The notes below the pieces were generated by a model, which was not told where the DNA came from, did no database searches, and saw only the letters and a list, made by a program, of their open reading frames with translations. Shown here one piece after another: positions 1-64,000 of a stretch of 64,000 nucleotides of DNA. Numbering within the stretch: the stretch's first letter is position 1; the number at the start of each line of letters is the position of its first letter. Source of the stretch: Pseudoflavonifractor sp. MSJ-37 (GTDB lineage Bacteria; Bacillota; Clostridia; Oscillospirales; Oscillospiraceae). The stretch is taken from contig NZ_JAHLPP010000001.1 in assembly GCF_018917965.1 (NCBI RefSeq), positions 248,001-312,000 on the forward strand. Reading direction: 5' to 3'. The translations under genes were made by a program, and so were the position numbers.

Positions 1-447
1 GGCACGGTGGAATTCAACTCCTCCACTCTGTACCGCTATGCCACCGTGAACGTGGGCGAGCTGGAAGGGATGCTGGGCGGGAAAACGCCGGAGGCGGTAA
101 AAGCCTTCCTGGAGGCGTTCATCCGCAGTATGCCCACCGGGAAACAAAACACCTTTGCCAACTGGACCCGGCCGGACGCCGTCTATGTGACGGTCCGTAG
201 AGATCAGCCCATCAATCTGGCCGGGGCCTTCGAGAAGCCGGTCCGGGCCGGGAACGAGGGCCATGTGGGGAACTCCATCCACGCCCTCGTGGAGTACGCG
301 AAGGAGACCTATGCGGATTTTGCCTCCGCACCGGTGCTGGCCCTGACCGTGGGCAAGGGCATGGAGGGACTGGGAGAGCCCCATTCGGTGGATGAGTTGC
401 TGGATGCGCTGGAGGCCTGGCTGAACAGCCATGAGGCACAGGGATGA
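1..447 (+). CDS. cas7e: Cas7e (Cse4/CasC) Cascade backbone, 5'-truncated by window edge
   Basis: This is the C-terminal 148 codons of the type I-E backbone subunit, which polymerises along the crRNA in Cascade. The reading frame is open from base 1, so the true start lies upstream; E. coli CasC is about 360 residues. The stretch EFNSSTLYRYATVNV near the start is typical of Cas7e. The stop codon overlaps the cas5e start (ATGA at 444-447), so the genes are translationally coupled. Its place directly before cas5e, cas6e, cas1e and cas2e is the usual I-E order; cas3, cse1 and cse2 should lie just upstream, outside the window. Confidence 0.93.
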   Translation, partial: GTVEFNSSTLYRYATVNVGELEGMLGGKTPEAVKAFLEAFIRSMPTGKQNTFANWTRPDAVYVTVRRDQPINLAGAFEKPVRAGNEGHVGNSIHALVEYAKETYADFASAPVLALTVGKGMEGLGEPHSVDELLDALEAWLNSHEAQG

Positions 448-1094
448 GCACGCTGCTCTTGCGTCTGGCAGGACCGATGCAGTCCTGGGGGACGGACTCG
501 AGATTCGACATCCGGCGCACGGGCCGGGAGCCCAGCAAGAGCGGCGTGCTCGGTCTGGCCGCCGCGGCGCTGGGCATCCGGCGGCGGGACAAAGAGGCGC
601 TGCGTCCGCTGGCAGAGCTCCGCTTCGGCGTCCGGGTGGACCGAGAGGGCTCCATGATGCGGGACTTCCACACGGCGCGTCCGGCCAAAGGGAGCCCCTA
701 CGTGACGGAGCGCTATTATCTGGCGGATGCCGTGTTCGTGGCGGGATTGGAGAGCGGGGACAGAGGACTGCTGGAGCGGATCGGACAGGCCCTGCGGGCC
801 CCGGCGTTCCCGCTGTATCTGGGGCGGCGCTCCTGCCCGCCGGTAGGACGCGTCTTCCTGGAGATCGTCGAAAAGCCTCTGGAAGAGGCCCTGAGGACCA
901 CCGCACCGCCGGGAGCGACTCGGCTGGTCCTGGACGCGGAGCCGGGGGAGGGGGGCGGTCTCATCCGTGATGTACCGCTGTCCTTCGATCCGGCCCGCCG
1001 GGAGTACGCCTACCGCCGGGTGACCGAGCGGTATCTGGGCTCTGACGCGGAGCATAATCCCATGGCGGAATTGGAGGACTGGATATGTACCTGA
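444..1094 (+). CDS. cas5e: Cas5e (CasD) Cascade subunit
   Basis: This 216-residue protein caps the 5' handle of the crRNA in type I-E Cascade. The N-terminus (LLLRLAGPMQSWG, then a basic stretch RRTGREPSKSGVLGLAAAALG) is the usual Cas5 signature: a ferredoxin-like first strand followed by the G-rich helix. Length is normal for CasD (about 220). It overlaps cas7e by 4 bp and cas6e by 10 bp, so the group is one tightly packed operon. The first ATG (444) is chosen because it forms the overlap with the cas7e stop. Confidence 0.95.
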   Translation: MSTLLLRLAGPMQSWGTDSRFDIRRTGREPSKSGVLGLAAAALGIRRRDKEALRPLAELRFGVRVDREGSMMRDFHTARPAKGSPYVTERYYLADAVFVAGLESGDRGLLERIGQALRAPAFPLYLGRRSCPPVGRVFLEIVEKPLEEALRTTAPPGATRLVLDAEPGEGGGLIRDVPLSFDPARREYAYRRVTERYLGSDAEHNPMAELEDWICT

Positions 1095-1726
1095 CACAAC
1101 TGCATCTGGATGGGGGCAGCCGCCGGACGCTGACGGCACTGTCTTCCCCAAACAAATTCCACGGGGCGGTCGAGAACGCGTTCCAGGGGCCCAGAAAGCG
1201 GAACTTGTGGCGGATCGACCATCGGAACGGTCAGGACTATCTCCTCCTCCTCAGTGAAGAGGTCCCGGATCTCACTGAGGCGGCGGACCAGTTCGCGCCG
1301 CCGGGGGAGACTTGGCAGACCAGGGAGTATGGGCCGCTCCTGGACCGGGTCCGGGCAGGCAGCCGATGGCAGTTCCGCCTGTGTGCCAGCCCAACTTACA
1401 GTGTCCCGGCGGGACCGGGCAAACGGGGGCGGGTCTGTGCGCACAGCACCACAGAGCATCAGATCCAGTGGCTGTTGGAACAGAGTGAGAAACATGGTTT
1501 CTCGCTGGAGCGGGACGACTTCACCGTCACGAAAGTGAAGTGGTACCGCTTCCGGAAGGGGACCACGGGCCATCAGGTGACCTTCCTGGCCGTGACCTAC
1601 GATGGGACCCTGGAGGTCCGCGACCCGGACCGCTTCCGGGAGATGCTCTGCGGTGGGATCGGCCGGGGGAAGGCATACGGTGCCGGCCTCATGACGATCG
1701 TACACAGGGGAGAGGCTGATGGCTGA
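1085..1726 (+). CDS. cas6e: Cas6e (CasE) pre-crRNA endonuclease
   Basis: This 213-residue endoribonuclease should cut the repeat hairpin of the downstream array transcript and stay bound to the crRNA 3' end. A histidine at residue 26 (NKFHGAVENAF) sits where the catalytic histidine of Cas6e proteins lies, followed by the NLWRID strand. The C-terminus has the glycine-rich loop GIGRGKAYGAGLM typical of RAMP/Cas6 proteins. It overlaps cas5e by 10 bp and cas1e by 8 bp. The CRISPR repeat forms a GC stem (CCCCGC/GCGGGG), a suitable Cas6e substrate. Confidence 0.95.
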   Translation: MYLTQLHLDGGSRRTLTALSSPNKFHGAVENAFQGPRKRNLWRIDHRNGQDYLLLLSEEVPDLTEAADQFAPPGETWQTREYGPLLDRVRAGSRWQFRLCASPTYSVPAGPGKRGRVCAHSTTEHQIQWLLEQSEKHGFSLERDDFTVTKVKWYRFRKGTTGHQVTFLAVTYDGTLEVRDPDRFREMLCGGIGRGKAYGAGLMTIVHRGEADG

Positions 1727-2663
1727 GATACCGGGCATGATCCGGCCGGAGTTGCAGGCCCTTCCCCAGATCGGGGACCGGATGACGTTCCTCTATCTGG
1801 AACGCTGTGTCCTGAACCGGCAGGACAGCGCCATCACCGTGACCGACGACCAGGGGACAGTGTTCGTGCCCGCCGCCGCGATCAGCGTACTGCTTCTGGG
1901 TCCAGGGACGAAGGTGACCCATCGTGCCATGGAACTGATCGGGGATGCCGGTGTCAGTGCCTTGTGGGTGGGAGAGCACGGCGTTCGATACTATGCCGGA
2001 GGCCGTCCGCTGACCCACAAATCGGATCTGCTGATCCGGCAGGCCCAGCTCGTCAGCAATACCCGCCTGCGGCTGGGCGTGGTCCGTCAGATGTACCGTA
2101 TGCGCTTCCCGGGAGAAGATGTGTCCCAGCTCACCCTCCAGCAGCTCCGGGGCAGGGAGGGGGCCAGGATCCGCGCGGTGTACCGCCGTGCGTCGAAGGA
2201 GTGGAAGGTGCCTTGGAACGGACGGGCCTACGATCCGGATGACTTCGCAGGCGGAGATCCGGTGAACCAGGCGTTGTCCGCCGGCCACGCCTGTCTCTAT
2301 GGGGCGGCCCATGCGGTGATCCAGGCGCTGGGATGTTCTCCAGGACTGGGATTCGTCCATACTGGACATGAGCGCTCCTTCGTCTATGACATCGCGGACC
2401 TGTATAAAGCGGATATCACCATACCGCTGGCCTTCGAGCTGGCGGCCACGGTGGATAAGGAACAGATCGGCTCTGCCATGCGGCGGCGGACCCGGGACGC
2501 CATGGTGCGCTGTCATCTCATGGAACGGATCGTACAAGATATAAGGACGCTGTTCGCCTGTGAAGGAGAAGAGACGGACGGCGGGGATGCGATCTATCTC
2601 TGGGACGATAAGAAAGGCATGGTAGAGAGCGGACGCTCCTACGGCATGGAGGAGGAGCGATGA
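1719..2663 (+). CDS. cas1e: Cas1e integrase
   Basis: The type I-E Cas1 inserts new spacers at the leader end of the array together with Cas2. It has 314 residues (E. coli Cas1 has 305). The three metal ligands align by context with E. coli E141/H208/D221: E147 in REGAR, H214 in GFVHTG and D227 in YDIADLYK. No truncation or frameshift is seen. It overlaps cas6e by 8 bp and the cas2e fusion by 4 bp (ATGA at 2660-2663). Because its partner Cas2 carries an exonuclease domain, this Cas1 probably works in a complex that trims prespacers itself. Confidence 0.97.
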   Translation: MAEIPGMIRPELQALPQIGDRMTFLYLERCVLNRQDSAITVTDDQGTVFVPAAAISVLLLGPGTKVTHRAMELIGDAGVSALWVGEHGVRYYAGGRPLTHKSDLLIRQAQLVSNTRLRLGVVRQMYRMRFPGEDVSQLTLQQLRGREGARIRAVYRRASKEWKVPWNGRAYDPDDFAGGDPVNQALSAGHACLYGAAHAVIQALGCSPGLGFVHTGHERSFVYDIADLYKADITIPLAFELAATVDKEQIGSAMRRRTRDAMVRCHLMERIVQDIRTLFACEGEETDGGDAIYLWDDKKGMVESGRSYGMEEER

Positions 2664-3535
2664 TCGTTGTGACGGTGACGGACTGCCCGCCCCGGCTCCG
2701 GGGAGACCTGTCCAAATGGCTGATGGAGATCGATACCGGGGTCTATGTGGGCCGGATGAGCCAGAGAGTTCGGGAAGAGCTGTGGAAACGGATCTGCGGC
2801 GAGTTGCCGAGAGGCCGGGCCACCATGGTGTATCCAGCCCAAAATGAGCAGCGGATGGAGTTTCGGGTCCACAATACGATCTGGCAGCCGGTGGACTTCG
2901 AAGGCCTGACGCTCATGCGGCGTCCTATCACGACCAGACCGCCGGAGGATGGGCAGAGACGGCCTCCCAGCAAAGCCGCGGTCAGTCAGATGGTCCAGGG
3001 GAAGCAGGCAGCCCGTGCCAGAAAAGAAGCGAGGGAGGGCTATGTGGTCATAGACATCGAGACCACGGGCCTGGACGCGGAACAGGACGAGATCCTGGAG
3101 TTGGGAGCGGTCCGTGTGATCAGCCACAAAATCGCGGAGTCGTTCTCCGCACTGGCCCGCCCTGTGCGTCCGATCCCGGATGAGATCACAGCCCTGACCG
3201 GGATCGGACAAGAGATGGTTTTCAAGGAAGGGAGAGAACTGTCGGAAGGATTGGAACGGTTTTGGAAGTTCATAGGCGAAAGCACTGTGGTAGGTCATAA
3301 CCTCTCGTTCGACCTCGCTTTTCTGAGAAAGGCGAGTGTGCAGACTGGGATCTCTATGCCGAGGGTCTCCTATTGTGACACCCTGCGGCTGGCAAGAAGA
3401 GAGGTACGGGACATACCAGACTACCGGCTGGAGACGCTGGCGGCTTATTTCGGAATCGAGACAAAAGGCAGGCACCGAGCTCTGGAGGATTGCATCACGA
3501 CCTTCCGGGTCTATGAGAAACTGAATGAAAACTGA
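2660..3535 (+). CDS. cas2e: Cas2e fused to a DnaQ-like DEDDh exonuclease
   Basis: This is a 291-residue two-domain protein. Residues 1 to about 95 are Cas2e (MIVVTVTDCPPRLRGDLSKW at the start, then the conserved VYVGRMSQRVREELW). After a basic linker (about 96-126), residues 127-285 form a 3'-5' exonuclease with all five DEDDh residues: D132 and E134 (DIETTGL), D218 (HNLSFD), H272 and D277 (HRALED). Usual Cas2e is about 95 residues. Such fusions are known in some Firmicute I-E systems, where the exonuclease trims prespacer 3' ends before Cas1-Cas2 integration. It is the last cas gene; the array begins 45 bp after its stop. Both domains look intact, so both activities are expected. Confidence 0.96.
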   Translation: MIVVTVTDCPPRLRGDLSKWLMEIDTGVYVGRMSQRVREELWKRICGELPRGRATMVYPAQNEQRMEFRVHNTIWQPVDFEGLTLMRRPITTRPPEDGQRRPPSKAAVSQMVQGKQAARARKEAREGYVVIDIETTGLDAEQDEILELGAVRVISHKIAESFSALARPVRPIPDEITALTGIGQEMVFKEGRELSEGLERFWKFIGESTVVGHNLSFDLAFLRKASVQTGISMPRVSYCDTLRLARREVRDIPDYRLETLAAYFGIETKGRHRALEDCITTFRVYEKLNEN

Positions 3536-3580
3536 CTGCCGAGGGATCGAAAGCCCTTGATTTTCAAGGCTTTTTTTAGC
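3536..3580 (+). promoter_or_regulatory. CRISPR leader, only 45 bp between cas2e and first repeat
   Basis: The repeat's 3' handle (GTGATCC) shows that crRNA is read on the plus strand, so this short T-rich stretch is the leader end where new spacers enter. It holds an inverted repeat followed by seven Ts. Any longer leader or promoter must lie inside the 3' end of cas2e, or the array is transcribed through from the cas operon. Confidence 0.6.
3552..3577 (+). terminator. Terminator-like hairpin inside the CRISPR leader
   Basis: AGCCCTTGA and TCAAGGCT pair around a TTT loop with one bulged C, followed by a run of Ts. It has the form of a weak rho-independent terminator for the cas operon, but could also be a leader structure used in integration. 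Confidence 0.5.
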
Positions 3581-5865
3581 CTATTCCCCGCACACGCGGG
3601 GGTGATCCCGATTCGCTCGAGGCGATGAGTCCGTCCTTTCCCTATTCCCCGCACACGCGGGGGTGATCCCAATCGGTCAAAATATTTAGGAGGACGAAAC
3701 TTCTATTCCCCGCACACGCGGGGGTGATCCCCGGAGAGGAGAAGCCTGTGGAAAAGTGGTACGCTATTCCCCGCACACGCGGGGGTGATCCTTCTATTCG
3801 GATGTAATGCGTGGGCGGGTAAAACTATTCCCCGCACACGCGGGGGTGATCCCAGCAGGAACTATTGTACCCGCACCCGTAACCGCTATTCCCCGCACAC
3901 GCGGGGGTGATCCTTTGCGTGCGCCTGCGTCTAGAGTCGGACGAACCTATTCCCCGCACACGCGGGGGTGATCCGTACGCCCATTGTGCTGACCGGGCGG
4001 CGGAGCTCTATTCCCCGCACACGCGGGGGTGATCCCATCAGCCCCGGCGGGCTGGTGCGGTACAAGCGCTATTCCCCGCACACGCGGGGGTGATCCTATG
4101 CCGCTAAAGTGAAAGCTGTATGCGAAGAGCTATTCCCCGCACACGCGGGGGTGATCCTTCGAGAAGGGAGCCTTCACCCGGGAAGAGGTCCTATTCCCCG
4201 CACACGCGGGGGTGATCCTCGGTTTCATATACACTCCCCCTTCAAGCCGTTCTATTCCCCGCACACGCGGGGGTGATCCGAGAGGTGGCCCCCGTGGAGT
4301 GGACCATCGTGACTATTCCCCGCACACGCGGGGGTGATCCTCGAAGCGGCCTTATGATGACATCGTGGAATGCCTATTCCCCGCACACGCGGGGGTGATC
4401 CCACCAGCGCCGCCGCCGCCGCCCGTGTCATCACCTATTCCCCGCACACGCGGGGGTGATCCCGGGCCATCGACACGGCCCTTGACGAACGGAAGCTATT
4501 CCCCGCACACGCGGGGGTGATCCCTACCAGAAGCAAGCGACGCTGGACTACACCGGCTATTCCCCGCACACGCGGGGGTGATCCTGAGGACTGGGGCGGC
4601 TCCTGCGCCGCTGCTGACTATTCCCCGCACACGCGGGGGTGATCCCTCAGGGACGCCGAAATAGATGCACAGGGGGCCCTATTCCCCGCACACGCGGGGG
4701 TGATCCCTCCTATATTGGCAATACCTTCCACGGAGTTTTCTATTCCCCGCACACGCGGGGGTGATCCGCTGGTCTGGGGACTTCCCCTGCATCAAACGCA
4801 CTATTCCCCGCACACGCGGGGGTGATCCCGGAGATCGCCTGCATCGGCTGGTGTATCCTGACTATTCCCCGCACACGCGGGGGTGATCCCAGGGCCCGCC
4901 GTAGCTCCGGGTCGTCCTCCACCTATTCCCCGCACACGCGGGGGTGATCCCGATGACATAAACGGTCGTGATAGGAGGAGCACCTATTCCCCGCACACGC
5001 GGGGGTGATCCCGGTCTGGCTGGTGGTCTGGGTGGAGTTGGACGCTATTCCCCGCACACGCGGGGGTGATCCCTCTTCTTTTCGAGCAGGAGGATTTGGA
5101 CCTTACTATTCCCCGCACACGCGGGGGTGATCCCTACGATGACAGCTATCGGGTGGACGCGCACTACTATTCCCCGCACACGCGGGGGTGATCCTGATGC
5201 TCCTGTCCTCCGACCGGAAGGACGGCACTATTCCCCGCACACGCGGGGGTGATCCCGACCGCTATCCCCTATCGCCCGCTCCATGATGCTATTCCCCGCA
5301 CACGCGGGGGTAATCCTACGGCGTGGACCTTTACCGCGAGTGCTACGCCCTATTCCCCGCACACGCGGGGGTGATCCCACAGGAGGACCACAAAATGAAA
5401 ACCGCCGGATCTATTCCCCGCACACGCGGGGGTGATCCTACGCCCTGATCCGCAAGTACATGGATGAGAGCCTATTCCCCGCACACGCGGGGGTGATCCC
5501 TGTGCCCCCGTACCGTCATCTCTCAGTCTGTGCTATTCCCCGCACACGCGGGGGTGATCCGGCTTATGGAGGGTATACAGATCGCCCAGAGCCCTATTCC
5601 CCGCACACGCGGGGGTGATCCCGCCTGAAGGCCGCAGCTTTTCCACTTGCTACACTATTCCCCGCACACGCGGGGGTGATCCCGTCATACAACAATCCCG
5701 CACTGCAATGCGGGGCTATTCCCCGCACACGCGGGGGTGATCCCGGGCAGGGACTATGCATATCATCATACAACCGCTATTCCCCGCACACGCGGGGGTG
5801 ATCCGGTATCTGCGCTGGTGCCCTCGGTGATGCCCTTCTATTCCCCGCACACGCGGGGGTGATCC
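3581..5865 (+). CRISPR. Type I-E CRISPR array, 38 repeats, 37 spacers
   Basis: The 28-bp repeat begins CTATTCCCCGCACACGCG and ends GGGGGTGATCC; spacers are all 33 bp. Repeat starts fall exactly at 3581 + 61n up to 5838, so no spacer differs in length. CCCCGC pairs with GCGGGG to form the Cas6e hairpin, leaving a GTGATCC-type 5' handle. The repeat closely resembles those of other Firmicute I-E arrays such as S. thermophilus CRISPR4. Only one variant repeat was noticed, number 29 (5289-5316), which reads TAATCC instead of TGATCC at its end. The last repeat (5838-5865) is intact, so there is no decayed distal end. First spacer bases are C 22, T 10, G 5, A 0. Confidence 0.99.
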
Positions 5866-5931
5866 CACACACACGGGAATGATTTTGGCTGAACGAGTCA
5901 AGAAAACAAGAAAATATGGCATGATCGGCGC

Positions 5932-6000
5932 GGCGAGCAGTAGTGTAATGGCAGCACGCCTTGTTTGAGACAGTCCCGGTCCGATCCCGGGCGCTCGCTA
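5932..6000 (+). pseudogene. tRNA-like remnant downstream of the CRISPR array
   Basis: The stretch folds partly as a tRNA. Acceptor strands GCGAGC (5933-5938) and GCTCGC (5993-5998) pair; a D-arm GTGT/GCAC encloses AATGGCA (5943-5957); a T-arm CCCGG/CCGGG encloses TCCGATC (5975-5991). Only 17 bases lie between the D- and T-arms, the anticodon stem does not close (GCCTT against ACAGT), there is no variable loop and no CCA. It is most likely a decayed tRNA gene, possibly a tRNA-like structure. Which tRNA it came from cannot be told. Confidence 0.45.
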
Positions 6001-6128
6001 TGCTGTGGGGGCGATCCATCTGCAAAAAGAACAGTATCGTTCTCATCAGCCAAAGATCTCGGTCTCATGTCCTCGCCTCGATCTTCTTTCACTGTGCGCG
6101 GCCGGGCACTCCTCGCGTCCATATCCTC

Positions 6129-6157
6129 TTGACATTTCTCTCCCGCTCCCCTATACT
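6129..6157 (+). promoter_or_regulatory. Promoter of the valS T-box leader
   Basis: TTGACA (6129-6134) and TATACT (6152-6157) are separated by exactly 17 bp, a near-consensus sigma-A promoter. Transcription should start about 7 bases after the -10 box, right at the 5' edge of the T-box leader. Confidence 0.85.
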
Positions 6158-6159
6158 GA

Positions 6160-6407
6160 TAAAGTTGAACAGCGACGATGGGGAGGAGTACCCGTCTTTC
6201 TGGTGCAGAGAGGAGCCGGTCCGGTGCGAGGCTCCCGAGGAGAGCGGAGAAGGTCGTCCCGGAGCCGCGGCGCGGAATGGAGTAGGCGTCGCCGGAAGCC
6301 CCCGTTACGGGCAGGAGCGCGGCCCCGTTTTTTCGACGGGACCGAACTCAGGTGGTACCACGGACTGCTAAAGTTCGCCCTGAGCCCATGCGGCTCAGGG
6401 CGTTTTT
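6160..6407 (+). ncRNA. T-box leader sensing tRNA-Val
   Basis: This leader senses uncharged tRNA and controls valS by antitermination. GGAGGAGTACCCG near its 5' end carries the AGTA motif of stem I. AAGGTCGTCC near 6251-6260 offers a GTC valine specifier (6253-6255 or 6256-6258). The T-box core GGTGGTACCACGG spans 6351-6363 and would pair with the NCCA end of uncharged tRNA. The terminator follows: 11-bp stem CGCCCTGAGCC/GGCTCAGGGCG (6376-6402) then TTTTT. The valine call rests on the specifier and on valS being 40 bp downstream. Confidence 0.93.
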
Positions 6408-6446
6408 CATCTGGATGGACCAGATATCTCATCAGGAGGGACCGAT

Positions 6447-9080
6447 ATGCCGAAAGAATTGAACAAGATCTATGAGCCTCAGGAGGTGGAGGACCGCATC
6501 TATAAGATGTGGGAGGAGAACGGCTGCTTCAAGGGCCGCCGTGATCCGGACAAGAAGCCCTTCACCATCGTCATGCCCCCGCCCAACGTCACCGGCCAGC
6601 TCCACATGGGCCATGCCATGGACTCCACGCTCCAGGACATCCTGATCCGCTTCAAGCGGATGGAGGGCTATGCCGCACTCTGGGTCCCCGGCACCGACCA
6701 CGCCGGCATCGCCACCCAGATCAAGGTGGAGGAGGAGCTCCGCAAGAACGAGGGCCTCACCCGCTACGACCTGGGTCGGGACAAGTTCCTGGAGCGGGTC
6801 TGGGAGTGGAAGAAGAAGTACGGCAACCGCATCGTGGAGCAGCAGAAGAAGCTGGGCGCCTCCTGCGACTGGTCCCGGGCCCGCTTCACCATGGATGAGG
6901 GCCTGTCCAAGGCCGTGCGCCATGTGTTCGTCTCCCTGTACAAGAAGGGCCTCATCTACAAGGGCAGCCGGATCATCAACTGGTGCCCCCACTGCGTCAC
7001 CGCTCTGTCTGACGCGGAGGTGGAGTATAAGGACAAGCCCGGCCACCTGTGGCACCTGAAGTACCCCATCAAGGGCGAGAAGGGCCGCTATGTGATCGTG
7101 GCCACCACCCGTCCCGAGACCATGATGGGCGACACCGGCGTGGCCGTGAACCCCAATGACGAGCGCTACAAGGACCTGGTGGGCAAGACCTGCATCCTGC
7201 CCCTCATGGATCGGGAGATCCCCATCGTGGCCGACGAGTATGTGGACATGGAGTTCGGCACCGGCTGCGTGAAGATGACGCCCGCCCACGACCCCAACGA
7301 CTTCGAGGTAGGCCTGCGCCATAACCTGGAGACCATCCGGGTGCTGGACGACAACGGCAAGGTCAACGCCAACGGCGGCAAGTATGAGGGCATGGACCGC
7401 TATGAGGCCCGGAAGGCCGTCATCGCCGACCTGGACCAGATGGGCCTGCTGGAAAAGACCGAGGACCACGCCCATAACGTGGGCACCTGCTACCGCTGCG
7501 GCACCGATGTGGAGCCCATCATCTCCGCCCAGTGGTTCGTGAAGATGGAGCCGCTGGCCAAGGAGGCCTTGCGGGTGGTCAACGAAGGCGAGGTCCAGTT
7601 CGTCCCCGACCGCTTCTCCAAGACCTACACCAACTGGATGGAGAACGTCCACGACTGGTGCATCTCCCGTCAGTTGTGGTGGGGCCATCAGATCCCCGCC
7701 TGGACCTGCCAGGACTGCGGCCATATCACCGTGTCCGAGGAGGATCCCACCGAGTGTGAGCACTGCCGCTCCCACCACATCAAGCAGGAGGAGGACGTGC
7801 TGGACACCTGGTTCTCCTCCGCCCTGTGGCCCTTCTCCACGCTGGGCTGGCCCGAGCAGACCGAGGACTTCAAATACTTCTATCCCACCGACGTGCTGGT
7901 CACCGGCTACGACATCATCTTCTTCTGGGTGGCCCGGATGATCTTCTCCGCCTGCGAGCACACCGGCAAGCCGCCCTTCCACACCGTGTTCATCCACGGC
8001 CTGGTCCGGGACGACAAGGGCCGCAAGATGTCCAAGTCTCTGGGCAACGGCATCGACCCGCTGGAGATGGCGGACAAGTACGGCGCCGACGCCCTGCGCT
8101 TCAATCTGGTCACGGGCAACTCCCCCGGAAACGATATGCGCTTCTACACCGAACGGTGCGAGGCCATGCGCAACTTCGCCAACAAGATCTGGAATGCCAG
8201 CCGCTTCCTGATGATGAACCTGACCATCGACAAGTGCGAGCTGCCTGAGCACCTGGAGCTGGAGGACAAGTGGATCCTGTCCAAGCTCAACCGCGTGATC
8301 CCCGAGGTCACCGAGAACATGGAGAAGTTCGAGCTGGGCGTGGCCGCGCAGAAGGTCTACGACTTCATCTGGGACTCCTACTGCGACTGGTATATCGAGC
8401 TGACCAAGGCCCGCCTCCAGGGCGAGGACCAGGAGGCCAAGACCAACGCCCAGAAGGTCCTGTGCTACGTCCTGACCGAGACCCTGAAGCTCCTCCATCC
8501 CTTCATGCCCTATATCACCGAGGAAATCTGGCAGGCTCTGCCCCATGAGGGCGACTTCCTGATGCTCCAGAAGTGGCCGGAGCACCATGTGTCTCTGGAC
8601 TTCCCCGAGGAGGAGAAGGCCATGGAGCTGATCATGGACGCCATCCGGGGCATCCGCACCCGCCGGGCCGAGATGAACGTGCCGCCCTCCAAGAAGGCCC
8701 ATCTGACCGTGGCCACGCTGGAGCGGGACGTGTTCACCGCCGGGATCCCCTTCCTGAAGCGTCTGGCCTCCGCCAGCGACGTGGAGGTGGTGCCCTTCAT
8801 CGAGGGCCAGGCCGAGCAGGAGGGCCAGGTGACCATCGTGACCCACGCCGCCCAGATCTCCATCCCTCTGGGCGAGCTGGTGGATCTGGAGAAGGAGAAG
8901 GCCCGCGTGCAGAAGGAGCTGGACAAGAACAAGAAGCTCCTCACCGGCCTGCAGGGCAAGCTGAGCAACCCCGGCTTCGTCTCCAAGGCCCCCGCCAATG
9001 TGGTGGAGGCCGAGCGGGAGCGGGCCGCCAAGCTCACCGCGCTGATCGACAAGCTGGAGAGCCAGCTCAAGAACATGTGA
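6447..9080 (+). CDS. valS: Valyl-tRNA synthetase
   Basis: This 877-residue class I synthetase charges tRNA-Val. The HIGH motif is HMGH at residues 53-56 ([15 protein letters not shown]) and the KMSKS motif is at 527-531 ([10 protein letters not shown]). An editing domain lies between them, with [10 protein letters not shown] as part of the editing pocket, and a C-terminal coiled coil ([20 protein letters not shown]) is typical of ValRS. ATCAGGAGGG precedes the ATG at good spacing. The T-box upstream explains its control. Full length, with nothing unusual. Confidence 0.98.
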
Positions 9081-9089
9081 CCATCGGTC

Positions 9090-9290
9090 AGCGTGTCGAA
9101 CCAGCATTTCTGAGATGGGATGCAGGCCGCCGCGCGCACTCGCTGCGCTCGCACACTAGCGGCCCGAGAAGAGTTTTTTCTGAGGCACATGCCCTCAGAA
9201 AAAACGCCTTACATCTGATCCCGTCACCTGCGGGTGACGGAACTCTGCGAGGCTCTTGCATCGCTCAACGTGAGGAATGACTTTTTTGAC
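9090..9290 (+). repeat. Dispersed structured repeat, copy 1 (3' of valS)
   Basis: One of three copies of a 200-250 bp intergenic element. Conserved blocks in order: AGCGTGTCGAACCAG, GGGATGCAGGCCGCCGCGCG, CACTAGCGGCC, the 13-bp perfect hairpin GTTTTTTCTGAGG/CCTCAGAAAAAAC (9173-9205), GCCTTACATCT, the hairpin GTCACC-TGCG-GGTGAC, CTCTGCGAGGCTCTTG, and CTTTTTTGAC at the end. This copy lacks about 50 bp of the left palindrome seen in the others. It begins 9 bp after the valS stop and ends 8 bp before a 14-bp hairpin. Confidence 0.85.
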
Positions 9291-9297
9291 CGTCTGC

Positions 9298-9331
9298 GAC
9301 CGGGCATCCGCAAACACGCGGATGCCCGGTC
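9298..9331 (+). terminator. 14-bp GC-rich hairpin after repeat copy 1
   Basis: GACCGGGCATCCGC and GCGGATGCCCGGTC pair perfectly around AAACAC. No T-run follows, so alone it is a transcript-end stabiliser rather than a full terminator. A second hairpin with a T-run lies 34 bp further on. Confidence 0.55.
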
Positions 9332-9364
9332 TCTGCATCCCAGCGCTCTCTCCAGACGGATCAG

Positions 9365-9407
9365 GGGGTATTTTTCGGGGCGTTTTGCCCTGGAAATACC
9401 CCTTTTT
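9365..9407 (+). terminator. Terminator of valS
   Basis: GGGGTATTT (9365-9373) pairs with AAATACCCC (9394-9402), with partial pairing inside, followed by TTTTT and TCTT. It closes the valS transcript after the repeat element. From here to 9664 nothing codes; only the palindrome listed next stands out. Confidence 0.7.
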
Positions 9408-9543
9408 CTTATAAGCGGAACGGAAATGCCGTATATGGAACGTGCGCCGCCTCCACCGTCTCCCGGCGCGGACAGGCCGCACTTGTCATGCTTTTTCGTT
9501 ACCCCATACCGAAAAGCCCGATGGCCGGGGGATTTTCTTCTTT

Positions 9544-9555
9544 GCACGATCGTGC
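9544..9555. promoter_or_regulatory. Perfect palindrome upstream of the DUF5058-type operon
   Basis: GCACGATCGTGC is a 12-bp perfect palindrome lying just before TATCCT, a possible -10 box, and about 110 bp before the next gene. Its form and place suggest an operator, but no regulator gene is adjacent and the -35 region is weak. Confidence 0.4.
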
Positions 9556-9664
9556 TATCCTAAGTCTGCAAACACCCACACGATCTGTGGAAAGGTGCAC
9601 ATTCCCGCAGACCTGCTCCCGTGGGCACCAGAGAAAAGCAGAGTTCGGAAAAAGGAGGAGAACC

Positions 9665-10381
9665 ATGTCTGAGACTGATATCATCCAAACCATAAACCGT
9701 GAGATCATCCCCTTCTGCGCGCTCCTCATCCTCTTCGTGTGTGTACAGGCCATCCTGTTCATGCGGCACGCCCTTCGCTTCAACCACAAATACCAGCTCT
9801 TCTCCAAACAGGAGATCGCGAGCGCCATGCGGAGCTCCGCCGTCATCACGATCGGCCCGGCCTTCTCCGTGATGCTGGTGGTGGTGTCCCTCATCCCACT
9901 GCTGGGCTCCGTCGTCACGTTCATGCGCTGCGGCGTCATCGGCGCCGCCGATTACGAGTTGATGAACGCCCAGATCGCCGCGCAGGCCCTGGGCATGTCC
10001 TTCGAGGACCATGACCTGACTGCCGCCGCCTTCACTGTGGCCATCTTCGGATGTACGCTGGCCAGCGCGCCCTGGTTCATCCATACGATCATCTCCTGCA
10101 AGGCCATGGACAAGATGGCCATCAAGTCCGCCCACAAAAAGCGCTCCTTCATGCCGGTGCTGGGCACCGCCGCCAGCCTGGGCTTCATCGGCTACTGGGC
10201 CATCGACACCGGCCGCAAGAGCGTGGCGAACACCGTGTCCATCGTGGCCAGTCTGCTGGTGTCCTTCGCCGTGGCCAAGATCGCCAGGAAGGTCCCCAAG
10301 ATCGCCGACTGGAGCATGGCCATCGCCATGGTGCTGGGCATGATCGTGGGCGCCGTCGTCAACATCATCACTGCCGGGTAA
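9665..10381 (+). CDS. Multi-pass membrane protein, DUF5058-like
   Basis: This 238-residue integral membrane protein has about five or six hydrophobic segments, starting with IPFCALLILFVCVQAILFM and ending with MAIAMVLGMIVGAVVNII. It resembles the clostridial DUF5058 family, from memory and not searched. The ATG at 9665 follows AAAGGAGGAG at ideal spacing, and an in-frame extension upstream has no such site. The next gene begins 13 bp later and is also a membrane protein, and the third gene of the unit is an M20 amidohydrolase. I infer a two-part permease feeding an N-acyl or peptide-like substrate to that enzyme; no substrate can be read from the sequence. Confidence 0.75.
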   Translation: MSETDIIQTINREIIPFCALLILFVCVQAILFMRHALRFNHKYQLFSKQEIASAMRSSAVITIGPAFSVMLVVVSLIPLLGSVVTFMRCGVIGAADYELMNAQIAAQALGMSFEDHDLTAAAFTVAIFGCTLASAPWFIHTIISCKAMDKMAIKSAHKKRSFMPVLGTAASLGFIGYWAIDTGRKSVANTVSIVASLLVSFAVAKIARKVPKIADWSMAIAMVLGMIVGAVVNIITAG

Positions 10382-10394
10382 AGGAGGTCATGTC

Positions 10395-11132
10395 ATGAAC
10401 GAGAAGAACGAGTCCGTCCATGTGGACACCGCTGTGGAACAGGAATTCAACACCAGCTATACCGACAAGGTCCATGTGATCGGCCGGATCACCATGGCCA
10501 TTGCCTTCCTCCTCTCCTTCCTGCCGGTGCTGTACCTGCACTTCGTCAAGGGCTATCAGGCGCCTCTGTCCGCCTACATCACCGTGGCCACCACCATCGC
10601 CGCCATGCGGGTGGGCATGTGGATCTCCGAGCCCTTCACCTGGTACCCCGTGCTGGGCTCCGCCTCCCTGTACATGGGCTATTTCTCCGGCAACGTGAAG
10701 AACCTGCGGGTGCCCGTGGCCCAGAACCTCCAGTCCAAATACAACGTGGAGGTCAACAGCCCCAAGGGCCAGGTCATCACCACCATCGGCGTGGGCATCT
10801 CCGTGTTCGTGAACATCGTCATCCTGCTGATCGTGGTGGCCGTGGGCACCGTCATCATCCCCATGCTGCCCCCGGTGGTGCTGAGCGCCTTCAACTACGT
10901 CATCCCCACTCTGATCGGATCCCTGCTGGCGATCCACTTCCAGAAGCGGGGCTTCGTGGGCGTCCTGCGCTGGGTCATCCCCAGCATCATCGTGTTCTTC
11001 CTGATGAAGAGCGGCATCGTGCCGCCCAAGTACGCGACCTCCATCTCCATCGCGGCCACCGTGCTGGCGGGCTACATCGTGTTCGTGGCCCAGGGGAAGA
11101 TCGAGGACAAGAAGGAGGCGAACAAGGGATGA
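10395..11132 (+). CDS. Membrane protein, presumed partner of the preceding permease
   Basis: I do not recognise this 245-residue protein. A hydrophilic N-terminal tail of about 30 residues is followed by six or so transmembrane segments (MAIAFLLSFLPVLYLHF, APLSAYITVATTIAAM, VFVNIVILLIVVAVGTVII, YVIPTLIGSLLAIHF, WVIPSIIVFFLM, SIAATVLAGYIVFVA), ending in a charged tail EDKKEANKG. AAAGGAGG lies before the ATG. It overlaps the M20 hydrolase start by 4 bp (ATGA), so all three genes are one coupled unit. Similar size and topology to the preceding gene suggest a two-subunit transporter; this is inference from context. Confidence 0.7.
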   Translation: MNEKNESVHVDTAVEQEFNTSYTDKVHVIGRITMAIAFLLSFLPVLYLHFVKGYQAPLSAYITVATTIAAMRVGMWISEPFTWYPVLGSASLYMGYFSGNVKNLRVPVAQNLQSKYNVEVNSPKGQVITTIGVGISVFVNIVILLIVVAVGTVIIPMLPPVVLSAFNYVIPTLIGSLLAIHFQKRGFVGVLRWVIPSIIVFFLMKSGIVPPKYATSISIAATVLAGYIVFVAQGKIEDKKEANKG

Positions 11133-12328
11133 CGATCGACACGAGCTGGGTCAGACAGGAGGCCGCCGCCCTCCAGGAGCAGATGGTCCGGGACCGCCGC
11201 TGGCTCCACAGCCACCCCGAGGTGGGCGAGCATCTGCCGGGGACCGTGGGCTATGTGGAGTCCCGTCTGGAGGAGATGGGCATCGCGTACCGGGAGCTCT
11301 GCGACAGCGGACTGGTAGTCCTGCTGGGCGGGAAGCATCCGGGCAAGTGCCTCATCGTCCGGGCGGACATGGACGCCCTGCCCATGCGGGAGGAGTCCGG
11401 ACTGCCCTTCGCCTCCCAGTGCGACGCGGCCCACACCTGCGGCCACGACCTGCACACGGCCATGATGCTGGCGGTCTGCCGCATCCTGAAGGAGCATGAG
11501 GACGAGATCCAGGGCACCGTCAAGGCGGTGTTCCAGCCCGCGGAGGAGAACTTCCGGGGCGCGGCCAAGATGCTGGAGTCCGGCCTTCTGGAGGACCCGA
11601 AGGTGGACGCCGCCGTGACCCTCCATGTGAACTCCATGTCCCCCTATCCAGTGGGGGCCCTGTCCCTGATGCCTGCCGGGCCCATCCTGGCCTCCTGCGA
11701 TACCTACCGTATCGAGGTGGAGGGCGTGGGTGGCCACGGGGCCTATCCCGCCAAGTGCGTGGATCCGATCTCCATCGGCGCCCACATCTTGGTGGCCCTC
11801 CAGCAGATCAACGCCCGGGAGCTGACCCGGGACGAGCCCATCGTGCTCACGCAGGGCAGCTTCCACAGCGGGAAGGCCCCCAACATCATCCCCTCCAGCG
11901 CGGTCATCGAGGGCACCCTGCGGACCTTCGACGAGGATCTGCGCCAGCGCTGTCTCAAGCGCATCGAGGAGATCGTCACATCGGTGGGGGAGATGTACCG
12001 GGCCAAGGCCGCCTTCACGGTGATGGGCGGCTGTTCCCCCATGGTCAACGACCCCGGCCTCCGCTCCGACGCTCTCCGATACTTCCGGGAGATGCTGGGC
12101 GAGGACATGGTGTTCGAGAAAAAAGAAGTGGGCATGGCCAGTGAGGACTTCGGCAATGTCATCAAGTACGTCCCCGGCATCCAGATCACGTTGGTGGCGG
12201 GCAGTACGCTGGATGGCGCCAAGTACCAGCAGCACCATCCCAAGGTGGTGTTCGATGAGGGCATCATGACCAACGGCACCTCGGCCTTCGTCACCTTCGC
12301 CCTCCGCTGGCTGGCGGAACAGCAATAA
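11129..12328 (+). CDS. M20 family amidohydrolase (N-acyl amino acid / hippurate hydrolase type)
   Basis: This 399-residue zinc metallopeptidase of the M20D type probably removes an acyl group from an amino acid or a similar amide. Visible signatures are RRWLHSHPEVGEHLPGT at the start, RADMDALPM, the metal site CDAAHTCGHDLHTAM, and FQPAEENFRGAAKM with the catalytic glutamates. The dimerisation lid carries GVGGHGAYP, and SEDFG is near the C-terminus. No signal peptide is seen, so it is cytoplasmic. The start overlaps the upstream membrane gene by 4 bp. The linkage suggests import then hydrolysis of one substrate class, but the actual substrate is unknown. Confidence 0.9.
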   Translation: MTIDTSWVRQEAAALQEQMVRDRRWLHSHPEVGEHLPGTVGYVESRLEEMGIAYRELCDSGLVVLLGGKHPGKCLIVRADMDALPMREESGLPFASQCDAAHTCGHDLHTAMMLAVCRILKEHEDEIQGTVKAVFQPAEENFRGAAKMLESGLLEDPKVDAAVTLHVNSMSPYPVGALSLMPAGPILASCDTYRIEVEGVGGHGAYPAKCVDPISIGAHILVALQQINARELTRDEPIVLTQGSFHSGKAPNIIPSSAVIEGTLRTFDEDLRQRCLKRIEEIVTSVGEMYRAKAAFTVMGGCSPMVNDPGLRSDALRYFREMLGEDMVFEKKEVGMASEDFGNVIKYVPGIQITLVAGSTLDGAKYQQHHPKVVFDEGIMTNGTSAFVTFALRWLAEQQ

Positions 12329-12360
12329 GACGAAACGATCCCCTTTCCTCCTCTATGACA

Positions 12361-12400
12361 GTGAGCTCCCCGAGACCCATCCGGGTCCGGGGAGCTCACG
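12361..12400. repeat. 40-bp hairpin direct repeat, left copy
   Basis: The 40 bases are identical to 12663-12702. Each copy is a hairpin: GTGAGCTCCCCG-A-GACCC pairs with GGGTCCGGGGAGCTCAC around ATCC, a 17-bp stem with one bulged A. The two copies bracket repeat-element copy 2 with 1-2 bp and about 7 bp to spare. Confidence 0.9.
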
Positions 12401-12401
12401 A

Positions 12402-12655
12402 AGCGTGTCGAACCAGTTCGACACGCTTCTCAGAAATGCTGGTCCGTTCTTTGCGAAGAACGGACCAGTATTTCTTCGATGGGGATGCAGGCCGCCGCGC
12501 GCACTCGCTATGCTCGCACACTAGCGGCCTGAGAAGAGTTTTTTCTGAGGCACATGTCCTCAGAAAAAACGCCTTACATCTGCTTCCGTCCCCTGCGGGT
12601 GACGGAACTCTGCGAGGCTCTTGTATCGCTCAACGTGAGAAATGACTTTTTTGAC
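12402..12655 (+). repeat. Dispersed structured repeat, copy 2
   Basis: The longest copy of the element also found at 9090-9290 and 55088-55315. It keeps the full left palindrome (AGCGTGTCGAACCAG then TTCGACACGCT), then a further hairpin GGTCCGTTCTTTGCGAAGAACGGACC found only here, the shared blocks and the hairpin GTTTTTTCTGAGG/CCTCAGAAAAAAC. It fills nearly all of the space between the M20 gene and sigK. Confidence 0.88.
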
Positions 12656-12662
12656 CGTCTGA

Positions 12663-12702
12663 GTGAGCTCCCCGAGACCCATCCGGGTCCGGGGAGCTCA
12701 CG
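12663..12702 (-). terminator. 40-bp hairpin direct repeat, right copy; sits after sigK
   Basis: Identical to 12361-12400. It lies 10 bp after the sigK stop on the minus strand, so it is probably the original transcript-end hairpin of sigK, and the left copy is its duplicate. No clear T-run follows on the minus strand, so its terminator strength is uncertain. Confidence 0.55.
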
Positions 12703-12712
12703 TCATTTCGGT

Positions 12713-13408
12713 CTATCGCTGACCCTCCATGGCGGCCTCCAGCTTTTGGAGGGCCTTCTTCTCGATGCGGGAGACATAGGACCGGCTGATGCCGCACCGG
12801 GCGGCGATCTCCCGCTGGGTCAGGGGCTCCCGGCCATCCAGGCCGTAGCGCAGACGGATGACCATGGTCTCCCGTTCGTCCAGGACCTCCTCCACACACC
12901 GGCGGACCCGTGCGCAGGAATCCCGGGTATGGAGGGTCTCCAGCATATCATCCTCCACCCGGATCGTGTCTAGGATGGACAGGGAGTCCCCCTCCTCACT
13001 GCCGTCCAGCGTCTCCGACAGGGAGACCTCCCCCTGGAGCTTCCGCTGGGCGCGAAAATGCATCAGGAGCTCGTTCTCGATGCACCGGCTGGCATAGGTG
13101 GCCAGGCGGACGTTCTTATCGGGCTTGAAGGTGCGGATGCCCTTGATGAGCCCGATGGTCCCGATGGAGATCAGGTCATCGGTGTCGCCGTTGGGGGTGT
13201 AGTACTTTTTGACGATGTGGGCCACCAGCCGGAGATTGTGTTCGATGAGGCGGTCCCGGGCGGAGCGGTCTCCGGCCCACATGGCCTCCAGACAGGCCCG
13301 TTCCTCCTCCGCCTTCAGGGGCCGGGGGAAGGACCCGCCCTCCCCGCCGGAGAGCCGCAGGGTCAGGAACAGACTGTTCAGCAGCAGAGCCAGCCACGGT
13401 GCGATCAT
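12713..13408 (-). CDS. sigK: Sporulation sigma factor pro-sigma-K
   Basis: This 231-residue mother-cell sigma factor for late sporulation genes is uninterrupted. After a hydrophobic pro-sequence (APWLALLLNSLFLTLRL) comes FPRPLKAEEE, close to the processing region of B. subtilis pro-sigma-K. Region 2 holds RDRLIEHNLRLVAHIVKKY and DLISIGTIGLIKGI. Region 4 holds LTQREIAARCGISRSYVSRIEKKAL, the -35-binding helix-turn-helix. AGGAGGACATCCT precedes the ATG. No skin-type insertion splits the gene. The presence of sigK argues that the host forms endospores. The promoter is presumably sigma-E dependent, but none was identified. Confidence 0.94.
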   Translation of the reverse strand: MIAPWLALLLNSLFLTLRLSGGEGGSFPRPLKAEEERACLEAMWAGDRSARDRLIEHNLRLVAHIVKKYYTPNGDTDDLISIGTIGLIKGIRTFKPDKNVRLATYASRCIENELLMHFRAQRKLQGEVSLSETLDGSEEGDSLSILDTIRVEDDMLETLHTRDSCARVRRCVEEVLDERETMVIRLRYGLDGREPLTQREIAARCGISRSYVSRIEKKALQKLEAAMEGQR

Positions 13409-13538
13409 AGGATGTCCTCCTCGCGTCAGCGTAGGGATGTCAGCATCCCCCAGAGCATCCTATTCCGGGAAGGGACGTCCCGATCACGGGACAGGGGACC
13501 GCTAAGTACGCCGCCCCCGGAGGGGACGGCGGAGCGCG

Positions 13539-13823
13539 TCAGCGCCAGCAGGAGCCGGACCGGTCCGAACGCCGGCCCTCCCACTCCGGATCCCAGGGCC
13601 CATCGCCCCGGAGGAAGCTGGGGAGGGACGGACCGTCTCCCCGGGAGCTCCCGGAAGAGCGGCGGTCGGTCTCCACCACATAGATGATCCGGCGGTCATC
13701 GTCCCCCTCGAAGGAACGTCCGCACGCCCGGGCGAAGCCGGGACAACGGCACTGTCCGCACCGATACCACCGGCACAGACAGCAGCAGTTTCTGCGGCCA
13801 CAGTTGTTGGAACAGCTGCACAT
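13539..13823 (-). CDS. Small cysteine-rich protein beside sigK
   Basis: A 94-residue protein of unknown function. The first 34 residues (MCSCSNNCGRRNCCCLC, then RWYRCGQCRCPGFARAC) hold 11 cysteines; the rest is hydrophilic and rich in Arg, Gly, Ser and Asp, with one more Cys at the end (SGSCWR). AGGAGGGG lies 6 bases before the ATG, which supports translation from here although the frame is open further upstream. Neighbours are sigK downstream and a MocR regulator upstream, all on the minus strand. Cys-rich small proteins near sporulation genes are often coat components cross-linked by disulfides; that role is only a guess. No export signal or membrane segment is seen. Confidence 0.6.
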   Translation of the reverse strand: MCSCSNNCGRRNCCCLCRWYRCGQCRCPGFARACGRSFEGDDDRRIIYVVETDRRSSGSSRGDGPSLPSFLRGDGPWDPEWEGRRSDRSGSCWR

Positions 13824-13899
13824 CGAGATCCCCTCCTGGATGAGTCGGCGGGAGGTCCCGCCATGCCATCCTATGCGGCGGGAGCGGAGCGGTGCCCGG

Positions 13900-15333
13900 T
13901 CAGCCATTGCGGAAGAGGGGCGACCAGGCCTTGGCCAGACGGCCCATGGCGGGGGCCATCTCCCCAGCATCCAAAGGGCCGTAGCCCATCACCAGGGTGG
14001 GGGGCGCATCCGGCTCCGGCGGCGTCAGAGCATAGTCCGACAGGGGGGAGACTCCGACGCCGGTCCGGGCCGCCGCCTCTACCAGCGCCCGCTCCGAGGG
14101 ACCTGCCGAGGCCTGGAACAGCAGATGCAGGCCGGATCCCGTGCCGGAAAAGGTCCCCCAGGCCGTCAGGCCCGCTGCCTCTGCCGCGGCCAGAAGGGCG
14201 TCCCGGCGCTGGCGGTAGATGGTGCGCATCCGCCGGACATGGCGCTCGAAGTGGTCCAGCTCCAGGAACCGGGCCAGCGTGTACTGCTCGAAGGAGGGCA
14301 CAGTGGAGGCGTAGAACAGGAATTCCTTCTGGTACCGCTCCAGGAGATGGGGGGGCAGGACCATGAAGCCGATGCGCAGAGAGGGGGCCAGGCTCTTGGC
14401 GAAGGTGTTCAGATAGATCACCCGCTCCCCGGTGTCCAGGCTCTGGAGAGCGGGGATGGGCCGGCCGTCGAAGCGGAACTCGCTGTCGTAATCATCCTCG
14501 ATGAGATAGCGCCCCGGCTTCTCCATGGCCCAGTTCAGCAGAGCCTGCCGCCGAGAGACCGGCATGACTGTGCCCAGCGGGAAGTGGTGGGAGGGGGTGA
14601 TGTGAGCCACCCGGGCTCCGGACCAGCGGAGGGCATCCACCCGCAGGCCGTGCTCGTCCAGCGGGATGGGGCACACCAGCGCCCCCGCGTGGGAGAAGAG
14701 CAGAGGGGCCTTCCGGTAGCCGGGGTCCTCCACGGCCCAGCCGCCATCGTGGCCCAGAAGCTGGAGGAGCAGGGCGGTCAGATACTCCGATCCGGCGCCC
14801 ACCACGATCTGCTCCGGCTTGGCCCGGATGCCCCGGAAGGAATAGAGATACCGGACGATGGCCTCCCGGAGTTCCAGGACGCCCTGGGGCGGAGAAGAGG
14901 CCAGCAGGGCGCTGTCCTCCTGACTGAGCACCTCCCGCATGAGCTTGGCCCAGGTGGCGAAGGGGAAGTGGACGGTGTCCACCGCGTTGGTGGCGAAGTC
15001 ATAGAGCACGGGCGTCTCCGGCCGTTCCACAGAGGCGGGGGAGATGGCTGGTCCGGCGGCGGGTACGGGTGCGTGAGGGATCTCATCCGGCTCAGGCATC
15101 CACACGAAGAACCCCCGCTTGGGCTCTGACCGGAGGTAGCCCTCGGCCAGGAGCTGGGAATAGGCCCCCTCTACCGTGACCACGCTGACCTCCAGATGGG
15201 CGGCCAGAGACCGCTTGGAGGGCAGACGGGTCCCGGGCGGCAGGACTCCGGCGGCGATCTCCTGCCGGATCTTTCGGTAGATCTGTTCATATAACGGCTG
15301 CCGGGCCTTGGGGTCCAGAGTCAAGGTGAGCAT
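13900..15333 (-). CDS. MocR/PdxR-type regulator (GntR HTH plus aminotransferase-like domain)
   Basis: This 477-residue transcription factor has an N-terminal winged helix (PLYEQIYRKIRQEIAAGVLPPGTRLPSKRSLA, about residues 12-75). A class I aminotransferase-like domain binds PLP as effector; VEDPGYRKAP, YLIEDDYDSEFRF and the lysine context NTFAKSLAPSLRIGF are visible. The ATG at 15333 is chosen because GGAGGAAGG lies at proper spacing; an in-frame TTG five codons upstream overlaps that site. It may control vitamin B6, amino-acid or GABA-type genes as relatives do; none of those is adjacent, so its target is unknown. It precedes the ygeY terminator and is not in that operon. Confidence 0.9.
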   Translation of the reverse strand: MLTLTLDPKARQPLYEQIYRKIRQEIAAGVLPPGTRLPSKRSLAAHLEVSVVTVEGAYSQLLAEGYLRSEPKRGFFVWMPEPDEIPHAPVPAAGPAISPASVERPETPVLYDFATNAVDTVHFPFATWAKLMREVLSQEDSALLASSPPQGVLELREAIVRYLYSFRGIRAKPEQIVVGAGSEYLTALLLQLLGHDGGWAVEDPGYRKAPLLFSHAGALVCPIPLDEHGLRVDALRWSGARVAHITPSHHFPLGTVMPVSRRQALLNWAMEKPGRYLIEDDYDSEFRFDGRPIPALQSLDTGERVIYLNTFAKSLAPSLRIGFMVLPPHLLERYQKEFLFYASTVPSFEQYTLARFLELDHFERHVRRMRTIYRQRRDALLAAAEAAGLTAWGTFSGTGSGLHLLFQASAGPSERALVEAAARTGVGVSPLSDYALTPPEPDAPPTLVMGYGPLDAGEMAPAMGRLAKAWSPLFRNG

Positions 15334-15364
15334 GGGGCCTTCCTCCAAAAACGATATCCTACCA

Positions 15365-15395
15365 TGATACTGTAATATATAAGGTAGGGGATGGA
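15365..15395. promoter_or_regulatory. Inverted repeat in the mocR promoter region
   Basis: Between the mocR start and 15420 the DNA turns AT-rich and contains CCTACC and GGTAGG facing each other about 20 bp apart, with several TATAAT-like boxes on the minus strand. MocR proteins commonly bind paired sites near their own promoter, so this may be an autoregulatory site. Boundaries are approximate. Confidence 0.35.
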
Positions 15396-15450
15396 TCCAT
15401 TATATCACGGGGATCCGACTGTGGATAGTGGACAGCGCCGCTCCGCAGGC

Positions 15451-15494
15451 AAAAAGAGCGCCCCGGGCGCACCGCTCGGCGGCACGCCCGGGGC
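15451..15494 (-). terminator. Terminator of ygeY
   Basis: On the minus strand GCCCCGGGCG (15494-15485) pairs with CGCCCGGGGC (15469-15460), followed by GCTCTTTTTG. It lies 33 bp after the ygeY stop. Confidence 0.85.
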
Positions 15495-15526
15495 TGTCTC
15501 ATGTACACAGGAGAGCGCGGTCGGAC

Positions 15527-16741
15527 TTAGTCCTTCTTGGGGACCATGATGGGCAGGGAGGCGTAGAAGCAGATGGCGTCCATCAGCTCGTCCACGGGCA
15601 CCTTGTCCTGAGTGGAGTGGCACAGGGAGTCATCGCCGGGACCGTAGCCGATGGCGGGGATGCCCAGACGGCCGCACATATGGGTGGCGTTGGTGCAGAA
15701 CTCCCACTTGTCCACGACGGGGGCCTTGTCGAACAGCTCGGTGAAGGCCTCCACGCCGGCCTTGATCAGAGGATGATCCTCGGGCATGACCCAGGAGGGG
15801 AAGTAGTCCACGCAGGTGATGTCGTAACCGGTGTAGGTCTTGACCTTCTCGGTGTCGATGGAGGCGGTGACGCCCTCGATGCCCTCGTAGAACTGAGCGG
15901 TCTCCTTCAGCAGGTCCTCGATGGACTCGCCGCAGGAGATGCGGCGGTCACAGGTGATGATGGCCTCGCCGGGGATGGTGTTCAGAGAGGGAGCCTTGCA
16001 CTCCACCATGGTGACCTCGATAGAACCCTTGCCCAGGAAGGGATCCTCCACGAAGTCCTGGAACTTGTCCACCTTCTCCATGATGGGCAGAGCCTTCACC
16101 AGGGCGTTGTCGCCGCGCCAGGCGGTGGAGGCGTGGGCGCACTTGCCGGGAACGTCGATCTTGATCAGGGCACGGCCCTTGTGGCCGCGGATGACGCGGT
16201 TGTTGGAGGACTCGGCCACCAGCACGAAATCGGGCTTGATGTCGGGGTTCTCTTCCAGCATGGCCTTCACGCAGGAGCCCTCGACGTCCTCCTCGGAGAT
16301 GGAGCCGGACACCCACAGGGTGAAGTCCTTGTCCAGGCCCAGAGCCTTCAGGGCCTTGCCGGCGAAAGTGATGCCGGTCAGGCAGCCCTTGTCGTCCACG
16401 GCGCCGCGGCCGCGGAGGACCTTGCCCTCCTCCATCTGGGCCTTCAGGGGATCCATGCCCCAGTCGGCGGGGTCGCCCAGCTCGACGGTGTCGATGTGGG
16501 AGTCATACATGAGGACGGTCTTGCCGGAGCCGACGCGGCCCACCACGTTGCCCACGGGATCCACGCGGACCTCGTCGAAGCCGAACTCCTTCATCTTGCC
16601 GGCCAGGAACTGGATGGCGTTGCCCTCATTATAGGTAACGCTCTCGATGGCGATGAAGTCCTTCAGGAACTGGACGACCTCGTCTTCCTGGGCCTTGACA
16701 TACTCCTTGATCTGGGCCAGCGCTTCTTTTTTCGTGATCAT
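15527..16741 (-). CDS. ygeY: YgeY family selenium-metabolism-linked M20 hydrolase
   Basis: A 404-residue M20 peptidase-like hydrolase. YSDHIDTV-type metal-binding sequence is seen as LMYDSHIDTVELGDP, followed by GRGAVDDKGCL with the second metal ligand, and SISEEDVEGS supplies the catalytic Glu. VLVAESSNNRVIRGHKGRA and GPGDDSLCHSTQDKV match the YgeY group. In E. coli the gene lies in the ygeW-ygeX-ygeY-hyuA-ygfK-ssnA region tied to selenium-dependent molybdenum hydroxylases and anaerobic purine breakdown. AAGGAGGAATTCAC precedes the chosen ATG. It is divergent from ygeW across 105 bp, which argues for shared control. Substrate is unproven; a ureido or diamino intermediate is likely. Confidence 0.92.
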   Translation of the reverse strand: MITKKEALAQIKEYVKAQEDEVVQFLKDFIAIESVTYNEGNAIQFLAGKMKEFGFDEVRVDPVGNVVGRVGSGKTVLMYDSHIDTVELGDPADWGMDPLKAQMEEGKVLRGRGAVDDKGCLTGITFAGKALKALGLDKDFTLWVSGSISEEDVEGSCVKAMLEENPDIKPDFVLVAESSNNRVIRGHKGRALIKIDVPGKCAHASTAWRGDNALVKALPIMEKVDKFQDFVEDPFLGKGSIEVTMVECKAPSLNTIPGEAIITCDRRISCGESIEDLLKETAQFYEGIEGVTASIDTEKVKTYTGYDITCVDYFPSWVMPEDHPLIKAGVEAFTELFDKAPVVDKWEFCTNATHMCGRLGIPAIGYGPGDDSLCHSTQDKVPVDELMDAICFYASLPIMVPKKD

Positions 16742-16846
16742 GTGAATTCCTCCTTGATTTTTTCGAGAGATGCTGTTATGATTATACCATAAAGTTCTCA
16801 AGAGTTATAGAGACTTTTGGAAAAAATTTTTAGGAGGTTCACAACA
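16742..16846. promoter_or_regulatory. Divergent ygeY/ygeW promoter region
   Basis: This 105-bp AT-rich gap holds a TATAAT box on the minus strand (TTATGGTATAATCATAAC) for ygeY and TAGGAGG before ygeW. Clear -35 boxes were not found on either strand, which suits promoters that need an activator. Confidence 0.55.
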
Positions 16847-17854
16847 ATGAAGACTGGTCTCAAGGGCAAGCATTTCCTCTGCGAGCAGGATTGGACGAAC
16901 GAGGAGCTCAATACTCTGATGGACGTGGCGTCCGCCCTGAAGATGGACAACCTGCTGGACACCCATAAGTACGATGAGCTGCTGAAGAACAAGACCCTGT
17001 TCATGCTGTTCTTCGAGGAGTCCACCCGTACCCGCAACGCTTTCGAGTGCGGCATCACCCAGCTGGGCGGCCACGGCAACTACCTGACCCCCAAGGCGAC
17101 TCAGATCGACCACGGCGAGACTCCTCAGGACACCATCGAGGTCCTGTCCCGCATGGGCCACGGCCTGGGCATGCGCAACACCCTGGTGGGCGGCCACGAG
17201 TACATGCAGAAGCTGGCCAAGTATTCCAAGATCCCCATCTACAACATGCAGTGCGATCTGTGGCACCCCACTCAGTCCATCGCTGACCTGTTCACCATCA
17301 AGGAGAAGTTCCACAATGAGCTGAAGGGCCGCAAGTTCGTCATCTCCTGGACCTCCGCCGGCAACTACATGCGTCCTCTGTCCATGGCTCAGTCCCTGGT
17401 CACCCTGATGCCCCGCTTCGGCATGGACGTGACCCTGGCTGTCCCCTCCAAGGAGTTCGAGCTGATGCCCGAGGCCATGGAGACTGCCCGCAAGAACGCT
17501 GAGTTCTACGGCTCCAAGTTCGAGGTCTGCAACGACATGGACGCTGCCTGCGAGGGCGCCGACGTGGTCTACGCCAAGGGCTGGGGCCCCATCATGGCCG
17601 TGGGCGACGACGAGAAGGCCGGTGTCGAGATGATCAACGCCAACCCCGGCTGGTGCGTCGACTCCCGCCGCATGGCTCTGGCCAAGAACACCGCCATCTA
17701 CATGCACTGCATGCCCGCTGACCGCGGCATCGAGGTCACCGACGAGGTCGCTGACTCCGCTCAGTCCGTCATCTATGATGAGGCCGAGAACCGCATGCAC
17801 ACCATCAAGGCCCTGATGGCTCTGACCATGGGCAACATCCAGAGCCGCCGCTAA
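16847..17854 (+). CDS. ygeW: Knotted carbamoyltransferase YgeW
   Basis: This 335-residue protein belongs to the aspartate/ornithine carbamoyltransferase superfamily. The carbamoyl-phosphate site shows as FFEESTRTRNAFE (STRTR motif), with HPTQSIADLFT downstream and HCMPADRG near the C-terminus. It is longer than typical ornithine transcarbamylase by the YgeW-type insert. YgeW genes travel with ygeY, ssnA and xdh genes in purine-degrading anaerobes; the reaction is thought to move a carbamoyl group off a ureido intermediate so that carbamoyl phosphate can yield ATP, but the true substrate is unknown. TAGGAGG precedes the ATG. Terminators follow, so it is transcribed separately from the next operon. 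Confidence 0.93.
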   Translation: MKTGLKGKHFLCEQDWTNEELNTLMDVASALKMDNLLDTHKYDELLKNKTLFMLFFEESTRTRNAFECGITQLGGHGNYLTPKATQIDHGETPQDTIEVLSRMGHGLGMRNTLVGGHEYMQKLAKYSKIPIYNMQCDLWHPTQSIADLFTIKEKFHNELKGRKFVISWTSAGNYMRPLSMAQSLVTLMPRFGMDVTLAVPSKEFELMPEAMETARKNAEFYGSKFEVCNDMDAACEGADVVYAKGWGPIMAVGDDEKAGVEMINANPGWCVDSRRMALAKNTAIYMHCMPADRGIEVTDEVADSAQSVIYDEAENRMHTIKALMALTMGNIQSRR

Positions 17855-17883
17855 GCAAGCGCTCTGACGCGGGACCTTTTTGT

Positions 17884-17915
17884 CCCCGCCCCGCCGCTCC
17901 GGCGGCGGGGCGGGG
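17884..17915 (+). terminator. Very GC-rich hairpin after ygeW
   Basis: CCCCGCCCCGCCGC and GCGGCGGGGCGGGG pair perfectly over 14 bp around TCCG, 30 bp after the ygeW stop. No T-run follows; it probably protects the 3' end while the next hairpin terminates. Confidence 0.5.
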
Positions 17916-17960
17916 CTCCTGCGAAACCAGGAACAACAAACAAGGCGCCTCGCGCTTGAC

Positions 17961-17999
17961 AAAAAAAGCGGCACATCGCACATATGTGCCGCTTTTTTT
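17961..17999. terminator. Bidirectional terminator between ygeW and the amidohydrolase operon
   Basis: A run of seven As, then GCGGCACAT (17968-17976) pairing with ATGTGCCGC (17984-17992), then seven Ts. This is a textbook symmetrical rho-independent terminator. Confidence 0.9.
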
Positions 18000-18067
18000 A
18001 CGAATGTTCTGTGAAAACTGTTCGGTTTGAACTGAGAGGTACGCAAGCAACAGGGAGGATGGACAAC

Positions 18068-19384
18068 ATGGCAGCAGCGACTATCATCCACGGCGGAGCC
18101 GTGCTCCTGCAGGAGGGGCTCAAGATGGACTGGGGCGTCAAGCTCCAGGACGGTCTCATCGCGGAGGTGGGCCCCAACGGGAGCCTCACCGCTCAGGACG
18201 GCGACGAAGTGATCGAGGTCAGGGACCAGGTAATCCTGCCCGGCTTCATCAACGGACACAACCATATGTATAATGTGTTCTGCCGCGGTATCAGCACCGA
18301 CGCGGTCGTCACCGAGTTCTCCAGCTTCCTGGACGACTACTGGTGGCCCTATATCGAGAACCGCATCACCCCCGAGTTCGCGGAAGTCACCGCCCGGTGG
18401 TCCAGCGTGGAGATGATCGACAGCGGCGTCACCACCAGCTTCGACATCCTGGAGGCCCCCAATGCCATCCCTGGCGCTCTGGAGCGGGAAGGCAAGGTCC
18501 TCAAGGAGGCCGGCCTGCGTGCCATCCTCACCTTCGAAGCCTGCCAGCGCATGAGCCCCGAGAACGCGGAGCTGGGCCTGAAGGAGAACGCGGACATGGT
18601 CCGCGCCCATCAGGATGACCCCTTCGTGAAGGGTGCCATGAGCATCCACACCCTCTTCACCTGCGACAAGGAGTATGTGAAGAAGGCCCGTGCCATGGCG
18701 AAGGAGCTGGGCTGCAAGTTCCATATGCACCTGTCCGAGAGCGTCTTCGAGCCCAACTGGGTGAAGGAGCACTATGACGATAAGCCTGTGCGCGTCTATG
18801 ACGAGCTGGGCGTGCTGGACAGCGACGTCCTGGCTTCTCAGGTGGTCCAGGCAGATCAGGAGGAGATCGACATCCTGGCCCGGACCGGTGCGTCCGTGGT
18901 CACGATGCCTCTCTCCAACTGCGAGGTGGGCGGCGGCATCGCCCCTGTGCCCGACCTGCTGGACGCCGGCGTCAAGGTGGGCATCGGTACCGACGGTTAT
19001 ATCAACAACTTCTTTGAAGTCATGCGCGGCGCTTTCCTGATCCATAAGGCATTCCGGCAGGACCCACAGGTGATGGGTGCCCGGCAGGTCTACCGGATGG
19101 CCACGGATATGGGGGCCGATGCGCTCGGCATGCCGAACGCGGGGCGGATCGCCCCGGGGATGCTGGCCGACGTCATCACCGTCAAAATGCTCGATACGCC
19201 CACGCCCATCAACGAAAAGAATATCTACGACCAACTGATCCTGTATCGGAACCCCGCCGATGTGAAGAACGTCTTCGTCGGCGGCCGGCAGCTCAAGAAG
19301 GACGGCGTCATCACGACGCTGGACGTTGAGAAGGCCCGCGAAGAGATGCGCGCGGCCACCGCAGAGTTCTGGAAGTTCAAGTGA
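18068..19384 (+). CDS. SsnA-like amidohydrolase, first of two
   Basis: This 438-residue amidohydrolase-superfamily (cytosine/guanine deaminase-like) protein shows the metal-binding HxH in GFINGHNHMYN, further histidine in KFHMHLSES, and the catalytic aspartate region GIGTDGYINN. Such enzymes deaminate or hydrolyse ring amides of purine-like compounds. The second ATG is chosen because AGGGAGG lies 9 bases upstream of it, whereas the first in-frame ATG touches that site. It heads a run of genes with xdh subunits; 85 bp separate it from the first large subunit. SsnA is the likely family, though Se dependence or substrate cannot be seen here. Confidence 0.85.
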   Translation: MAAATIIHGGAVLLQEGLKMDWGVKLQDGLIAEVGPNGSLTAQDGDEVIEVRDQVILPGFINGHNHMYNVFCRGISTDAVVTEFSSFLDDYWWPYIENRITPEFAEVTARWSSVEMIDSGVTTSFDILEAPNAIPGALEREGKVLKEAGLRAILTFEACQRMSPENAELGLKENADMVRAHQDDPFVKGAMSIHTLFTCDKEYVKKARAMAKELGCKFHMHLSESVFEPNWVKEHYDDKPVRVYDELGVLDSDVLASQVVQADQEEIDILARTGASVVTMPLSNCEVGGGIAPVPDLLDAGVKVGIGTDGYINNFFEVMRGAFLIHKAFRQDPQVMGARQVYRMATDMGADALGMPNAGRIAPGMLADVITVKMLDTPTPINEKNIYDQLILYRNPADVKNVFVGGRQLKKDGVITTLDVEKAREEMRAATAEFWKFK

Positions 19385-19469
19385 ATCCAGGCCTTTTCCG
19401 TCCCTTAGACAGGAGGGAAAAGCGAAAAGCCCTGTTCCAGATGGGATCCCATGCGAGGAAGGTGATTTC

Positions 19470-21794
19470 ATGCCCCTGTTAGGCGAACTGAATAAGAACT
19501 ACAAGGTCATCAATCGATCCGTGCCCCGGATCGACGGAGTCGATAAGGTGAGCGGCCGGGCCCATTACGCCGCGGACCTGAAATTCGTGGACATGGTCTA
19601 TGGCGGCTGCCTGCGCAGCGGTCATTCCCACGCCAAGGTCACCAAGATCGACACCAGCAAGGCCAAGGCCATGCCCGGCGTGCTGGCGGTCGTGACCGCA
19701 GCTGATATGCCCAAACCCAAGAGCTGTGCCGGCCCCGCCGCCTATATGTACCTGACGGATGAGGTCAAGTACGCCGGCGATGTGGTGGCGCTCGTCTGCG
19801 CCGAGACCAAGCTCATCGTGGAAGAGGCCCTCCGGGCCATCGAGGTGGAGTACGAGGACCTACCCGGCGTGTATACGATCCGGGAGGCTATGGAGCCCGG
19901 CGCTCCGGTGGTCCACGAGAACTACCCCGGCAACAAGTTCAAGGACTCCTATTTCCCCATCCGCAAGGGCGATGTGGAAAAAGGCTTCGAGGAGGCCGAC
20001 CTCATCATCGAGCGGGAGTACGAGACCCAGTATATCGAGCACTCCTATATCGAGCCGGAGGCTGTGGTCTGCATCCAGAACCCCACCGACGGTGTCATGA
20101 CCGTCCATGCTTCCGCGCAGAACCCGTTCTTCACCCGCCGCTACATCGCGGACGTCCTGGGCGTCGGCATGAACGAGGTCCGTGTGTTCCAGGAGAACGT
20201 GGGCGGCACCTTCGGCGGCAAGGAAGAGGGTCTGGGCATGCTGGCGGCCCGCTGTGCTTACCTGTGCAAGCTGGTGGGACGGCCCGTCAAGATGACCTTC
20301 TCCCGGGAGGAGTCCTTCCTGGAGAGCGCTAAGCGGCATCCCTTCCTGCTCCACTATAAGGTGGGCGTCAAGAAGGACGGCCATATCGTGGCCTGGGAGG
20401 GCAGCCAGATCGACAACTGCGGCGCCTACAACAACCAGACCCAGTTCATGAACTCCCGCGCCAGCATCCACAGCTGCGGCGCGTATACCATCCCCAACGT
20501 GAAGACCGACACCTTCGGCGTCTTCACCAACAACATCCACGGCGGCGCCATGCGCGGCTACAGCTCTCCCCAGCTGATCTGGGGCCAGGAGCAGCTGATC
20601 GAGGAGATCGCCGAGGAACTGGGTATGGATCCCCTGGAGTTCCGCCGTATCAACTGCCTGAAGGAAGACACCACGAACGCCACCGGCCAGGTCATGCACC
20701 ACGTGATCCTGCCCGAGATCATGGAGTATACCGCCAAAAAGACGGACTATCAGCGCAAGCACGAGGAGTATAAGCACCAGACCAACAAGCATAAGCGCAA
20801 GGGCATCGGTATGTCCATCGCCCACCGCGGCTGTGGTCTGGGCGCCGAGTCTCCCGACGCCTCCGGCGCCATGGCCATCGCCAATGAGGACGGCACCGTC
20901 CTGATCAACACCGGTCTGGCGGAGAACGGCCAGGGTCTGAAGACCGCCTTCTCCCAGATCGCCGCCGAGGCCATCGGCATCCCCTATGAGCTGATCCGCT
21001 TCTACGGCACCGACACTCAGGCCATCGCCGACTCCGGCATGACCGTCGCCTCCCGCGGTACTGTCATGGGCTCTCAGTCCACCCGCAAGGTGGGCTATCG
21101 CCTGAACGAGATCATGCGCGGCAACGCGCTGGCCCTTGGCTTCTTCAAGGATCAGGAGGACGTGCATGACGTGTCCCAGATCGTGCTGGAGGACGGCTTC
21201 TTCCACACGACCTCCAAGCCCGATGTGAAGGTCCCCTTCAAGGACGTGTGCAATGCCAGTCTGTGGACCGGCCGCCAGATGGCCGCCTATGAGTGGTTCA
21301 TGCCCCCGGCCTGCGATCAGGATCACCACACCGGTCAGGGCACCGCGTTCCCCACCTTCGCCTATGGCTGCTGTGTGGCCGAGGTCGAGGTGGACATGGA
21401 TACCGGCTATGTGGATGTGGTGAAGGTCACCGCCTCCCACGACGTGGGCACCGCGATCAACCCCGCCCTGGTGCTGGGCCAGATCTATGGCGGCATCGTC
21501 ATGGGTCAGGGCTACGCCGTCACCGAAGAGGTGGAGGTCAGCAAGGGCAAGGTCCGCAATCAGAACTTCGAGAACTATATCATCCCCACTGCCGCGGATA
21601 TGCCCGAGATGGACGTGAATATCTTCGAGTGTGATGACCCCGCAGGTACTTTCGGGGCCAAGAGCATCGGCGAGCCCGCCACCGAAGCGGTGGGCGCGGC
21701 CATCATCAATGCCATCTACAACGCCACTGGCCGCCGCATCCGGGAGAATCCCGCCAACCTGGAGCGAGTCCTGCTGGGCAAGAAGCTGAGATAA
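19470..21794 (+). CDS. xdhA: Xanthine dehydrogenase-type molybdenum subunit 1
   Basis: A 774-residue large subunit that binds the molybdopterin cofactor. Motifs include VGGTFGGKEE (about residues 244-253), GGAMRGYSSPQ (about 355-365), GQGLKTAFSQIAAE and GAKSIGEPATE near the C-terminus with the catalytic glutamate in GE. It is followed at 12 bp and 16 bp by the FAD and FeS subunits, making a complete three-part hydroxylase that oxidises a purine or related heterocycle. AGGAAGGTGATTTC precedes the ATG at 19470. Of the three large subunits in this block, this is the one with its own electron-transfer partners. Confidence 0.93.
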   Translation: MPLLGELNKNYKVINRSVPRIDGVDKVSGRAHYAADLKFVDMVYGGCLRSGHSHAKVTKIDTSKAKAMPGVLAVVTAADMPKPKSCAGPAAYMYLTDEVKYAGDVVALVCAETKLIVEEALRAIEVEYEDLPGVYTIREAMEPGAPVVHENYPGNKFKDSYFPIRKGDVEKGFEEADLIIEREYETQYIEHSYIEPEAVVCIQNPTDGVMTVHASAQNPFFTRRYIADVLGVGMNEVRVFQENVGGTFGGKEEGLGMLAARCAYLCKLVGRPVKMTFSREESFLESAKRHPFLLHYKVGVKKDGHIVAWEGSQIDNCGAYNNQTQFMNSRASIHSCGAYTIPNVKTDTFGVFTNNIHGGAMRGYSSPQLIWGQEQLIEEIAEELGMDPLEFRRINCLKEDTTNATGQVMHHVILPEIMEYTAKKTDYQRKHEEYKHQTNKHKRKGIGMSIAHRGCGLGAESPDASGAMAIANEDGTVLINTGLAENGQGLKTAFSQIAAEAIGIPYELIRFYGTDTQAIADSGMTVASRGTVMGSQSTRKVGYRLNEIMRGNALALGFFKDQEDVHDVSQIVLEDGFFHTTSKPDVKVPFKDVCNASLWTGRQMAAYEWFMPPACDQDHHTGQGTAFPTFAYGCCVAEVEVDMDTGYVDVVKVTASHDVGTAINPALVLGQIYGGIVMGQGYAVTEEVEVSKGKVRNQNFENYIIPTAADMPEMDVNIFECDDPAGTFGAKSIGEPATEAVGAAIINAIYNATGRRIRENPANLERVLLGKKLR

Positions 21795-21806
21795 GGGGAG
21801 TCACGA

Positions 21807-22676
21807 ATGCAAAGACTGAGTTATCTGAAGCCCCAGACCCTGGAAGAGGCTCTGGGCTATCTGAACGAATACGGCGAGAAGGTCAAGCCCTACGCCGGCG
21901 GCACGGACCTGATGGTCCAGCTCCGGGAGCACACCTCCAAGCTAAAGGACGTGGAGTATCTGATGGACGTGCAGTATCTGCCGGAGCTGCGCGGCATCGA
22001 GGTCAAGGACGACTGCATCAGCATCGGCTGTATGACCTCTCACACCGAGGTGAACGAGTCTCCCGTCCTGCGGGAGCATGTGCCCTTCCTGTCCATCGCC
22101 TCCTCTACCGTGGGCTCCACCCAGGTGCGGAACAAGGGCACCGTGGGCGGCAACATCTGCAACGCCTCTCCCGCGGCGGACACCCTGTCCCCCTTCGTGG
22201 CCCTGAACGCCCGCCTGACCGTGGTCAGCGTGGACGGCACTCGCGAGGTGCTGGTGAAGGAAGCCATGGAGAAGGCCGGCAAGCTGAAGTTTGCCCCCAA
22301 TGAGATGGCCACCCGGATCACCATCGACCGGCTGGACGGCTGGCATACCGCCTTCATCAAGCTGGGCCGCCGCAAGGCTCTGGCGATCTCCCGCATGAAC
22401 TGCGCCGTGGCCCTGAAGCTGGAGGACGGCGTGATCGCCGACGCCCGCATCGCTCCCGGCTGCGTGTTCGCCACCCCCGACCGGGTGGAGAAGGCCGAGG
22501 AACTGGTGAAGGGCCAGAAGCCCTCCGCGGAGCTCTTCGAGAAGGCCGGCCTGGCCGTCTCCGAGGAGATGATCGCCCGCACCGGCATCCGCTGGTCGAC
22601 CGAGTACAAGAAGCCTGTCATCGAGGCCCTCATCCAGCGCGCCCTCTGCCGGGCCGCGGGTCTGCCCGAGGACTGA
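21807..22676 (+). CDS. xdhB: Xanthine dehydrogenase-type FAD subunit
   Basis: A 289-residue CoxM/XdhB-type FAD-binding protein that passes electrons from the FeS subunit to NAD or another acceptor. FAD contacts are visible as KPYAGGTDLMV and STVGSTQVRNKGTVGGNICNASPAADT, followed by DTLSPFVALNARL. It lies between the large and FeS subunits with 12- and 16-bp gaps. The same protein probably serves the two extra large subunits encoded further downstream, which lack their own. Confidence 0.95.
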   Translation: MQRLSYLKPQTLEEALGYLNEYGEKVKPYAGGTDLMVQLREHTSKLKDVEYLMDVQYLPELRGIEVKDDCISIGCMTSHTEVNESPVLREHVPFLSIASSTVGSTQVRNKGTVGGNICNASPAADTLSPFVALNARLTVVSVDGTREVLVKEAMEKAGKLKFAPNEMATRITIDRLDGWHTAFIKLGRRKALAISRMNCAVALKLEDGVIADARIAPGCVFATPDRVEKAEELVKGQKPSAELFEKAGLAVSEEMIARTGIRWSTEYKKPVIEALIQRALCRAAGLPED

Positions 22677-22692
22677 GGGAGGAGGACTGGAT

Positions 22693-23169
22693 ATGAAGAA
22701 GATCACTTTGGAGTGTTTCCTCAATGAGGAGCCGGTCTCTCTGGAGATCGACGAGAATGCCCGTCTGCTGGACGTCATCCGTGACGTGGCCGGTCTGACC
22801 GGCACCAAGGAAGGCTGCGGCGTCGGCGAGTGCGGCGCCTGCACCGTCATCGTGGACGGCGAGACCGTGGATTCCTGCATCGTGCTGGCCGCCTCCATGC
22901 AGGGCAAGCACATCACCACGGTGGAGGGCCTGTCCAAGAACGGCGAGCTGGATCCCATCCAGCAGGCCGTGCTGGACCACCACGCTTTGCAGTGCGGGTT
23001 CTGCACCCCCGGCTTCCTGATGAGCGCCAAGGCGCTCCTGGACAAGAAGCCCGACCCCACCCGCGACGAGATCAAGATGGCCATCGCCGGCAACCTGTGC
23101 CGCTGCACGGGCTATCAGCAGCTGGTGGAAGCGTTTGAAGACGCGGCGAAGGAGTATCAGAAGCGCTGA
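22693..23169 (+). CDS. xdhC: Xanthine dehydrogenase-type 2Fe-2S subunit
   Basis: A 158-residue protein with two [2Fe-2S] clusters. The N-terminal plant-type cluster shows as GCGVGECGACTVIVDG plus a further Cys (VDSC). The C-terminal helical cluster shows as LQCGFCTPGFLM and NLCRCTGYQ. It carries electrons from molybdenum to FAD. GGGAGGAGG precedes the ATG. It is complete and the only such gene in the window. Confidence 0.96.
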   Translation: MKKITLECFLNEEPVSLEIDENARLLDVIRDVAGLTGTKEGCGVGECGACTVIVDGETVDSCIVLAASMQGKHITTVEGLSKNGELDPIQQAVLDHHALQCGFCTPGFLMSAKALLDKKPDPTRDEIKMAIAGNLCRCTGYQQLVEAFEDAAKEYQKR

Positions 23170-23257
23170 TGCACCCTGGGCCTGTCGATAGTATCCTCGC
23201 CGACTGACGGAGGAGGATCGACCCTATATTTTTGGAGAATAAGAGGAGCGATTAGAG

Positions 23258-24484
23258 ATGTTCGACAAGGAAAAGGTCAAGGGCGCTTCTATCGGCGTCA
23301 AATTCTGCGGTTACGATCTCCAGAGCCCGTTCATCGTGGGATCCGGCCCTCTCACCTATGGTTCTGAGGGCATGATCCGTGCCCATCAGGCTGGTGTCGG
23401 CGCTGTGGTCACCAAGACCATCCGTCTGGGTGCCGCCATCAACCCCGCCCATCACATGGCCAAGATCAGCAACGAGGCGATCCTGAACTGCGAGAAGTGG
23501 GCGGATTCCGACCGCTTCCAGTGGTACGAGAAGGAGATCCCCGAGGCGGTCAAGGCCGGCGCCATCGTCATCGGCTCCGTGGGCCACACCCCCATCGAGG
23601 CCAAGGCCATCGTGGAGGACGTGGAGAAGGCCGGCGCTCACATCATCGAGCTGGTCTCCTACACCGAGGACACCCTGCTGCCCATGCTGGACTACGCCAA
23701 GGAGCACGTGAACATCCCTGTCATCTGCAAGCTGTCCGGCAACTGGCCCGATCCCGCCGGCACCGCCAAGAAGTGCTATGAGCACGGCGCCGACGGCCTG
23801 TGCGCCATCGACTCCATCGGCCCCACCCTGATGATCGACGTGGAGAAGCGCGCCCCCGTGATGATGAGCAACGACGGCTACGGCTGGATGACCGGCGCCC
23901 CCATCAAGCCCATCTCTCTGCGCATCAACAGCCAGATCACCCGCAACGTGCCTGGCTATAAGAACCTGTACGGCACCGGCGGCGTGATGAAGGCCGATGA
24001 CGCCATCGAGTACCTGATGACCGGCTGCAACGCCGTGGGCATCTGCTCCGTGGGCATCCTGAAGGGCCTGGACTATGTGGAGAAGATGTGCTACAAGCTG
24101 TCCGACCGCCTGAAGGAGCTGGGCTTCAACTCCATCCAGGAGGCCATGGGCGTGGCTCTGCCCAACTTCCCTTCCACCGAGAACATCACCGACATGGGCT
24201 TCCACTTCGACGCCAAGAAGTGCTCCAAGTGCCACCTGTGTGAGACGGTCTGCTGCTACAAGGCCCGCAAGGTCATCGTGCCGGAGGACAAGACTCAGCT
24301 GCCGGAGATGACTCTGGACCGCAGCCTGTGCCGTTCCTGCGGCCTGTGCGCCGATGTGTGCCCCACCCACGCTCTGACTAGCTTCGTGGAGGACCAGTCC
24401 GCCGAGAACGCCAAGCGCGCCGCGGCTTCCAAGAACTTCGACGCCATGGTGAAGGCTCAGGATCCCAAGCTGCTGGAGCGCTGA
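23258..24484 (+). CDS. PreA-like dihydropyrimidine dehydrogenase/DHODH-family flavoprotein with two 4Fe-4S clusters
   Basis: A 408-residue protein. Residues 1 to about 310 are a dihydroorotate-dehydrogenase-type barrel (SPFIVGSGPLTYGSEGM, VICKLSGNWPDP, GTGGVMKADDAIEYLMTGCNAV). The end is a bacterial ferredoxin with CSKCHLCETVCCYK and CRSCGLCADVCPTH. This is the layout of PreA, which with PreT reduces pyrimidines; no PreT-like NADH partner is seen here. In this setting it may reduce a purine- or pyrimidine-like ring, or pass electrons to the hydroxylase. It is the last gene before the strong terminator at 24712. The extra Cys in ETVCCYK is unusual. Confidence 0.88.
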   Translation: MFDKEKVKGASIGVKFCGYDLQSPFIVGSGPLTYGSEGMIRAHQAGVGAVVTKTIRLGAAINPAHHMAKISNEAILNCEKWADSDRFQWYEKEIPEAVKAGAIVIGSVGHTPIEAKAIVEDVEKAGAHIIELVSYTEDTLLPMLDYAKEHVNIPVICKLSGNWPDPAGTAKKCYEHGADGLCAIDSIGPTLMIDVEKRAPVMMSNDGYGWMTGAPIKPISLRINSQITRNVPGYKNLYGTGGVMKADDAIEYLMTGCNAVGICSVGILKGLDYVEKMCYKLSDRLKELGFNSIQEAMGVALPNFPSTENITDMGFHFDAKKCSKCHLCETVCCYKARKVIVPEDKTQLPEMTLDRSLCRSCGLCADVCPTHALTSFVEDQSAENAKRAAASKNFDAMVKAQDPKLLER

Positions 24485-24565
24485 TCTCCGGCGGTACCAT
24501 ACTTACTGTGATACAAGCATCCCTATATCGTTACTGACAAAGTGACTCGACTGTCGTGGAGATGT

Positions 24566-24675
24566 CCCCCGGGCGTATGCATTTCGCGTCTGCCGCCCTG
24601 GCCGCCCGGGGGCCCTCCATTCAGCGACGGCGGGTGTATCAAACGTGCGTGTGAACCACTCCCTTGTGATGGAGG
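24566..24675 (+). ncRNA. Structured RNA region between the two hydroxylase operons (class unknown)
   Basis: Two stems follow one another: CCCCCGGGCG (24566-24575) with CGCCCGGGGG (24603-24612), then CCTCCAT (24614-24620) with ATGGAGG (24669-24675). A 20-bp terminator follows. The order resembles a riboswitch plus expression platform, but no known class was recognised and it may only be the 3' end of the upstream transcript. Confidence 0.35.
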
Positions 24676-24711
24676 AGGGACCGCAGTTTCGTTCAGGCAC
24701 GAGAAGGACAG

Positions 24712-24769
24712 GGAGGCAGGCGCGCTCCATCGAACACGCGGATGGAGCGCGCCTGCCTCCTTTTGTTGT
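24712..24769 (+). terminator. Strong terminator between the two hydroxylase operons
   Basis: A perfect 20-bp stem: 24712-24731 (GGAGGCAGGCGCGCTCCATC) with 24741-24760, loop GAACACGCG, then TTTTGTTGT. The gap from here to 24981 has a TATGAT box near 24895 as a possible promoter, but no clear -35 and no gene. Confidence 0.92.
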
Positions 24770-24981
24770 GTTCTTTGATAACAGTCGAACGAACGGCTGC
24801 TGTACGTCGGGCATACCTGAGTGTTGGGACCACCGAGCGATGTAGACAGGCATCGGCGGCATCGGCACCGGACTCCAGGCTATGTGGACCGTAGTATGAT
24901 GTAGTTGAAGTCGAGGAATGCCGTGGGCAGAGCCAGAAGCCGTCTCGATCACCGATTTTTTTTCATTAGGAGATGAAACGT

Positions 24982-27201
24982 ATGAAGGCATATAGCCAGA
25001 TCGGAGAAAGTACCCCTATCCGGGACGCAGCTCTGAAAGTGACCGGCCGAAAGATGTACGTGGGGGACATGAAGCTCCATGGGATGCTGTATGGAGAGAT
25101 CGTGTTCAGCAAGGTGGCCCACGCCAAGATCCGCTCGATCGACACCAGCGCGGCCGAGGCTCTGCCCGGTGTGCGCGCGGTGGTCTGCTACAAGAACGCC
25201 CCCGACACCCTCTACAACAGCGCGGTCCGCTTCTATGAGCATCAGATCCCCGACACGGAGCGGATCTTCGACGACACCGTCCGCTTCGTGGGCGACCGTG
25301 TGGCGGCCGTGGCCGCCGATACCCCCGCGATCGCCAAGAAGGCGGCCGGACTCATCAAGGTGGAGTACGAGCCTCTGCCCGTCTATCTGGACCCTGAGGA
25401 GGCCATGAAGGAGGGCGCTTATCCCATCCACGGCGATAAGAACGCCATCACCACCATGGTCCATAACGCCGGCGATCTGGAAAAGGGTTTCGCGGAAGCC
25501 GACCAGATCTTCGAGGACCGTTATACCACTCAGCCCATCCATCACTGTGCCATCGAGCCCCATGTGACGCTGGCCGACTATGACTTCACCGGCAAGCTCA
25601 CCGTCTATACGTCCTGCCAGAACACCTTCGGCTACCGCATCATCCTCAGCCGGATCTTCAAGATGCCCATGAGCAAGATCCGGGTGGTCACGCCCGCCAT
25701 CGGCGGCGCCTTCGGCGGTAAGCTGGAGATGACCATCGAGCCTGTGGCGGCCCTGCTGTCCATGAAGGCTGGCCGTCCGGTGAAGCTGGCCCTCTCCCGT
25801 CAGGCCTGCATCGACTCCACCCGGACCCGCCATGCCTCTGTGGTGTATCTGAAGACCGGCGTGAAGAACGACGGTACCATCGTGGCCCAGGACGTGCGCA
25901 TCATCACCAATACGGGCGCTTATGCCACCAGCGCCCTGAACGTGCTGGGCGCCCTGAGCCATAAGGTGTTCAAGGTCTACAAGATCCCCAATATGCGCTT
26001 CACCGGCATCCCCGTGTACACCAACACGCCCATCGCCGGCGCCATGCGCGGCTACGGCTCTCCTCAGGCCTTCTTCGGCCAGCAGCGCCAGTTCCAGAAG
26101 ATCGCCAAGGCTCTGGGCATGTCTGTGGTCGACCTCCAGATGAAGAACCTGGTGGATCCCGAGGACTCCGATCCCATGGGCTTCAAGCTGGGCAACCCCC
26201 GTCCTAAGGACTGTGTCCGCCGGGGCGTGGAGCTCATGGAGAACTGGAAGCCTCTGGACGACGAGGGCGGCAAGTACGCCATCGGCGTGGGCATGGCCGT
26301 GGGCGCGCACGGCTGCGGCTGCTTCGGCGCCCACCGGGACCAAGCCGCCGTCATGATCAAGATGAACGAGGACGGCACCCTGACCTACTTCACCGGCACC
26401 CATGATATGGGCAATGGCTCCGTCACCGCCCAGACACAGGTCATCTCCAATACCCTGAAGCTCCCTCTGGCCTCAATCACCACGATGGAGGCCGACACCG
26501 ATGCCTGCCCCTGGCAGCTGGGCGACTATTCCAGCCACGGCATCTTCGTGGTGGCCAGCGCGGCCAAAAAGTGCGCCGAGTCCGTGGCGGCCGATTTGAT
26601 CCACCAGGCCTCTCTCATGCTGTCCAAGCCGGAGGAGGACCTGGAGATCTGCGAAGAAGGCATCCGGGTGAAGAGCACCGGAGAGACCACCTCCCTCAGC
26701 GATGTGATCGTCTACTCCCAGGACAAGTCCCACCACGAGATCATCTGTCAGGAGACCTATCCCATGCCCAACGGCCCCAGCGCCTATGGCGCCCACTTTG
26801 CCCGGGTCAAGGTGGAGAAGACCACCGGCAAGGTCATCGCCACCGATTATGTGGCCGTCCACGACGTGGGCAAGGTCATCAACCGGATGGGCATCGAGGG
26901 CCAGCTCCAGGGCGGCATCCAGATGGGGCTGGGCTATGCTCTGTGCGAGGGCCTGAAGTTCGACGAGAACGGCCGGAACATCTACAACAACTTCCGGAAG
27001 TATAAGATGTTCACCGCCGACCAGATGCCCAGCATCCAGGTGGACTTCATCGAAGAGCTGGAGCCCAACGGACCCTATGGCGCCAAGAGCATCGGCGAGG
27101 CCGCGGTCGTGCCAGCCAATCCTGCGGTGATGAACGCCGTGTGCGATGCGCTTGGGAAGGAGATCGACGGCTCCCCCTATCGGGACTGGACGGGTGAATA
27201 A
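24982..27201 (+). CDS. Xanthine dehydrogenase-type molybdenum subunit 2
   Basis: A 739-residue molybdopterin-binding large subunit, paralogous to the ones at 19470 and 27217. Motifs: IGGAFGGKLE, GAMRGYGSPQ, GNGSVTAQTQ and GAKSIGEAAV near the end with the GE catalytic site. The second ATG (24982) is preferred because AGGAG lies 9 bases upstream; the first ATG touches it. No FAD or FeS subunit follows, so it must borrow those at 21807 and 22693 or pair with proteins outside the window. It is 15 bp from the next paralogue and co-transcribed with it. Substrate is unknown; purines, nicotinate or other N-heterocycles are possible. Confidence 0.9.
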   Translation: MKAYSQIGESTPIRDAALKVTGRKMYVGDMKLHGMLYGEIVFSKVAHAKIRSIDTSAAEALPGVRAVVCYKNAPDTLYNSAVRFYEHQIPDTERIFDDTVRFVGDRVAAVAADTPAIAKKAAGLIKVEYEPLPVYLDPEEAMKEGAYPIHGDKNAITTMVHNAGDLEKGFAEADQIFEDRYTTQPIHHCAIEPHVTLADYDFTGKLTVYTSCQNTFGYRIILSRIFKMPMSKIRVVTPAIGGAFGGKLEMTIEPVAALLSMKAGRPVKLALSRQACIDSTRTRHASVVYLKTGVKNDGTIVAQDVRIITNTGAYATSALNVLGALSHKVFKVYKIPNMRFTGIPVYTNTPIAGAMRGYGSPQAFFGQQRQFQKIAKALGMSVVDLQMKNLVDPEDSDPMGFKLGNPRPKDCVRRGVELMENWKPLDDEGGKYAIGVGMAVGAHGCGCFGAHRDQAAVMIKMNEDGTLTYFTGTHDMGNGSVTAQTQVISNTLKLPLASITTMEADTDACPWQLGDYSSHGIFVVASAAKKCAESVAADLIHQASLMLSKPEEDLEICEEGIRVKSTGETTSLSDVIVYSQDKSHHEIICQETYPMPNGPSAYGAHFARVKVEKTTGKVIATDYVAVHDVGKVINRMGIEGQLQGGIQMGLGYALCEGLKFDENGRNIYNNFRKYKMFTADQMPSIQVDFIEELEPNGPYGAKSIGEAAVVPANPAVMNAVCDALGKEIDGSPYRDWTGE

Positions 27202-27216
27202 GGAGGGCTCAGGAAC

Positions 27217-29472
27217 ATGGCTAATCATCGCAAAGATGTCTTTGCCAAAGTGACCGGCAAGGCCATCTACGCCAACGATATCAAGATGCCCGGCATGGTG
27301 TTCTGCAAGGTCGTGCGTTCTACCATCGCCAGCGGCAAGATCCTTTCTATCGACAGCTCTGAGGCGGAGAAGGTGCCCGGCGTGATCCGGATCATCACCG
27401 CCAAGGACATCCCAGGCATCCCCAACCAGCCTTGCGACCGGCCTGTCATCTGCGGCGACCGGGTGCGCTACATCGGTGATGCGGTGGCTCTGGTGGCCGC
27501 CGAGACCAAGGAGCAGGCCGAGGAGGCCGTCGCTCTGGTCAAGGTGGAGTACGAGCCCCTGCCCGCCAACTTCGACCCCATGCACGCGCTGGATGAGAAT
27601 GCCCCGCTGGTCCACGACAGCGGCAACACCATCTGCAAGTGGAGGACCTTCCGGGGCGACGCCGAGGGCACCTTCCCCAAGTGCGACCATGTGATCGAGC
27701 GGGACTATGTGACTTCCCGGGTCCAGCATGTCTGTATCGAGACCGAGGCGGCGGTGGCCTACACCGACCAGATCACTAACCAGATGATCGTCCGGTGCCC
27801 CGTGAACAGCCCCTTCGTGATCCGCAAGACTGTGGCTGAGACGCTGGGCGTGCCCTACACGCAGGTCCGGGTGGTCCTGGCGGTGATCGGCGCCTCCTTC
27901 GGCGGCAAGAACTACGACATCGCCATGGCCTCCAGCCGGGCGGCTCTGGTGAGCCATCTGCTGGGCTGCCCCTGCAAGGTCTATCTGACCCGCGAGGAGT
28001 CCATCATGGAGGGCACCAAGCGCCATCCCATCCACGCCCACTACAAGGTCGGCTTCAATGATGACGGCAAGCTCCAGGCCATGCAGGTCCGGCTCGTGCT
28101 GGACGGCGGCGCCTACAAGAGCAAGACCTTCCCAGTCACTACCCGGATGGCCATCGAGGCCGCCGGCCCCTATATCGTGCCCAATATCGACACCATCTCC
28201 ACCAGCGTATACACCAACAATGTGTACTCCGACGCCCTCCGGGGCTTCGGCTCCCCCCAGGTGGATTTCTGCTCCGAGTCCCTCATGGACGAGATCGCCA
28301 AGGAACTGGGCATGGACCCCGTGGAGCTACGCAAGCGCAATATGCTCTATGAGGGCTGTACCTCCACCACTGGCCAGCACATGACCAACGTGACGCTGGA
28401 CAAGTGCTGGGAGGCCCTGGACGGGGCCGCCAAGGTGGAGGAACGCCGGAAGCGCATCGCCGAGTACAACGCCTGCCACACCGGCACCAAGAAGGGCCTG
28501 GGCATCGCGTTCCTGCACCGGGGCGAGTCCTTCGGCGCCGCCGGCCAGGGCATCGACACCGCCAGCGGCATGATCGCCCTCCAGCCGGACGGCAGTGTCA
28601 TGGTGGCCTCTTCCATCGCCGAGGTGGGCCAGGGCGGCGCCAATATGCTGGTCAGCGTGGTCCACGAGACCCTGGGCGTGGACCGGGAGAAGATCCACCT
28701 GACCCCTGTGGATACCGGCTATCTCACCGATGCCGGCCCCACCGTGGCCACCCGCGGCACCGTCTTTTCCGGCGGAGCCGTCTGGAAGGCCTGCCTCAGT
28801 GTCCGGGAGAAGCTGACCGACTATGCCGAGAAGCGCCTGAACACCCGAGACCTCATCTTCGAGGACGAGTCCATCACCGATGCCAAGGACCCCGCCAACA
28901 CGGTGCCCCTGCTGACGGTCATCGGCGATGCGTTCAATAATTCCGACCATCTGAATTCCCTGGGCTACTTCGCCGCGCCTCCGTTCGACTATGACCGGAG
29001 CACCGGAGTGGGCGACGCCTACTGGTCCTGGGTCTACGGCGCCGCCGCCGCTGAGGTGACGGTGGACCTGAAGACCGGCTCCGTGTCGGTGGATGACTAC
29101 TTCGCCGTCCACGATGTGGGCCATGCCATGGACCCGGACGAGGTCGAGGGCCAGATCCGCGGCGGCGTGGCCATGGGCATCGGCTACGCCCTGACCGAGG
29201 AAGTGGATATGAAGGAAGGCCGCATCCGCAACCTGAACCTGGAGAACTACATCCTGCCCACCGCGCTGGATGTGCCCGACCAGATCCACGCCATCGCCCT
29301 GGAGATTCCCAGTGAGATCGGCCCTCTGGGGGCCAAGGGCCTCGGCGAGCCCGCCACCTGCAACGTGGCACCGGCCGTGGTGAACGCCATCGCCGATGCC
29401 TGTGGAAAGCGTATCCGGGAGCTCCCGGCCAATCTGGAGCGGATCCTCCTGGGCCACGCTATGAGCAAGTGA
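27217..29472 (+). CDS. Xanthine dehydrogenase-type molybdenum subunit 3
   Basis: A 751-residue third large subunit. Motifs are IGASFGGKNYD (the usual G-G is A-S here and the usual acidic residue after K is N), SDALRGFGSPQ (others have GAMRGY), GQGGANMLVSVVHE and GAKGLGEPAT with the GE catalytic site kept. Differences around the cofactor and substrate pocket suggest a different substrate from its two neighbours. AAGGAGGGCTCAGGAAC precedes the ATG. It is followed after 88 bp by the second amidohydrolase. Confidence 0.9.
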   Translation: MANHRKDVFAKVTGKAIYANDIKMPGMVFCKVVRSTIASGKILSIDSSEAEKVPGVIRIITAKDIPGIPNQPCDRPVICGDRVRYIGDAVALVAAETKEQAEEAVALVKVEYEPLPANFDPMHALDENAPLVHDSGNTICKWRTFRGDAEGTFPKCDHVIERDYVTSRVQHVCIETEAAVAYTDQITNQMIVRCPVNSPFVIRKTVAETLGVPYTQVRVVLAVIGASFGGKNYDIAMASSRAALVSHLLGCPCKVYLTREESIMEGTKRHPIHAHYKVGFNDDGKLQAMQVRLVLDGGAYKSKTFPVTTRMAIEAAGPYIVPNIDTISTSVYTNNVYSDALRGFGSPQVDFCSESLMDEIAKELGMDPVELRKRNMLYEGCTSTTGQHMTNVTLDKCWEALDGAAKVEERRKRIAEYNACHTGTKKGLGIAFLHRGESFGAAGQGIDTASGMIALQPDGSVMVASSIAEVGQGGANMLVSVVHETLGVDREKIHLTPVDTGYLTDAGPTVATRGTVFSGGAVWKACLSVREKLTDYAEKRLNTRDLIFEDESITDAKDPANTVPLLTVIGDAFNNSDHLNSLGYFAAPPFDYDRSTGVGDAYWSWVYGAAAAEVTVDLKTGSVSVDDYFAVHDVGHAMDPDEVEGQIRGGVAMGIGYALTEEVDMKEGRIRNLNLENYILPTALDVPDQIHAIALEIPSEIGPLGAKGLGEPATCNVAPAVVNAIADACGKRIRELPANLERILLGHAMSK

Positions 29473-29560
29473 TCCCTGCGTCTATGCATATCGGATAAAT
29501 GTTCCGCAAAGTAGACCAAAGATCAAATAGATCAAGAAGACAGGAAAGGAAATGATCCGT

Positions 29561-30910
29561 ATGAAGACTCTGTTCCGCAACCCCTGGATCGTGACCATGA
29601 ACGACGATTTCGGGATGATCCGCAATGGATTCGTCCTCATCACCGACGACAAGATTACGGAAGTTGGATCCGACCCCATGCGGATGGCTCAGCTCAGCAT
29701 CGAGGCTGACTCCGTCATCGACGCCGCTGATAAGATCTTGATGCCCGGCATGGTCAGCGCCCATACCCATCTGTTCCAGACCTTCATGCGCGGCCTGGCC
29801 GACGATCTGGAGCTGTATCCCTGGCTGTCCACTCAGGTGTGGCCCTTCTCCGAGCTGATGACCGAGGAGGACTTCTACTATGCCGGCCTGATCGGCTGCC
29901 TGGAGAACCTGAAGACCGGCGCCACCAGCTGCATCGACCAGCACTATATCTACACCTCTCTGAACAACGGCGACCATATCTTCGAGGCCATGCGGGATTC
30001 CGGCATCCGCGGCAATATGTGCCGCTGCTTCGCGAACATCGTGTATTACGAGAAGTTCCGCGAGGAGGATCAGGACCGCATCCTGAACGACATCAAGCGC
30101 CTGCACAGCGAGTGGGCCGGCAAGGAGAACGGCCGCCTGTCCCTGAGCATCGGGCCCCTGAACCCCTGGGGCGTCTCTCCCGACCTGTTCCAGAAGACCA
30201 AGCAGCTGTCCAAGGATCTGGGCGTGAAGTTCCAGGTCCACACCGCGGAAGATCAGGACGTGGTCACCAAGACCGCCGCGATGTACGACGGCATGCGCAA
30301 CCTGGAGTTCTTCGACTCTCTGGGCATCCTGGACGAGGACACCCAGCTGGCCCACGCCATCTGGCTGGACGATCACGAGATGGAGATCCTGGAGAAGCGC
30401 CGCTGCCAGCCTGTCCACTGCCCCGTGGCCAACGCCTACCTGGCCGACGGCGTGGCCCGCGTGCCTGAGATGCTGAAGATGGGCCTGCCCGTGGCTCTGG
30501 GCACCGACGGCCCCGGCAGCAACAACTCCCAGGATATGCTGGGCACCCTGAAGTACACCGCCCTCATGCACAAGAACCACAACCTGAACGCCCACATCAT
30601 CTCCAACCGGGACGTGCTGACCATGGCCACCCGCAACGGCGCCGTCGCCATGAGCATGGGCGGCCAGATGGGCCAGATCGCTGCCGGTCAGAAGGCCGAC
30701 ATCATCCTGGTCGACTGGAAGAAGCCCCACATCGCCCCTGTCCATCATCCCGAGTCCGCCCTAGTGAACAACGCCACCGGCAACGACGTGGATACCGTCA
30801 TGGTCAACGGTGAGATCGTGGTCCGCAACAAGAAGTCCACCAAGATCGACGAGGTCGCCCTCATCGACGAGTGCCAGAAGCGCATCGAGTACATCAAGAG
30901 CAAGATGTAA
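29561..30910 (+). CDS. SsnA/TrzA-type amidohydrolase, second of two
   Basis: A 449-residue amidohydrolase-superfamily deaminase or hydrolase. The metal site is SAHTHLFQTFMRG, with QVHTAED, LAHAIWLDDHE and GTDGPGSNNSQDM carrying the later His and Asp ligands. These resemble guanine deaminase, 8-oxoguanine deaminase and chlorohydrolases. The ATG at 29561 is preferred: GGAAAGGA lies 10 bases before it but only 1 base before an earlier in-frame ATG. It ends the catabolic block with a strong terminator. It is a paralogue, not a close copy, of the gene at 18068, so the two probably act on successive or alternative ring compounds. Confidence 0.88.
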   Translation: MKTLFRNPWIVTMNDDFGMIRNGFVLITDDKITEVGSDPMRMAQLSIEADSVIDAADKILMPGMVSAHTHLFQTFMRGLADDLELYPWLSTQVWPFSELMTEEDFYYAGLIGCLENLKTGATSCIDQHYIYTSLNNGDHIFEAMRDSGIRGNMCRCFANIVYYEKFREEDQDRILNDIKRLHSEWAGKENGRLSLSIGPLNPWGVSPDLFQKTKQLSKDLGVKFQVHTAEDQDVVTKTAAMYDGMRNLEFFDSLGILDEDTQLAHAIWLDDHEMEILEKRRCQPVHCPVANAYLADGVARVPEMLKMGLPVALGTDGPGSNNSQDMLGTLKYTALMHKNHNLNAHIISNRDVLTMATRNGAVAMSMGGQMGQIAAGQKADIILVDWKKPHIAPVHHPESALVNNATGNDVDTVMVNGEIVVRNKKSTKIDEVALIDECQKRIEYIKSKM

Positions 30911-30940
30911 GCGCTAAGATGTAAGATGTGACCGAAAAAG

Positions 30941-30982
30941 GACCCCGCCGGATGCCCGAAAGGGCGTCCGGCGGGGTCTTTT
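30941..30982. terminator. Bidirectional terminator
   Basis: GACCCCGCCGGATGCCC and GGGCGTCCGGCGGGGTC pair over 17 bp around a GAAA tetraloop with one G-T, followed by TTTT; a run of As before the stem gives a T-run on the other strand. It serves the amidohydrolase and the facing CoA-transferase. Confidence 0.9.
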
Positions 30983-31045
30983 CATCTGTGGGACAGGGAT
31001 CGTCGGGGGACTTCCACTATCCGCGCGCGGCGGTCAGCGTTCCGC

Positions 31046-32341
31046 TCACCACAGCATGAGCTCGTCGGCCTGCTTCCGCAGGTCGGCACGGAAGTCGGGG
31101 TGGGCGATCTGGATCAGGGCGTCCACCCGCTGGCGGATGGTCCGGTCCTTCAGCTTGGCGATGCCGTACTCCGTGACCACATAGTCCACGATGTTCCGGG
31201 AGATGGACACCACAGAGCCCGGCGTCAGGATGGGCTGGATCTTGGAGACCGTACCGTGCTTGGCGGTGGAGGCCACCGCCAGGATGCCCCGGCCGCCCTT
31301 GGAGTGGAAGGCGCCATAGGCGAAGTCGGTGGCGCCGCCGGTGCCGGAGAACTGCCGGGGGCCGATGCTCTCGGAGCAGACCTGACCGGTCAGGTCGATC
31401 TGGATGGCCGTGTTCACCGATACCATGTTGTCGTTCTGGGCGATGTTGAAGGGATCGTTGACCCAGGCCGCCCGGCGGAGCTCCACGGAGGTGTTCTCCG
31501 CCATATAGTCGTACAGGGCCTGATCGCCCCAGGCAAACGCGCCGATGGTCTTGCCGGGATTGAAGTTCTTCCGGGCGTTGGTGACCACGCCTGCCTGCAG
31601 GAGCTTGCCCATGGAGGAGGTCAGCATCTCCGTGTGGATGCCCAGATCCTGCTTGTCCATGAGGGCCTCGCCCACGGCGTTGGGCATCCCGCCGATGCCC
31701 AACTGGATGCAGTCGCCGTCGTGGATCAGGGAGACCACCTGCTCCGCGATCCGCTTCTCCACCTCGGAGGAGGGGGCGGCGGGAGCGTAGGGCAGGGGAG
31801 TGGCCGCCTCATAGATGTAGTCCGCCCGCTCGATGGGGATGGCGGTCTGGCCGAAGATGCGGGGGATATTGGGGTTGATCTCAAAGATGACCGTGTCCGC
31901 CGCGGCCATACACTCGGTGGTGCCCTGGAGGTCGAAGGACATATAGACCATGCCGTGCTCGTCCATCGGAGACACCGCCGCTACGAACACGTTGGGCCGC
32001 CGGGTCTCCACCATGGTCCGGCCCACGGAGTGGAGGTTCAGGGGCACCATGGAGTAGCGCTTGCTGGCATGGCCCGTCCGGCAGTTGTTGTTGTAGAAGA
32101 AGGTGATGATGTCGATGCTCCCCATCAGGGAGTCATCGGTCATGACCGGATAGTCCCCCATCATCAGCATGGTCCACAGATAGACATCCTCCACCCGGGG
32201 GGCGATGGTGTGCAGGCGCTTCAGAAACTGGGTGGGCTCGTTGCCGTAGATCGGCGTGGCGATCGTGTCACCGGACCGGATGAGGTCCAGCGCACCCTGG
32301 AGTGTTCCTGATTTGGACTGATAATATGCTTTGTGATCCAT
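31046..32341 (-). CDS. Acetyl-CoA hydrolase/transferase family acyl-CoA:acetate CoA-transferase
   Basis: A 431-residue CoA-transferase of the Cat1/4-hydroxybutyrate/butyryl-CoA type, which swaps CoA between acyl-CoA and acetate in fermentation. Visible features are LGIGGMPNAVGEAL (CoA binding) and SESIGPRQFSGTGGATDFAYGA, where the glutamate in SES lies in the active-site region, followed by GGRGILAVASTAKHG. Length matches butyryl-CoA:acetate CoA-transferases (about 440-450). Butyrate is a plausible product but the sequence alone cannot fix the substrate. AGGAGGACCATAC precedes the start on the minus strand. It is monocistronic, ending at the bidirectional terminator. Confidence 0.88.
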   Translation of the reverse strand: MDHKAYYQSKSGTLQGALDLIRSGDTIATPIYGNEPTQFLKRLHTIAPRVEDVYLWTMLMMGDYPVMTDDSLMGSIDIITFFYNNNCRTGHASKRYSMVPLNLHSVGRTMVETRRPNVFVAAVSPMDEHGMVYMSFDLQGTTECMAAADTVIFEINPNIPRIFGQTAIPIERADYIYEAATPLPYAPAAPSSEVEKRIAEQVVSLIHDGDCIQLGIGGMPNAVGEALMDKQDLGIHTEMLTSSMGKLLQAGVVTNARKNFNPGKTIGAFAWGDQALYDYMAENTSVELRRAAWVNDPFNIAQNDNMVSVNTAIQIDLTGQVCSESIGPRQFSGTGGATDFAYGAFHSKGGRGILAVASTAKHGTVSKIQPILTPGSVVSISRNIVDYVVTEYGIAKLKDRTIRQRVDALIQIAHPDFRADLRKQADELMLW

Positions 32342-32555
32342 GTATGGTCCTCCTGACTTGTCTCAAAACACAAATAACACCCCATATTGTACTCATCCAT
32401 CCCTGGTTTGTCAAAGGCATTTCTGCATTTGCGCGTCTGATTCTGTGAACTTTTTGTGACAAAAGCTGAGATATCGGCCATTTTACGGATGGGATGGAGC
32501 ATGTGTTGAAAAATTGGACATGGACCAGTCCGCTGTGTGCGGTCTGCGGGAGGGC

Positions 32556-32584
32556 TTGCCACCCGCCGCCGGGTGTGCTATGCT
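32556..32584 (+). promoter_or_regulatory. Promoter of the EamA transporter gene
   Basis: TTGCCA (32556-32561) and TATGCT (32579-32584) with a 17-bp spacer, 34 bp before the GTG start. Confidence 0.7.
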
Positions 32585-32618
32585 CCTATACAAGAACGAG
32601 AGAAAAGGAGTTGTTCCT

Positions 32619-33500
32619 GTGCAGACGAGATATAAGGGCATCCTCTGCATCCTGTCGGCGGCCTTCTTCTTCGCGCTGATGGGTCTGTGCGTGCGGATGT
32701 CCGGAGATGTGCCCTCCATCCAAAAGAGCTTCTTCCGCAATCTGGTGGCGGCTCTGGTGGCCCTGGCCCTCCTGTGGAAAGCCCGGCCCGCCATCCACCC
32801 GGACCGGACTGCCTGGTGGGAGCTGTTCTTCCGTTCCTTCTTCGGGACGCTGGGCATCTGGTGCAATTTCTACGCGGTGGACCATCTGGTCCTGGCGGAC
32901 GCCTCCATGCTGAACAAGATGTCCCCCTTTTTCGCGATCCTGTTCAGCTTTTTCCTGCTGAGAGAAAAGGTCTCCCTCTTCCAGGCGGGGGCGGTCATCG
33001 CGGCCTTCTGCGGATGCGTGATGATTGTGCGGCCCACAGGGCTGGTGACGGATCTGTTCCCCTCGCTGGTCGGACTCACCGGGGGCGCCTGTGCCGGTCT
33101 GGCCTATACGATGGTGCGGATGCTCAGCAAGCGGAAGGTCCCCGGGCCCTTCATCGTGTTCTTCTTCTCCGCCTTCTCCTGCGTGGCGGCGGCCCCGTGG
33201 CTCCTACTGGACTACCATCCCATGACCGGGGGCCAGCTCCTATGGCTCCTGCTGGCCGGTGCGGCGGCGGCCGGCGGACAGTTCTCCATCACAGCGGCCT
33301 ATTCCTTCGCCCCGGCCCGGGAGCTGTCGGTGTACGACTACGCTCAGGTGCTCTTCTCCGCTCTGCTGGGCTTCCTCTTCTTCCGGCAGGTCCCGGACCT
33401 GTGGAGCTGGGCGGGCTATGTCGTCATCTGCGGCGCGGCAGTGGCCATGTTCCTCTATACCCGGAGACATTCGGAGCCGGCGGACTCTGCCGCGAAATAG
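32619..33500 (+). CDS. EamA/DMT family transporter
   Basis: A 293-residue drug/metabolite transporter-type permease with ten hydrophobic segments in two EamA repeats, each of five helices. Examples are GILCILSAAFFFALMGLCV, SMLNKMSPFFAILFSFFLL (the classic first-repeat NKxSPxF region) and YDYAQVLFSALLGFLFF. The start is a GTG preceded by AAAAGGAG at 9 bases; an upstream in-frame ATG lies before the promoter boxes and is rejected. Substrate is unknown. It stands alone between its own promoter and a bidirectional terminator. Confidence 0.88.
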   Translation: MQTRYKGILCILSAAFFFALMGLCVRMSGDVPSIQKSFFRNLVAALVALALLWKARPAIHPDRTAWWELFFRSFFGTLGIWCNFYAVDHLVLADASMLNKMSPFFAILFSFFLLREKVSLFQAGAVIAAFCGCVMIVRPTGLVTDLFPSLVGLTGGACAGLAYTMVRMLSKRKVPGPFIVFFFSAFSCVAAAPWLLLDYHPMTGGQLLWLLLAGAAAAGGQFSITAAYSFAPARELSVYDYAQVLFSALLGFLFFRQVPDLWSWAGYVVICGAAVAMFLYTRRHSEPADSAAK

Positions 33501-33504
33501 GATA

Positions 33505-33551
33505 AAAAACGAGCTGTGGAAGCGTGATGGAACGCTTCTTCAGCTCGTTTT
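33505..33551. terminator. Bidirectional terminator
   Basis: AAAAACGAGCTG pairs with CAGCTCGTTTT, with an inner GAAGCGT/ACGCTTC stem. A-run before and T-run after fit termination of both the EamA gene and the facing P-type ATPase gene. Confidence 0.85.
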
Positions 33552-33557
33552 GGTGTC

Positions 33558-35936
33558 TCAGCGATCGGGATGAGAAGCCCCGGCTCTCCCGGCGGCCCAG
33601 GCCAGCCCGCTGAACAGGACCAGCCCCAGCGGGACCAGACGGAGGAAAAGCCGCCAGCCCGAGGCGGTGAGCGTCACCAGCTGGAACCAGGGGGAGAGGA
33701 AGCGCACCGCGGCGCACAGGGCCGTGGCCACTCCGGCCAGCACCGCCGCCCGGTAAGGGGTCATGGGCCGGCAGATCCATACCAGTACCAGCAGGCCGTT
33801 GAAAGCCAGCAGGAGGGCGCAGACGGTGGAGATCTGCGCCTGCGGCAGTCCCATCCGGCCCCCCAGCCACACGGTCCCGAAGATGGCGGCCAGGTCGGTG
33901 AGCCCGCCGGGGAGGGCCTTCCACAGCACGTTCCGCAGGAAATGCCCCCGGATGCGGACATAGGTGGGCTCGAAGGTCAGCAGGAAGGAGGGCGCTCCGA
34001 TCAGCAGGCCGCTGACCAGACTCACCTGAGCGGGGACCAGCGGGTAGAGGAGGGGCAGGAAGAGCATCACCACCGCGGTCAGGAAGGAGAACAGGTTCTT
34101 CACTAAAAACAGGGAGGCGGAGCGCTCGATGTTGTTCACCACCCGGCGGCCCTCCCGCACCACCTGCGGGAGCACCGAGAAGTCCGACTCCAGCAGGACC
34201 AGATGGGACACCTGCTGGGCGGCGTCGCTCCCAGCGGCCATGGCGATGGAGCAGTCCGCGTCCTTCAGAGCCAGCACATCGTTGACGCCATCCCCCATCA
34301 TGGCCACCTTGTGGCCTCTGGACTGGAGGGCGTGGAGGAGGGCCTGCTTCTGCTGGGGCGTCACCCGGCCAAAGACCGTGTACGCCTCTGCCAGCGGGGC
34401 CAGGTCGGTCCCCTCCGGGAGCGTGGACAGGTCCAGCCATCGTTCTGCCCCCGCGATGCCCGCCCGGCGGGCGGTCTGGGCCACGGCGGCGGCGTTGTCC
34501 CCGGAGATGATCTTCACGTCCACCCCCTGCTCTCGGAAATAGGCCAGAGTCTGGGGAGCATCCCGGCGGAGCTGGTCGGAGAGGAACAGGAAGCCCAGCG
34601 GCTCTGGCCGGCCGGTGAGCCGGTCTCCATCCAGCACGTCCCGGCCCCGGGCCAGCAGGAGGACCCGCTGACCGTCGTTGACGGCCTCCTCCAGATCAGG
34701 GGCGGCGGAGCGCCAGTCCGGACCCAGCAGGCGCTCCGGGGCGCCCAGCAGATAGGCCATGCCGTCGGAGAACACCAGCGCGCTCCATTTCCGCTCGGAG
34801 GAGAAGAACACCTCCCGTTCCGGCCGCCACAGGGGGGCCTCCGCCGGGAAGCGGGCCTTGAGGGCCTGCGCGGTGGCGTTGGCGCTGGAGGCCGTGTGGA
34901 CGAAGGCGGAGACCAGTCCCTCCAGCGTCTCCCGGTCCAGCCCAAGAGGCCGGAGCTCCAGCACCTCCATACAGCCCTCCGTGAGGGTGCCGGTCTTGTC
35001 CAGACAGAGGGTGTCCACCCGGGCCAGCGCCTCGATGCAGGAGAGCTCATGGGCCAGCACCTGCCGCCGGGCCAGCTTGGCGGCCCCGACCGCCAGAGCC
35101 ACGCTGACCAGCAGGTAGAGCCCCTCCGGGATCATGCCCACCATGGCAGCCACGGTGGAGCTGACCGTGTACCGTAGCCCCGCGTGGAGGAGGACATACT
35201 GCCGGTAGAAGAGCACGGTGCCCAGCGGCAGGACCGCCACGCCGATGATCCGGAGGAGCCGGTCCAGCGAGCGGATCATCTGCGAGCGGCTTCGGCGGCG
35301 GCCCTTGGCGGCCCGGCCGATGCCGGCGGCCCAGGAGTCCGGTCCCACCCGGTCCAGCCGGGCGGTACAGCGCCCCGCCGCCACGAAGCTGCCGGACAGG
35401 AGCCGGTCGCCGGGGCGCTTGAGGATCAGGTCGGCCTCGCCGGTGAGGAGAGCCTCGTTGACCTCGATGGAACCGGTCGTGACCACGGCGTCGGCGCAGA
35501 TCTGGTCCCCGGCGGAGAGGGCCACGATGTCATCCAGCACCAGAGCCCCGGTGGGGACGAGGGAGGTCCGGCCATCCCGGATGACGGCGGCGGTGGGAGC
35601 AGAGAGGAGCGCGATCCGGTCCAGTGTCCGCTTGACCCGGAGCTCCTGTACGATGCTCACCGCTGTGTTGCAGGCCACGATCCCCAGAAAGAGCATATCC
35701 CGGAAGGCCCCGACCAGAAAGAGACAGGCGGCCATGGCCAGGAAGAGCAAGTTGAAGAAAGTGAACAGGTCGTCCCGCACGATCTGTCCTACGGACTTGG
35801 AGAGATCCCCGGCCGGGTCGGTGTTGTCCCACCCGGCGGCCCGGCGCTCCTCCGCCTGCTGGGCGGTGAGCCCCCGGGCCGGGTCCGGCTCCAGCCGCTC
35901 CACCGGCCTCCGCTCCCGTATCCGGTCCCATGCCAT
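33558..35936 (-). CDS. P-type cation-transporting ATPase
   Basis: A 792-residue E1-E2 ATPase that pumps cations with ATP. The phosphorylation site is LCLDKTGTLTEG, the actuator loop is LLTGEAD (usual TGES), and the hinge is MMGDGVNDVLALKDADCSIAMAAGSDAA. Transmembrane helix 4 reads GMIPEGLYLLVSVAL, with PEG rather than the CPC/CPH of heavy-metal pumps. No N-terminal metal-binding CxxC domain is present. This pattern recalls the CtpE-like group proposed to move calcium; the ion cannot be fixed from sequence. AAGGAGGGG precedes the ATG. It is a single-gene unit. Confidence 0.9.
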   Translation of the reverse strand: MAWDRIRERRPVERLEPDPARGLTAQQAEERRAAGWDNTDPAGDLSKSVGQIVRDDLFTFFNLLFLAMAACLFLVGAFRDMLFLGIVACNTAVSIVQELRVKRTLDRIALLSAPTAAVIRDGRTSLVPTGALVLDDIVALSAGDQICADAVVTTGSIEVNEALLTGEADLILKRPGDRLLSGSFVAAGRCTARLDRVGPDSWAAGIGRAAKGRRRSRSQMIRSLDRLLRIIGVAVLPLGTVLFYRQYVLLHAGLRYTVSSTVAAMVGMIPEGLYLLVSVALAVGAAKLARRQVLAHELSCIEALARVDTLCLDKTGTLTEGCMEVLELRPLGLDRETLEGLVSAFVHTASSANATAQALKARFPAEAPLWRPEREVFFSSERKWSALVFSDGMAYLLGAPERLLGPDWRSAAPDLEEAVNDGQRVLLLARGRDVLDGDRLTGRPEPLGFLFLSDQLRRDAPQTLAYFREQGVDVKIISGDNAAAVAQTARRAGIAGAERWLDLSTLPEGTDLAPLAEAYTVFGRVTPQQKQALLHALQSRGHKVAMMGDGVNDVLALKDADCSIAMAAGSDAAQQVSHLVLLESDFSVLPQVVREGRRVVNNIERSASLFLVKNLFSFLTAVVMLFLPLLYPLVPAQVSLVSGLLIGAPSFLLTFEPTYVRIRGHFLRNVLWKALPGGLTDLAAIFGTVWLGGRMGLPQAQISTVCALLLAFNGLLVLVWICRPMTPYRAAVLAGVATALCAAVRFLSPWFQLVTLTASGWRLFLRLVPLGLVLFSGLAWAAGRAGASHPDR

Positions 35937-36054
35937 AGGCCACCCCTCCTTGTTTCGGTCGAATGAGGACGACAGATGCCGTCCGGGACAATAGTGTACC
36001 AGCTTTTTATGGATCGTCCAGAAACAGTTCCTTACGAATGGATGAAGAAAGACG

Positions 36055-36093
36055 AAAGACCTCCCCTGCCCATCAGAGAGCGGGGAGGTCTTT
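36055..36093. terminator. Bidirectional terminator after ilvD
   Basis: AAAGACCTCCCC and GGGGAGGTCTTT pair over 12 bp. It lies 24 bp after the ilvD stop on the minus strand. Confidence 0.85.
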
Positions 36094-36116
36094 ACGGTAT
36101 AGCGGGGGAAGGGCGC

Positions 36117-37802
36117 TTACTTCAGCTTGCTGTAATCCATGACCGCGCCTTGGGCGCCGGAGGAGGCCAGCTTGCAGTACAGGCCCAGGTAGCCCTTCTC
36201 GAACTTGGGCTGGGGGCGGACCCAGTGCTTCAGGCGCTCGGCGATCTCCTCGTCGCTGACCAGCAGGTTCAGGGCGCCGTTGTCCACGTCGATCTCGACC
36301 TTGTCGCCGTCCTTGACGATGGCGATGGGGCCGCCCTCAGCGGCCTCGGGGGAGATGTGGCCCACGAAGCAGCCGTTGTTGGTGCCGGAGAACCGGCCGT
36401 CGGTGATTAGGGCGGTGGTCAGGGCCAGACCGCGGCCGTACAGGTACTTCATGGCCTTGAACATCTCGCGCATGCCGGGGCCGCCCTTGGGGCCTTCGTA
36501 GCGGATGACCACCACGTGGCCGTCCCGCACCTTGCCGGCGATGATGGCCTCCTCGGCCTCCTCCTCGGAGTCGAAGCAGATGGCCTCGCCCACGAAGTGA
36601 TGCAGGCTCTTGTCGAAGGCGCCGGGCTTGGTGATGCCGGTGTCGGGGGCCAGGTTGCCACGCAGCACGGCCACGCCGCCGGTATAGCCGAAGGGATCGT
36701 TCAGCGTGCGGATGACCCGGCGGTCCTCGGGATACAGATAGTGGTGCCCGGCGATGTTCTCCGCCACGGTCTGGCCGCTGACGGTCATCTGGTCGGTGTC
36801 CAGGATGGAGGACATCTCGCCCATCAGGCGGACCACGCCGCCGGCCCGGTAGAAGTCCACCATATTGTACTTGGAGGCGGGGTTGATCTTGGCCACCTGA
36901 GGCGTGGTCTTGGACAGGGTGCCGAACTCCTCCAGCACGTTGATGTCCAGCTCGGCCTCGTGGGCGATGGCGGTCAGGTGCATGACGGCGTTGGTGGAGC
37001 CGCTCATGGCCAGGCAGACCTTGATGGCGTTGCGGACGCTCTCGTTGGTGATGACCTTGCGGGCGGTGACGCCCTTGTCCAGCAGCTCCATGATCTTGAT
37101 GCCGGTCTGCTCGGCGAGAGCCAGGCGGGCGGCGGAGGAGGCGGGGGTGATGCCGCCGTCGGGCAGGGTCATGCCCAGAGCCTCGGACAGGGAGCACATG
37201 GTGTTGGCGGTGCCCAGATAGGAGCAGGAGCCGCAGGTGGGGCAGGAGCAGTCCTCCAGGACCTTGTACTCTTCCTCGGTGATCTTCTTGGCGGACAGCA
37301 TGCCGTAGGCCTCAGCGCTGGAGGTCTGGTCGGACTGGCGACCGTCGAAGACGATGCCGCCCTCCATGGGGCCGCCGGGGAGCAGGATACAGGGGATGTC
37401 CAGCCGGGCAGCGGCCATGAGCAGGCCGGGCACGATCTTGTCGCAGGAGCCCAGCAGGACCAGCGCGTCGAACAGGTTGATCTGAGCCATGGACTCCACG
37501 GAGTTGGCGATCAGCTCCCGGGAGGGCAGGATGTAGTGCATGCCGTCATGGCCCTGGGCCATGCCGTCACAGCCGCCGATGACGCCGAATTCCACGGGGG
37601 TGCCACCGGCCCGGTAGATGCCGTCCTTCACCCGCTGGGCCACCTGACGCAGGTTGAAGTGACCGGGCACGCACTCGCTCCAGGCATTGGCGATGCCGAT
37701 GATGGGGCGCTTCAGGTCCTCGGTGCTGAAGCCCATGGACTTGTAGGTAGCGCGGTAGTACTGGTTGTCGATGCCGCGCAGGATCTTTTCACTGCGATAC
37801 AT
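36117..37802 (-). CDS. ilvD: Dihydroxy-acid dehydratase
   Basis: This 561-residue FeS dehydratase forms the 2-keto acids of the valine, leucine and isoleucine pathway. Cluster cysteines appear in LGSCDKIVPGL and CPTCGSCSYLGTANTM; SGSTNAVMHLTAIAHE and TDGRFSGTNNGCFVGHISPEA complete the signature. Length matches the family (about 555-615). The ATG at 37802 is chosen because AAAGGGAG lies 9-10 bases upstream; a longer in-frame reading has no such site. No other ilv genes flank it, so it is transcribed alone from the AT-rich region beyond 37950. Confidence 0.96.
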   Translation of the reverse strand: MYRSEKILRGIDNQYYRATYKSMGFSTEDLKRPIIGIANAWSECVPGHFNLRQVAQRVKDGIYRAGGTPVEFGVIGGCDGMAQGHDGMHYILPSRELIANSVESMAQINLFDALVLLGSCDKIVPGLLMAAARLDIPCILLPGGPMEGGIVFDGRQSDQTSSAEAYGMLSAKKITEEEYKVLEDCSCPTCGSCSYLGTANTMCSLSEALGMTLPDGGITPASSAARLALAEQTGIKIMELLDKGVTARKVITNESVRNAIKVCLAMSGSTNAVMHLTAIAHEAELDINVLEEFGTLSKTTPQVAKINPASKYNMVDFYRAGGVVRLMGEMSSILDTDQMTVSGQTVAENIAGHHYLYPEDRRVIRTLNDPFGYTGGVAVLRGNLAPDTGITKPGAFDKSLHHFVGEAICFDSEEEAEEAIIAGKVRDGHVVVIRYEGPKGGPGMREMFKAMKYLYGRGLALTTALITDGRFSGTNNGCFVGHISPEAAEGGPIAIVKDGDKVEIDVDNGALNLLVSDEEIAERLKHWVRPQPKFEKGYLGLYCKLASSGAQGAVMDYSKLK

Positions 37803-37951
37803 ATTCGGATACTCCCTTTCTGTTGCGATCGCCCGGCCCCGCCGGGCGCGAATGAAAACCTTCCGCGGTAATAGTAGCACCCTACCGCCCTCATCGTCAA
37901 CGCTTTTCGGCTACACTCTCCAGTTTTCGCTGCTCATCTCCTGTTTGCTCC

Positions 37952-37968
37952 ATTATACATTATGTATA
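37952..37968 (-). promoter_or_regulatory. Likely ilvD -10 box overlapped by a palindromic operator
   Basis: On the minus strand TATAAT (37957-37952) overlaps TATACAT-A-ATGTATA (37968-37954), a perfect 7-bp inverted repeat with one central base. It lies 150 bp before ilvD. The arrangement looks like a repressor site over a promoter. No -35 box of good quality is at 17 bp. Confidence 0.5.
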
Positions 37969-38191
37969 CCACATCTTGTGAGAATGTCCTGGATCGCATC
38001 TAAATAAAGTGTCAAGCCCCCTGACACGATCCCGTCGTTTTGCTGTTTTTCCCGGAAGCCGCCGCCGGTTTTGCCCATGGCGCCGTGGCACCTTTTTGCC
38101 GGTCCGGGCCCGGAACTCCTACCGGCAGACAGGGTTCCCGGCCTTTCATGCAAAACGACAAGGGGGGGACGCTCCTGATGCTAAATATGGA

Positions 38192-38220
38192 TTGCTTTTT
38201 CAGAGGGGCAACTATATAAT
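38192..38220 (+). promoter_or_regulatory. Promoter of nrdD
   Basis: TTGCTT (38192-38197) and TATAAT (38215-38220) are 17 bp apart. The stretch 38000-38190 upstream holds a small GTGTCA/TGACAC hairpin and GC-rich sequence with no gene recognised. Confidence 0.7.
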
Positions 38221-38248
38221 GTACAAGGACCAGCGGAGGAACGGCTTT

Positions 38249-38295
38249 CTCTCTACTACATATTGTGCTATATTACCACTATATGTAGTAGAGAG
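38249..38295 (+). promoter_or_regulatory. 15-bp inverted repeat in the nrdD leader, NrdR-box-like
   Basis: CTCTCTACTACATAT (38249-38263) pairs perfectly with ATATGTAGTAGAGAG (38281-38295) around 17 bases. Each arm holds a decamer fitting the core of the NrdR box (C-W-A-N-A-T-N-T-W-G): CTACATATTG at 38256-38265 and CTATATGTAG at 38279-38288, centres 23 bp apart. NrdR is the usual repressor of ribonucleotide reductase genes. The spacing is not the common 31-32 bp, and the sites are downstream of the promoter, so a leader hairpin is the alternative. Confidence 0.5.
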
Positions 38296-38370
38296 ACCGC
38301 CGTTTTCCATTGGCCCTCCGCAGGATGCGGGATATCCGGCGGAGCGATACGGAAGAGGAGCGATAGCGAT

Positions 38371-40548
38371 ATGAAGATCATGAAGCGAAGCGGCGCGGAG
38401 GCCCCGTTCGAGCGGGACAAGATCGTCTCGGCCATCACCCGGGCCAATCTGGCGGCTACCAGCTCCCACGAGCTGACGGACGAGCAGATCGAGGCCATCT
38501 CCCGTCAGATCGAGGACGCCTGCCAGAAGATGGGCCGGACCCCCTCCGTGGAGGAGGTGCAGGAGATGGTGGAGACCGAGATCATGCGGGACGGCGCCTA
38601 TGAGACCGCGAAGCACTATATCCGCTACCGCTATGACCACAGCCTCCGCCGGTCGGCCAACACCACCGATGACCAGATCCTCTCGCTGATCGAGTGCAAC
38701 AATGAGGAGGCCAAGCAGGAGAACTCCAACAAGAACCCCACCGTCAATTCGGTCCAGCGGGACTACATGGCCGGCGAGGTCTCTAAGGATATCACCAAGC
38801 GGCACCTCCTGCCCCGTGAGATCGTGGAGGCCCACGAGGCCGGCATCATCCACTTCCACGACATGGACTACTATGCCCAGCACATGCACAACTGCGATCT
38901 GGTGGACCTGGAGGATATGCTCCAGAACGGCACCGTCATCACCGGGACCATGATCGAGAAGCCCCACAGCTTCTCCACCGCCTGCAACATCGCCACCCAG
39001 ATCATCGCCCAGGTGGCCTCCAACCAGTATGGCGGCCAGTCCATCTCTCTGGCCCATCTGGCCCCCTTCGTGGACGTCTCCCGCCAGCGCATCCAGGCGG
39101 AGGTCTTGGCGGAGCTGGCCGTGTGCGGCGGCTCTACGGCCCCCGACGTGGTCCGGAAGATCGTGGAGAAGCGCCTGCGGGACGAGATCCGGCGGGGCGT
39201 GCAGACCATCCAGTATCAGGTGGTCACCCTCATGACCACCAATGGACAGGCCCCCTTCATCACCGTGTTCATGTATCTGGGCGAGGCCAAGAGTGAACAG
39301 GAGAAGAAGGATCTGGCCCTCATCATCGAAGAGACCTTGAACCAGCGCTATCAGGGCGTGAAGAACGAGGTGGGCGTGTGGGTCACCCCCGCCTTCCCCA
39401 AGCTGATCTATGTGCTGGAGGAGGACAATGTGTCCCCGGACAGCCCCTACTACTATCTGACCAAGCTGGCCGCCCGGTGTACCGCCAAGCGGATGGTGCC
39501 CGACTACATCTCCGAGAAGATCATGCTCCAGAACAAGATCGACAAGAACGGAGAGGGCCACTGCTATGCCTGTATGGGCTGCCGCTCCTTCCTGACCCCC
39601 TATGTGGACCCGGAGACCGGGAAGCCAAAGTACTACGGCCGCTTCAATCAGGGCGTGGTGACGATCAATCTGGTGGACGTGGCCCTGTCCTCCCACAAGG
39701 ATATGGACCGGTTCTGGAAGATCTTCGACGAGCGGCTCCAGCTCTGCTATGAGGGCCTCATGTGCCGCCACAACAGACTGAAGGGCACCCTGTCCGACGC
39801 GGCCCCCATCCTGTGGCAGTACGGCGCGATCGCCCGGCTGAAGAAGGGCGAGCCGATCGACAAGCTCCTCTATAACGGCTATTCCACCCTGTCTCTGGGC
39901 TACGCGGGCCTGTACGAGTGCGTGAAATATATGACCGGAAAGTCCCATACCGACCCGGAGGCCACCCCCTTCGCTCTGAAGGTCATGGAGCACATGAACC
40001 AGGCCGCCGCCGCCTGGAAGGAGAAGGAGCACATCGACTTCTCCCTGTACGGCACCCCCATGGAGTCCACCACCTACCGGTTCGCCAAGTGCCTCCAGAA
40101 GCGCTTCGGCGTCATCCCCGGCGTGACGGACAAGGCGTATATCACCAACAGCTACCACGTCCACGTGAGCGAGCCGATCGACGCCTTCACCAAGCTGTCC
40201 TTCGAGGCCCAGTTCCAGGCCCTCTCTCCCGGCGGCGCGATCAGCTATGTGGAGGTCCCCAATATGCAGGACAATCTGGAGGCGGTGCTCCAGCTCATGC
40301 GGTTCATCTACGACAACATCATGTACGCCGAACTGAACACCAAGAGCGACTACTGCCAGGTCTGCGGCTATGACGGCGAGATCCAGATCGTGGAGGACGA
40401 CGGAAAGCTGGTCTGGGAGTGCCCCAACTGCCACAACCGGGATCAGGACAAGATGAACGTGGCCCGCCGGACCTGCGGCTATATCGGCACGCAGTTCTGG
40501 AACCAGGGCCGCACTCAGGAGATCCGCGAGCGGGTGCTCCATCTGTAA
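38371..40548 (+). CDS. nrdD: Anaerobic ribonucleoside-triphosphate reductase
   Basis: This 725-residue class III reductase makes deoxynucleotides without oxygen. Residues 1 to about 90 are an ATP-cone (MKIMKRSGAEAPFERDKIV). The body has the usual SHKDMDRFWKIF region, and YACMGCRSFLTPY carries active-site cysteines. Near the C-terminus CQVCGYDG and CPNCHNRD form the zinc site, and RTCGYIG holds the glycyl radical (about G703). AGAGGAGCGATAGCGAT precedes the ATG at 38371; in-frame sequence further upstream lies within the leader hairpin. It is followed 80 bp later by its activase. Confidence 0.97.
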   Translation: MKIMKRSGAEAPFERDKIVSAITRANLAATSSHELTDEQIEAISRQIEDACQKMGRTPSVEEVQEMVETEIMRDGAYETAKHYIRYRYDHSLRRSANTTDDQILSLIECNNEEAKQENSNKNPTVNSVQRDYMAGEVSKDITKRHLLPREIVEAHEAGIIHFHDMDYYAQHMHNCDLVDLEDMLQNGTVITGTMIEKPHSFSTACNIATQIIAQVASNQYGGQSISLAHLAPFVDVSRQRIQAEVLAELAVCGGSTAPDVVRKIVEKRLRDEIRRGVQTIQYQVVTLMTTNGQAPFITVFMYLGEAKSEQEKKDLALIIEETLNQRYQGVKNEVGVWVTPAFPKLIYVLEEDNVSPDSPYYYLTKLAARCTAKRMVPDYISEKIMLQNKIDKNGEGHCYACMGCRSFLTPYVDPETGKPKYYGRFNQGVVTINLVDVALSSHKDMDRFWKIFDERLQLCYEGLMCRHNRLKGTLSDAAPILWQYGAIARLKKGEPIDKLLYNGYSTLSLGYAGLYECVKYMTGKSHTDPEATPFALKVMEHMNQAAAAWKEKEHIDFSLYGTPMESTTYRFAKCLQKRFGVIPGVTDKAYITNSYHVHVSEPIDAFTKLSFEAQFQALSPGGAISYVEVPNMQDNLEAVLQLMRFIYDNIMYAELNTKSDYCQVCGYDGEIQIVEDDGKLVWECPNCHNRDQDKMNVARRTCGYIGTQFWNQGRTQEIRERVLHL

Positions 40549-40628
40549 AGAGACCGAGAAACGCATCATCGAACGTTCGACCGGGACGGGCAGACGCCCG
40601 CCCCGGTCTTTGCGAGGAGTCTGATCGT

Positions 40629-41153
40629 ATGAATTACGGAACCATCAAGACCCGGGACATCGCCGACGGCATCGGCGTGCGCGTGACCCTCTTCGTCTCG
40701 GGCTGCACCCACCACTGCCGGGACTGCTTCCAGCCGGAGACCTGGGACTTCGGCTTCGGCCAGCCCTTCACCGCCGAGGTGGAGGAGCATCTCCTGACCG
40801 AGCTGGACCACTCCTTCATCTCCGGCCTGACCCTGCTGGGGGGCGAGCCCTTCGAGCCGGACAACCAGCGGGCGCTGGTGCCCTTCCTCCGCCGGGTGCG
40901 GGCGGAGCGCCCGGGCAAGACCGTGTGGGCCTATTCGGGTTACACCTGGGAGGAGCTCACCGGGAAGACGCCCTCCCGGTGCCGGTGCGAGGTCACGGAC
41001 GAGATGCTCTCTCTGGTGGACGTGCTGGTGGACGGGGAGTTCATGGCGGACAAGAAGGATATCTCCCTGCGCTTCCGGGGCTCCTCCAACCAGCGCCTGA
41101 TCGACCTCCGCCGCACCGAGCGGAACGGGGAAGTCACGCTCTGGGAGGACTGA
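40629..41153 (+). CDS. nrdG: NrdD-activating radical-SAM protein
   Basis: A 174-residue radical-SAM activase that installs the glycyl radical in NrdD. The 4Fe-4S-SAM motif is CTHHCRDC (CX3CX2C) with FQPETWDF after it; LTLLGGEPFEP is the SAM-binding glycine motif. TGCGAGGAGTCTGATCGT precedes the ATG; in-frame sequence upstream is in the nrdD 3' end and intergenic region and is not used. Length and order (nrdD then nrdG) are typical. Confidence 0.95.
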   Translation: MNYGTIKTRDIADGIGVRVTLFVSGCTHHCRDCFQPETWDFGFGQPFTAEVEEHLLTELDHSFISGLTLLGGEPFEPDNQRALVPFLRRVRAERPGKTVWAYSGYTWEELTGKTPSRCRCEVTDEMLSLVDVLVDGEFMADKKDISLRFRGSSNQRLIDLRRTERNGEVTLWED

Positions 41154-41191
41154 GAGCGGCATCCTATAATAATATGACGAATGGGATATCG

Positions 41192-41237
41192 AGCGGGAGC
41201 GGGACGGCATCCAGGCGGTCCCGCTCCCGCTTGTTTT
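41192..41237 (+). terminator. Terminator of nrdDG
   Basis: AGCGGGAGCGGGAC and GTCCCGCTCCCGCT pair over 14 bp with a 12-base loop, followed by TGTTTTG. Confidence 0.9.
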
Positions 41238-41302
41238 GTCCGCCCAACATGAACCGTCTGGTTTTGTCTAGCTGGAAGGCTTGACATCACATTCTTCTTA
41301 AG

Positions 41303-41376
41303 ACTGACCGGTCTGCTTGATATCGGATGGTTTTTATGTGCAGATGTATCAAAAACAAGGAAACTGATCGGTCTGC
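41303..41376 (+). promoter_or_regulatory. Two operator-like direct repeats exactly 60 bp apart
   Basis: ACTGACCGGTCTGC (41303-41316) and ACTGATCGGTCTGC (41363-41376) differ at one base and are exactly 60 bp apart. The second ends just before the -35 box of the hydrogenase promoter. Each contains a short palindrome (GACCGGTC or GATCGGTC). They look like paired activator or repressor sites for the hydrogenase gene. Confidence 0.5.
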
Positions 41377-41377
41377 A

Positions 41378-41406
41378 TTGCCAACGCTTCGTATTTCGGA
41401 TATACT
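41378..41406 (+). promoter_or_regulatory. Promoter of the [FeFe] hydrogenase gene
   Basis: TTGCCA (41378-41383) and TATACT (41401-41406) with a 17-bp spacer, 38 bp before the chosen start. Confidence 0.8.
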
Positions 41407-41444
41407 ACCCCTTGAACGAGAAAAGCGAAAGGTGTGGAACGAAT

Positions 41445-42959
41445 ATGCGCGGGATGTATACCTCCGTCACTGAGATCCGACGCAATATCTTTACAGAGAT
41501 CGCCCGTATGGCCTATGAGGGCGGCGACTATGCTAAAACGATCGAGGCCCTGCCCTATAAGATCCTGCCTGGTGAGCAGGCCCAGTACCGGGAGAGCATC
41601 TTCCTGGAGCGGGCCATCGTGGGCGAGCGCCTGCGGCTGGCCATGGGCCTGCCCGTGCGCTCGGCGGCGGCCTCTGCCCCCATCTCCGCCGGCATCGAGG
41701 AGAGCACCCGGCCGGAGAAGTACTACGAGCCGCCCCTGATCAACATCATCAAGTTCGCGTGCCACGCCTGCCCGGAGAAGCGGGTCATCTCCACCGAGGC
41801 CTGCCAGGGCTGCCTGTCCCATCCCTGCACGCTGGTCTGCCCCAAGGACGCGATCCATATCGAAAATGGCCGGTCCGTGGTGGATCAGGACAAGTGCATC
41901 AAGTGCGGCCGGTGCGTCAGCGCCTGTCCCTACAATGCCATCGTGAAGCAGGAGCGTCCCTGTGCCGCTGCCTGCGGCGTGAAGGCCATCGGCTCCGACG
42001 AGCTGGGCCGGGCCGACATCGACTATGACAAGTGTGTCTCCTGCGGCATGTGCCTGGTGAACTGTCCCTTCGGGGCCATCGCCGACAAGAGCCAGATCTT
42101 CCAGCTGATCGCCGCCATCAAGAGCGATGTGCCTGTGTACGCCGCCGTGGCCCCCGCCTTCGTGGACCAGTTCGGCCCCAAGGTCACCCCGGAGAAGCTC
42201 CGGGCCGCTATGAAGGAGCTGGGCTTCACCGACGTGATCGAGGTGGCGGTGGGCGCCGACCTGTGCGCCAGTGAGGAGGCCACCGACTTCGTGAAGAACG
42301 TGCCGGAGAACCTGCCCTTCATGGCCACATCCTGTTGCCCTGCCTGGTCCTCCATGGCCAAGAAGCAGTTCCCGGAGCAGGCCAAGTGCGTCTCCATGGC
42401 CCTGACCCCCATGGTCCTCACCGGCCGCCTGATCAAGATGGATCATCCCGATGCCAAAGTGGCCTTCATCGGGCCCTGCGCCGCCAAGAAGCTGGAGGCC
42501 ATGCGCAAGAGCGTCCGGAGCGACATCGATTTCGTCCTCACCTTCGAGGAGATGATGGGCCTGTTCAACGCTAAGAGCATCGACATCGAGAACATCCCCG
42601 CTGAGGAGTTCCTGTCCGAGTCCAGTGCCGACGGCCGGAACTTCGCCGTCAGCGGCGGCGTGGCCCAGGCGGTGGTCCATTGCGTGCAGGAGATGTATCC
42701 CGAGGTGGGCGAGATCAAGGTGGCCAGCGCCCAGGGCCTGGAGGACTGCCGCAAGATGATGCTCATGGCCAAGACCGGCAAGTATGACGGTTATCTGCTG
42801 GAGGGAATGGCCTGTCCCGGCGGCTGTGTGGCCGGCGCCGGCTCCATGCAGCCCATCGAGAAGTCCGCCTTGGCGGTCACCAAGTATGCCAAGAAGGCGG
42901 AGAAGTCCTTCTGCTGTGAGACCGACTACTTGAAGGATCTGGCGCGGCTGGAGGAATGA
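41445..42959 (+). CDS. Monomeric [FeFe] hydrogenase, group B type
   Basis: A 504-residue hydrogenase. The three H-cluster motifs are present: TSCCPAW (295-301), GPCAAKK (343-349; usual MPC) and MACPGGC (455-461). Upstream are ferredoxin-type clusters (CIKCGRCVSACPYN, CVSCGMCLVNCPFG) and a further Cys-rich segment CQGCLSHPCTLVCPKDA. It lacks the long NADH-linked N-terminal domains of bifurcating enzymes. This fits the group B enzymes of anaerobic Firmicutes, which likely move electrons between ferredoxin and protons. The ATG at 41445 follows AAAGGTGTGG; an ATG three codons later is an alternative. Single-gene unit with its own promoter. Confidence 0.9.
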   Translation: MRGMYTSVTEIRRNIFTEIARMAYEGGDYAKTIEALPYKILPGEQAQYRESIFLERAIVGERLRLAMGLPVRSAAASAPISAGIEESTRPEKYYEPPLINIIKFACHACPEKRVISTEACQGCLSHPCTLVCPKDAIHIENGRSVVDQDKCIKCGRCVSACPYNAIVKQERPCAAACGVKAIGSDELGRADIDYDKCVSCGMCLVNCPFGAIADKSQIFQLIAAIKSDVPVYAAVAPAFVDQFGPKVTPEKLRAAMKELGFTDVIEVAVGADLCASEEATDFVKNVPENLPFMATSCCPAWSSMAKKQFPEQAKCVSMALTPMVLTGRLIKMDHPDAKVAFIGPCAAKKLEAMRKSVRSDIDFVLTFEEMMGLFNAKSIDIENIPAEEFLSESSADGRNFAVSGGVAQAVVHCVQEMYPEVGEIKVASAQGLEDCRKMMLMAKTGKYDGYLLEGMACPGGCVAGAGSMQPIEKSALAVTKYAKKAEKSFCCETDYLKDLARLEE

Positions 42960-42981
42960 CCGGTCCAGCGGCCGCTAGACA

Positions 42982-43007
42982 TGAGGGACGGCCCATGCCG
43001 TCCCTCA
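42982..43007 (+). terminator. Hairpin after the hydrogenase gene
   Basis: TGAGGGACGGC and GCCGTCCCTCA pair over 11 bp around CCAT, 22 bp after the stop. T-rich sequence follows only after about 10 bases, so termination is probable but not ideal. Confidence 0.6.
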
Positions 43008-43045
43008 CGCGGTCGCTTTCGGCATTTTTGTGGAAAAAACGATGC

Positions 43046-43074
43046 TTGACAGGCGGGCGGGGCCGTGGTATACT
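43046..43074 (+). promoter_or_regulatory. Promoter of infC-rpmI-rplT
   Basis: TTGACA (43046-43051) and TATACT (43069-43074), spacer 17 bp: a near-perfect sigma-A promoter, as expected for ribosomal genes. Confidence 0.9.
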
Positions 43075-43081
43075 GGCTAAG

Positions 43082-43215
43082 CACAATAAAGCAGAACGGT
43101 TCCCGTCCTCACCTCCAGCGGACAGCGAAGAGGTCGATATCGCAGAGAAGCACGCCGGCTGGACCGGCGGCGTTCCCATGTGAGCGGCGGGTACCGAACT
43201 GGTAGCCGCTTTTTT
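43082..43215 (+). ncRNA. Ribosomal protein leader (L20-type) before infC
   Basis: The transcript from the infC promoter has a leader of about 130 bases with several stems (such as GCCGGC-TGGA-CCGGCGGC) ending in an attenuator, AGCGGC (43183-43188) with GCCGCT (43205-43210) and a T-run. Position and form fit the L20 leader of Firmicutes, where L20 binds its own leader and stops transcription. The class is called by context. Confidence 0.7.
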
Positions 43216-43250
43216 GTCGTCTATTTACTATGAGTAGGAGGTGCTGCCGT

Positions 43251-43781
43251 ATCAGCAACAAGGGTCATCAGATCAACGAGGAGATCCGCGACAAGGAAGT
43301 CCGCCTGGTCTCCGCCACCGGCGAACAGCTGGGCATCATGTCCGCCCGTGAGGCGCTGGAGAAGGCTGTCGAAGCCGATCTGGATCTGGTCAAGATCTCT
43401 CCCAACGCTGTGCCCCCCGTCTGCAAGCTCATGGACTACGGCAAGTTCAAGTTCGAGCAGACCAAGCGGGAGAAGGAAGCCAAGAAGAACCAGCGCGTCG
43501 TGGAGATCAAGGAAGTCCGTATGTCTCCCAGCATCGACGTGAACGACTTCAACGTCAAGCTGCGCAACGCACAGAAGTTCCTGGGCGAGGGCAACCGGGT
43601 CAAGGTCACTGTCCGTTTCCGCGGCCGTGAGATGGCGCATACCGACATCGGCCGGAACCTGCTCGTCAAGTTCGCGGAGGAGTGCGGCGAGGTGGCGTCG
43701 TTGGATAAGGAGCCCAAGCTGGACGGCCGCCATATGTCCATCTTCCTCTCCCCCAAGGTCGCGAAGGAAACCAAGAAGTAA
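43251..43781 (+). CDS. infC: Translation initiation factor IF-3, likely ATC start
   Basis: A 176-residue IF-3, which keeps ribosomal subunits apart and checks start codons. NEEIRDKEVRLVSATGEQLGI opens the N-domain, DYGKFKFEQTKREKEAKK is the linker and the C-domain follows, ending in FLSPKVAKETKK. The frame is open from an ATG at 43230, but that ATG has no ribosome-binding site. AGGAGGTG (43236-43243) is followed after 7 bases by the in-frame codon ATC at 43251, giving the sequence that begins (M)SNKGHQINEEIR. Rare start codons (ATT, ATC, ATA) are a known trait of infC and allow autoregulation by IF-3. Operon with rpmI and rplT. Confidence 0.95.
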   Translation: MSNKGHQINEEIRDKEVRLVSATGEQLGIMSAREALEKAVEADLDLVKISPNAVPPVCKLMDYGKFKFEQTKREKEAKKNQRVVEIKEVRMSPSIDVNDFNVKLRNAQKFLGEGNRVKVTVRFRGREMAHTDIGRNLLVKFAEECGEVASLDKEPKLDGRHMSIFLSPKVAKETKK

Positions 43782-43835
43782 GGCGTCCGCCTTGCTCGTG
43801 TCCCCATAATCGTTAAAGTAAAGGAGATCAACATC

Positions 43836-44039
43836 ATGCCTAAGCTGAAAACCCACAGCGGCGCGAAGAAGAGATTCAGCCTGACCAAGTCCGGCAAGGT
43901 CAAGCGCGCCCATGCCTACAAGCGTCACCTGCTCAACGGTCACGGCAAGACCACCAAGCTGAAGCGCGGCCTCCGCGCCGGTGCCTATGCGGACAAGACC
44001 AACGAGCCCGCCATCAAGCGCCTGATCCCCTACAAATAA
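43836..44039 (+). CDS. rpmI: Ribosomal protein L35
   Basis: A 67-residue basic 50S subunit protein. MPKLKTHSGAKKRFSLTKSGKVKR is characteristic, shown here in part by KTHSGAKKRF. Length is typical (64-66). AAAGGAGATCAACATC precedes the ATG. It lies between infC and rplT in the universal order. Confidence 0.98.
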   Translation: MPKLKTHSGAKKRFSLTKSGKVKRAHAYKRHLLNGHGKTTKLKRGLRAGAYADKTNEPAIKRLIPYK

Positions 44040-44078
44040 GCTATCATCTTTACTCATTATATAGGAGGCTAACCGACA

Positions 44079-44435
44079 ATGGCTAGAGTCAAGGGCGCGA
44101 TGATGACGCGCAAGAGAAGAAATAAGACCCTCAAGCTCGCCAAGGGCTACTTTGGCGCCAAGTCCAAGCACTTCAAGATGGCCAAGGAGCAGGTCATGAA
44201 GTCCCTGGTGTACGCTTACACCGGCCGCCGTCTGAAGAAGCGCGATTTCCGTCAGCTGTGGATCGCCCGCATCTCCGCCGGCTGCAAGCAGAACGGCATG
44301 AACTACTCCACCTTTATGAACGGCCTGAAGAAGGCTGGCGTGGAGATCAACCGCAAGATGCTCTCCGAGCTGGCTATCCACGACAAGGCTGCCTTCACCC
44401 AGCTCACCGAGCTGGCCAAGAGCAAGCTGGCCTAA
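44079..44435 (+). CDS. rplT: Ribosomal protein L20
   Basis: A 118-residue 50S assembly protein and, in Firmicutes, the repressor of this operon through the leader. Recognisable by [19 protein letters not shown] and by [16 protein letters not shown]. Normal length. TATAGGAGGCTAACCGACA precedes the ATG. Last gene of the operon, with a terminator 18 bp after the stop. Confidence 0.98.
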
Positions 44436-44452
44436 GTTCCCATATCGGGATC

Positions 44453-44486
44453 GACGCCCCAAGACTATGTGTCTTGGGGCGTTTTT
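44453..44486. terminator. Terminator between rplT and feoB
   Basis: GACGCCCCAAGAC pairs with GTCTTGGGGCG around TATGT, followed by TTTTTGTTTT. It closes the infC operon and may also stop the facing feoB transcript. Confidence 0.92.
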
Positions 44487-44489
44487 GTT

Positions 44490-46535
44490 TTAGGCCAGCC
44501 CCAGCCCCCGGGCGATGGCGGCGGTGAGGGCGCACAGGAGCATCCCCAGAGCGGTGGGGAGGAGGATGGCCAGCAGGGTCCACTTGGCGCTTCCGGTCTC
44601 TCGGTGGATGGTGAGGCAGGTGGTGGCGCATGGCCAGTGGACCAGAGTGAAGAGGAGCGTACAGGCCGCCGTCAGCTCCGTCCAGCCATGGGCCCGGAGG
44701 ACATCACCCAGCGCAGTCAGTTCTCCGGTCTCCACCAGACTTCCGGCGGAGAGATAGCACATGAGGAGCACCGGGAGCACGATCTCGTTGGCGGGGGAGC
44801 CCAGCAGGAAGGCGGTCAGGATCGCCCCGTCCAGTCCCAGCCACCAGGCGAAGGGATCCAGCAGGGCGGCGCACCGGTCCAGCAGGGATAGACCGCCGGT
44901 GGACACGTTGGCGCAGAGCCACAGGAGGGCTCCAGCGGGCGCCGCCACCGCAGCTGCCCTCCCCAGTACGAAGAGAGTCCGGTCCAGCACCGAGCGCACC
45001 AGCGTCTGGACCAGCCTGGGCCGCCGGTAGGGCGGGAGCTCCAGCGTGAAGGCCGAGGGCGTCCCCCGGAGGAGCGTGGCGGACAGGAGCCGGGACATCC
45101 CGAAGGTGAGGACTACCCCCAGCAGGATGAGGCCGGTCAGGAGCCCCGCCGCCCGCAGGCTCCGCCCCGGCCCAGCCCCGGCGAAGAAGAGGCTGATCAG
45201 GGCGATGAGGGCGGGGAAGCGCCCGTTGCAGGGCAGGAGACAGTTGGTCAGCAGGGCGATGAGCCGCTCCCGGGGAGAGTCGATGATGCGGCATCCGGTG
45301 ACGCCCACGGCGTTGCACCCAAGCCCCATGCACATGGTCAGGGCCTGTTTCCCGCAGGCGTGGGCCCGCTGGAAGGAGTGGTCCAGCACGAAGGCGGCCC
45401 GGGGGAGATATCCCAGGTCCTCCAGCAGACCGAAGAGAGGAAAGAACACCGCCATCGGCGGGAGCATGACGCTGACCACCCACGCCAGCGTCCGCCAGGC
45501 CCCCAGCACCAGGATGCCGTGGAGCCATCCCGGAGCGCCTAGTCCCAGAAGGAGGGCGCTCAGCCTGTCCTGGATCCCGAAGAGCCACCGGGACAGGAGC
45601 TGAGAGGGCACGTTGGCCCCGGCGATCGTGAGCCAGAACACCAGCACCAGTAGGAGGAGCATCACCGGGAGCCCGGTGAGCCGCCCGGTGAGGATCCGGT
45701 CCACCCGCCGGTCCCGGAGGGGCGGGGACGCGGGCTCCCGGTGGAGCGCGGCGTAGGCCAGGTCTTCGGCCGCCCAGACGGGGCAGGCGGCGAGCCGCTG
45801 GGAGAGGGCGTCGCCCTCCAGGCCCTGCTGGGCAAGCACGGCCCGGGCCTCTTCCAGCACGGAGGAGAGGTCCGCTGGCTCGGCCGCCGGGTCGATGGCG
45901 GAGGCGTCCCCCTCCAACAGACGGAGCGCCGCCCAGCGGGGCGGGAGGAGTCCGGTCCGTCCGGTGAGGCGCTCTGTCAACGGAGCCAGAGCCGCCTCGA
46001 TGGGGGGGAGATAGGAGACGGGGCGGACCGCGGGGACGGGTCCGTCCAGCACCCGCGCCACAGCGGCCTTCAGGTCCTCCAGTCCATCCCCCCGGCTGGC
46101 GGCGGTCCCCACTACCGGGATCCCGAGCCGGGCGGAGAGGGCGCGCAAGTCCACGGAGACCCCTTTCCGGGCGGCTTCGTCCAGCAGGTTCACGCAGAGG
46201 ACCGTCCGGGGCTGGAGCTCCAGGATCTGGAGGGCCAGCACCAGGCTCCGCTCCAGACAGGTGGCGTCGCAGACCACGATGGCGGCGTCCGCCTCTCCGG
46301 AGCGGAGGAAGTCCCGGGCGGCCTTCTCCTCGGCGGAGCGGGCCGCCAGCGAATAGGTCCCGGGCAGGTCCATGAGCCGGTATGTCCGGCCCTCATAGTC
46401 GTACCGCCCCTGGGCGGCGGAGACCGTCTTGCCCGGCCAGTTCCCCGTGTGCTGGCGCAGGCCGGTGAGGGCGTTGAAGAGGGTGGATTTCCCCACGTTG
46501 GGGTTCCCGGCCAGCGCGATCGTCGGGCCGGTCAT
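44490..46535 (-). CDS. feoB: Ferrous iron transporter FeoB
   Basis: A 681-residue inner-membrane Fe(II) transporter with an N-terminal G-protein domain. G1 is GNPNVGKST (residues 10-18), G3 is DLPGTYSL, and NLLDEA carries G4. The membrane part holds paired gate regions, with GLGCNAVGVTGCRIIDSPRER and LLPCNGRFPALIALI, the variant seen in clostridial FeoB. The frame runs further upstream, but the start at 46535 is chosen since it overlaps the feoA stop by 4 bp and begins directly with the GTPase domain. Operon feoA-feoB. Confidence 0.93.
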   Translation of the reverse strand: MTGPTIALAGNPNVGKSTLFNALTGLRQHTGNWPGKTVSAAQGRYDYEGRTYRLMDLPGTYSLAARSAEEKAARDFLRSGEADAAIVVCDATCLERSLVLALQILELQPRTVLCVNLLDEAARKGVSVDLRALSARLGIPVVGTAASRGDGLEDLKAAVARVLDGPVPAVRPVSYLPPIEAALAPLTERLTGRTGLLPPRWAALRLLEGDASAIDPAAEPADLSSVLEEARAVLAQQGLEGDALSQRLAACPVWAAEDLAYAALHREPASPPLRDRRVDRILTGRLTGLPVMLLLLVLVFWLTIAGANVPSQLLSRWLFGIQDRLSALLLGLGAPGWLHGILVLGAWRTLAWVVSVMLPPMAVFFPLFGLLEDLGYLPRAAFVLDHSFQRAHACGKQALTMCMGLGCNAVGVTGCRIIDSPRERLIALLTNCLLPCNGRFPALIALISLFFAGAGPGRSLRAAGLLTGLILLGVVLTFGMSRLLSATLLRGTPSAFTLELPPYRRPRLVQTLVRSVLDRTLFVLGRAAAVAAPAGALLWLCANVSTGGLSLLDRCAALLDPFAWWLGLDGAILTAFLLGSPANEIVLPVLLMCYLSAGSLVETGELTALGDVLRAHGWTELTAACTLLFTLVHWPCATTCLTIHRETGSAKWTLLAILLPTALGMLLCALTAAIARGLGLA

Positions 46536-46786
46536 CCGGAGACCTCTCCGGGGGCGGCGTCCAGCCAGATCCCCGCCGCGTCGGCCCGCCGGAGGGCCAC
46601 CACCGCGCCCCGGAAGAGATAGGCGGATGGGTCCCCGGCGGGGCTCCGCAGGAAGAGGGAGACGGGGGTGCCGGGGATGAGCCCCAGCTCGGCGAGCCGC
46701 CGGCACAGTCCGGGCGAGCCGGTGAGCCGGGCCACCCGGCCGGACTCACCCTCCCGCAGGGCGGTCAAGGGTCGTTCGGTATCCAT
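46532..46786 (-). CDS. feoA: FeoA small cytoplasmic partner
   Basis: An 84-residue SH3-like protein that interacts with FeoB. LRRLAELGLIPGTPVSLFLRSP-type sequence, seen as CRRLAELGLIPGTPV, is the core FeoA signature. Size is typical (75-90). It overlaps feoB by 4 bp. A GCGGGGAC/GTCCCCGC hairpin lies upstream at about 46829-46847; no Fur box was recognised. Confidence 0.9.
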   Translation of the reverse strand: MDTERPLTALREGESGRVARLTGSPGLCRRLAELGLIPGTPVSLFLRSPAGDPSAYLFRGAVVALRRADAAGIWLDAAPGEVSG

Positions 46787-46968
46787 GAGCAGATCCCTCC
46801 ACAGTCATCGAGGATGGCGGGGACGGCGTCCCCGCAGACTATCCTATTCCGGACCGCCGCGCCCGGTGAGGGGAGGGAGGAGAGGAGATGTCTTGCCGCC
46901 TTTCCACAGAGCGGAGCTGGATGTCAGAGGAGCGCTCTGTATTATCTGACGAAAAAGGGGGAGGACGG

Positions 46969-46997
46969 TTGACGAAAGCGGGAAAAACAGGTACAAT
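46969..46997 (+). promoter_or_regulatory. Promoter of the MATE gene
   Basis: TTGACG (46969-46974) and TACAAT (46992-46997), spacer 17 bp. A 12-bp perfect hairpin AACAGCCGCGGC/GCCGCGGCTGTT (47027-47056) lies in the leader between promoter and start and could be a regulatory stem; no T-run follows. Confidence 0.8.
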
Positions 46998-47099
46998 AAA
47001 CACCGTTTGAAAGGGAAAACACTTGCAACAGCCGCGGCCGTCGTGCCGCGGCTGTTATGATGCGGTGGGGAAATGAGAAAAAGGAGGAAACAGTCTGAT

Positions 47100-48458
47100 A
47101 TGTCTGAAAACAAGATGGGCGTCATGCCGGTGGGAAAGCTGATCTTCACCATGTCTCTGCCCATGGTCCTGTCCATGCTGATCCAGGCTCTGTACAACGT
47201 GGTGGACAGCATCTTCGTGGCCCAGATCGACGAGGGGTCTCTCACCGCCGTCTCTCTGGCCTTCCCGATCCAGAACCTGATGATCGCCATGGCGGTGGGC
47301 ACTGGCGTGGGCGTCAACGCTCTGCTCTCCCGGAGCCTGGGCGAGCGCAACTTCGATACTGCCAACAAGACCGCGGAGAACGGCGTGTTCCTGGCGGTGG
47401 TGAGCCTGCTGGCCTTCATGGTGGTCGGCACCCTGGGGGCCGGAGCCTTTTTCCGGGTCCAGACCGACGACGCCAGCATCGTGGCCTACGGCACCACCTA
47501 TCTGCAGATCTGCTGTATCGGCTGCGGCGGCATCTTCATCGAGATCATGATGGAGCGGCTCCTCCAGGCCACCGGCCGGACGTTCTACACCATGATCACC
47601 CAGGGGGCCGGCGCGGTGATCAACATCGTCCTGGATCCGGTACTGATCTTCGGCCTGGGGCCCTTCCCCAAGCTGGACATCGCCGGTGCCGCGCTGGCCA
47701 CTGTGATCGGCCAGGTCGTGGCAGGCGTGCTGTCCGTGATCCTGAACCACAAGTACAACCACGATGTGGAGATGTCCTGGAAGGGCTTCCGGCCGGACGG
47801 GCACATCATCGCCCGGATCTATGCGGTGGGCGTGCCCTCCATCGTCATGAACGCGCTGAGCTCGGTGATGACCTTCGGCCTGAACCAGATCGTGGGCGCC
47901 TTCACCTCCACCGCCACGGCGGTGCTGGGCATCTATCTGAAGTTCCAGAGCTTCGTGTTCATGCCCATCTTCGGCCTGAACAACGGCATGGTGCCCATCG
48001 TAGCCTATAACTACGGCGCCCGGAAGAAGGAGCGCCTGGTGAAGGCGGTGCAAATCTGTGTGGTCACGGCGGTGGTCATCATGCTGATCGGCATGGCGGC
48101 GATCCAGTTCTTCAGCCCCCAGCTCCTGCTGCTGTTCAAGGCGTCGGAGAGCATGCTGGCGATCGGCGTGCCCGCTCTGAAGATCATCTGCCTGAGCTTC
48201 CTGTTCGCCGGCTTCAACATCATCGTGTCCTCCACGCTCCAGGCTTTGGGGCATGGCTTCCTGAGCATGATGGTCTCCATCATCCGCCAGATGGTGGTGC
48301 TCCTGCCGGCGGCCTTCCTGCTGTCTCTGGCGGGGGAGCTGGAGTTGGTCTGGTGGTCCTTCCCCATCGCCGAGGTGGTGGCCTTCGTCCTCTGTATCTT
48401 CTTCCTGCGGAAGATCTACTGCCAGGTGATCGCCCCGATGGCCAAAGCGGAGGACTGA
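47100..48458 (+). CDS. MATE family efflux transporter
   Basis: A 452-residue multidrug and toxin extrusion transporter with about 12 hydrophobic segments in two bundles. The start MPVGKLIFTMSLPMVLSMLIQALYNVVDSIFV-type region is seen as LPMVLSMLIQALYNVVDSIF, with FNIIVSSTLQALGHGFLSMM in the second half. AAAAGGAGGAAACAGTCTGAT precedes the ATG. Such proteins export drugs or metabolites by Na+ or H+ antiport; the substrate is unknown. It stands alone behind its own promoter. Confidence 0.92.
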   Translation: MSENKMGVMPVGKLIFTMSLPMVLSMLIQALYNVVDSIFVAQIDEGSLTAVSLAFPIQNLMIAMAVGTGVGVNALLSRSLGERNFDTANKTAENGVFLAVVSLLAFMVVGTLGAGAFFRVQTDDASIVAYGTTYLQICCIGCGGIFIEIMMERLLQATGRTFYTMITQGAGAVINIVLDPVLIFGLGPFPKLDIAGAALATVIGQVVAGVLSVILNHKYNHDVEMSWKGFRPDGHIIARIYAVGVPSIVMNALSSVMTFGLNQIVGAFTSTATAVLGIYLKFQSFVFMPIFGLNNGMVPIVAYNYGARKKERLVKAVQICVVTAVVIMLIGMAAIQFFSPQLLLLFKASESMLAIGVPALKIICLSFLFAGFNIIVSSTLQALGHGFLSMMVSIIRQMVVLLPAAFLLSLAGELELVWWSFPIAEVVAFVLCIFFLRKIYCQVIAPMAKAED

Positions 48459-48476
48459 TCCGCGCCGGTCCGTCCG

Positions 48477-48517
48477 CGCCCGCCCATGGCTCCCCCGGAG
48501 CGTGGGCGGGCGTTTCC
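48477..48517 (+). terminator. Hairpin after the MATE gene
   Basis: CGCCCGCCCATG pairs with CGTGGGCGGGCG (one G-T) around a 12-base loop, followed by TTTCC. T-run is short. Confidence 0.65.
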
Positions 48518-48557
48518 AGTCTTTTCCGACTTTTTTCAAAAAAACCGGAAAAGGCCC

Positions 48558-48586
48558 TTGACGATCGCGGGAAGCCGTGGTATCAT
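48558..48586 (+). promoter_or_regulatory. Promoter of the tRNA cluster
   Basis: TTGACG (48558-48563) and TATCAT (48581-48586) with 17 bp between, 37 bp before tRNA-Gly. Confidence 0.8.
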
Positions 48587-48622
48587 AAACAAGCTGACAT
48601 CGCTAAGACGTCTGTATCCCAT

Positions 48623-48696
48623 GCGGGTGTAGTTCAATGGTAGAATCCCAGCCTTCCAAGCTGGTCGCGTGGGTTCGATTCCCATCACCCGCTCCA
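48623..48696 (+). tRNA. tRNA-Gly (TCC)
   Basis: Acceptor GCGGGTG/CACCCGC, anticodon arm CCAGC-CTTCCAA-GCTGG with anticodon TCC, T-loop TTCGATT, CCA encoded. Confidence 0.98.
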
Positions 48697-48699
48697 TGT

Positions 48700-48776
<77 letters not shown>

Positions 48777-48816
48777 GTGCCATGTCGCATGGCGATGTCC
48801 CGGCAGTCGTTCATAT

Positions 48817-48894
48817 GGTGGGTATAGCTCAGTTGGTTAGAGCATCGGATTGTGGTTCCGAGGGTCGTGGGTTCGAGTCCCATTACCCACCCCA
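48817..48894 (+). tRNA. tRNA-His (GTG)
   Basis: Extra 5' G typical of tRNA-His, acceptor GTGGGTA/TACCCAC, anticodon GTG in TCGGA-TTGTGGT-TCCGA, CCA encoded. Confidence 0.97.
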
Positions 48895-48911
48895 TATACG
48901 ACCCGTGGCGG

Positions 48912-48943
48912 AAGGGCTGGAGCGTCCGCTCCAGCCCTTTTGC
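48912..48943 (+). terminator. Terminator between tRNA-His and tRNA-Gln
   Basis: AAGGGCTGGAGCG and CGCTCCAGCCCTT pair over 13 bp with a 2-base loop, followed by TTGCTTT. It splits the five tRNAs into two transcripts, or reads through in part. Confidence 0.7.
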
Positions 48944-48962
48944 TTTGGGCAGACGACCGCAT

Positions 48963-49037
48963 GGGGGTGTAGCCAAGTGGTAAGGCACGGGACTTTGACT
49001 CCCGCATTCGCTGGTTCGAGCCCAGCCATCCCTGCCA
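48963..49037 (+). tRNA. tRNA-Gln (TTG)
   Basis: Acceptor GGGGGTG/CATCCCT with two G-T pairs, D-stem GCC/GGC, anticodon arm CGGGA-CTTTGAC-TCCCG with anticodon TTG, CCA encoded. Confidence 0.95.
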
Positions 49038-49085
49038 TCGCATGATATCGGTGAGGCGATGCTCCATCGTTCTTTTTCTTCGTTC

Positions 49086-49161
49086 GACTCGTTAGCTCAG
49101 TCGGCAGAGCAACTGCCTTTTAAGCAGTGGGTCCGGGGTTCGAATCCCCGACGGGTCACCA
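49086..49161 (+). tRNA. tRNA-Lys (TTT)
   Basis: Acceptor GACTCGT/ACGGGTC, anticodon arm ACTGC-CTTTTAA-GCAGT with anticodon TTT, T-loop TTCGAAT, CCA encoded. Confidence 0.97.
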
Positions 49162-49167
49162 AAACGG

Positions 49168-49199
49168 AAACCCCGGAACCGCAATGGTTCCGGGGTTTT
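49168..49199 (+). terminator. Terminator after tRNA-Lys
   Basis: AAACCCCGGAACC pairs with GGTTCCGGGGTTT around GCAAT, followed by T and C-T rich sequence. Confidence 0.85.
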
Positions 49200-49354
49200 C
49201 TCTTACTCTCGCAAGGGCTTGCGGGCATCATACATACGTTGCGGGAAAGCGTCTATGATGGGGTGGGATGCGTATGTGACCGCAAAGATCACAGATGGGA
49301 ACGCGATCGGAACGCCGCCCGGCGGGTCATCCACCGAAGGCGTCGCTTACAAAC

Positions 49355-49750
49355 TCATCTCTGTGCGTGCAGCAGCTTGTTGGCGTAGTTGTTCAGTCCT
49401 TCACACGGTGCGTATTTTGCCTTGTATCCGGTCCCATCGATCACGACGAATGGAGCATATGCGACGATCGTTTCCTTAGAACCATCTGTCATGCTGAGCG
49501 TGAAGGTGACCGCTTGACCATTATATTCGTAATACGAATCATCTTTATGATAGATCGTGATCTCTTTGAGATATGGAACGAGTCCTTCGATTTCAGTTTC
49601 TGTGATCTGGATGGTCTTATCCGGCGGGCTCAAATGGACGGTCGCAGAAGTGATATCGGAGGGGGCCAGATCTTTGTAAGGCCTTTGAGTTCTAAAAATG
49701 AACATACCAGCGGCCAGGATACAGACTATGATAACGAGCCTCTTCTTCAT
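49355..49750 (-). CDS. Small exported or membrane-anchored protein, unknown function
   Basis: A 131-residue protein with an N-terminal hydrophobic anchor (MKKRLVIIVCILAAGMFIF), then an extracellular hydrophilic domain with beta-rich sequence (IQITETEIEGLVPYLKEITIY, DDSYYEYNGQAVTFTLSM). No known family was recognised. AGGAGGGCACAAT precedes the ATG at 49750. Base composition is visibly more AT-rich and its codon choice less GC-biased than its neighbours, which hints at recent transfer. It sits directly after a tRNA cluster, a common integration spot. No mobility genes are present. Between 49751 and 50055 no other gene is seen; a GAAATGCC/GGCATTTC hairpin lies near 49909-49928. Confidence 0.7.
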   Translation of the reverse strand: MKKRLVIIVCILAAGMFIFRTQRPYKDLAPSDITSATVHLSPPDKTIQITETEIEGLVPYLKEITIYHKDDSYYEYNGQAVTFTLSMTDGSKETIVAYAPFVVIDGTGYKAKYAPCEGLNNYANKLLHAQR

Positions 49751-50055
49751 ATTGTGCCCTCCTTGCTGTATACTCCTATTCTTATAGACGTAAAATATTG
49801 CGGAAGGTTCCAAACATTTCCTCCATACGCGCAAAAAGGGAAGCGGCACGCCGCTATTCTAATCGGAGTCCACTAGAAAGTGAGCCGCTCCGCAACGGTG
49901 TGCCGCTCGAAATGCCGGAAGGCATTTCTATGAGGACAGTATATGTTGCCTTTCTCTGGATGTCAACTTGGATCGGGGCCGCGTCCCCTCCTGCTCTCCG
50001 CATTGGAGGGCCGGCTCTGCCTCCCCGGAGCATCCCTCCCGGCTGATATCTGTCC

Positions 50056-50085
50056 TTGACAGTTCAAGCGTTTGGATGCTAGAAT
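50056..50085 (+). promoter_or_regulatory. Promoter of gldA
   Basis: TTGACA (50056-50061) and TAGAAT (50080-50085), spacer 18 bp. Confidence 0.75.
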
Positions 50086-50148
50086 GCCAGTCGAAACATC
50101 GAAACGCGGGCCGGACCGGCCCGAGACCGGATAAGGGAGTGTTATTCT

Positions 50149-51237
50149 ATGTCCATCGGCATCAAGGCCCCCGGCAAGTACACCCAGGGCGCGGGCGAGC
50201 TGTCCAAGCTGGGCCTGAACGTGAAGAAGATGGGGAGCAAGTTCTTCCTCCTCTGCACCGCCAACACGAGGAAGCGTGTGGGAGAGACCATCGAGGAGTC
50301 TCTGAAGAGCGTGGAGAAGGACTATGTGTTCTGCGACTTCCACGGCGAGTGCTCCAAGGCGGAGATCAGCCGCGTCATGGACCTGTTCCAGGAGAACGGC
50401 TGTGACGTGATGGTGGGCATCGGCGGCGGAAAGGTCATCGACACCGCCAAGGCCGCCGCGGAGAACCTGGGCGGCAAGCCTGTGGTCATCATCCCCACCG
50501 TGGCCTCCAACGACGCCCCCTGTTCCGGCGTGGCCGTCATCTACAACGAGGAGGGCGTGGTCATCAAGGCGCTCCTGACCAAGCGCAACCCCGACCTGGT
50601 GCTGGTGGACACCTCCGTGATCGCCAAGGCCCCCGCCCGTCTGCTGGTGGCCGGCATGGGCGACGCTCTGGCCACCTGGTTCGAGACCCGCGCCTGCAAG
50701 CGCAGCGGCGCCAAGAGCATGGCCCGGGGCGTGTGCTCCAACACCGCTTACATGATGAGCAAGCTCTGCTACGACCTGCTGATCCAGAATGGAGCCGCCG
50801 CTCTGGAGGCCCTGAAGAAGGGCGAGAGCGATCCGGCGCTGGAGAACGTGGTGGAGGCCAACATCTACCTGTCCGGCATCGGCTTCGAGAGCGGCGGTCT
50901 GGCCGCCGCCCACGCCATCAACGACGGCTTCGCCTACGTCCCTGCCGCCCACGGCATGTACCACGGCGAGAAGGTGGCCTACGGCCTGCTGTGCCAGTTG
51001 ATCCTGGAGGGCGCGCCTCAGGAGGAGTTCGACGAGGTGTCCCGCTTCTGCCGGACCGTGGGCCTGCCCACCAAGCTGGCGGACCTGGGCATCACCGAGG
51101 TGAAGGACGAGGAGATCCGCAAAGTGGCCGAGGCCGCCTGCGTCCCCACCCAGTCCACCAAGAACGTCCGGGCCGATATCACGCCCGACGAGGTCTACGC
51201 CGCTATCCTGAAGGTGGACGAGCTGGGCCGCCGGTAA
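50149..51237 (+). CDS. gldA: Glycerol dehydrogenase
   Basis: A 362-residue iron/zinc-type alcohol dehydrogenase that oxidises glycerol to dihydroxyacetone with NAD. GIGGGKVIDTAKAAA is the NAD-binding glycine motif, PTVASNDAPCSG is a GldA hallmark, and metal ligands lie in AGMGDALATWFE, AAHAINDGF and HGMYHGEKV. GATAAGGGAGTG precedes the ATG. Length is typical (about 365). Single gene with its own promoter and terminator. Confidence 0.95.
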   Translation: MSIGIKAPGKYTQGAGELSKLGLNVKKMGSKFFLLCTANTRKRVGETIEESLKSVEKDYVFCDFHGECSKAEISRVMDLFQENGCDVMVGIGGGKVIDTAKAAAENLGGKPVVIIPTVASNDAPCSGVAVIYNEEGVVIKALLTKRNPDLVLVDTSVIAKAPARLLVAGMGDALATWFETRACKRSGAKSMARGVCSNTAYMMSKLCYDLLIQNGAAALEALKKGESDPALENVVEANIYLSGIGFESGGLAAAHAINDGFAYVPAAHGMYHGEKVAYGLLCQLILEGAPQEEFDEVSRFCRTVGLPTKLADLGITEVKDEEIRKVAEAACVPTQSTKNVRADITPDEVYAAILKVDELGRR

Positions 51238-51253
51238 ACGAAACACAGGGAAT

Positions 51254-51293
51254 GCCCGGACGAAGCGAAAACACGCGCCGTCCGGGCGTTTTT
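51254..51293 (+). terminator. Terminator of gldA
   Basis: GCCCGGACG pairs with CGTCCGGGC, then GTTTTT. Confidence 0.88.
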
Positions 51294-51337
51294 CATGGGA
51301 GGATGGAGGCCGTTCGTCCCGGCCGGCAATCTGCCTC

Positions 51338-51366
51338 TTGACAGCCTGCCCCGATCGGTCTAAAAT
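51338..51366 (+). promoter_or_regulatory. Promoter of the metK riboswitch transcript
   Basis: TTGACA (51338-51343) and TAAAAT (51361-51366), spacer 17 bp. Confidence 0.85.
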
Positions 51367-51387
51367 AGACACACCAATCGAATAAGC

Positions 51388-51495
51388 CTTATCAAGAGCG
51401 GTGGAGGGAACGGCCCTATGAAGCCCGGCAACCTGCCAGCATCCCAAGCGGGTGTGGAAAGGTGCCAAATCCGGCGGTGACGATCGAAAGATGAG
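51388..51495 (+). ncRNA. SAM-I riboswitch (S box)
   Basis: P1 is CTTATC (51388-51393) with GATGAG (51490-51495). The core shows AGAGCGGTGGAGGGA, CCCTATGAAGCCCGGCAACCT and AAGGTGCCAAATCC, all signature S-box blocks. High S-adenosylmethionine should favour the downstream terminator and switch metK off. Confidence 0.96.
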
Positions 51496-51516
51496 GAAAG
51501 CTCACAGGTCTTTATG

Positions 51517-51545
51517 CGCTCCGCCGGACGGCGGGGCGTTTTTTT
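51517..51545 (+). terminator. Riboswitch terminator
   Basis: CGCTCCGCC pairs with GGCGGGGCG (one T-G) around GGAC, followed by seven Ts. Confidence 0.92.
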
Positions 51546-51591
51546 GTCCCCATCCGATGAGGCAATGTGCAAAATAGAAAGGAAGTACCAA

Positions 51592-52776
51592 ATGGCCAAG
51601 AAGCTTTTCACCTCCGAGTCTGTGACCGAGGGACATCCCGATAAGATCTGCGACCAGATCTCCGACGCCGTGCTGGACGCCATCCTGGAGCAGGATCCCA
51701 ATGGCCGCGTGGCCTGCGAGACCACTGTCACCACCGGCCTCGTCCATGTGATGGGCGAGATCACCACCAAGTGCTATGTGGACATCCCCAAGATCGCCCG
51801 GGATGTGATCCGGGAGATCGGCTATGACCGGGCCAAGTACGGCTTCGACTGCGACACCTGCGCCGTCATCACCTCCATCGATGAGCAGTCCGCCGACATC
51901 GCCATGGGCGTGGATGAGTCTCTGGAGCGCAAGGAGGGCGAGTCCGGCGACGACCTGACCAACGGCGCCGGCGACCAGGGCATGATGTTCGGCTACGCCT
52001 GCGATGAGACCCCGGAGCTCATGCCCCTGCCCATCTCTCTGGCCCATAAGATGGCCATGCGCCTCACTGCCGTGCGCAAGCAGGGCCTGGTGGACTACCT
52101 GCGCCCCGACGGCAAGACCCAGGTCACCATCGAGTACGGCGAGGATGACAAGCCCGTCCGGGTGGACGCGGTGGTGGTCTCCACCCAGCACGGCCCCGAG
52201 GTCAGTCTGGAGCAGATCCGCAGGGACATGATCGAGCTGGTCATCAAGCCCACGATCCCCGCCGGCCTCATGGACGACGACACCAAGATCTACGTGAACC
52301 CCACCGGCCGCTTCGTGATCGGCGGCCCTCAGGGCGACTCCGGCCTGACCGGCCGCAAGATCATCGTGGACACCTACGGCGGCAGCGCCCCCCACGGCGG
52401 CGGCGCCTTCTCCGGCAAGGATCCCACCAAGGTGGACCGCTCCGCCGCCTATGCCGCCCGCTGGGTGGCCAAGAACGTGGTGGCCGCCGGTCTGGCCACC
52501 CGCTGTCAGATCCAGCTGGCCTATGCCATCGGCGTGGCGGAGCCCGTCTCCGTCCGGGTGGACACCTTCGGCACCGGAACCGTCTCCGACCAGGCCCTGG
52601 AGGCCGCGGTGGAGAAGGTCTTCGACCTGCGTCCCACTGCCATCATCCGGGATCTGGACCTGCGCCGCCCCGGCTACCGCAAGGTGGCCGCCTACGGCCA
52701 CATGGGCCGCTCCGACCTGGATCTGACCTGGGAGCGTACCGACCGGGTGGACGCCCTGAAGGCCGCCCTCCAGTAA
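51592..52776 (+). CDS. metK: S-adenosylmethionine synthetase
   Basis: A 394-residue enzyme that makes SAM from methionine and [24 protein letters not shown] opens it (seen as [15 protein letters not shown]), [12 protein letters not shown] and [16 protein letters not shown] are the two MetK signatures. AAAGGAAGTACCA precedes the ATG. It is controlled by the SAM-I riboswitch just upstream. Full length, canonical. Confidence 0.98.
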
Positions 52777-52793
52777 ACGGGACAGGAACTGAG

Positions 52794-52840
52794 ACGCGTC
52801 CCTCCGCAAAGCACGGCTGTGCGCGGAGGGACGCGTTTTT
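52794..52840 (+). terminator. Terminator of metK
   Basis: ACGCGTCCCTCCGC pairs with GCGGAGGGACGCGT over 14 bp, then TTTT. Confidence 0.92.
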
Positions 52841-52945
52841 GGCCTTTCCCGGGAAAAGTTTCGAAAAAGTTTAGCATCTCCCCGTGGCGGGGGAGCGGCA
52901 GATCTGGTAAGATGACAGAGAGACGGACTGAGAGGAGCGGGCGGT

Positions 52946-54400
52946 ATGGAGCGGCGGATCTTCCTATATCATACGATCGTGGTGACGGCGGCCCTGACCG
53001 CCCTGCTCCTGATCAGCGTGTTGGCGATCCGGCGGATCGATGACTACTATCTCCAGCGGTCCTTCACCGACCCGGACAGCAATGCCGCCCAGGTCCAGAG
53101 CCTGCTGGACGGGTGGGACCCGGATTCCGAGACCCTGGGGGCCCTCAGCCGGGAGCTGAGGGAGCTGGGATACAACTTCTGCGTCCAGGGGGATGGACAG
53201 GAGCTCTACTCCAGTCTGGACCCCTTCCAGCAGGAGATCCTCCGCCGCACCATGGGGGCGGTGGACTGGGCCGGGGACCGGGCTCTCTCCATCTGGAGCG
53301 AGGGCATCATGACGGTCGGGGTCCGGAACGGGGCCTATACACTGATTGCCATGTCCCACCCCGACGCCCCGGAGTTCTTCGGCCGCCAGCGGCCCCAGAA
53401 CGAGACCATGCTCCTGACGGTGCTGGTGATCGGCGGGGCGGCGATCCTGGTGATCGTGTCCCTGAGCATGGTCTCCGCCAAGATCCAGGTCCGGCGGATG
53501 ATGCGCCCGGTGGAGGCCCTGACCGCGGCGGCACGGCGGATCGAGGGGGGCGACCTGTCCCAGCCGGTGGGCTATGAGGGGAAGGACGAGTTCACCGCGG
53601 TCTGCGCCGCCTTCGAGCAGATGCAGGAGCATCTTCTGCGGGAGCGGGAGAAGAACGCCGCCCACGAGCGGGCCCGCACCGACCTGGTGGCGGGGATCTC
53701 CCACGACCTGCGCACCCCCCTCACTTCGGTGAAGGGCTACATCAAGGGCCTGCGGGACGGGGTGGCCAATACGCCGGAAAAGCGGACCCAGTATCTGGAC
53801 ATCGCCTACCGGAACGCCTGCCGGATGGACGTGCTCCTCCAGCGGCTGTTCTACTTCTCCAAGCTGGAGACCGGAGCACTGCCCTGGTTCCCGGTGGAGG
53901 AGGACCTGGGCCGCTTCGTGGAGCGCTTCGTCCGGGACACGGCAGGGGAGCTGGAGCAGAAGGGGGGCTCCATGGAGCTGGAAGTCCGTCCAGGCCCCCA
54001 CCCGGTGCGGATCGACACGGAGCAGATGGGCCGGGTGCTATCCAACCTGACAGAGAACGCGGTGCGCTACGCCGGGGCCCACCCTCTGCGGCTGGTCCTG
54101 ACGGTCTGGCGGGAGGGGGAGACGGAGCGTCTCCGCTTCGCCGACAACGGACGGGGCGTGGCAGAGGAGGATCTGCCCCATCTGTTCGAGCAGTTCTGGC
54201 GGGAGGACCCCGCCCGGAGCGGGAAGAGCGGCGAGGGCAGCGGCCTTGGCCTGTACATCGTGAAGCACATCGTGGAGACCCATGGAGGGACCATCCGGGC
54301 GGAGAACAGCGGCGGACTGGTGTTCGAGCTGGCTCTGCCCACCGGTCTGAAAGGAGGAGAGGACCATCATGCGGAAGATCCTGATCGCGGAGGACGATGA
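52946..54400 (+). CDS. Sensor histidine kinase
   Basis: A 484-residue membrane kinase. Helix 1 spans about residues 8-28 and helix 2 about 155-178, enclosing an extracellular sensor region of some 125 residues. HAMP follows (RRMMRPVEALTAAARRIEGG), then the dimerisation helix with phospho-acceptor H253 (AGISHDLRTPLTSVKG) and the ATPase boxes SNLTENAVRYAG, DNGRGVAEEDL and GSGLGLYIVKHIVE. It overlaps its response regulator gene by 32 bp. The pair is followed by a MacA/MacB-like export set, so cell-envelope or antimicrobial sensing is plausible. The signal is unknown. Confidence 0.94.
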   Translation: MERRIFLYHTIVVTAALTALLLISVLAIRRIDDYYLQRSFTDPDSNAAQVQSLLDGWDPDSETLGALSRELRELGYNFCVQGDGQELYSSLDPFQQEILRRTMGAVDWAGDRALSIWSEGIMTVGVRNGAYTLIAMSHPDAPEFFGRQRPQNETMLLTVLVIGGAAILVIVSLSMVSAKIQVRRMMRPVEALTAAARRIEGGDLSQPVGYEGKDEFTAVCAAFEQMQEHLLREREKNAAHERARTDLVAGISHDLRTPLTSVKGYIKGLRDGVANTPEKRTQYLDIAYRNACRMDVLLQRLFYFSKLETGALPWFPVEEDLGRFVERFVRDTAGELEQKGGSMELEVRPGPHPVRIDTEQMGRVLSNLTENAVRYAGAHPLRLVLTVWREGETERLRFADNGRGVAEEDLPHLFEQFWREDPARSGKSGEGSGLGLYIVKHIVETHGGTIRAENSGGLVFELALPTGLKGGEDHHAEDPDRGGR

Positions 54401-55076
54401 GGAGATCGCCATGCTGGAGCGGGACTATCTGGAGATCGAGGGGTTCCAGACCAAACTGGTGCCCGATGGAACGGCGGCGGCCTCGGAGGCATTGGGCGGC
54501 GGCTATGACCTGATCCTGCTGGACCTGATGCTGCCGGGGCGGAACGGCTATGAGGTCTGCCGCCAGATCCGGGACAAGGTGGATGTGCCGATCCTGATGG
54601 TCACTGCCCGCACCGACTCGGTGGACAAGATCCGGGGCCTGGGCCTGGGGGCCGACGACTACATCGCCAAGCCCTTCGACCCGGCAGAGCTGGTGGCCCG
54701 GGTGAAGGCCCACCTGAGCCGGTATGACCGGCTGGTGAAGGCTGGGAGCCGGGTGGACGCCTCCGACCGGGACACCATCACGGTGGGGGACCTGCGGATC
54801 CTGCCCCGGAGCTGGAAGGTCTACAAGGGAGACAAGGAGCTCCGTCTGCCCAACCGGGAGTTCGAGCTGCTGAAATTTTTGGCGGAGGAGCCCAACATCG
54901 TGTTCTCCAAGGAACAGCTCTTCGAGGCCATCTGGGGCTATGACTATGTGGGGGACAGCGCCACGGTCACGGTCCACATCGGCCGCATCCGCGAGAAGAT
55001 CGAGGACGACCCGGCCCACCCCAAGATCATCGAGACGGTCTGGGGCGCGGGCTATCGGCTGAACAAAGAGAGATAG
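54369..55076 (+). CDS. OmpR-family response regulator
   Basis: A 235-residue regulator. The receiver domain (1 to about 120) has the acidic pair EDDEE, phospho-acceptor D52 (LILLDLMLPG) and the lysine in YIAKPFDPAEL. A winged-helix DNA-binding domain follows (LPNREFELLKFLAEEPN to GAGYRLNKE). GAAAGGAGGAGAGGACCATC precedes the ATG, within the kinase gene, so the two are coupled. Repeat element copy 3 and a terminator follow. Confidence 0.95.
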   Translation: MRKILIAEDDEEIAMLERDYLEIEGFQTKLVPDGTAAASEALGGGYDLILLDLMLPGRNGYEVCRQIRDKVDVPILMVTARTDSVDKIRGLGLGADDYIAKPFDPAELVARVKAHLSRYDRLVKAGSRVDASDRDTITVGDLRILPRSWKVYKGDKELRLPNREFELLKFLAEEPNIVFSKEQLFEAIWGYDYVGDSATVTVHIGRIREKIEDDPAHPKIIETVWGAGYRLNKER

Positions 55077-55087
55077 GGACTTGGTCT

Positions 55088-55315
55088 GTCAAAAAAGTTA
55101 TTTCTCCCGTTGAGCAGTGCAAGAGCCTCGCAGAGTTCCGTCACCCGCAGGTGACAGAATGAGATGTAAGGCGTTTTTTCTGAGGACATGTGCCTCAGAA
55201 AAAACTCTTCTCAGGCCGCTAGCGTGCAAGCAAAGCGAGTGTGCGCGGCGGCCTGCATCCCATCGAAGAACGAACCAGCATTTCTGAGAAGCGTGTCGAA
55301 CTGGTTCGACACGCT
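55088..55315 (-). repeat. Dispersed structured repeat, copy 3 (inverted)
   Basis: This is the reverse complement of the element at 9090-9290 and 12402-12655. On the minus strand it reads AGCGTGTCGAACCAG-TTCGACACGCT, CTCAGAAATGCTGG, GATGGGATGCAGGCCGCCGCG, the GTTTTTTCTGAGG/CCTCAGAAAAAAC hairpin, GCGTTTTT-type flank, CACCTGCGGGTGACGG, CTCTGCGAGGCTCTTG and CTTTTTTGAC. It lies between the regulator stop (12 bp away) and its terminator. Confidence 0.87.
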
Positions 55316-55318
55316 GGT

Positions 55319-55354
55319 CCCCCGGCGCCGAGCGGTGCCGGGGGCTTGTTTTTT
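55319..55354 (+). terminator. Terminator of the two-component operon
   Basis: CCCCCGGCGCC pairs with GGTGCCGGGGG around GAGC, followed by CTTGTTTTTT. Confidence 0.9.
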
Positions 55355-55500
55355 GGCCGGATAGGAGAAAAACGAGCGCCGGAGCGCCCGAGATCTTCTC
55401 TGTGTTTATAGATCCTTTAGATTTCCTTCACATCGAGTTGAGAGCGGTCTGATATGATAGAGCCTGTTGAATTTAGATCCAGCATGGAAAGGATGGCTGA

Positions 55501-57321
55501 ATGGATATGATACCGAAGCTGAGCCTGAAAAAGCAGACGGATGGAGCCCCTGCCTCCGAGGGCTCTGTCCCCAAGAGACGGCGGAGGAAGCTGCCCGTCA
55601 AGCGGATCGTGGCTCTGGTGGTCGTGGCCGCGGTGGCCGCGGGTGTGGTCAAGACCGTCCGGAGCAAAGGCGGACAGGCGGCGGCCGCCGCTGAGGGAGC
55701 CTATACCACCGCCGAGGTGGAGCGCCGGGACATCACCGCCACCATCACCGGAAGCGGCACCCTGGAGGCGGCGGACTCCTACTCTGTCACCACGCTGAAG
55801 GAGGGCACGATCCTCTCCGCCGACTTCCAAGAGGGGGACCAGGTCCAGGAGGGCACGGTCCTCTACACCATCGACAGCTCTGACGCGGCCACTTCGCTGG
55901 AGCAGTCCCAGCTCTCCGTGGATCAGGCCAAGCGGAATTATAACAATAAGGTGAAGGACAAGAGCGACCTGACCGTCACGGCCCCCGCCGCCGGCCGGAT
56001 CGTGACCCTGGACGTGGAGGTGGGCGACGATGTGAACGCCGGCCAGCAGGTGGCCACTCTCCGGGACTCCGACACCATGAAGCTGAAGGTGCCCTTCCCG
56101 GCAGACGACGCCGAGCAGTTCTATGTGGGCCAGAGCGCCACCGTGACGCTGGACTCCACCTTCGAGACCCTCACCGGCACCGTCAGCGCCATCGATGCCA
56201 ACACGGAGGTCCTCACCGGAAATATGATCGTCCACCAGGTCACGATCGAGGTGACCAACCCCGGCGGCCTCTCCACCACCCAGTCGGCCTCCGCTCAGGT
56301 GGCCGGGGTGGGCAGCACCTCCGGCGGCACCTTCCAGTATGAGGCGGAAAAGACCATCACCGCCAAGACCTCCGGCACCGTGTCCTCCATCCCTGTGTCC
56401 GAGGGTACCCGGGTCTCCGTGGGCCAGACCGTCCTCCAGCTCACCAGCGACGATCTGGACGAGCAGATCCAGAGCGCCTCCGACAATGTGCGCAATGCGG
56501 AGCTGTCTTACAGCAAGCAGGCGGAACAGCTGGAGGACTACACCATCACCGCCCCCATCACCGGCACCATCGTGGACAAGAACTACAACGCCGGCGAGAC
56601 GACCGAGGCCAACAAGGCTCTGTGTACGATCTACGACCTGTCCTATCTGACCATGACCCTCAGCGTGGATGAGCTGGACATCTCCGACATCGCCGTGGGC
56701 CAGACGGTCTCCATCACCGCCGACGCGGTGGAGGACAAGACCTATACCGGCACCGTCACCAAGGTCAGCGTGGCGGGCACCTCCTCCGGCAGTGCCACCA
56801 CCTATCCGGTGACCATCCGCATCGACGAGACCGACGGGCTCCTGCCCGGCATGAACGTGGATGCCACCATCGAGCTGGAGAGCGCCTCCGGCGTGCTGTC
56901 CATCCCGGCGGCGGCCCTGAACCGGGGCAACACCGTCCTGGTGACGGCGGACTCTCCCAGCGCGGTGGACGCGGCCACGGCCCTCCCGGCGGCCAGCGGC
57001 GCGCCGGACGCCGGGGACGCTCCAGCAGACGGCGAAGCCCCCGAGGGCGATGCGGACAAGGACGGGAAGAACGCCCAGAGCGCGGACAGCCAGCAGTACG
57101 TCTCGGTGCAGGTGACCACCGGCGTCAGCGACGGTGACTACATCGAGATCGTCTCCGGCCTCCAGGAGGGCGACGTGGTGGCCTACATCCCCACCAGCTC
57201 GTCTTCCGGCGGCGACTTCATGATGATGGGTCCCGGCGGCATGACCGGCGGTGATATGGGCGGCGCCCCCGGCGGAGGCGGCGGTGCGCCCGGCGGCGGC
57301 GGACCGGGAGGTGGCTTCTGA
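55501..57321 (+). CDS. MacA/HlyD-type efflux adaptor with Gly-rich tail
   Basis: A 606-residue membrane-anchored adaptor for the ABC exporter encoded next. A short cytoplasmic basic head (PKRRRRKLPVKR) leads into one helix (IVALVVVAAVAAGVV), then barrel-sandwich, lipoyl-like and beta-barrel repeats (EGTILSADFQEGDQVQEGTVLY; GRIVTLDVEVGDDVNAGQQV; SGTVSSIPVSEGTRVSVGQTV). The tail is extraordinarily Gly- and Met-rich (MMMGPGGMTGGDMGG, GAPGGGG). At 606 residues it is longer than usual MacA (about 370); the middle seems to hold two tandem lipoyl-type modules. It is followed by MacB-like ATPase and permease genes within 1 bp and 4 bp overlap, so one export system. Confidence 0.9.
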   Translation: MDMIPKLSLKKQTDGAPASEGSVPKRRRRKLPVKRIVALVVVAAVAAGVVKTVRSKGGQAAAAAEGAYTTAEVERRDITATITGSGTLEAADSYSVTTLKEGTILSADFQEGDQVQEGTVLYTIDSSDAATSLEQSQLSVDQAKRNYNNKVKDKSDLTVTAPAAGRIVTLDVEVGDDVNAGQQVATLRDSDTMKLKVPFPADDAEQFYVGQSATVTLDSTFETLTGTVSAIDANTEVLTGNMIVHQVTIEVTNPGGLSTTQSASAQVAGVGSTSGGTFQYEAEKTITAKTSGTVSSIPVSEGTRVSVGQTVLQLTSDDLDEQIQSASDNVRNAELSYSKQAEQLEDYTITAPITGTIVDKNYNAGETTEANKALCTIYDLSYLTMTLSVDELDISDIAVGQTVSITADAVEDKTYTGTVTKVSVAGTSSGSATTYPVTIRIDETDGLLPGMNVDATIELESASGVLSIPAAALNRGNTVLVTADSPSAVDAATALPAASGAPDAGDAPADGEAPEGDADKDGKNAQSADSQQYVSVQVTTGVSDGDYIEIVSGLQEGDVVAYIPTSSSSGGDFMMMGPGGMTGGDMGGAPGGGGGAPGGGGPGGGF

Positions 57322-57322
57322 T

Positions 57323-58066
57323 ATGAGAGCGCTGATCGAATTCAAGGACGTCTGTAAGTACTACCAGATGGGTGACACCGTGGTGAAGGCGGCGGACGGC
57401 ATCTCCTTCCAGATCTTCGAAGGGGAGTTCGTGGCCATCGTGGGCCAGTCCGGCTCCGGCAAGTCCACCTGCATGAACATCATCGGTTGTCTGGACGTGC
57501 CCACCTCCGGCACCTATCTGCTGGATGGCCGGGACGTAGGCGGCATGAACAGAGATGAACTGGCGGAGATCCGCAACGAGCTCCTGGGCTTCATCTTCCA
57601 GCAGTACAACCTGCTGCCCAAGCTGAATCTGGCGGAGAACGTGGAGGTCCCCATGATGTACGCCGGGGTCCCCAAGGCCGAACGCCGTCAGCGGGCTCTG
57701 GCCGCCCTGGATGTGGTGGGCCTCCGGGAGAAATACAAGCATAAGCCCAGCGAGCTCTCCGGCGGCCAGCAGCAGCGGGTGTCCATCGCCCGGGCGCTGG
57801 TGGGGGAGCCCTCCCTGATCCTGGCCGACGAGCCCACCGGCGCGCTGGATTCCCGCACCGGACGGGAGGTGCTGGCCATCCTCCAGGACCTGCATCGGCA
57901 GGGCCACACCATCGTCCTCATCACCCATGACAATTCCATCGCCGTCCAGGCCCAGCGGATCATCCGGCTGGAGGACGGCCACGTGATCTACGACGGTCCC
58001 GCCGACGCCCCGGAGGCGGTGGTCACGCCCAAAGCGGCCGGGACGGGAGAGGAGGCCGCCGTATGA
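57323..58066 (+). CDS. ABC exporter ATPase (MacB/LolD type)
   Basis: A 247-residue ATPase of the MacB/LolD group. Walker A is GQSGSGKST, signature is [15 protein letters not shown], Walker B is [13 protein letters not shown], switch histidine in LITHDN. GGGAGGTGGCTTCTGAT precedes the ATG; the gene is 1 bp after the adaptor stop and overlaps the permease by 4 bp. The C-terminal 20 residues are an extension with no clear motif. Confidence 0.95.
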
Positions 58067-59253
58067 GCATCTTCGAATCCCTGGAGCTGGCAGTGAAGAA
58101 CATCGTCTCCAGCAAGACGCGGACCTTCCTGACCATGCTGGGCATCATCATCGGCGTGGCGGCGGTGATCCTGATCGAGGGCCTGGGCAACGGCCTGAAG
58201 GGCTATGTGACCGACAGCTTCTCCGACCTGGGCACCAACACCCTCAATGTCACCGTCCAGTCCCGGGGCGCTACCCGCCAGCTCAGCGTGGACGATATGT
58301 ACGACATCGTGTCGGAGAACAGCGGCTATCTGGACCTGTGTTCCCCTACGGTCTCCATGCCTGGACAGGTGAAGATCGGCTCGGACACGGTGAGCACCAC
58401 CAGTGTCTCCGGCGTCAGTGAGGACTACTTCACGATCTACGGCCGGGAGATCGCCCAGGGGCGGAGGCTCCAGTACAGCGACATCGCCGGCCGGGCCAAG
58501 GTCTGCGTGATCGGCGCCTATCTGGATCAGGCCTATTTCGGCGGCAATTCCGTGGGCCAGACCCTCCGGGTGGGGGGACAGAGCCTCACCGTGGTGGGCG
58601 TCCTGACCCAGAAGGACGACGATCTGGAGGAGAGCGGCAGTGACGACTGCCTCTATCTGCCGTACAGCACCGCCGCCCGCCTCACCGGCACTGTGAGCGC
58701 CTACGTCATCACGGTGAAGGACGAGGAGCAGGTCAAGCAGAGCGTGAGCGTACTGGAGAGCGCCCTCTACGAGGTGTTCGCCAGCGACGATTATTATAAT
58801 GTGACCAGCATGTCGGAGATGGTAGAGACGATGACCAGCATGATCAACATCCTGGTGGGCATCCTGGCAGGCATCGCCGCCATCTCTCTGGTGGTGGGCG
58901 GCATCGGCATCATGAACATCATGCTGGTCTCCGTCACGGAGCGGACGCGGGAGATCGGCATCCGAAAATCGCTGGGCGCCAAAGAACGCTATATCATGCA
59001 GCAGTTCGTCATCGAGGCGGCCTGCACCAGCGCCCTGGGCGGCGTGCTGGGCATCCTGCTGGGGAAGGGACTTTCCACTGTGGCCTCTCAGGTGGCCAGC
59101 AGTCTGATGGACGCCAGCCTGAACGTGTCCCCCACCATGAGCGCAGTGGCCCTGGCCTTCGGGATCTCCGTGGGCATCGGCATCCTCTTCGGGTACCTGC
59201 CCGCCAAGAAGGCCGCCCGTCTGAACCCCATCGACGCCCTGCACTATGACTGA
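58063..59253 (+). CDS. MacB-like ABC permease
   Basis: A 396-residue permease. Helix 1 ([22 protein letters not shown]) is followed by a large extracellular MacB-PCD domain of about 230 residues, then FtsX-type helices ([29 protein letters not shown] and two more) with the cytoplasmic coupling stretch [18 protein letters not shown]. Overlaps the ATPase gene by 4 bp. With the adaptor and ATPase it forms a tripartite-like exporter; in a Gram-positive there is no outer-membrane partner, so it likely moves peptides or lipophilic compounds across or out of the membrane. Confidence 0.94.
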
Positions 59254-59280
59254 CCGACGACAAGAAGGAGTAGGATCTCA

Positions 59281-61152
59281 ATGAAGAAACGCGCACTGTG
59301 TCTGTTCACCGCCCTGTGCCTGACCGCCTCTCTGGCGGCCCCGGCCCTGGCGGCGGACGCGGACACCAAATTGGAGACCATCCGGGTGCTGGGCATCCTG
59401 TCCGGCGACGGGAACGGGAACTTGAATCTGGGGAACGCCGTCACCCGGGCGGAGTTCGTCACCATGATGACCGCCGCCTCTCCGTATAAGGATACCGTGG
59501 GCGCCAGCAACGGCTCCGCCCTGTTCAAGGACGTGAAGACCGGCCACTGGGCCAGCGGCTATATCCGTCTGGCTGTGGAGCAGGGCTGGGTGTCCGGCTA
59601 TGTGGACGGCACCTTCCGCCCTGGGAACACGATCACGCTGGAGGAGGCCTGCACCGCCCTCCTGCGGATGCTGGGCTATGACTCCGGCGCCCTGGCCGGG
59701 TCCTTCCCCAGCGCCCAGCTCTCCAAGGCCAGTGCCATCGGCCTGCTGGACGACCTGGACGTGAAGCAGGGCCAGAAGCTGACCCGGCAGGAGTGCGTGG
59801 GCCTGTTCTACAATGCCCTCCTGGCGGAGACCGGCGGGGGACAGGTGTACGGCACGACCCTGGGCTATACCATCACCAACGACGAGCTGGACTGGCCCAC
59901 GCTGGTGAACAAGAACACGAAGGGACCCTATGTGGCCCAGTCCGGCTCTGTGAGCCTGCCCTTCTCCACCAGCGGCGTGACGGTCTACCGGAACGGCACC
60001 GCTTCCAGCCTGTCCGCCGTGAAGCGGTACGACGTCTATTATTATAATGAGAGCCTGCGCACCGTGTGGGTGTACAGCGACCGGATCACCGGGACCTTGA
60101 CCGACGTGTCACCCAACACCGCCGCCCCGACGGCCGTCACCGTAGCGGGGAACCGCTATGATCTGGGGACCTCCACCGTGGTCTACCAGTTCTCCAGCCA
60201 GGGCAGCTTCCGCACCGGCGACACTGTGACCCTCCTGCTGGGCAAGGACGGAGAGGTGGTCTCCGTCATCTCTGCCGCTCAGAACAGCGAGGATACCACC
60301 TACTACGGCGTGGTGGTGGCCAGCGCCAAGTCGGCCTCCAGCTCCAACACCACCAGCGCGGACAGCGCCAGCATCCAGACCGCCACTCAGGTGGCCTGCA
60401 CCGACGGCGTCCTGCGGACCTTCTACCACAGCGGCTCCACCTGGTCCGCCGGCCGGATCGTGTCCGTGGATACTGATGGGAGCGCCAGCAGGCTCAAGGA
60501 CCAGTCCAAGGCTACGCTGGAGGGCCGGTTCAGTTCGGACGGCTCCACCTTCGCGGGCTATCGTCTGGCCGCGGACGTGCAGATCCTGGACACGGACAGC
60601 ACCGGCGGCTATGCCCGGATCTATCCGTCTCGTCTGGCGGGCAGCGATCTGTCCTCCGGCGATGTGCTCTACTACTCTCTGAACGGGAGCGGCGAGATCG
60701 ACCGGCTGATCCTGAACAGGGCCACCGGCGACACCATGGACTATATCTACCTGACCCGGGCCGCCAGCGAGACCGGCGGCATGAGCGTCAGCGGGAGCTA
60801 TACCTATTATCTGGACGGCCAGAGCCAGACCATCAGCGGCTCCACGGCGTACAGCGTGTCCATCGGCGGCGCCATGCTGGTCTACAAGGACGGCGCGGTG
60901 AACAACATCAAGCAGCTCCAGTCCGTGAGCCTGACCAGCCTTGGCGACCTGTATGCCATGTCCGACAACCGGAAGTATCTGCTGGACGAGGATGTGCAGG
61001 TGCTCCTGAAGGATGACAGCACCAGCAACGGCTATTATGTGACCAAGCTGGCCGACATCAACGATGACGACTACCGCCTGACCGGCTGGTACGACGACTT
61101 CGGCTATGCCGCCGGCGGCCGGATCCGTATCATCGTGGCCGCGCCGAACTGA
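59281..61152 (+). CDS. S-layer homology domain protein
   Basis: A 623-residue exported protein. A signal peptide (MKKRALCLFTALCLTASLAAPALAADAD) is followed by SLH domains (about residues 30-180: AVTRAEFVTMMTAASP, GHWASGYIRLAVEQGWVSGYVDGTFRPGN, TLEEACTALLRMLG), which anchor to secondary wall polymer. The rest is a Ser/Thr/Gly-rich beta-type region (SSNTTSADSASIQTATQ) with no recognised enzyme motif. It is 27 bp after the permease gene, so it may be co-expressed with the export genes and act on the cell surface. A strong terminator follows. Confidence 0.88.
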   Translation: MKKRALCLFTALCLTASLAAPALAADADTKLETIRVLGILSGDGNGNLNLGNAVTRAEFVTMMTAASPYKDTVGASNGSALFKDVKTGHWASGYIRLAVEQGWVSGYVDGTFRPGNTITLEEACTALLRMLGYDSGALAGSFPSAQLSKASAIGLLDDLDVKQGQKLTRQECVGLFYNALLAETGGGQVYGTTLGYTITNDELDWPTLVNKNTKGPYVAQSGSVSLPFSTSGVTVYRNGTASSLSAVKRYDVYYYNESLRTVWVYSDRITGTLTDVSPNTAAPTAVTVAGNRYDLGTSTVVYQFSSQGSFRTGDTVTLLLGKDGEVVSVISAAQNSEDTTYYGVVVASAKSASSSNTTSADSASIQTATQVACTDGVLRTFYHSGSTWSAGRIVSVDTDGSASRLKDQSKATLEGRFSSDGSTFAGYRLAADVQILDTDSTGGYARIYPSRLAGSDLSSGDVLYYSLNGSGEIDRLILNRATGDTMDYIYLTRAASETGGMSVSGSYTYYLDGQSQTISGSTAYSVSIGGAMLVYKDGAVNNIKQLQSVSLTSLGDLYAMSDNRKYLLDEDVQVLLKDDSTSNGYYVTKLADINDDDYRLTGWYDDFGYAAGGRIRIIVAAPN

Positions 61153-61173
61153 CCGGGATCCCCGGAACGAGAA

Positions 61174-61222
61174 ATGCCCCCTGCCGGAAGGACTTACTTC
61201 CGGCAGGGGGCATCCTGTTTTA
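61174..61222 (+). terminator. Terminator after the S-layer gene
   Basis: ATGCCCCCTGCCGGAAG pairs with CTTCCGGCAGGGGGCAT over 17 bp around GACTTA, then CCTGTTTT. Confidence 0.92.
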
Positions 61223-61289
61223 CGCGGCCGAGGAAAGAGGATCGAAGGCAAAAAAGAAGGGACGCACCATACGGTACGTCCCTTTTCTC

Positions 61290-61380
61290 TGGCGCAGCAG
61301 GAGAGATTCGAACTCTCGAGCCGGGTTAGCGGCTACACGATTTCCAGTCGTGCTCGTTATGACCACTTCGATACTGCTGC
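61290..61380 (-). tRNA. tRNA-Ser (GGA)
   Basis: On the minus strand: acceptor GCAGCAG/CTGCTGC, anticodon arm CACGA-CTGGAAA-TCGTG with anticodon GGA, a long class II variable arm (GCCGCTAACCCGGC), T-loop TTCGAAT, and CCA encoded. Its class II variable arm and anticodon agree. Confidence 0.97.
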
Positions 61381-61428
61381 ATCGTTCTTCCTGTTACTGA
61401 GCGGTCAACTGCATCAGCAACAAGGTCT

Positions 61429-61456
61429 ATTATACCACGCATATCCAAAACGTCAA
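61429..61456 (-). promoter_or_regulatory. Promoter of tRNA-Ser
   Basis: On the minus strand TTGACG (61456-61451) and TATAAT (61434-61429) are 16 bp apart, about 48 bp before tRNA-Ser. From 61460 to 61700 no gene is seen on either strand. Confidence 0.8.
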
Positions 61457-61707
61457 GCACTTTTTTCAAAAAATCCGAAAAAATTTTCCGAAGCCTGCCG
61501 GAGCCCATGGTTTCGCCCTGCCGTCCGGGGGCGGGGAGGGGCGGTCCGGAGGCCGGATACGGAGCGGGGGAGAAGGGGTGGAAAAGTGGTAACAGATCGT
61601 TACCGAAAATGGGAACAAAAACAGGCGAAACAGGGCCTGCGGAGAAAATGGAAGCCTCTCGAACCGACTGCGCCGCAGTGCTTTCACGGACTCGACAAAA
61701 ATAGTGC

Positions 61708-61736
61708 TTGCGATCTGCATGAAAAAGGGTTACAAT
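61708..61736 (+). promoter_or_regulatory. Promoter of the SleB-like gene
   Basis: TTGCGA (61708-61713) and TACAAT (61731-61736), spacer 17 bp. Confidence 0.7.
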
Positions 61737-61803
61737 ATGGTTACGATCTAGTGAAAAAGAAGTAACAGTTTGTAATCGGAATGTAACGGGAGGTATCCTC
61801 ATT

Positions 61804-62622
61804 ATGATCCTGAAGCGTGTGTCCAGCCTGGCGCTGTGTCTGGCCCTGAGCCTGATGCTGTGCGTCCATGCGGCCGCCGCCGAGCGGAGCGCGAACGTAG
61901 TCGTGGACGGTAAGACCGCCGCGGCCAACGCCACGATCGAAGTCATCGATCAGAATACCTATGTCGCCTATTGGACCGTGGTGAAGGCCATGTATCCCAA
62001 CGCCACCGCGTCCTGGGAGAACGGCCAGTCCGTGGCCCGCGCCAGCGGCCTGACCCTCTGCGTCAAGCCCGGCGCCAAGTATATCGTGGCCAACGGCCGC
62101 TATCTGTATGTGGCCGGCGGCGTGCGGCAGAACAACGGCAATATGATGGTCCCCGCCTGGGTGCTGGCCAAAGCCCTGGGCGCCAAGTCCGGCTGGGACG
62201 AGGCGACCCAGAGCGTGTGCTTCCAGTCCGGCACCGGTCCCATCGCCTCCGGCGACCGCTTTTATAACGCTGACGACCTCTACTGGCTCTCCCGCATCAT
62301 CTATGCGGAGAGCGGGAACCAGTCCCTGGCCGGAAAGATCGGCGTGGGCAACGTGATCCTCAACCGGGTGAAGGACAGCCGCTTCCCCAGCACCGTGAAG
62401 GGCGTGATCTTCCAGAGCGGCCAGTTCTCTCCGGTCAGAAGCGGCTCCATCTACCGGACGCCCAGCGAGGAGAGCGTCATCGCCGCCAAGCTCTGTCTGG
62501 AGGGCGTCAATACCACCGGAAAGAGCCTCTACTTCATCAATCCGTCCGTGTCGCCCAACAGCTGGGCCAGCCGGAACCGCACCTGTGTGGCCACCATCGG
62601 GGCCCACGCCTTCTACGCCTGA
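61804..62622 (+). CDS. SleB/CwlJ-type cell wall hydrolase, exported
   Basis: A 272-residue secreted protein. Signal peptide MILKRVSSLALCLALSLMLCVHAAAA is followed by a stalk domain like the copper-amine-oxidase N-terminal repeat (about 30-140). The Hydrolase_2 (SleB) domain then follows, with DLYWLSRIIYAESGNQSLAGK (catalytic Glu in YAESGNQ) and GNVILNRVKDSRFPST. SleB relatives are spore-cortex lytic or vegetative wall enzymes; since the host has sigK, a germination role is possible but this form also occurs in non-sporing clostridial relatives. AACGGGAGGTATCCTCATT precedes the ATG. Single gene. Confidence 0.9.
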   Translation: MILKRVSSLALCLALSLMLCVHAAAAERSANVVVDGKTAAANATIEVIDQNTYVAYWTVVKAMYPNATASWENGQSVARASGLTLCVKPGAKYIVANGRYLYVAGGVRQNNGNMMVPAWVLAKALGAKSGWDEATQSVCFQSGTGPIASGDRFYNADDLYWLSRIIYAESGNQSLAGKIGVGNVILNRVKDSRFPSTVKGVIFQSGQFSPVRSGSIYRTPSEESVIAAKLCLEGVNTTGKSLYFINPSVSPNSWASRNRTCVATIGAHAFYA

Positions 62623-62634
62623 TCGGAATAGGAT

Positions 62635-62679
62635 ATATGGCTCAGCGATGTGCGATGGCATCGCTGAGCCATATTTTTT
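62635..62679 (+). terminator. Terminator after the SleB-like gene
   Basis: ATATGGCTCAGCGATG pairs with CATCGCTGAGCCATAT over 16 bp around TGCGATGG, then TTTTT. Confidence 0.93.
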
Positions 62680-62781
62680 GCTTGCCCGCCGGGCTGGGAT
62701 GGGCTATGATAAGGGGTACACTCGAACCGATATCCTCCGGGCCGCACCGGCCCGATCGAACGACAAGGAAGGGAAAGACCC

Positions 62782-63927
62782 ATGAACGAAAAAGAAGTCT
62801 CCGAGATCCGCCGCCGGTTCCGCCGGGAAAAGACCAGCATCACCCACGTCCGCGGCTGTTATGTGAATGAGAACAAGGAGATCGTCTCCCAGTTCGACCA
62901 GTCCCTGGCTATGATGTCCGAGGATGAGCAGGACACCCTGCTGGGCATCCTCCGGCGGGCCCTGTCCGGCGGTCTGGGCCGGAACCTGCTGGGCATCAGC
63001 TTCGACACCCAGCAGGTGGTCCACAGCGAGGAGCACGGTCTCCTCATGTCCCTGCGGGATTCCGGCCTGAAGGACGAGGACGCGATCGCCGCCTTCTTCG
63101 GGAAGGTGATCGACACAGTGCCTCTGGAGGGGAGCTACCTGATCCTGCTGGCCCACGACCGCTATGATGTGCCCTATCGCTCCAAGGACGGCATGGACCA
63201 GGCGGATGCCTCCGACCAGGTGTACTCCTATATCCTGTGCGCCCTGTGCCCCATCAAGCTGACCAAGCCCGCCCTGAGCTATAAGATCGAGGAGAACGTG
63301 TTCCGGAGCCGGACCATCGACTGGGTGGTCTCCAATCCGGAGGTGGGCTTCCTGTTCCCGGCCTTCAACGACCGGAGCGCCGACCTGTACGAGACCCTCT
63401 ACTACACCCGGAGCAGCGGCGACAGCCGGGAGGAGCTGTCCCAGGCCCTCTTCGGCCAGCCTCTGCCCATGCCTGCCGACCAGCAGAGGGAGACCTTCCA
63501 GGCCATCCTCTCCGACACGCTGGAGGACGAGTGCGACATGGACACCATCCAGGCCGTCCACGATCAGATCAGCCTGCTCCTGGAGGAGCACAAGCAGGAC
63601 AAGGAGGCGGAGCCTCTGGTCATGGACCGGGACGCCATCGGCGGCGTGCTGGCCTCCTGCGGTGTCTCCCGGTCTCAGGTGGACCTGTTCAGCGAGGCCT
63701 ATGACGCCCAGTTCGGCGAGGGGGCCAAGCTCCCGCCTCAGAACCTGGTGGATGTGAAGAAGCTGGAGGTCAAGATGCCCAGCGTCATGATCCGGGTGGA
63801 CCCGGACCGGGGCGATCTGGTGGAGACCCGGGTGATCGACGGCGTGAAGTACATCCTGATCCGGGCGGACGAGAACGTGGAGGTCAACGGCGTGTCCATC
63901 CAGATCATCGACAGAGACGTCCCGTGA
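62782..63927 (+). CDS. DUF4317 family protein
   Basis: A 381-residue cytoplasmic protein of unknown function. The start (MNEKEVSEIRRRFRREKTSITHVRGCYV) and GLGRNLLGISFDTQQV fit the DUF4317 family of clostridia. No signal peptide, membrane segment or catalytic motif was recognised. AAGGAAGGGAAAGACCC precedes the ATG. It is alone on this strand; a convergent gene overlaps its 3' end by 23 bp. Confidence 0.85.
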   Translation: MNEKEVSEIRRRFRREKTSITHVRGCYVNENKEIVSQFDQSLAMMSEDEQDTLLGILRRALSGGLGRNLLGISFDTQQVVHSEEHGLLMSLRDSGLKDEDAIAAFFGKVIDTVPLEGSYLILLAHDRYDVPYRSKDGMDQADASDQVYSYILCALCPIKLTKPALSYKIEENVFRSRTIDWVVSNPEVGFLFPAFNDRSADLYETLYYTRSSGDSREELSQALFGQPLPMPADQQRETFQAILSDTLEDECDMDTIQAVHDQISLLLEEHKQDKEAEPLVMDRDAIGGVLASCGVSRSQVDLFSEAYDAQFGEGAKLPPQNLVDVKKLEVKMPSVMIRVDPDRGDLVETRVIDGVKYILIRADENVEVNGVSIQIIDRDVP

Positions 63928-64000
63928 TCAGGAGGAAGAGCTGGTACAGGCCGTAGGCCAGATCCCAGCCGTCCACGCCGATTGAGTGGAGGAGCCGGAG
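63905..64000 (-). CDS. 3' end of an unidentified gene cut by the window edge
   Basis: The minus strand is open from the window edge to a TGA at 63905, giving 31 codons (LRLLHSIGVDGWDLAYGLYQ, then LFLLITGRLCR). The end overlaps the DUF4317 gene by 23 bp tail to tail. The hydrophobic LYQLFLLITG could be a membrane or amphipathic helix. Too short to name, and could be chance. Confidence 0.4.
   Translation of the reverse strand, partial: LRLLHSIGVDGWDLAYGLYQLFLLITGRLCR

What the first reader, a model, noticed from the sequence alone, without database searches (positions are those of the whole stretch)
12361..12702. Repeat copy 2 bracketed by an exact 40-bp hairpin duplication
The 40-bp hairpin at 12361-12400 and 12663-12702 is identical. 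If the element inserted by a mechanism that copies its target, a 40-bp duplication would be far longer than that of common transposons. It may instead reflect hairpin-targeted insertion or a slipped-strand event. In copies 1 and 3 the element also abuts a hairpin, which suggests that stem-loops are the target.
Basis: partly seen in the sequence, partly recalled or inferred. Interest (0 to 1): 0.65.

Follow-up and report, generated by a model that had tools for sequence, protein, structure and literature searches.

The report
Terminator-duplicating miniature transposon carrying structured RNA
A short non-coding mobile DNA repeatedly jumps into the hairpins that end bacterial genes and copies the whole hairpin to both of its sides, so that a stop-signal hairpin remains beyond it; the element is new, but it belongs to a known kind of hairpin-seeking jumping gene.

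Summary
A 41-bp hairpin (12360-12400, 12662-12702) brackets a 261-bp element exactly. It is not a one-off: 24 of 30 copies in this genome are bracketed by their own locus-specific, duplicated terminator-like hairpin (18-41 bp). The element's ends (CAGnnTGTCrAAAA) are those of IS1182-family insertion sequences. Intact IS1182 elements of the same end type, in Oscillospirales and on plasmids of Enterococcus, Sutcliffiella, Peribacillus and Cetobacterium, show the same whole-hairpin duplication. Enterococcus plasmids without the IS hold a single hairpin at the same site. So this is a non-autonomous (MITE-like) IS1182 relative that inserts into terminator hairpins and duplicates them. Hairpin targeting by IS1182 elements is in print, and whole-stem-loop duplication was drawn as a possible pathway. 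What seems new is the element: about 140 nt of its interior form a covarying structure absent from Rfam, on the upstream gene's strand in 55 of 63 scorable copies. The cruciform-attack mechanism is inferred; the core's role is unknown.

The parts
12360..12400 (.). Left copy of the duplicated target hairpin (downstream of the + strand amidohydrolase-like gene ending at 12328)
   Evidence: 41-bp exact direct repeat; hairpin fold
12401..12661 (+). MITE-like element, one of 30 scored copies in the genome; no transposase gene
   Evidence: genome search, copy alignment
12401..12413 (+). Left terminal inverted repeat (consensus CAGCGTGTCGAA, here AAGCGTGTCGAAC); its sequence also forms a subterminal hairpin to 12427
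12646..12661 (-). Right terminal inverted repeat (minus strand CAGACGGTCAAAAAAG; family consensus CAGACTGTCAAAAAAG)
   Evidence: pattern search, alignment
12488..12531 (+). Core helix 1 (CAGGCCGC 12488-12495 with GCGGCCTG 12524-12531), covarying
   Evidence: 5 of 8 pairs changed on both sides in 44 sequences
12538..12570 (+). Core helix 2 (GTTTTTTCTGAGG...CCTCAGAAAAAAC), covarying
   Evidence: 11 of 12 pairs changed on both sides, 99.2% of cells paired
12584..12607 (+). Core helix 3 (TTCCGTC...GACGGAA), covarying
   Evidence: 6 of 10 pairs changed on both sides
12606..12618 (+). Near-invariant AACTCTGCGAGGC; may pair back into the loop of helix 1 (pseudoknot, weak evidence)
12662..12702 (.). 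Right copy of the duplicated target hairpin, 3' of the convergent sigK-like gene (12713-13408, minus strand)
   Evidence: ORF
9097..9296 (+). Copy 1 of the element (aligned part); internal deletion; hairpin on the 3' side only
55088..55315 (-). Copy 3 of the element; hairpin on the 5' side only; 3' terminus altered

Best explanation
The element is a non-autonomous (MITE-like) relative of the IS1182-family insertion sequences whose ends read CAGnnTGT. A DDE transposase of that subgroup, supplied in trans, inserts the element into hairpins, mostly intrinsic terminators downstream of genes. The two strand transfers fall at the two feet of the palindrome, as if at the base of an extruded cruciform, so gap filling copies the whole stem-loop to both sides. 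Each insertion leaves a hairpin without its T-tract next to the upstream gene and a second hairpin, with its T-tract, beyond the element, so the transcript can still terminate, now with the element inside its 3' UTR. Shown here: whole-hairpin duplication, shared ends with intact IS1182 elements, the same duplication at those elements, single-hairpin empty sites. Inferred: which transposase moved this MITE, the cruciform geometry, preserved termination, and any role of the structured core.
For: 24 of 30 copies carry a locus-specific duplicated hairpin abutting both ends, null maximum 13.5 against 17.5-41; the duplicated unit is the hairpin itself. CAGNNTGTCRAAAAAG (one mismatch) matches the own genome 44 times (21+23) against 4 for the reversed control, 36 of the 44 at element ends by my count. 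Intact IS1182 transposases (NF033551 well over cut-off; DDE_Tnp_1, DUF772) lie between the same ends: among 21 Oscillospirales loci of this subgroup, 10 show whole-hairpin duplication; of 8 plasmid loci, 5 do. Empty sites: joined E. faecium flanks (IS and one hairpin left out) are covered to at least 80% in one place in 85 of 101 matching plasmid records, E. faecalis 11 of 22; five empty records read base by base hold one hairpin. The own genome keeps a C-terminal IS1182 fragment with the same end beside a hairpin. After the right hairpin copy the next 8 bases hold at least 4 T in 17 of 24 copies.
Against: No intact IS1182 transposase of this subgroup was found in the own genome, so the mobilising enzyme is inferred. 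The structured core was not found in the 35 IS1182 loci, so the MITE is not a simple internal deletion of a known IS; only the ends are shared. 6 of 30 own copies lack the duplication; in relatives only 11 of 51 rows gave a clear hairpin duplication (4 cut by contig ends), and one (L054) gave a 28-bp direct repeat that does not look like a hairpin. Of the 21 IS loci, L107, L148 and L152 have a different hairpin at each end, L095 has one hairpin, L096, L108 and L150 are cut, and L100, L111, L116 and L156 showed no duplication; the fragment L104 has different hairpins at its ends; plasmid L138 has two different hairpins, L140 one, L134 is cut. No transposition assay exists here.
Confidence: 0.87

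Rival explanations
1. RNA-mediated insertion: the element is a SINE-like retroelement copied from the mRNA 3' UTR, inserted near the transcript end by a reverse transcriptase, with the hairpin as a long target duplication.
For: The core is a covarying structure; the upstream gene points at the element's 5' end in 23 of 24 own copies and 32 of 39 scorable relatives; insertion sits at the 3' end of genes.
Against: The element has inverted repeats at both ends, shared with intact DDE-transposase elements that make the same duplication; no retroelement partner was found, though none was searched for systematically; Rfam gave no group II intron match in the stretches searched.
Confidence: 0.05
2. 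Independent origin: slipped-strand replication or segmental duplication produced the double hairpin and the element lies between by chance.
For: Long palindromes are unstable (general knowledge); a few copies have mismatched or loop-inverted pairs (L013, L045, L113).
Against: Exact abutment of both copies on both element ends at 24 different sequences; single-hairpin empty sites.
Confidence: 0.02
3. The element inserted beside one hairpin and a second similar hairpin was later made or kept by selection for termination on both sides.
For: In L020 a stem pair differs between the two copies by changes on both arms (left A-T, right C-G), as terminator selection could cause.
Against: 14 of 24 pairs are letter-identical including loops, and 716 of 735 aligned bases are identical overall (my sums); selection on structure would not keep loop sequences.
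Confidence: 0.03

Closest known systems
IS1182 family, ISCbo5 of Clostridium botulinum group III / C. novyi (PMC3098183, passages read)
   Same: IS1182-family element; the paper states that all insertion sites but one were inverted repeats forming a hairpin, at gene ends, likely transcription stops, and speaks of a 'surrounding hairpin'.
   Different: An autonomous IS; the duplication length is not given in the passages I saw (Table S3 of that paper not seen); no MITE, no structured core.
IS1272 / TnSha1 (IS1182 family; PMC5678879 and PMC4923244, passages read)
   Same: Targets stem-loops and terminators of any sequence; [quoted passage not shown]
   Different: IS1272 replaces or partly deletes the hairpin and leaves no target duplication; here the hairpin is kept twice.
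Prokaryotic MITEs (review PMC10969869, passages read)
   Same: Short, intergenic, terminal inverted repeats, target duplication, stable transcript folds; the review mentions MITE-derived small RNAs in Coxiella.
   Different: The term IS1182 is absent from that review; here the target duplication is an entire hairpin and the core covaries across genera and families.
Group IIC introns and terminators (recalled, no call)
   Same: Insert at terminator hairpins.
   Different: No target duplication, need intron RNA and reverse transcriptase; no Rfam match here.

Membership tests
IS1182 family (autonomous partner) | Transposase matches the IS1182 family model | tested here: met
   L110, L113, L114: NF033551 385-394 bits, cut-off 270; Pfam DDE_Tnp_1_6, DUF772, DDE_Tnp_1
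IS1182 family (autonomous partner) | Inserts into palindromic targets | tested here: met
   10 of 21 Oscillospirales subgroup loci and 5 of 8 plasmid loci bracketed by a duplicated hairpin
MITE of the IS1182 family | Terminal inverted repeats shared with an autonomous element | tested here: met
   CAGnnTGTCrAAAA-type ends at MITE and IS, including the own-genome remnant L105
MITE of the IS1182 family | Makes the same target duplication as the autonomous element | tested here: met
MITE of the IS1182 family | Internal deletion derivative of the IS (feature of many but not all MITEs) | tested here: not met
   the core had no match in 35 IS1182 loci; only the ends are shared, so 'MITE-like' rather than a deletion derivative
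MITE of the IS1182 family | Mobilised in trans by the family transposase | not testable with these tools
   needs a transposition assay
IS1272-type stem-loop replacement | Target hairpin removed, no duplication | tested here: not met
   hairpin present on both sides in 24 of 30 copies
Known Rfam RNA family | Match at gathering score | tested here: not met
   none at gathering in 8 relatives' loci; in window 12200-12900 only sub-threshold hits

The most novel reading that the evidence does not exclude
The element is a mobile 3'-UTR RNA module. By choosing terminators and duplicating them, an IS1182-type transposase places a conserved, covarying RNA of about 140 nt (three helices, near-invariant AACTCTGCGAGGC, possible pseudoknot) in sense orientation between a gene and its terminator, and this RNA has a function (stability, processing into a small RNA, or control of transposition) that keeps it conserved across genera and into another family of the order.
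Probability: 0.3. Interest if true: 0.75.

Novelty: new variant of a known kind. Interest (0 to 1): 0.55.

Why it matters
It gives clean natural evidence, with empty sites, for whole-stem-loop target duplication by an IS1182 subgroup, a pathway drawn but not observed in PMC5678879, and contrasts with the hairpin-removing IS1272. It suggests how a mobile element can use gene ends as safe sites without abolishing termination. The MITE also carries a covarying RNA candidate with no Rfam family, in about 30 copies in one genome, which makes the question of mobile 3'-UTR RNAs testable.

Tried and rejected
Slipped-strand or chance duplication: rejected. Known RNA family: none (gyrA RNA hits at 27.8 and 18.1 bits are far below its cut-off of 45). 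An autonomous element in the own genome by end motif: four of the eight extra motif sites were fetched (L076-L079) and showed no duplicated hairpin or transposase in the stretches I read. Other IS1182 subgroups: 13 loci with at most 37% protein identity to my queries showed no hairpin duplication; 9 loci gave no tblastn match and were not scored. Orientation as MITE-specific selection: not proven. Intact IS elements also lean towards the upstream gene's strand (12 of 17 scorable of 21; P = 0.14), and MITE against IS is not significant (Fisher P = 0.14). My first gene calls by longest ORF had suggested no bias and were replaced by codon-position-aware calls; those are heuristic. RNA against DNA: wobble pairs do not settle which strand folds. 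Loop inversions (L013, L045, L113, and both copies in E. faecalis L136 against three empty records) may point to hairpin opening during insertion or to ordinary palindrome flipping; left open. Different hairpins at the two ends may partly be assembly chimeras: L060 and L065 share a right flank. One search opened an unrelated paper (wrong identifier recalled).

Full report
OBSERVATION. The repeat is real and 41 bp long: 12360-12400 and 12662-12702 are identical. Each folds as one hairpin. Between them lies 12401-12661, an element with 30 scored copies in the 2.58-Mb genome (aligned; a 39-bp partial match on contig 6 was left out).

IT IS A RULE, NOT AN ACCIDENT. Extracting the flanks of all 30 copies shows that 24 are bracketed by a duplicated sequence of 18-41 bp that differs from locus to locus and abuts both element ends, exactly or within a few bases. 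Against 870 pairings of left and right flanks from different copies (maximum score 13.5), the 24 score 17.5 to 41. Fourteen of the 24 pairs are letter-identical, and 716 of 735 aligned bases are identical (my sums). The duplicated unit is the hairpin and little else. The six exceptions are window copies 1 and 3, L024, L027, L028 and L036; several are truncated or have altered ends.

WHERE IT SITS. With codon-position-aware gene calls, the gene on the element's 5' side points at it in 23 of 24 duplicated copies, while the gene on the other side points either way (12 towards the element, 11 away; one copy lacks a call). In relatives it is 32 of 39 scorable copies, with 7 more without a left gene call. 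At least four T follow the right hairpin within 8 bases in 17 of 24 copies; at least four A precede the left one in 6 of 24. The targets therefore look mostly like intrinsic terminators of the upstream gene. After insertion the left hairpin is followed by CAGCGTG... instead of its T-tract; the right one keeps the T-tract. That the transcript then ends beyond the element is inferred.

WHAT MOVES IT. The element ends read CAGCGTGTCGAA on the left and, inverted, CAGACTGTCAAAAAAG on the right. The motif CAGNNTGTCRAAAAAG with one mismatch occurs 44 times in the genome against 4 for the reversed control, 36 of the 44 at element ends by my count. IS1182-family transposase genes (NF033551) were found over the cut-off in 7 of 60 relatives and in 25 of 300 genomes of the family. 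Those of one subgroup carry the same ends. Examples of intact IS with exact whole-hairpin duplications: L109 (30 bp), L110 (29), L114 (31), L144 (30), L146 (29), L147 (28), L149 (39), L155 (34); L113 has the second copy with an inverted loop, and L151 is near-exact. Of the 21 subgroup loci listed, 10 are duplicated; L107, L148 and L152 have a different hairpin at each end; L095 has one hairpin; L096, L108 and L150 are cut; L100, L111, L116 and L156 showed no duplication. On plasmids, 5 of 8 fetched loci are duplicated: Sutcliffiella, E. faecalis pGTC3, Peribacillus, E. faecium and Cetobacterium. Loci of other IS1182 subgroups showed none (13 scored). The proteins are DDE transposases with DUF772. 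The own genome keeps only a C-terminal fragment of such a transposase, with one matching end beside a hairpin.

EMPTY SITES. Joined flanks of the E. faecium site, with one hairpin and no IS, match 101 plasmid records, 85 of them over at least 80% of the query in one place; for E. faecalis 11 of 22. Read base by base, two E. faecium and three E. faecalis empty records hold one hairpin where the occupied plasmid holds two. In E. faecalis the loop of both copies is inverted relative to two of the empty records, and a third has a variant loop of the empty type. Downstream of sigK in relatives G005 and G007 there is one hairpin, of a different sequence, and no element.

MECHANISM. A staggered cut of 18-41 bp would be odd for a DDE transposase on linear DNA. 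It is simple if the palindrome is extruded: the two 5' feet of the cruciform lie next to each other, and attack there followed by gap filling duplicates the whole stem-loop. PMC5678879 (passages read) draws exactly this as pathway b while reporting that IS1272 itself replaces the stem-loop. PMC4923244 (passages) reports partial deletion of terminator hairpins by IS1272/TnSha1. PMC3098183 (passages) reports that ISCbo5 insertion sites, all but one, were hairpins at gene ends. I recall, without a call, that IS1182 entries in ISfinder list direct repeats up to tens of bp. Hairpin targeting is therefore known. I did not find a description of this MITE or of empty-site-supported whole-hairpin duplication in nine searches of the held library (listings seen, and passages of six relevant papers); most subscription papers are not held.

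THE CORE. The MITE interior was aligned from 44 copies, chosen from 68 extracted. For a structure of three helices plus a four-pair pseudoknot candidate, 24 of 34 pairs have changes on both sides and 95.5% of cells are paired; no shuffle reaches this, and sliding the partners drops pairing to 37-50%. An alternative pseudoknot gives similar totals, and neither is strongly supported by covariation. RNAalifold alone finds 17 of 22 pairs with double changes. I wrote the structure from the same alignment, so control b favours it. No Rfam family matches. The element was matched in 20 of 60 listed genomes, the own genome among them, nearly all in the same family and one in another family (G042). Why a parasite of IS1182 should keep such a structure is unknown; a function in the mRNA or in transposition are the two obvious options.

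VERDICT. It is a new MITE-like family and a well-documented case of a known transposase behaviour, hence 'new variant of a known kind'.

Noticed in passing
window 3580-5500 and beyond: Array of about 36 units with 61-bp period; repeat CTATTCCCCGCACACGCGGGGGTGATCC with variable spacers, a CRISPR array (the repeat looks like type I-E; recalled, not tested).
   Followed up: partly
window 38240-38304: 31-bp inverted repeat, 87% complementary with a 3-bp gap, A+T-rich compared with its surroundings.
   Followed up: no
L136 against L143, L157, L158: Both hairpin copies at the E. faecalis insertion have the loop inverted relative to unoccupied plasmids; single copies are inverted relative to their partner in L013, L045 and L113. 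May report on hairpin processing during insertion.
   Followed up: partly
L054 (G034): A core-bearing copy is flanked by a 28-bp direct repeat that does not look like a hairpin, an exception to the rule.
   Followed up: no
L020, G000:C2 near 304975: The two copies of the duplicated hairpin differ by a compensated stem pair (A-T against C-G), suggesting selection on the stem after insertion.
   Followed up: no

Follow-up and report, generated by a model that had tools for sequence, protein, structure and literature searches.

A block of ten genes in Pseudoflavonifractor sp. MSJ-37 appears to encode a UacX-type variant of the anaerobic reductive uric-acid pathway, in which two of three molybdenum large subunits (Mo1 and Mo3) share one FAD/FeS module and the third (Mo2) is a catalytic head of another kind; we give this reading a probability of roughly 0.6. 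The block lies within the stretch of 64,000 nt that was analysed, hereafter the window. Urate-degrading gut bacteria influence host urate levels and the risk of gout, and the locus proposes a further enzyme lineage, that of Mo1, for the first step of urate degradation, together with a hybrid gene set that joins UacX to a YgeW-like transferase. It also offers a testable case, in the xanthine-oxidase family, of catalytic subunits set on a common electron-transfer module, and the decay of its FeS gene provides a natural test of whether such heads can change partners. The uric-acid pathway itself is already known, as are uneven numbers of Mo, FAD and FeS genes in C. difficile (PMC11448449); what appears to be new is the combination of a Mo1 lineage in the place of XdhD, UacX alongside a YgeW-like transferase, a pair of paralogous operons with two heads each and a FeS gene lost in place.

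Gene Content and Conservation of the Block

The features of the block are collected in Table 1. Each of the three large subunits carries all three Mo-subunit Pfam domains, and the pocket motifs that the initial annotation had quoted for these paralogues (GAMRGYSSPQ, GAMRGYGSPQ and DALRGFGSPQ) are present, in pockets that do differ. For Mo2, ATG 24982 is better spaced than 24973 from the AGGAG at 24968–24972. It was also rightly noted that the locus holds a single electron-transfer set: one FAD and one FeS gene, which sit between Mo1 and a gene described as PreA-like. The YgeY gene is divergent and lies just beyond the span that had been annotated. The block is found with its order kept in the MAG SUG478 (L040), in Pseudoflavonifractor gallinarum (L041) and in Pseudoflavonifractor sp. 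524-17 (L042), with proteins 83–96% identical, and it is therefore no accident of assembly; a close Mo2 (86–100%) occurs in 4 of the 10 genomes of the genus that were examined. Upstream of the block, at 9488–12328 of the window, a DUF5058 membrane protein is encoded together with another small membrane protein and an M20 peptidase, a trio that could be an importer with a hydrolase.

Table 1. Features of the block, in window coordinates.
Feature	Coordinates	Strand	Evidence
YgeY, M20 family ureido hydrolase of the uric-acid pathway	15527..16741	-	NCBIfam NF009555 397 bits (cut-off 321); TIGR03526 386 (cut-off 321.5)
YgeW-like carbamoyltransferase	16847..17854	+	Pfam OTCace; under YgeW cut-off; YgeW-type loop WTSAGNYMRPLSMAQ
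AH1, divergent SsnA-like amidohydrolase	18059..19384	+	SsnA model 244 bits (cut-off 444)
Mo1, molybdenum large subunit, candidate urate reductase (XdhD role)	19470..21794	+	Mo-subunit Pfam domains; residue counterparts; linkage
FAD subunit, local module	21807..22676	+	PF00941, PF03450
FeS subunit (2x[2Fe-2S]), local module	22693..23169	+	PF00111, PF01799
UacX-type FMN/4Fe-4S ring reductase (PreA-like gene)	23258..24484	+	DHO_dh and two 4Fe-4S sites, without FAD domain
Decayed FeS4-type subunit gene	24485..24972	+	six frames closed; covariance-model and profile matches; shuffle control
Terminator-like hairpin, then T-rich tail, within the FeS relic	24708..24768	+	fold z -9.8
Mo2, large subunit, FAD-less FeS4-partnered family	24982..27201 (ATG 24973 also possible)	+	Pfam domains; tree
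Mo3, large subunit, Mo1 sister lineage	27217..29472	+	Pfam domains; tree
AH2, aminopurine-deaminase-like amidohydrolase	29552..30910	+	PF01979

Proposed Assignment to the Reductive Uric-Acid Pathway

In the reductive uric-acid pathway, published in 2025, urate is dehydroxylated and its ring reduced without oxygen, and the proteins involved are XdhD, YgfK or UacX, SsnA, HyuA, YgeW or UacY, YgeY and YgeX (PMC12507026). The PreA-like protein of the block is of the UacX type: it combines a DHO_dh barrel with 4Fe-4S sites, has no FAD domain, and is clustered with an SsnA-type gene and a xanthine dehydrogenase (XDH) homologue, the Mo1-FAD-FeS genes separating it from AH1. It is 65% identical to a protein that sits between YgeX and YgeY in the Clostridium locus L044 and 44% identical to one that adjoins an SsnA-like gene in L045 (Metaclostridioides), and its predicted structure (mean pLDDT 66.7) is closest to the dihydropyrimidine dehydrogenase fold (E about 1e-21). 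UacX replaces the missing YgfK, for which the best stretch in the whole genome reaches 289 bits, with partial coverage of the model, against a cut-off of 835.

The roles of SsnA, HyuA, YgeW/UacY, YgeY and YgeX are all encoded in the genome, those of SsnA and YgeW by divergent members that fall below the curated cut-offs. AH1 is 45% identical to the amidohydrolase that adjoins UacX in L045 (Metaclostridioides mangenotii), where the two genes in turn adjoin an XdhD-type enzyme, and this UacX-adjacent protein, at 276 bits, misses the SsnA cut-off as AH1 does. YgeY and YgeW had both been named as members of the block; the former scores over its cut-offs, whereas the carbamoyltransferase, the third of the genome, reaches 179.8 bits against a cut-off of 500 and 186.9 against 453 with the curated YgeW models, which rules out a true YgeW by name and leaves the role in place. 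A housekeeping OTC was also ruled out, because the genome has its own at C1:1033 kb; in a sequence alignment the transferase has the YgeW-type (knot) loop and the OTC of the genome is without it. A structure prediction of the transferase (mean pLDDT 37) was discarded as too poor. The best curated models for AH2 are of deaminase type (5'-deoxyadenosine, 8-oxoguanine), all under cut-off.

The reported absence of ygfK, ygeX and hyuA is correct for the locus and, in the case of ygfK, for the genome, but the other two are encoded elsewhere. YgeX (TIGR03528) is over cut-off at C2:240 kb, adjoined by a carbamate kinase (over cut-off) and a xanthine-permease-family protein; HyuA (TIGR02033) is over cut-off at C2:331 kb, adjoined by YqeB (TIGR03309, 358 against a cut-off of 220) and YqeC (TIGR03172, 195 against 73). 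The last two are markers of selenium-dependent Mo hydroxylases. In locus L032 (5130–11001), which lies on a different contig from the main block, yqeB, yqeC, a mocA-like gene and a XdhC-family gene cluster with hyuA, which ties selenium/Mo maturation to the uric-acid pathway; in the same locus (12529–14004) a 491-aa protein adjoins a threonine-synthase-like gene and has no Pfam match at E 1e-8.

As we infer the activities and substrates from gene content, phylogeny and synteny, Mo1 with the FAD and FeS subunits would convert urate to 2,8-dioxopurine (yanthine), UacX would reduce the purine ring, and AH1, in the SsnA role, would then open it. Opening of the hydantoin would fall to HyuA, and removal of the two ureido groups to the YgeW-like transferase and YgeY, with carbamoyl phosphate going to carbamate kinase; YgeX would lead to pyruvate. 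Mo2, Mo3 and AH2 probably bring other purines into the pathway; their substrates are guesses from neighbours and families. What speaks against the assignment to this pathway is that YgeX, HyuA and carbamate kinase are encoded away from the block and that the block contains no urate permease.

The cluster of E. coli (xdhD-ygfM, ygfK, ssnA, hyuA, ygeW, yqeA, ygeY, ygeX; PMC12507026) has in common with the block YgeY, a YgeW-type transferase, an SsnA-type amidohydrolase and an XDH-type enzyme with a FAD subunit, and HyuA, YgeX, carbamate kinase, yqeB and yqeC are likewise present in the host genome. Unlike the E. coli cluster, the host has UacX for YgfK, the Mo1 lineage for XdhD, several scattered loci, two extra Mo subunits and AH2. 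The cluster with UacX and UacY of C. difficile and Metaclostridioides (PMC12507026; L045, L046) shares with the host UacX and an SsnA-like gene, a Mo2-type enzyme and deaminase-like genes nearby, and Se/Mo maturation genes in the genome; it differs in that the host has a YgeW-like transferase for UacY, an XDH-type module of another lineage and a Mo2 without its own FeS gene.

Mo1 and the Three Pockets

Mo1 is the likeliest urate reductase of the block, because its relatives lie in synteny with YgeX, UacX and YgeY in the orders AH1-Mo1-FAD-FeS-YgeX-UacX-YgeY (L044) and Mo1-FAD-FeS-YgeX-UacX-YgeY (L050). In the Mo tree it falls outside the XdhD clade, XdhD grouping with XdhA (98/96) and Mo1 with Mo3, Mo4 and Mo5, and it is therefore linkage only that argues for the role. 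The counterpart of E. coli XdhD Glu606 is a gap in Mo1, Mo2 and Mo3, and also in the XdhD-type protein of L045. In the alignment, Mo1 keeps the counterparts of mammalian XDH Gln767, Glu802, Arg880, Arg912 and Glu1261, while Mo2 has Leu at the position of Glu802 and Mo3 has Asn at those of both Gln767 and Glu802; the counterpart of the catalytic Glu1261 is kept in all three. Judged by these residues, the pockets differ from one another, and no substrate is readable from them by themselves.

Electron-Transfer Modules in the Genome

Profile searches over the whole host genome (2.58 Mb, 99.98% complete) found 8 Mo (PF02738), 3 FAD (PF00941) and 5 FeS (PF01799) genes. The Mo:FAD:FeS ratio is 3:1:1 in the window locus, 2:1:1 at C1:743–747 kb (Mo5, FAD2, FeS2, Mo4) and 1:1:1 at C1:579 kb (Mo7, FAD3, FeS3); the other loci are the pairs FeS4 and Mo6 at C1:149 kb and FeS5 and Mo8 at C3:30 kb. 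Each FAD or FeS gene adjoins a Mo gene, with no orphan genome-wide, so that no spare partner is available for Mo2 or Mo3. Mo7-FAD3-FeS3 is the XdhABC orthologue (49/44/49% to E. coli); it has the same three-subunit xanthine dehydrogenase architecture as the E. coli enzyme and forms a locus separate from the block.

The Mo tree places (Mo1, Mo5) as sister to (Mo3, Mo4) (100/98), and in the FAD and FeS trees the two modules are again paired. The paralogues are 59% (Mo1-Mo5), 49% (Mo3-Mo4), 67% (FeS-FeS2) and 46% (FAD-FAD2) identical, and the genes of the Mo5-FAD2-FeS2-Mo4 set are spaced by 17, -4 and 5 nt. The simplest account is that a Mo-FAD-FeS-Mo' set was duplicated and that in each copy Mo' uses the module jointly with Mo. 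Since Mo1 and Mo3 are of sister lineages and the paralogous set repeats the pattern of two Mo genes with one module, it is likely, from gene counts and repeated gene order, that Mo1 and Mo3 share the local FAD/FeS module, on which Mo3 would be the second catalytic head.

Such shared modules had been called little described, and our literature search indeed gave nothing direct on them in the xanthine-oxidase family; uneven ratios are known from C. difficile, with 5 xdhA, 3 xdhB and 3 xdhC, in which missing FAD/FeS subunits were suggested to alter redox chemistry (PMC11448449). In that organism, too, Mo genes outnumber FAD or FeS genes and some loci lack partners; unlike it, the host has two paralogous operons of two Mo genes with one module and the visible loss of one FeS gene.

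Mo2 and the Relic of Its FeS Gene

Mo2 forms a separate clade with Mo6 and Mo8 (100/100), and the FeS partners of this family form a clade of their own, the FeS4 type (100/99). In six loci (L043–L047 and L050) an intact FeS gene lies directly upstream of the Mo2 relative. The same place measures 440–525 nt in the window and its three relatives, and the 488 nt of the window hold no open frame in any of the six frames. A covariance model built on one segment, the 3' third of this stretch, matches intact FeS4-type genes at the collinear place (L011, E 7e-4; more weakly in L048 and L044), and a profile made from intact FeS4-type genes picks up the CGYCTPGM block in each of the four species and the C-terminal block, in the right order, in two relatives (CRCTGYVK in L042). 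Shuffled sequences equalled the profile result in 4 of 500 cases in the window and in 0 of 500 in each of the three relatives. The collinear matches of the covariance model to intact FeS4-type genes reveal the stretch as a non-coding relic of a FeS4-type gene; the four species share the decayed sequence, and the decay therefore probably preceded their split. This loss is part of the reason why three Mo genes stand beside a single electron-transfer set. With its FeS gene decayed in place, Mo2 would have to borrow a FeS subunit from the Mo1 module, from FeS4 (with Mo6) or from FeS5 (with Mo8).

Within the relic, a hairpin of 19–21 bp with a T-rich tail is present in all four species (z -9.8 in the window, -6 to -8 in the relatives), which a simple terminator scan did not list. 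Two further segments, 24640–24706 and 24793–24943, are more conserved in the four species than the fourfold sites of the flanking genes (p 0.002 and 0.0002), and no structure or Rfam family accounts for their conservation. A new riboswitch, considered from the conservation of the stretch and the fold of its whole length (z -3.4), was rejected: nothing in Rfam matches, the long segments for the most part fold as shuffled sequences do, and the covariance model leads to a decayed gene. Among 400 genomes of the family, the RNA model gave a strong match only in three genomes of the genus (that of the window and two others), the rest being at chance level.

Alternative Readings

The initial annotation took the block for a pathway of ring hydroxylation at three positions. 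Read in this way, the block would oxidize purines, taking xanthine or hypoxanthine to urate and hydroxylating further. Enzymes of the xanthine-oxidase family are able to work in both directions, the catalytic glutamate is kept by each of the three heads, and Mo1 has the counterparts of the purine-binding Glu802 and Arg880; nevertheless, this reading is unlikely, since the genome already has its XdhABC orthologue at another locus, and UacX together with the SsnA-like, YgeW-like and YgeY proteins points to reduction and ring opening. Still less probable is that Mo2, Mo3 or both are surplus paralogues that lack a functional partner and are being lost. The FeS gene of Mo2 is gone, as is, by comparison with L043–L046, its FMN_red neighbour, and a terminator-like hairpin stands upstream of Mo2; however, Mo2 and Mo3 are intact, keep their catalytic residues and are 86–89% identical across the four species while fourfold sites are only 65–75% identical, which indicates purifying selection.

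The partner of Mo2 is more evenly balanced. Separate partners elsewhere had been named as a result that would speak against sharing; for Mo3 no orphan FAD or FeS gene was found, but for Mo2 the case for sharing is weakened, as its family has its own FeS subunits elsewhere and FeS4 is encoded about 120 kb away, so that a separate partner in trans is possible. We see about an even chance that Mo2 is served in trans by FeS4 or FeS5, only Mo1 and Mo3 then sharing the local module: the FeS proteins next to Mo2 orthologues are 57–70% identical to FeS4 against 42–54% to the FeS of the window, they fall in the well-supported FeS4-type clade, and of the four species that share the FeS relic, three keep FeS4-Mo6 and the other at least Mo8. 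On the other side, the local FeS gene precedes Mo2 in the same orientation, and the two would be expressed together if the hairpin does not part them; the partnership is a predicted one. It is a good deal more doubtful that the module serves three exchangeable heads of differing purine specificity, Mo1 and Mo3 by ancestry and Mo2 by capture, and the capture, by which Mo2, from a FAD-less family, would have lost its own FeS gene and moved onto the module, is just as tentative. Reuse of the 488-nt stretch as a regulatory leader RNA can likewise be put forward only with reserve: its two segments surpass fourfold sites in conservation and its conserved hairpin is strong and followed by a T-rich tail, yet it has no Rfam match, the conserved segments mostly fold no better than shuffles, and the choice of aligned columns could inflate a conservation measured on four sequences only.

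Neighbours of the FAD-Less Family

A FMN_red flavoprotein gene lies downstream of the Mo2 relatives in L043–L046 and L050 and also adjoins Mo8. NADPH-dependent FMN reductase-like genes are found 3' of FAD-less Mo genes partnered by FeS4 or FeS5 in L013 (12152–12775), L043 (11131–11805), L044 (12302–12922) and L045 (12273–12974), and such a flavoprotein may be the electron partner of these enzymes in place of a FAD subunit. Methenyl-tetrahydromethanopterin cyclohydrolase (MCH) is typical of methanogens and methylotrophs; in L011 (12021–12980), from an Oscillospiraceae genome, a gene for this enzyme (PF02289, 342 bits) is flanked by the FeS4-Mo6 pair on one side and a pyruvate-dehydrogenase-like operon on the other.
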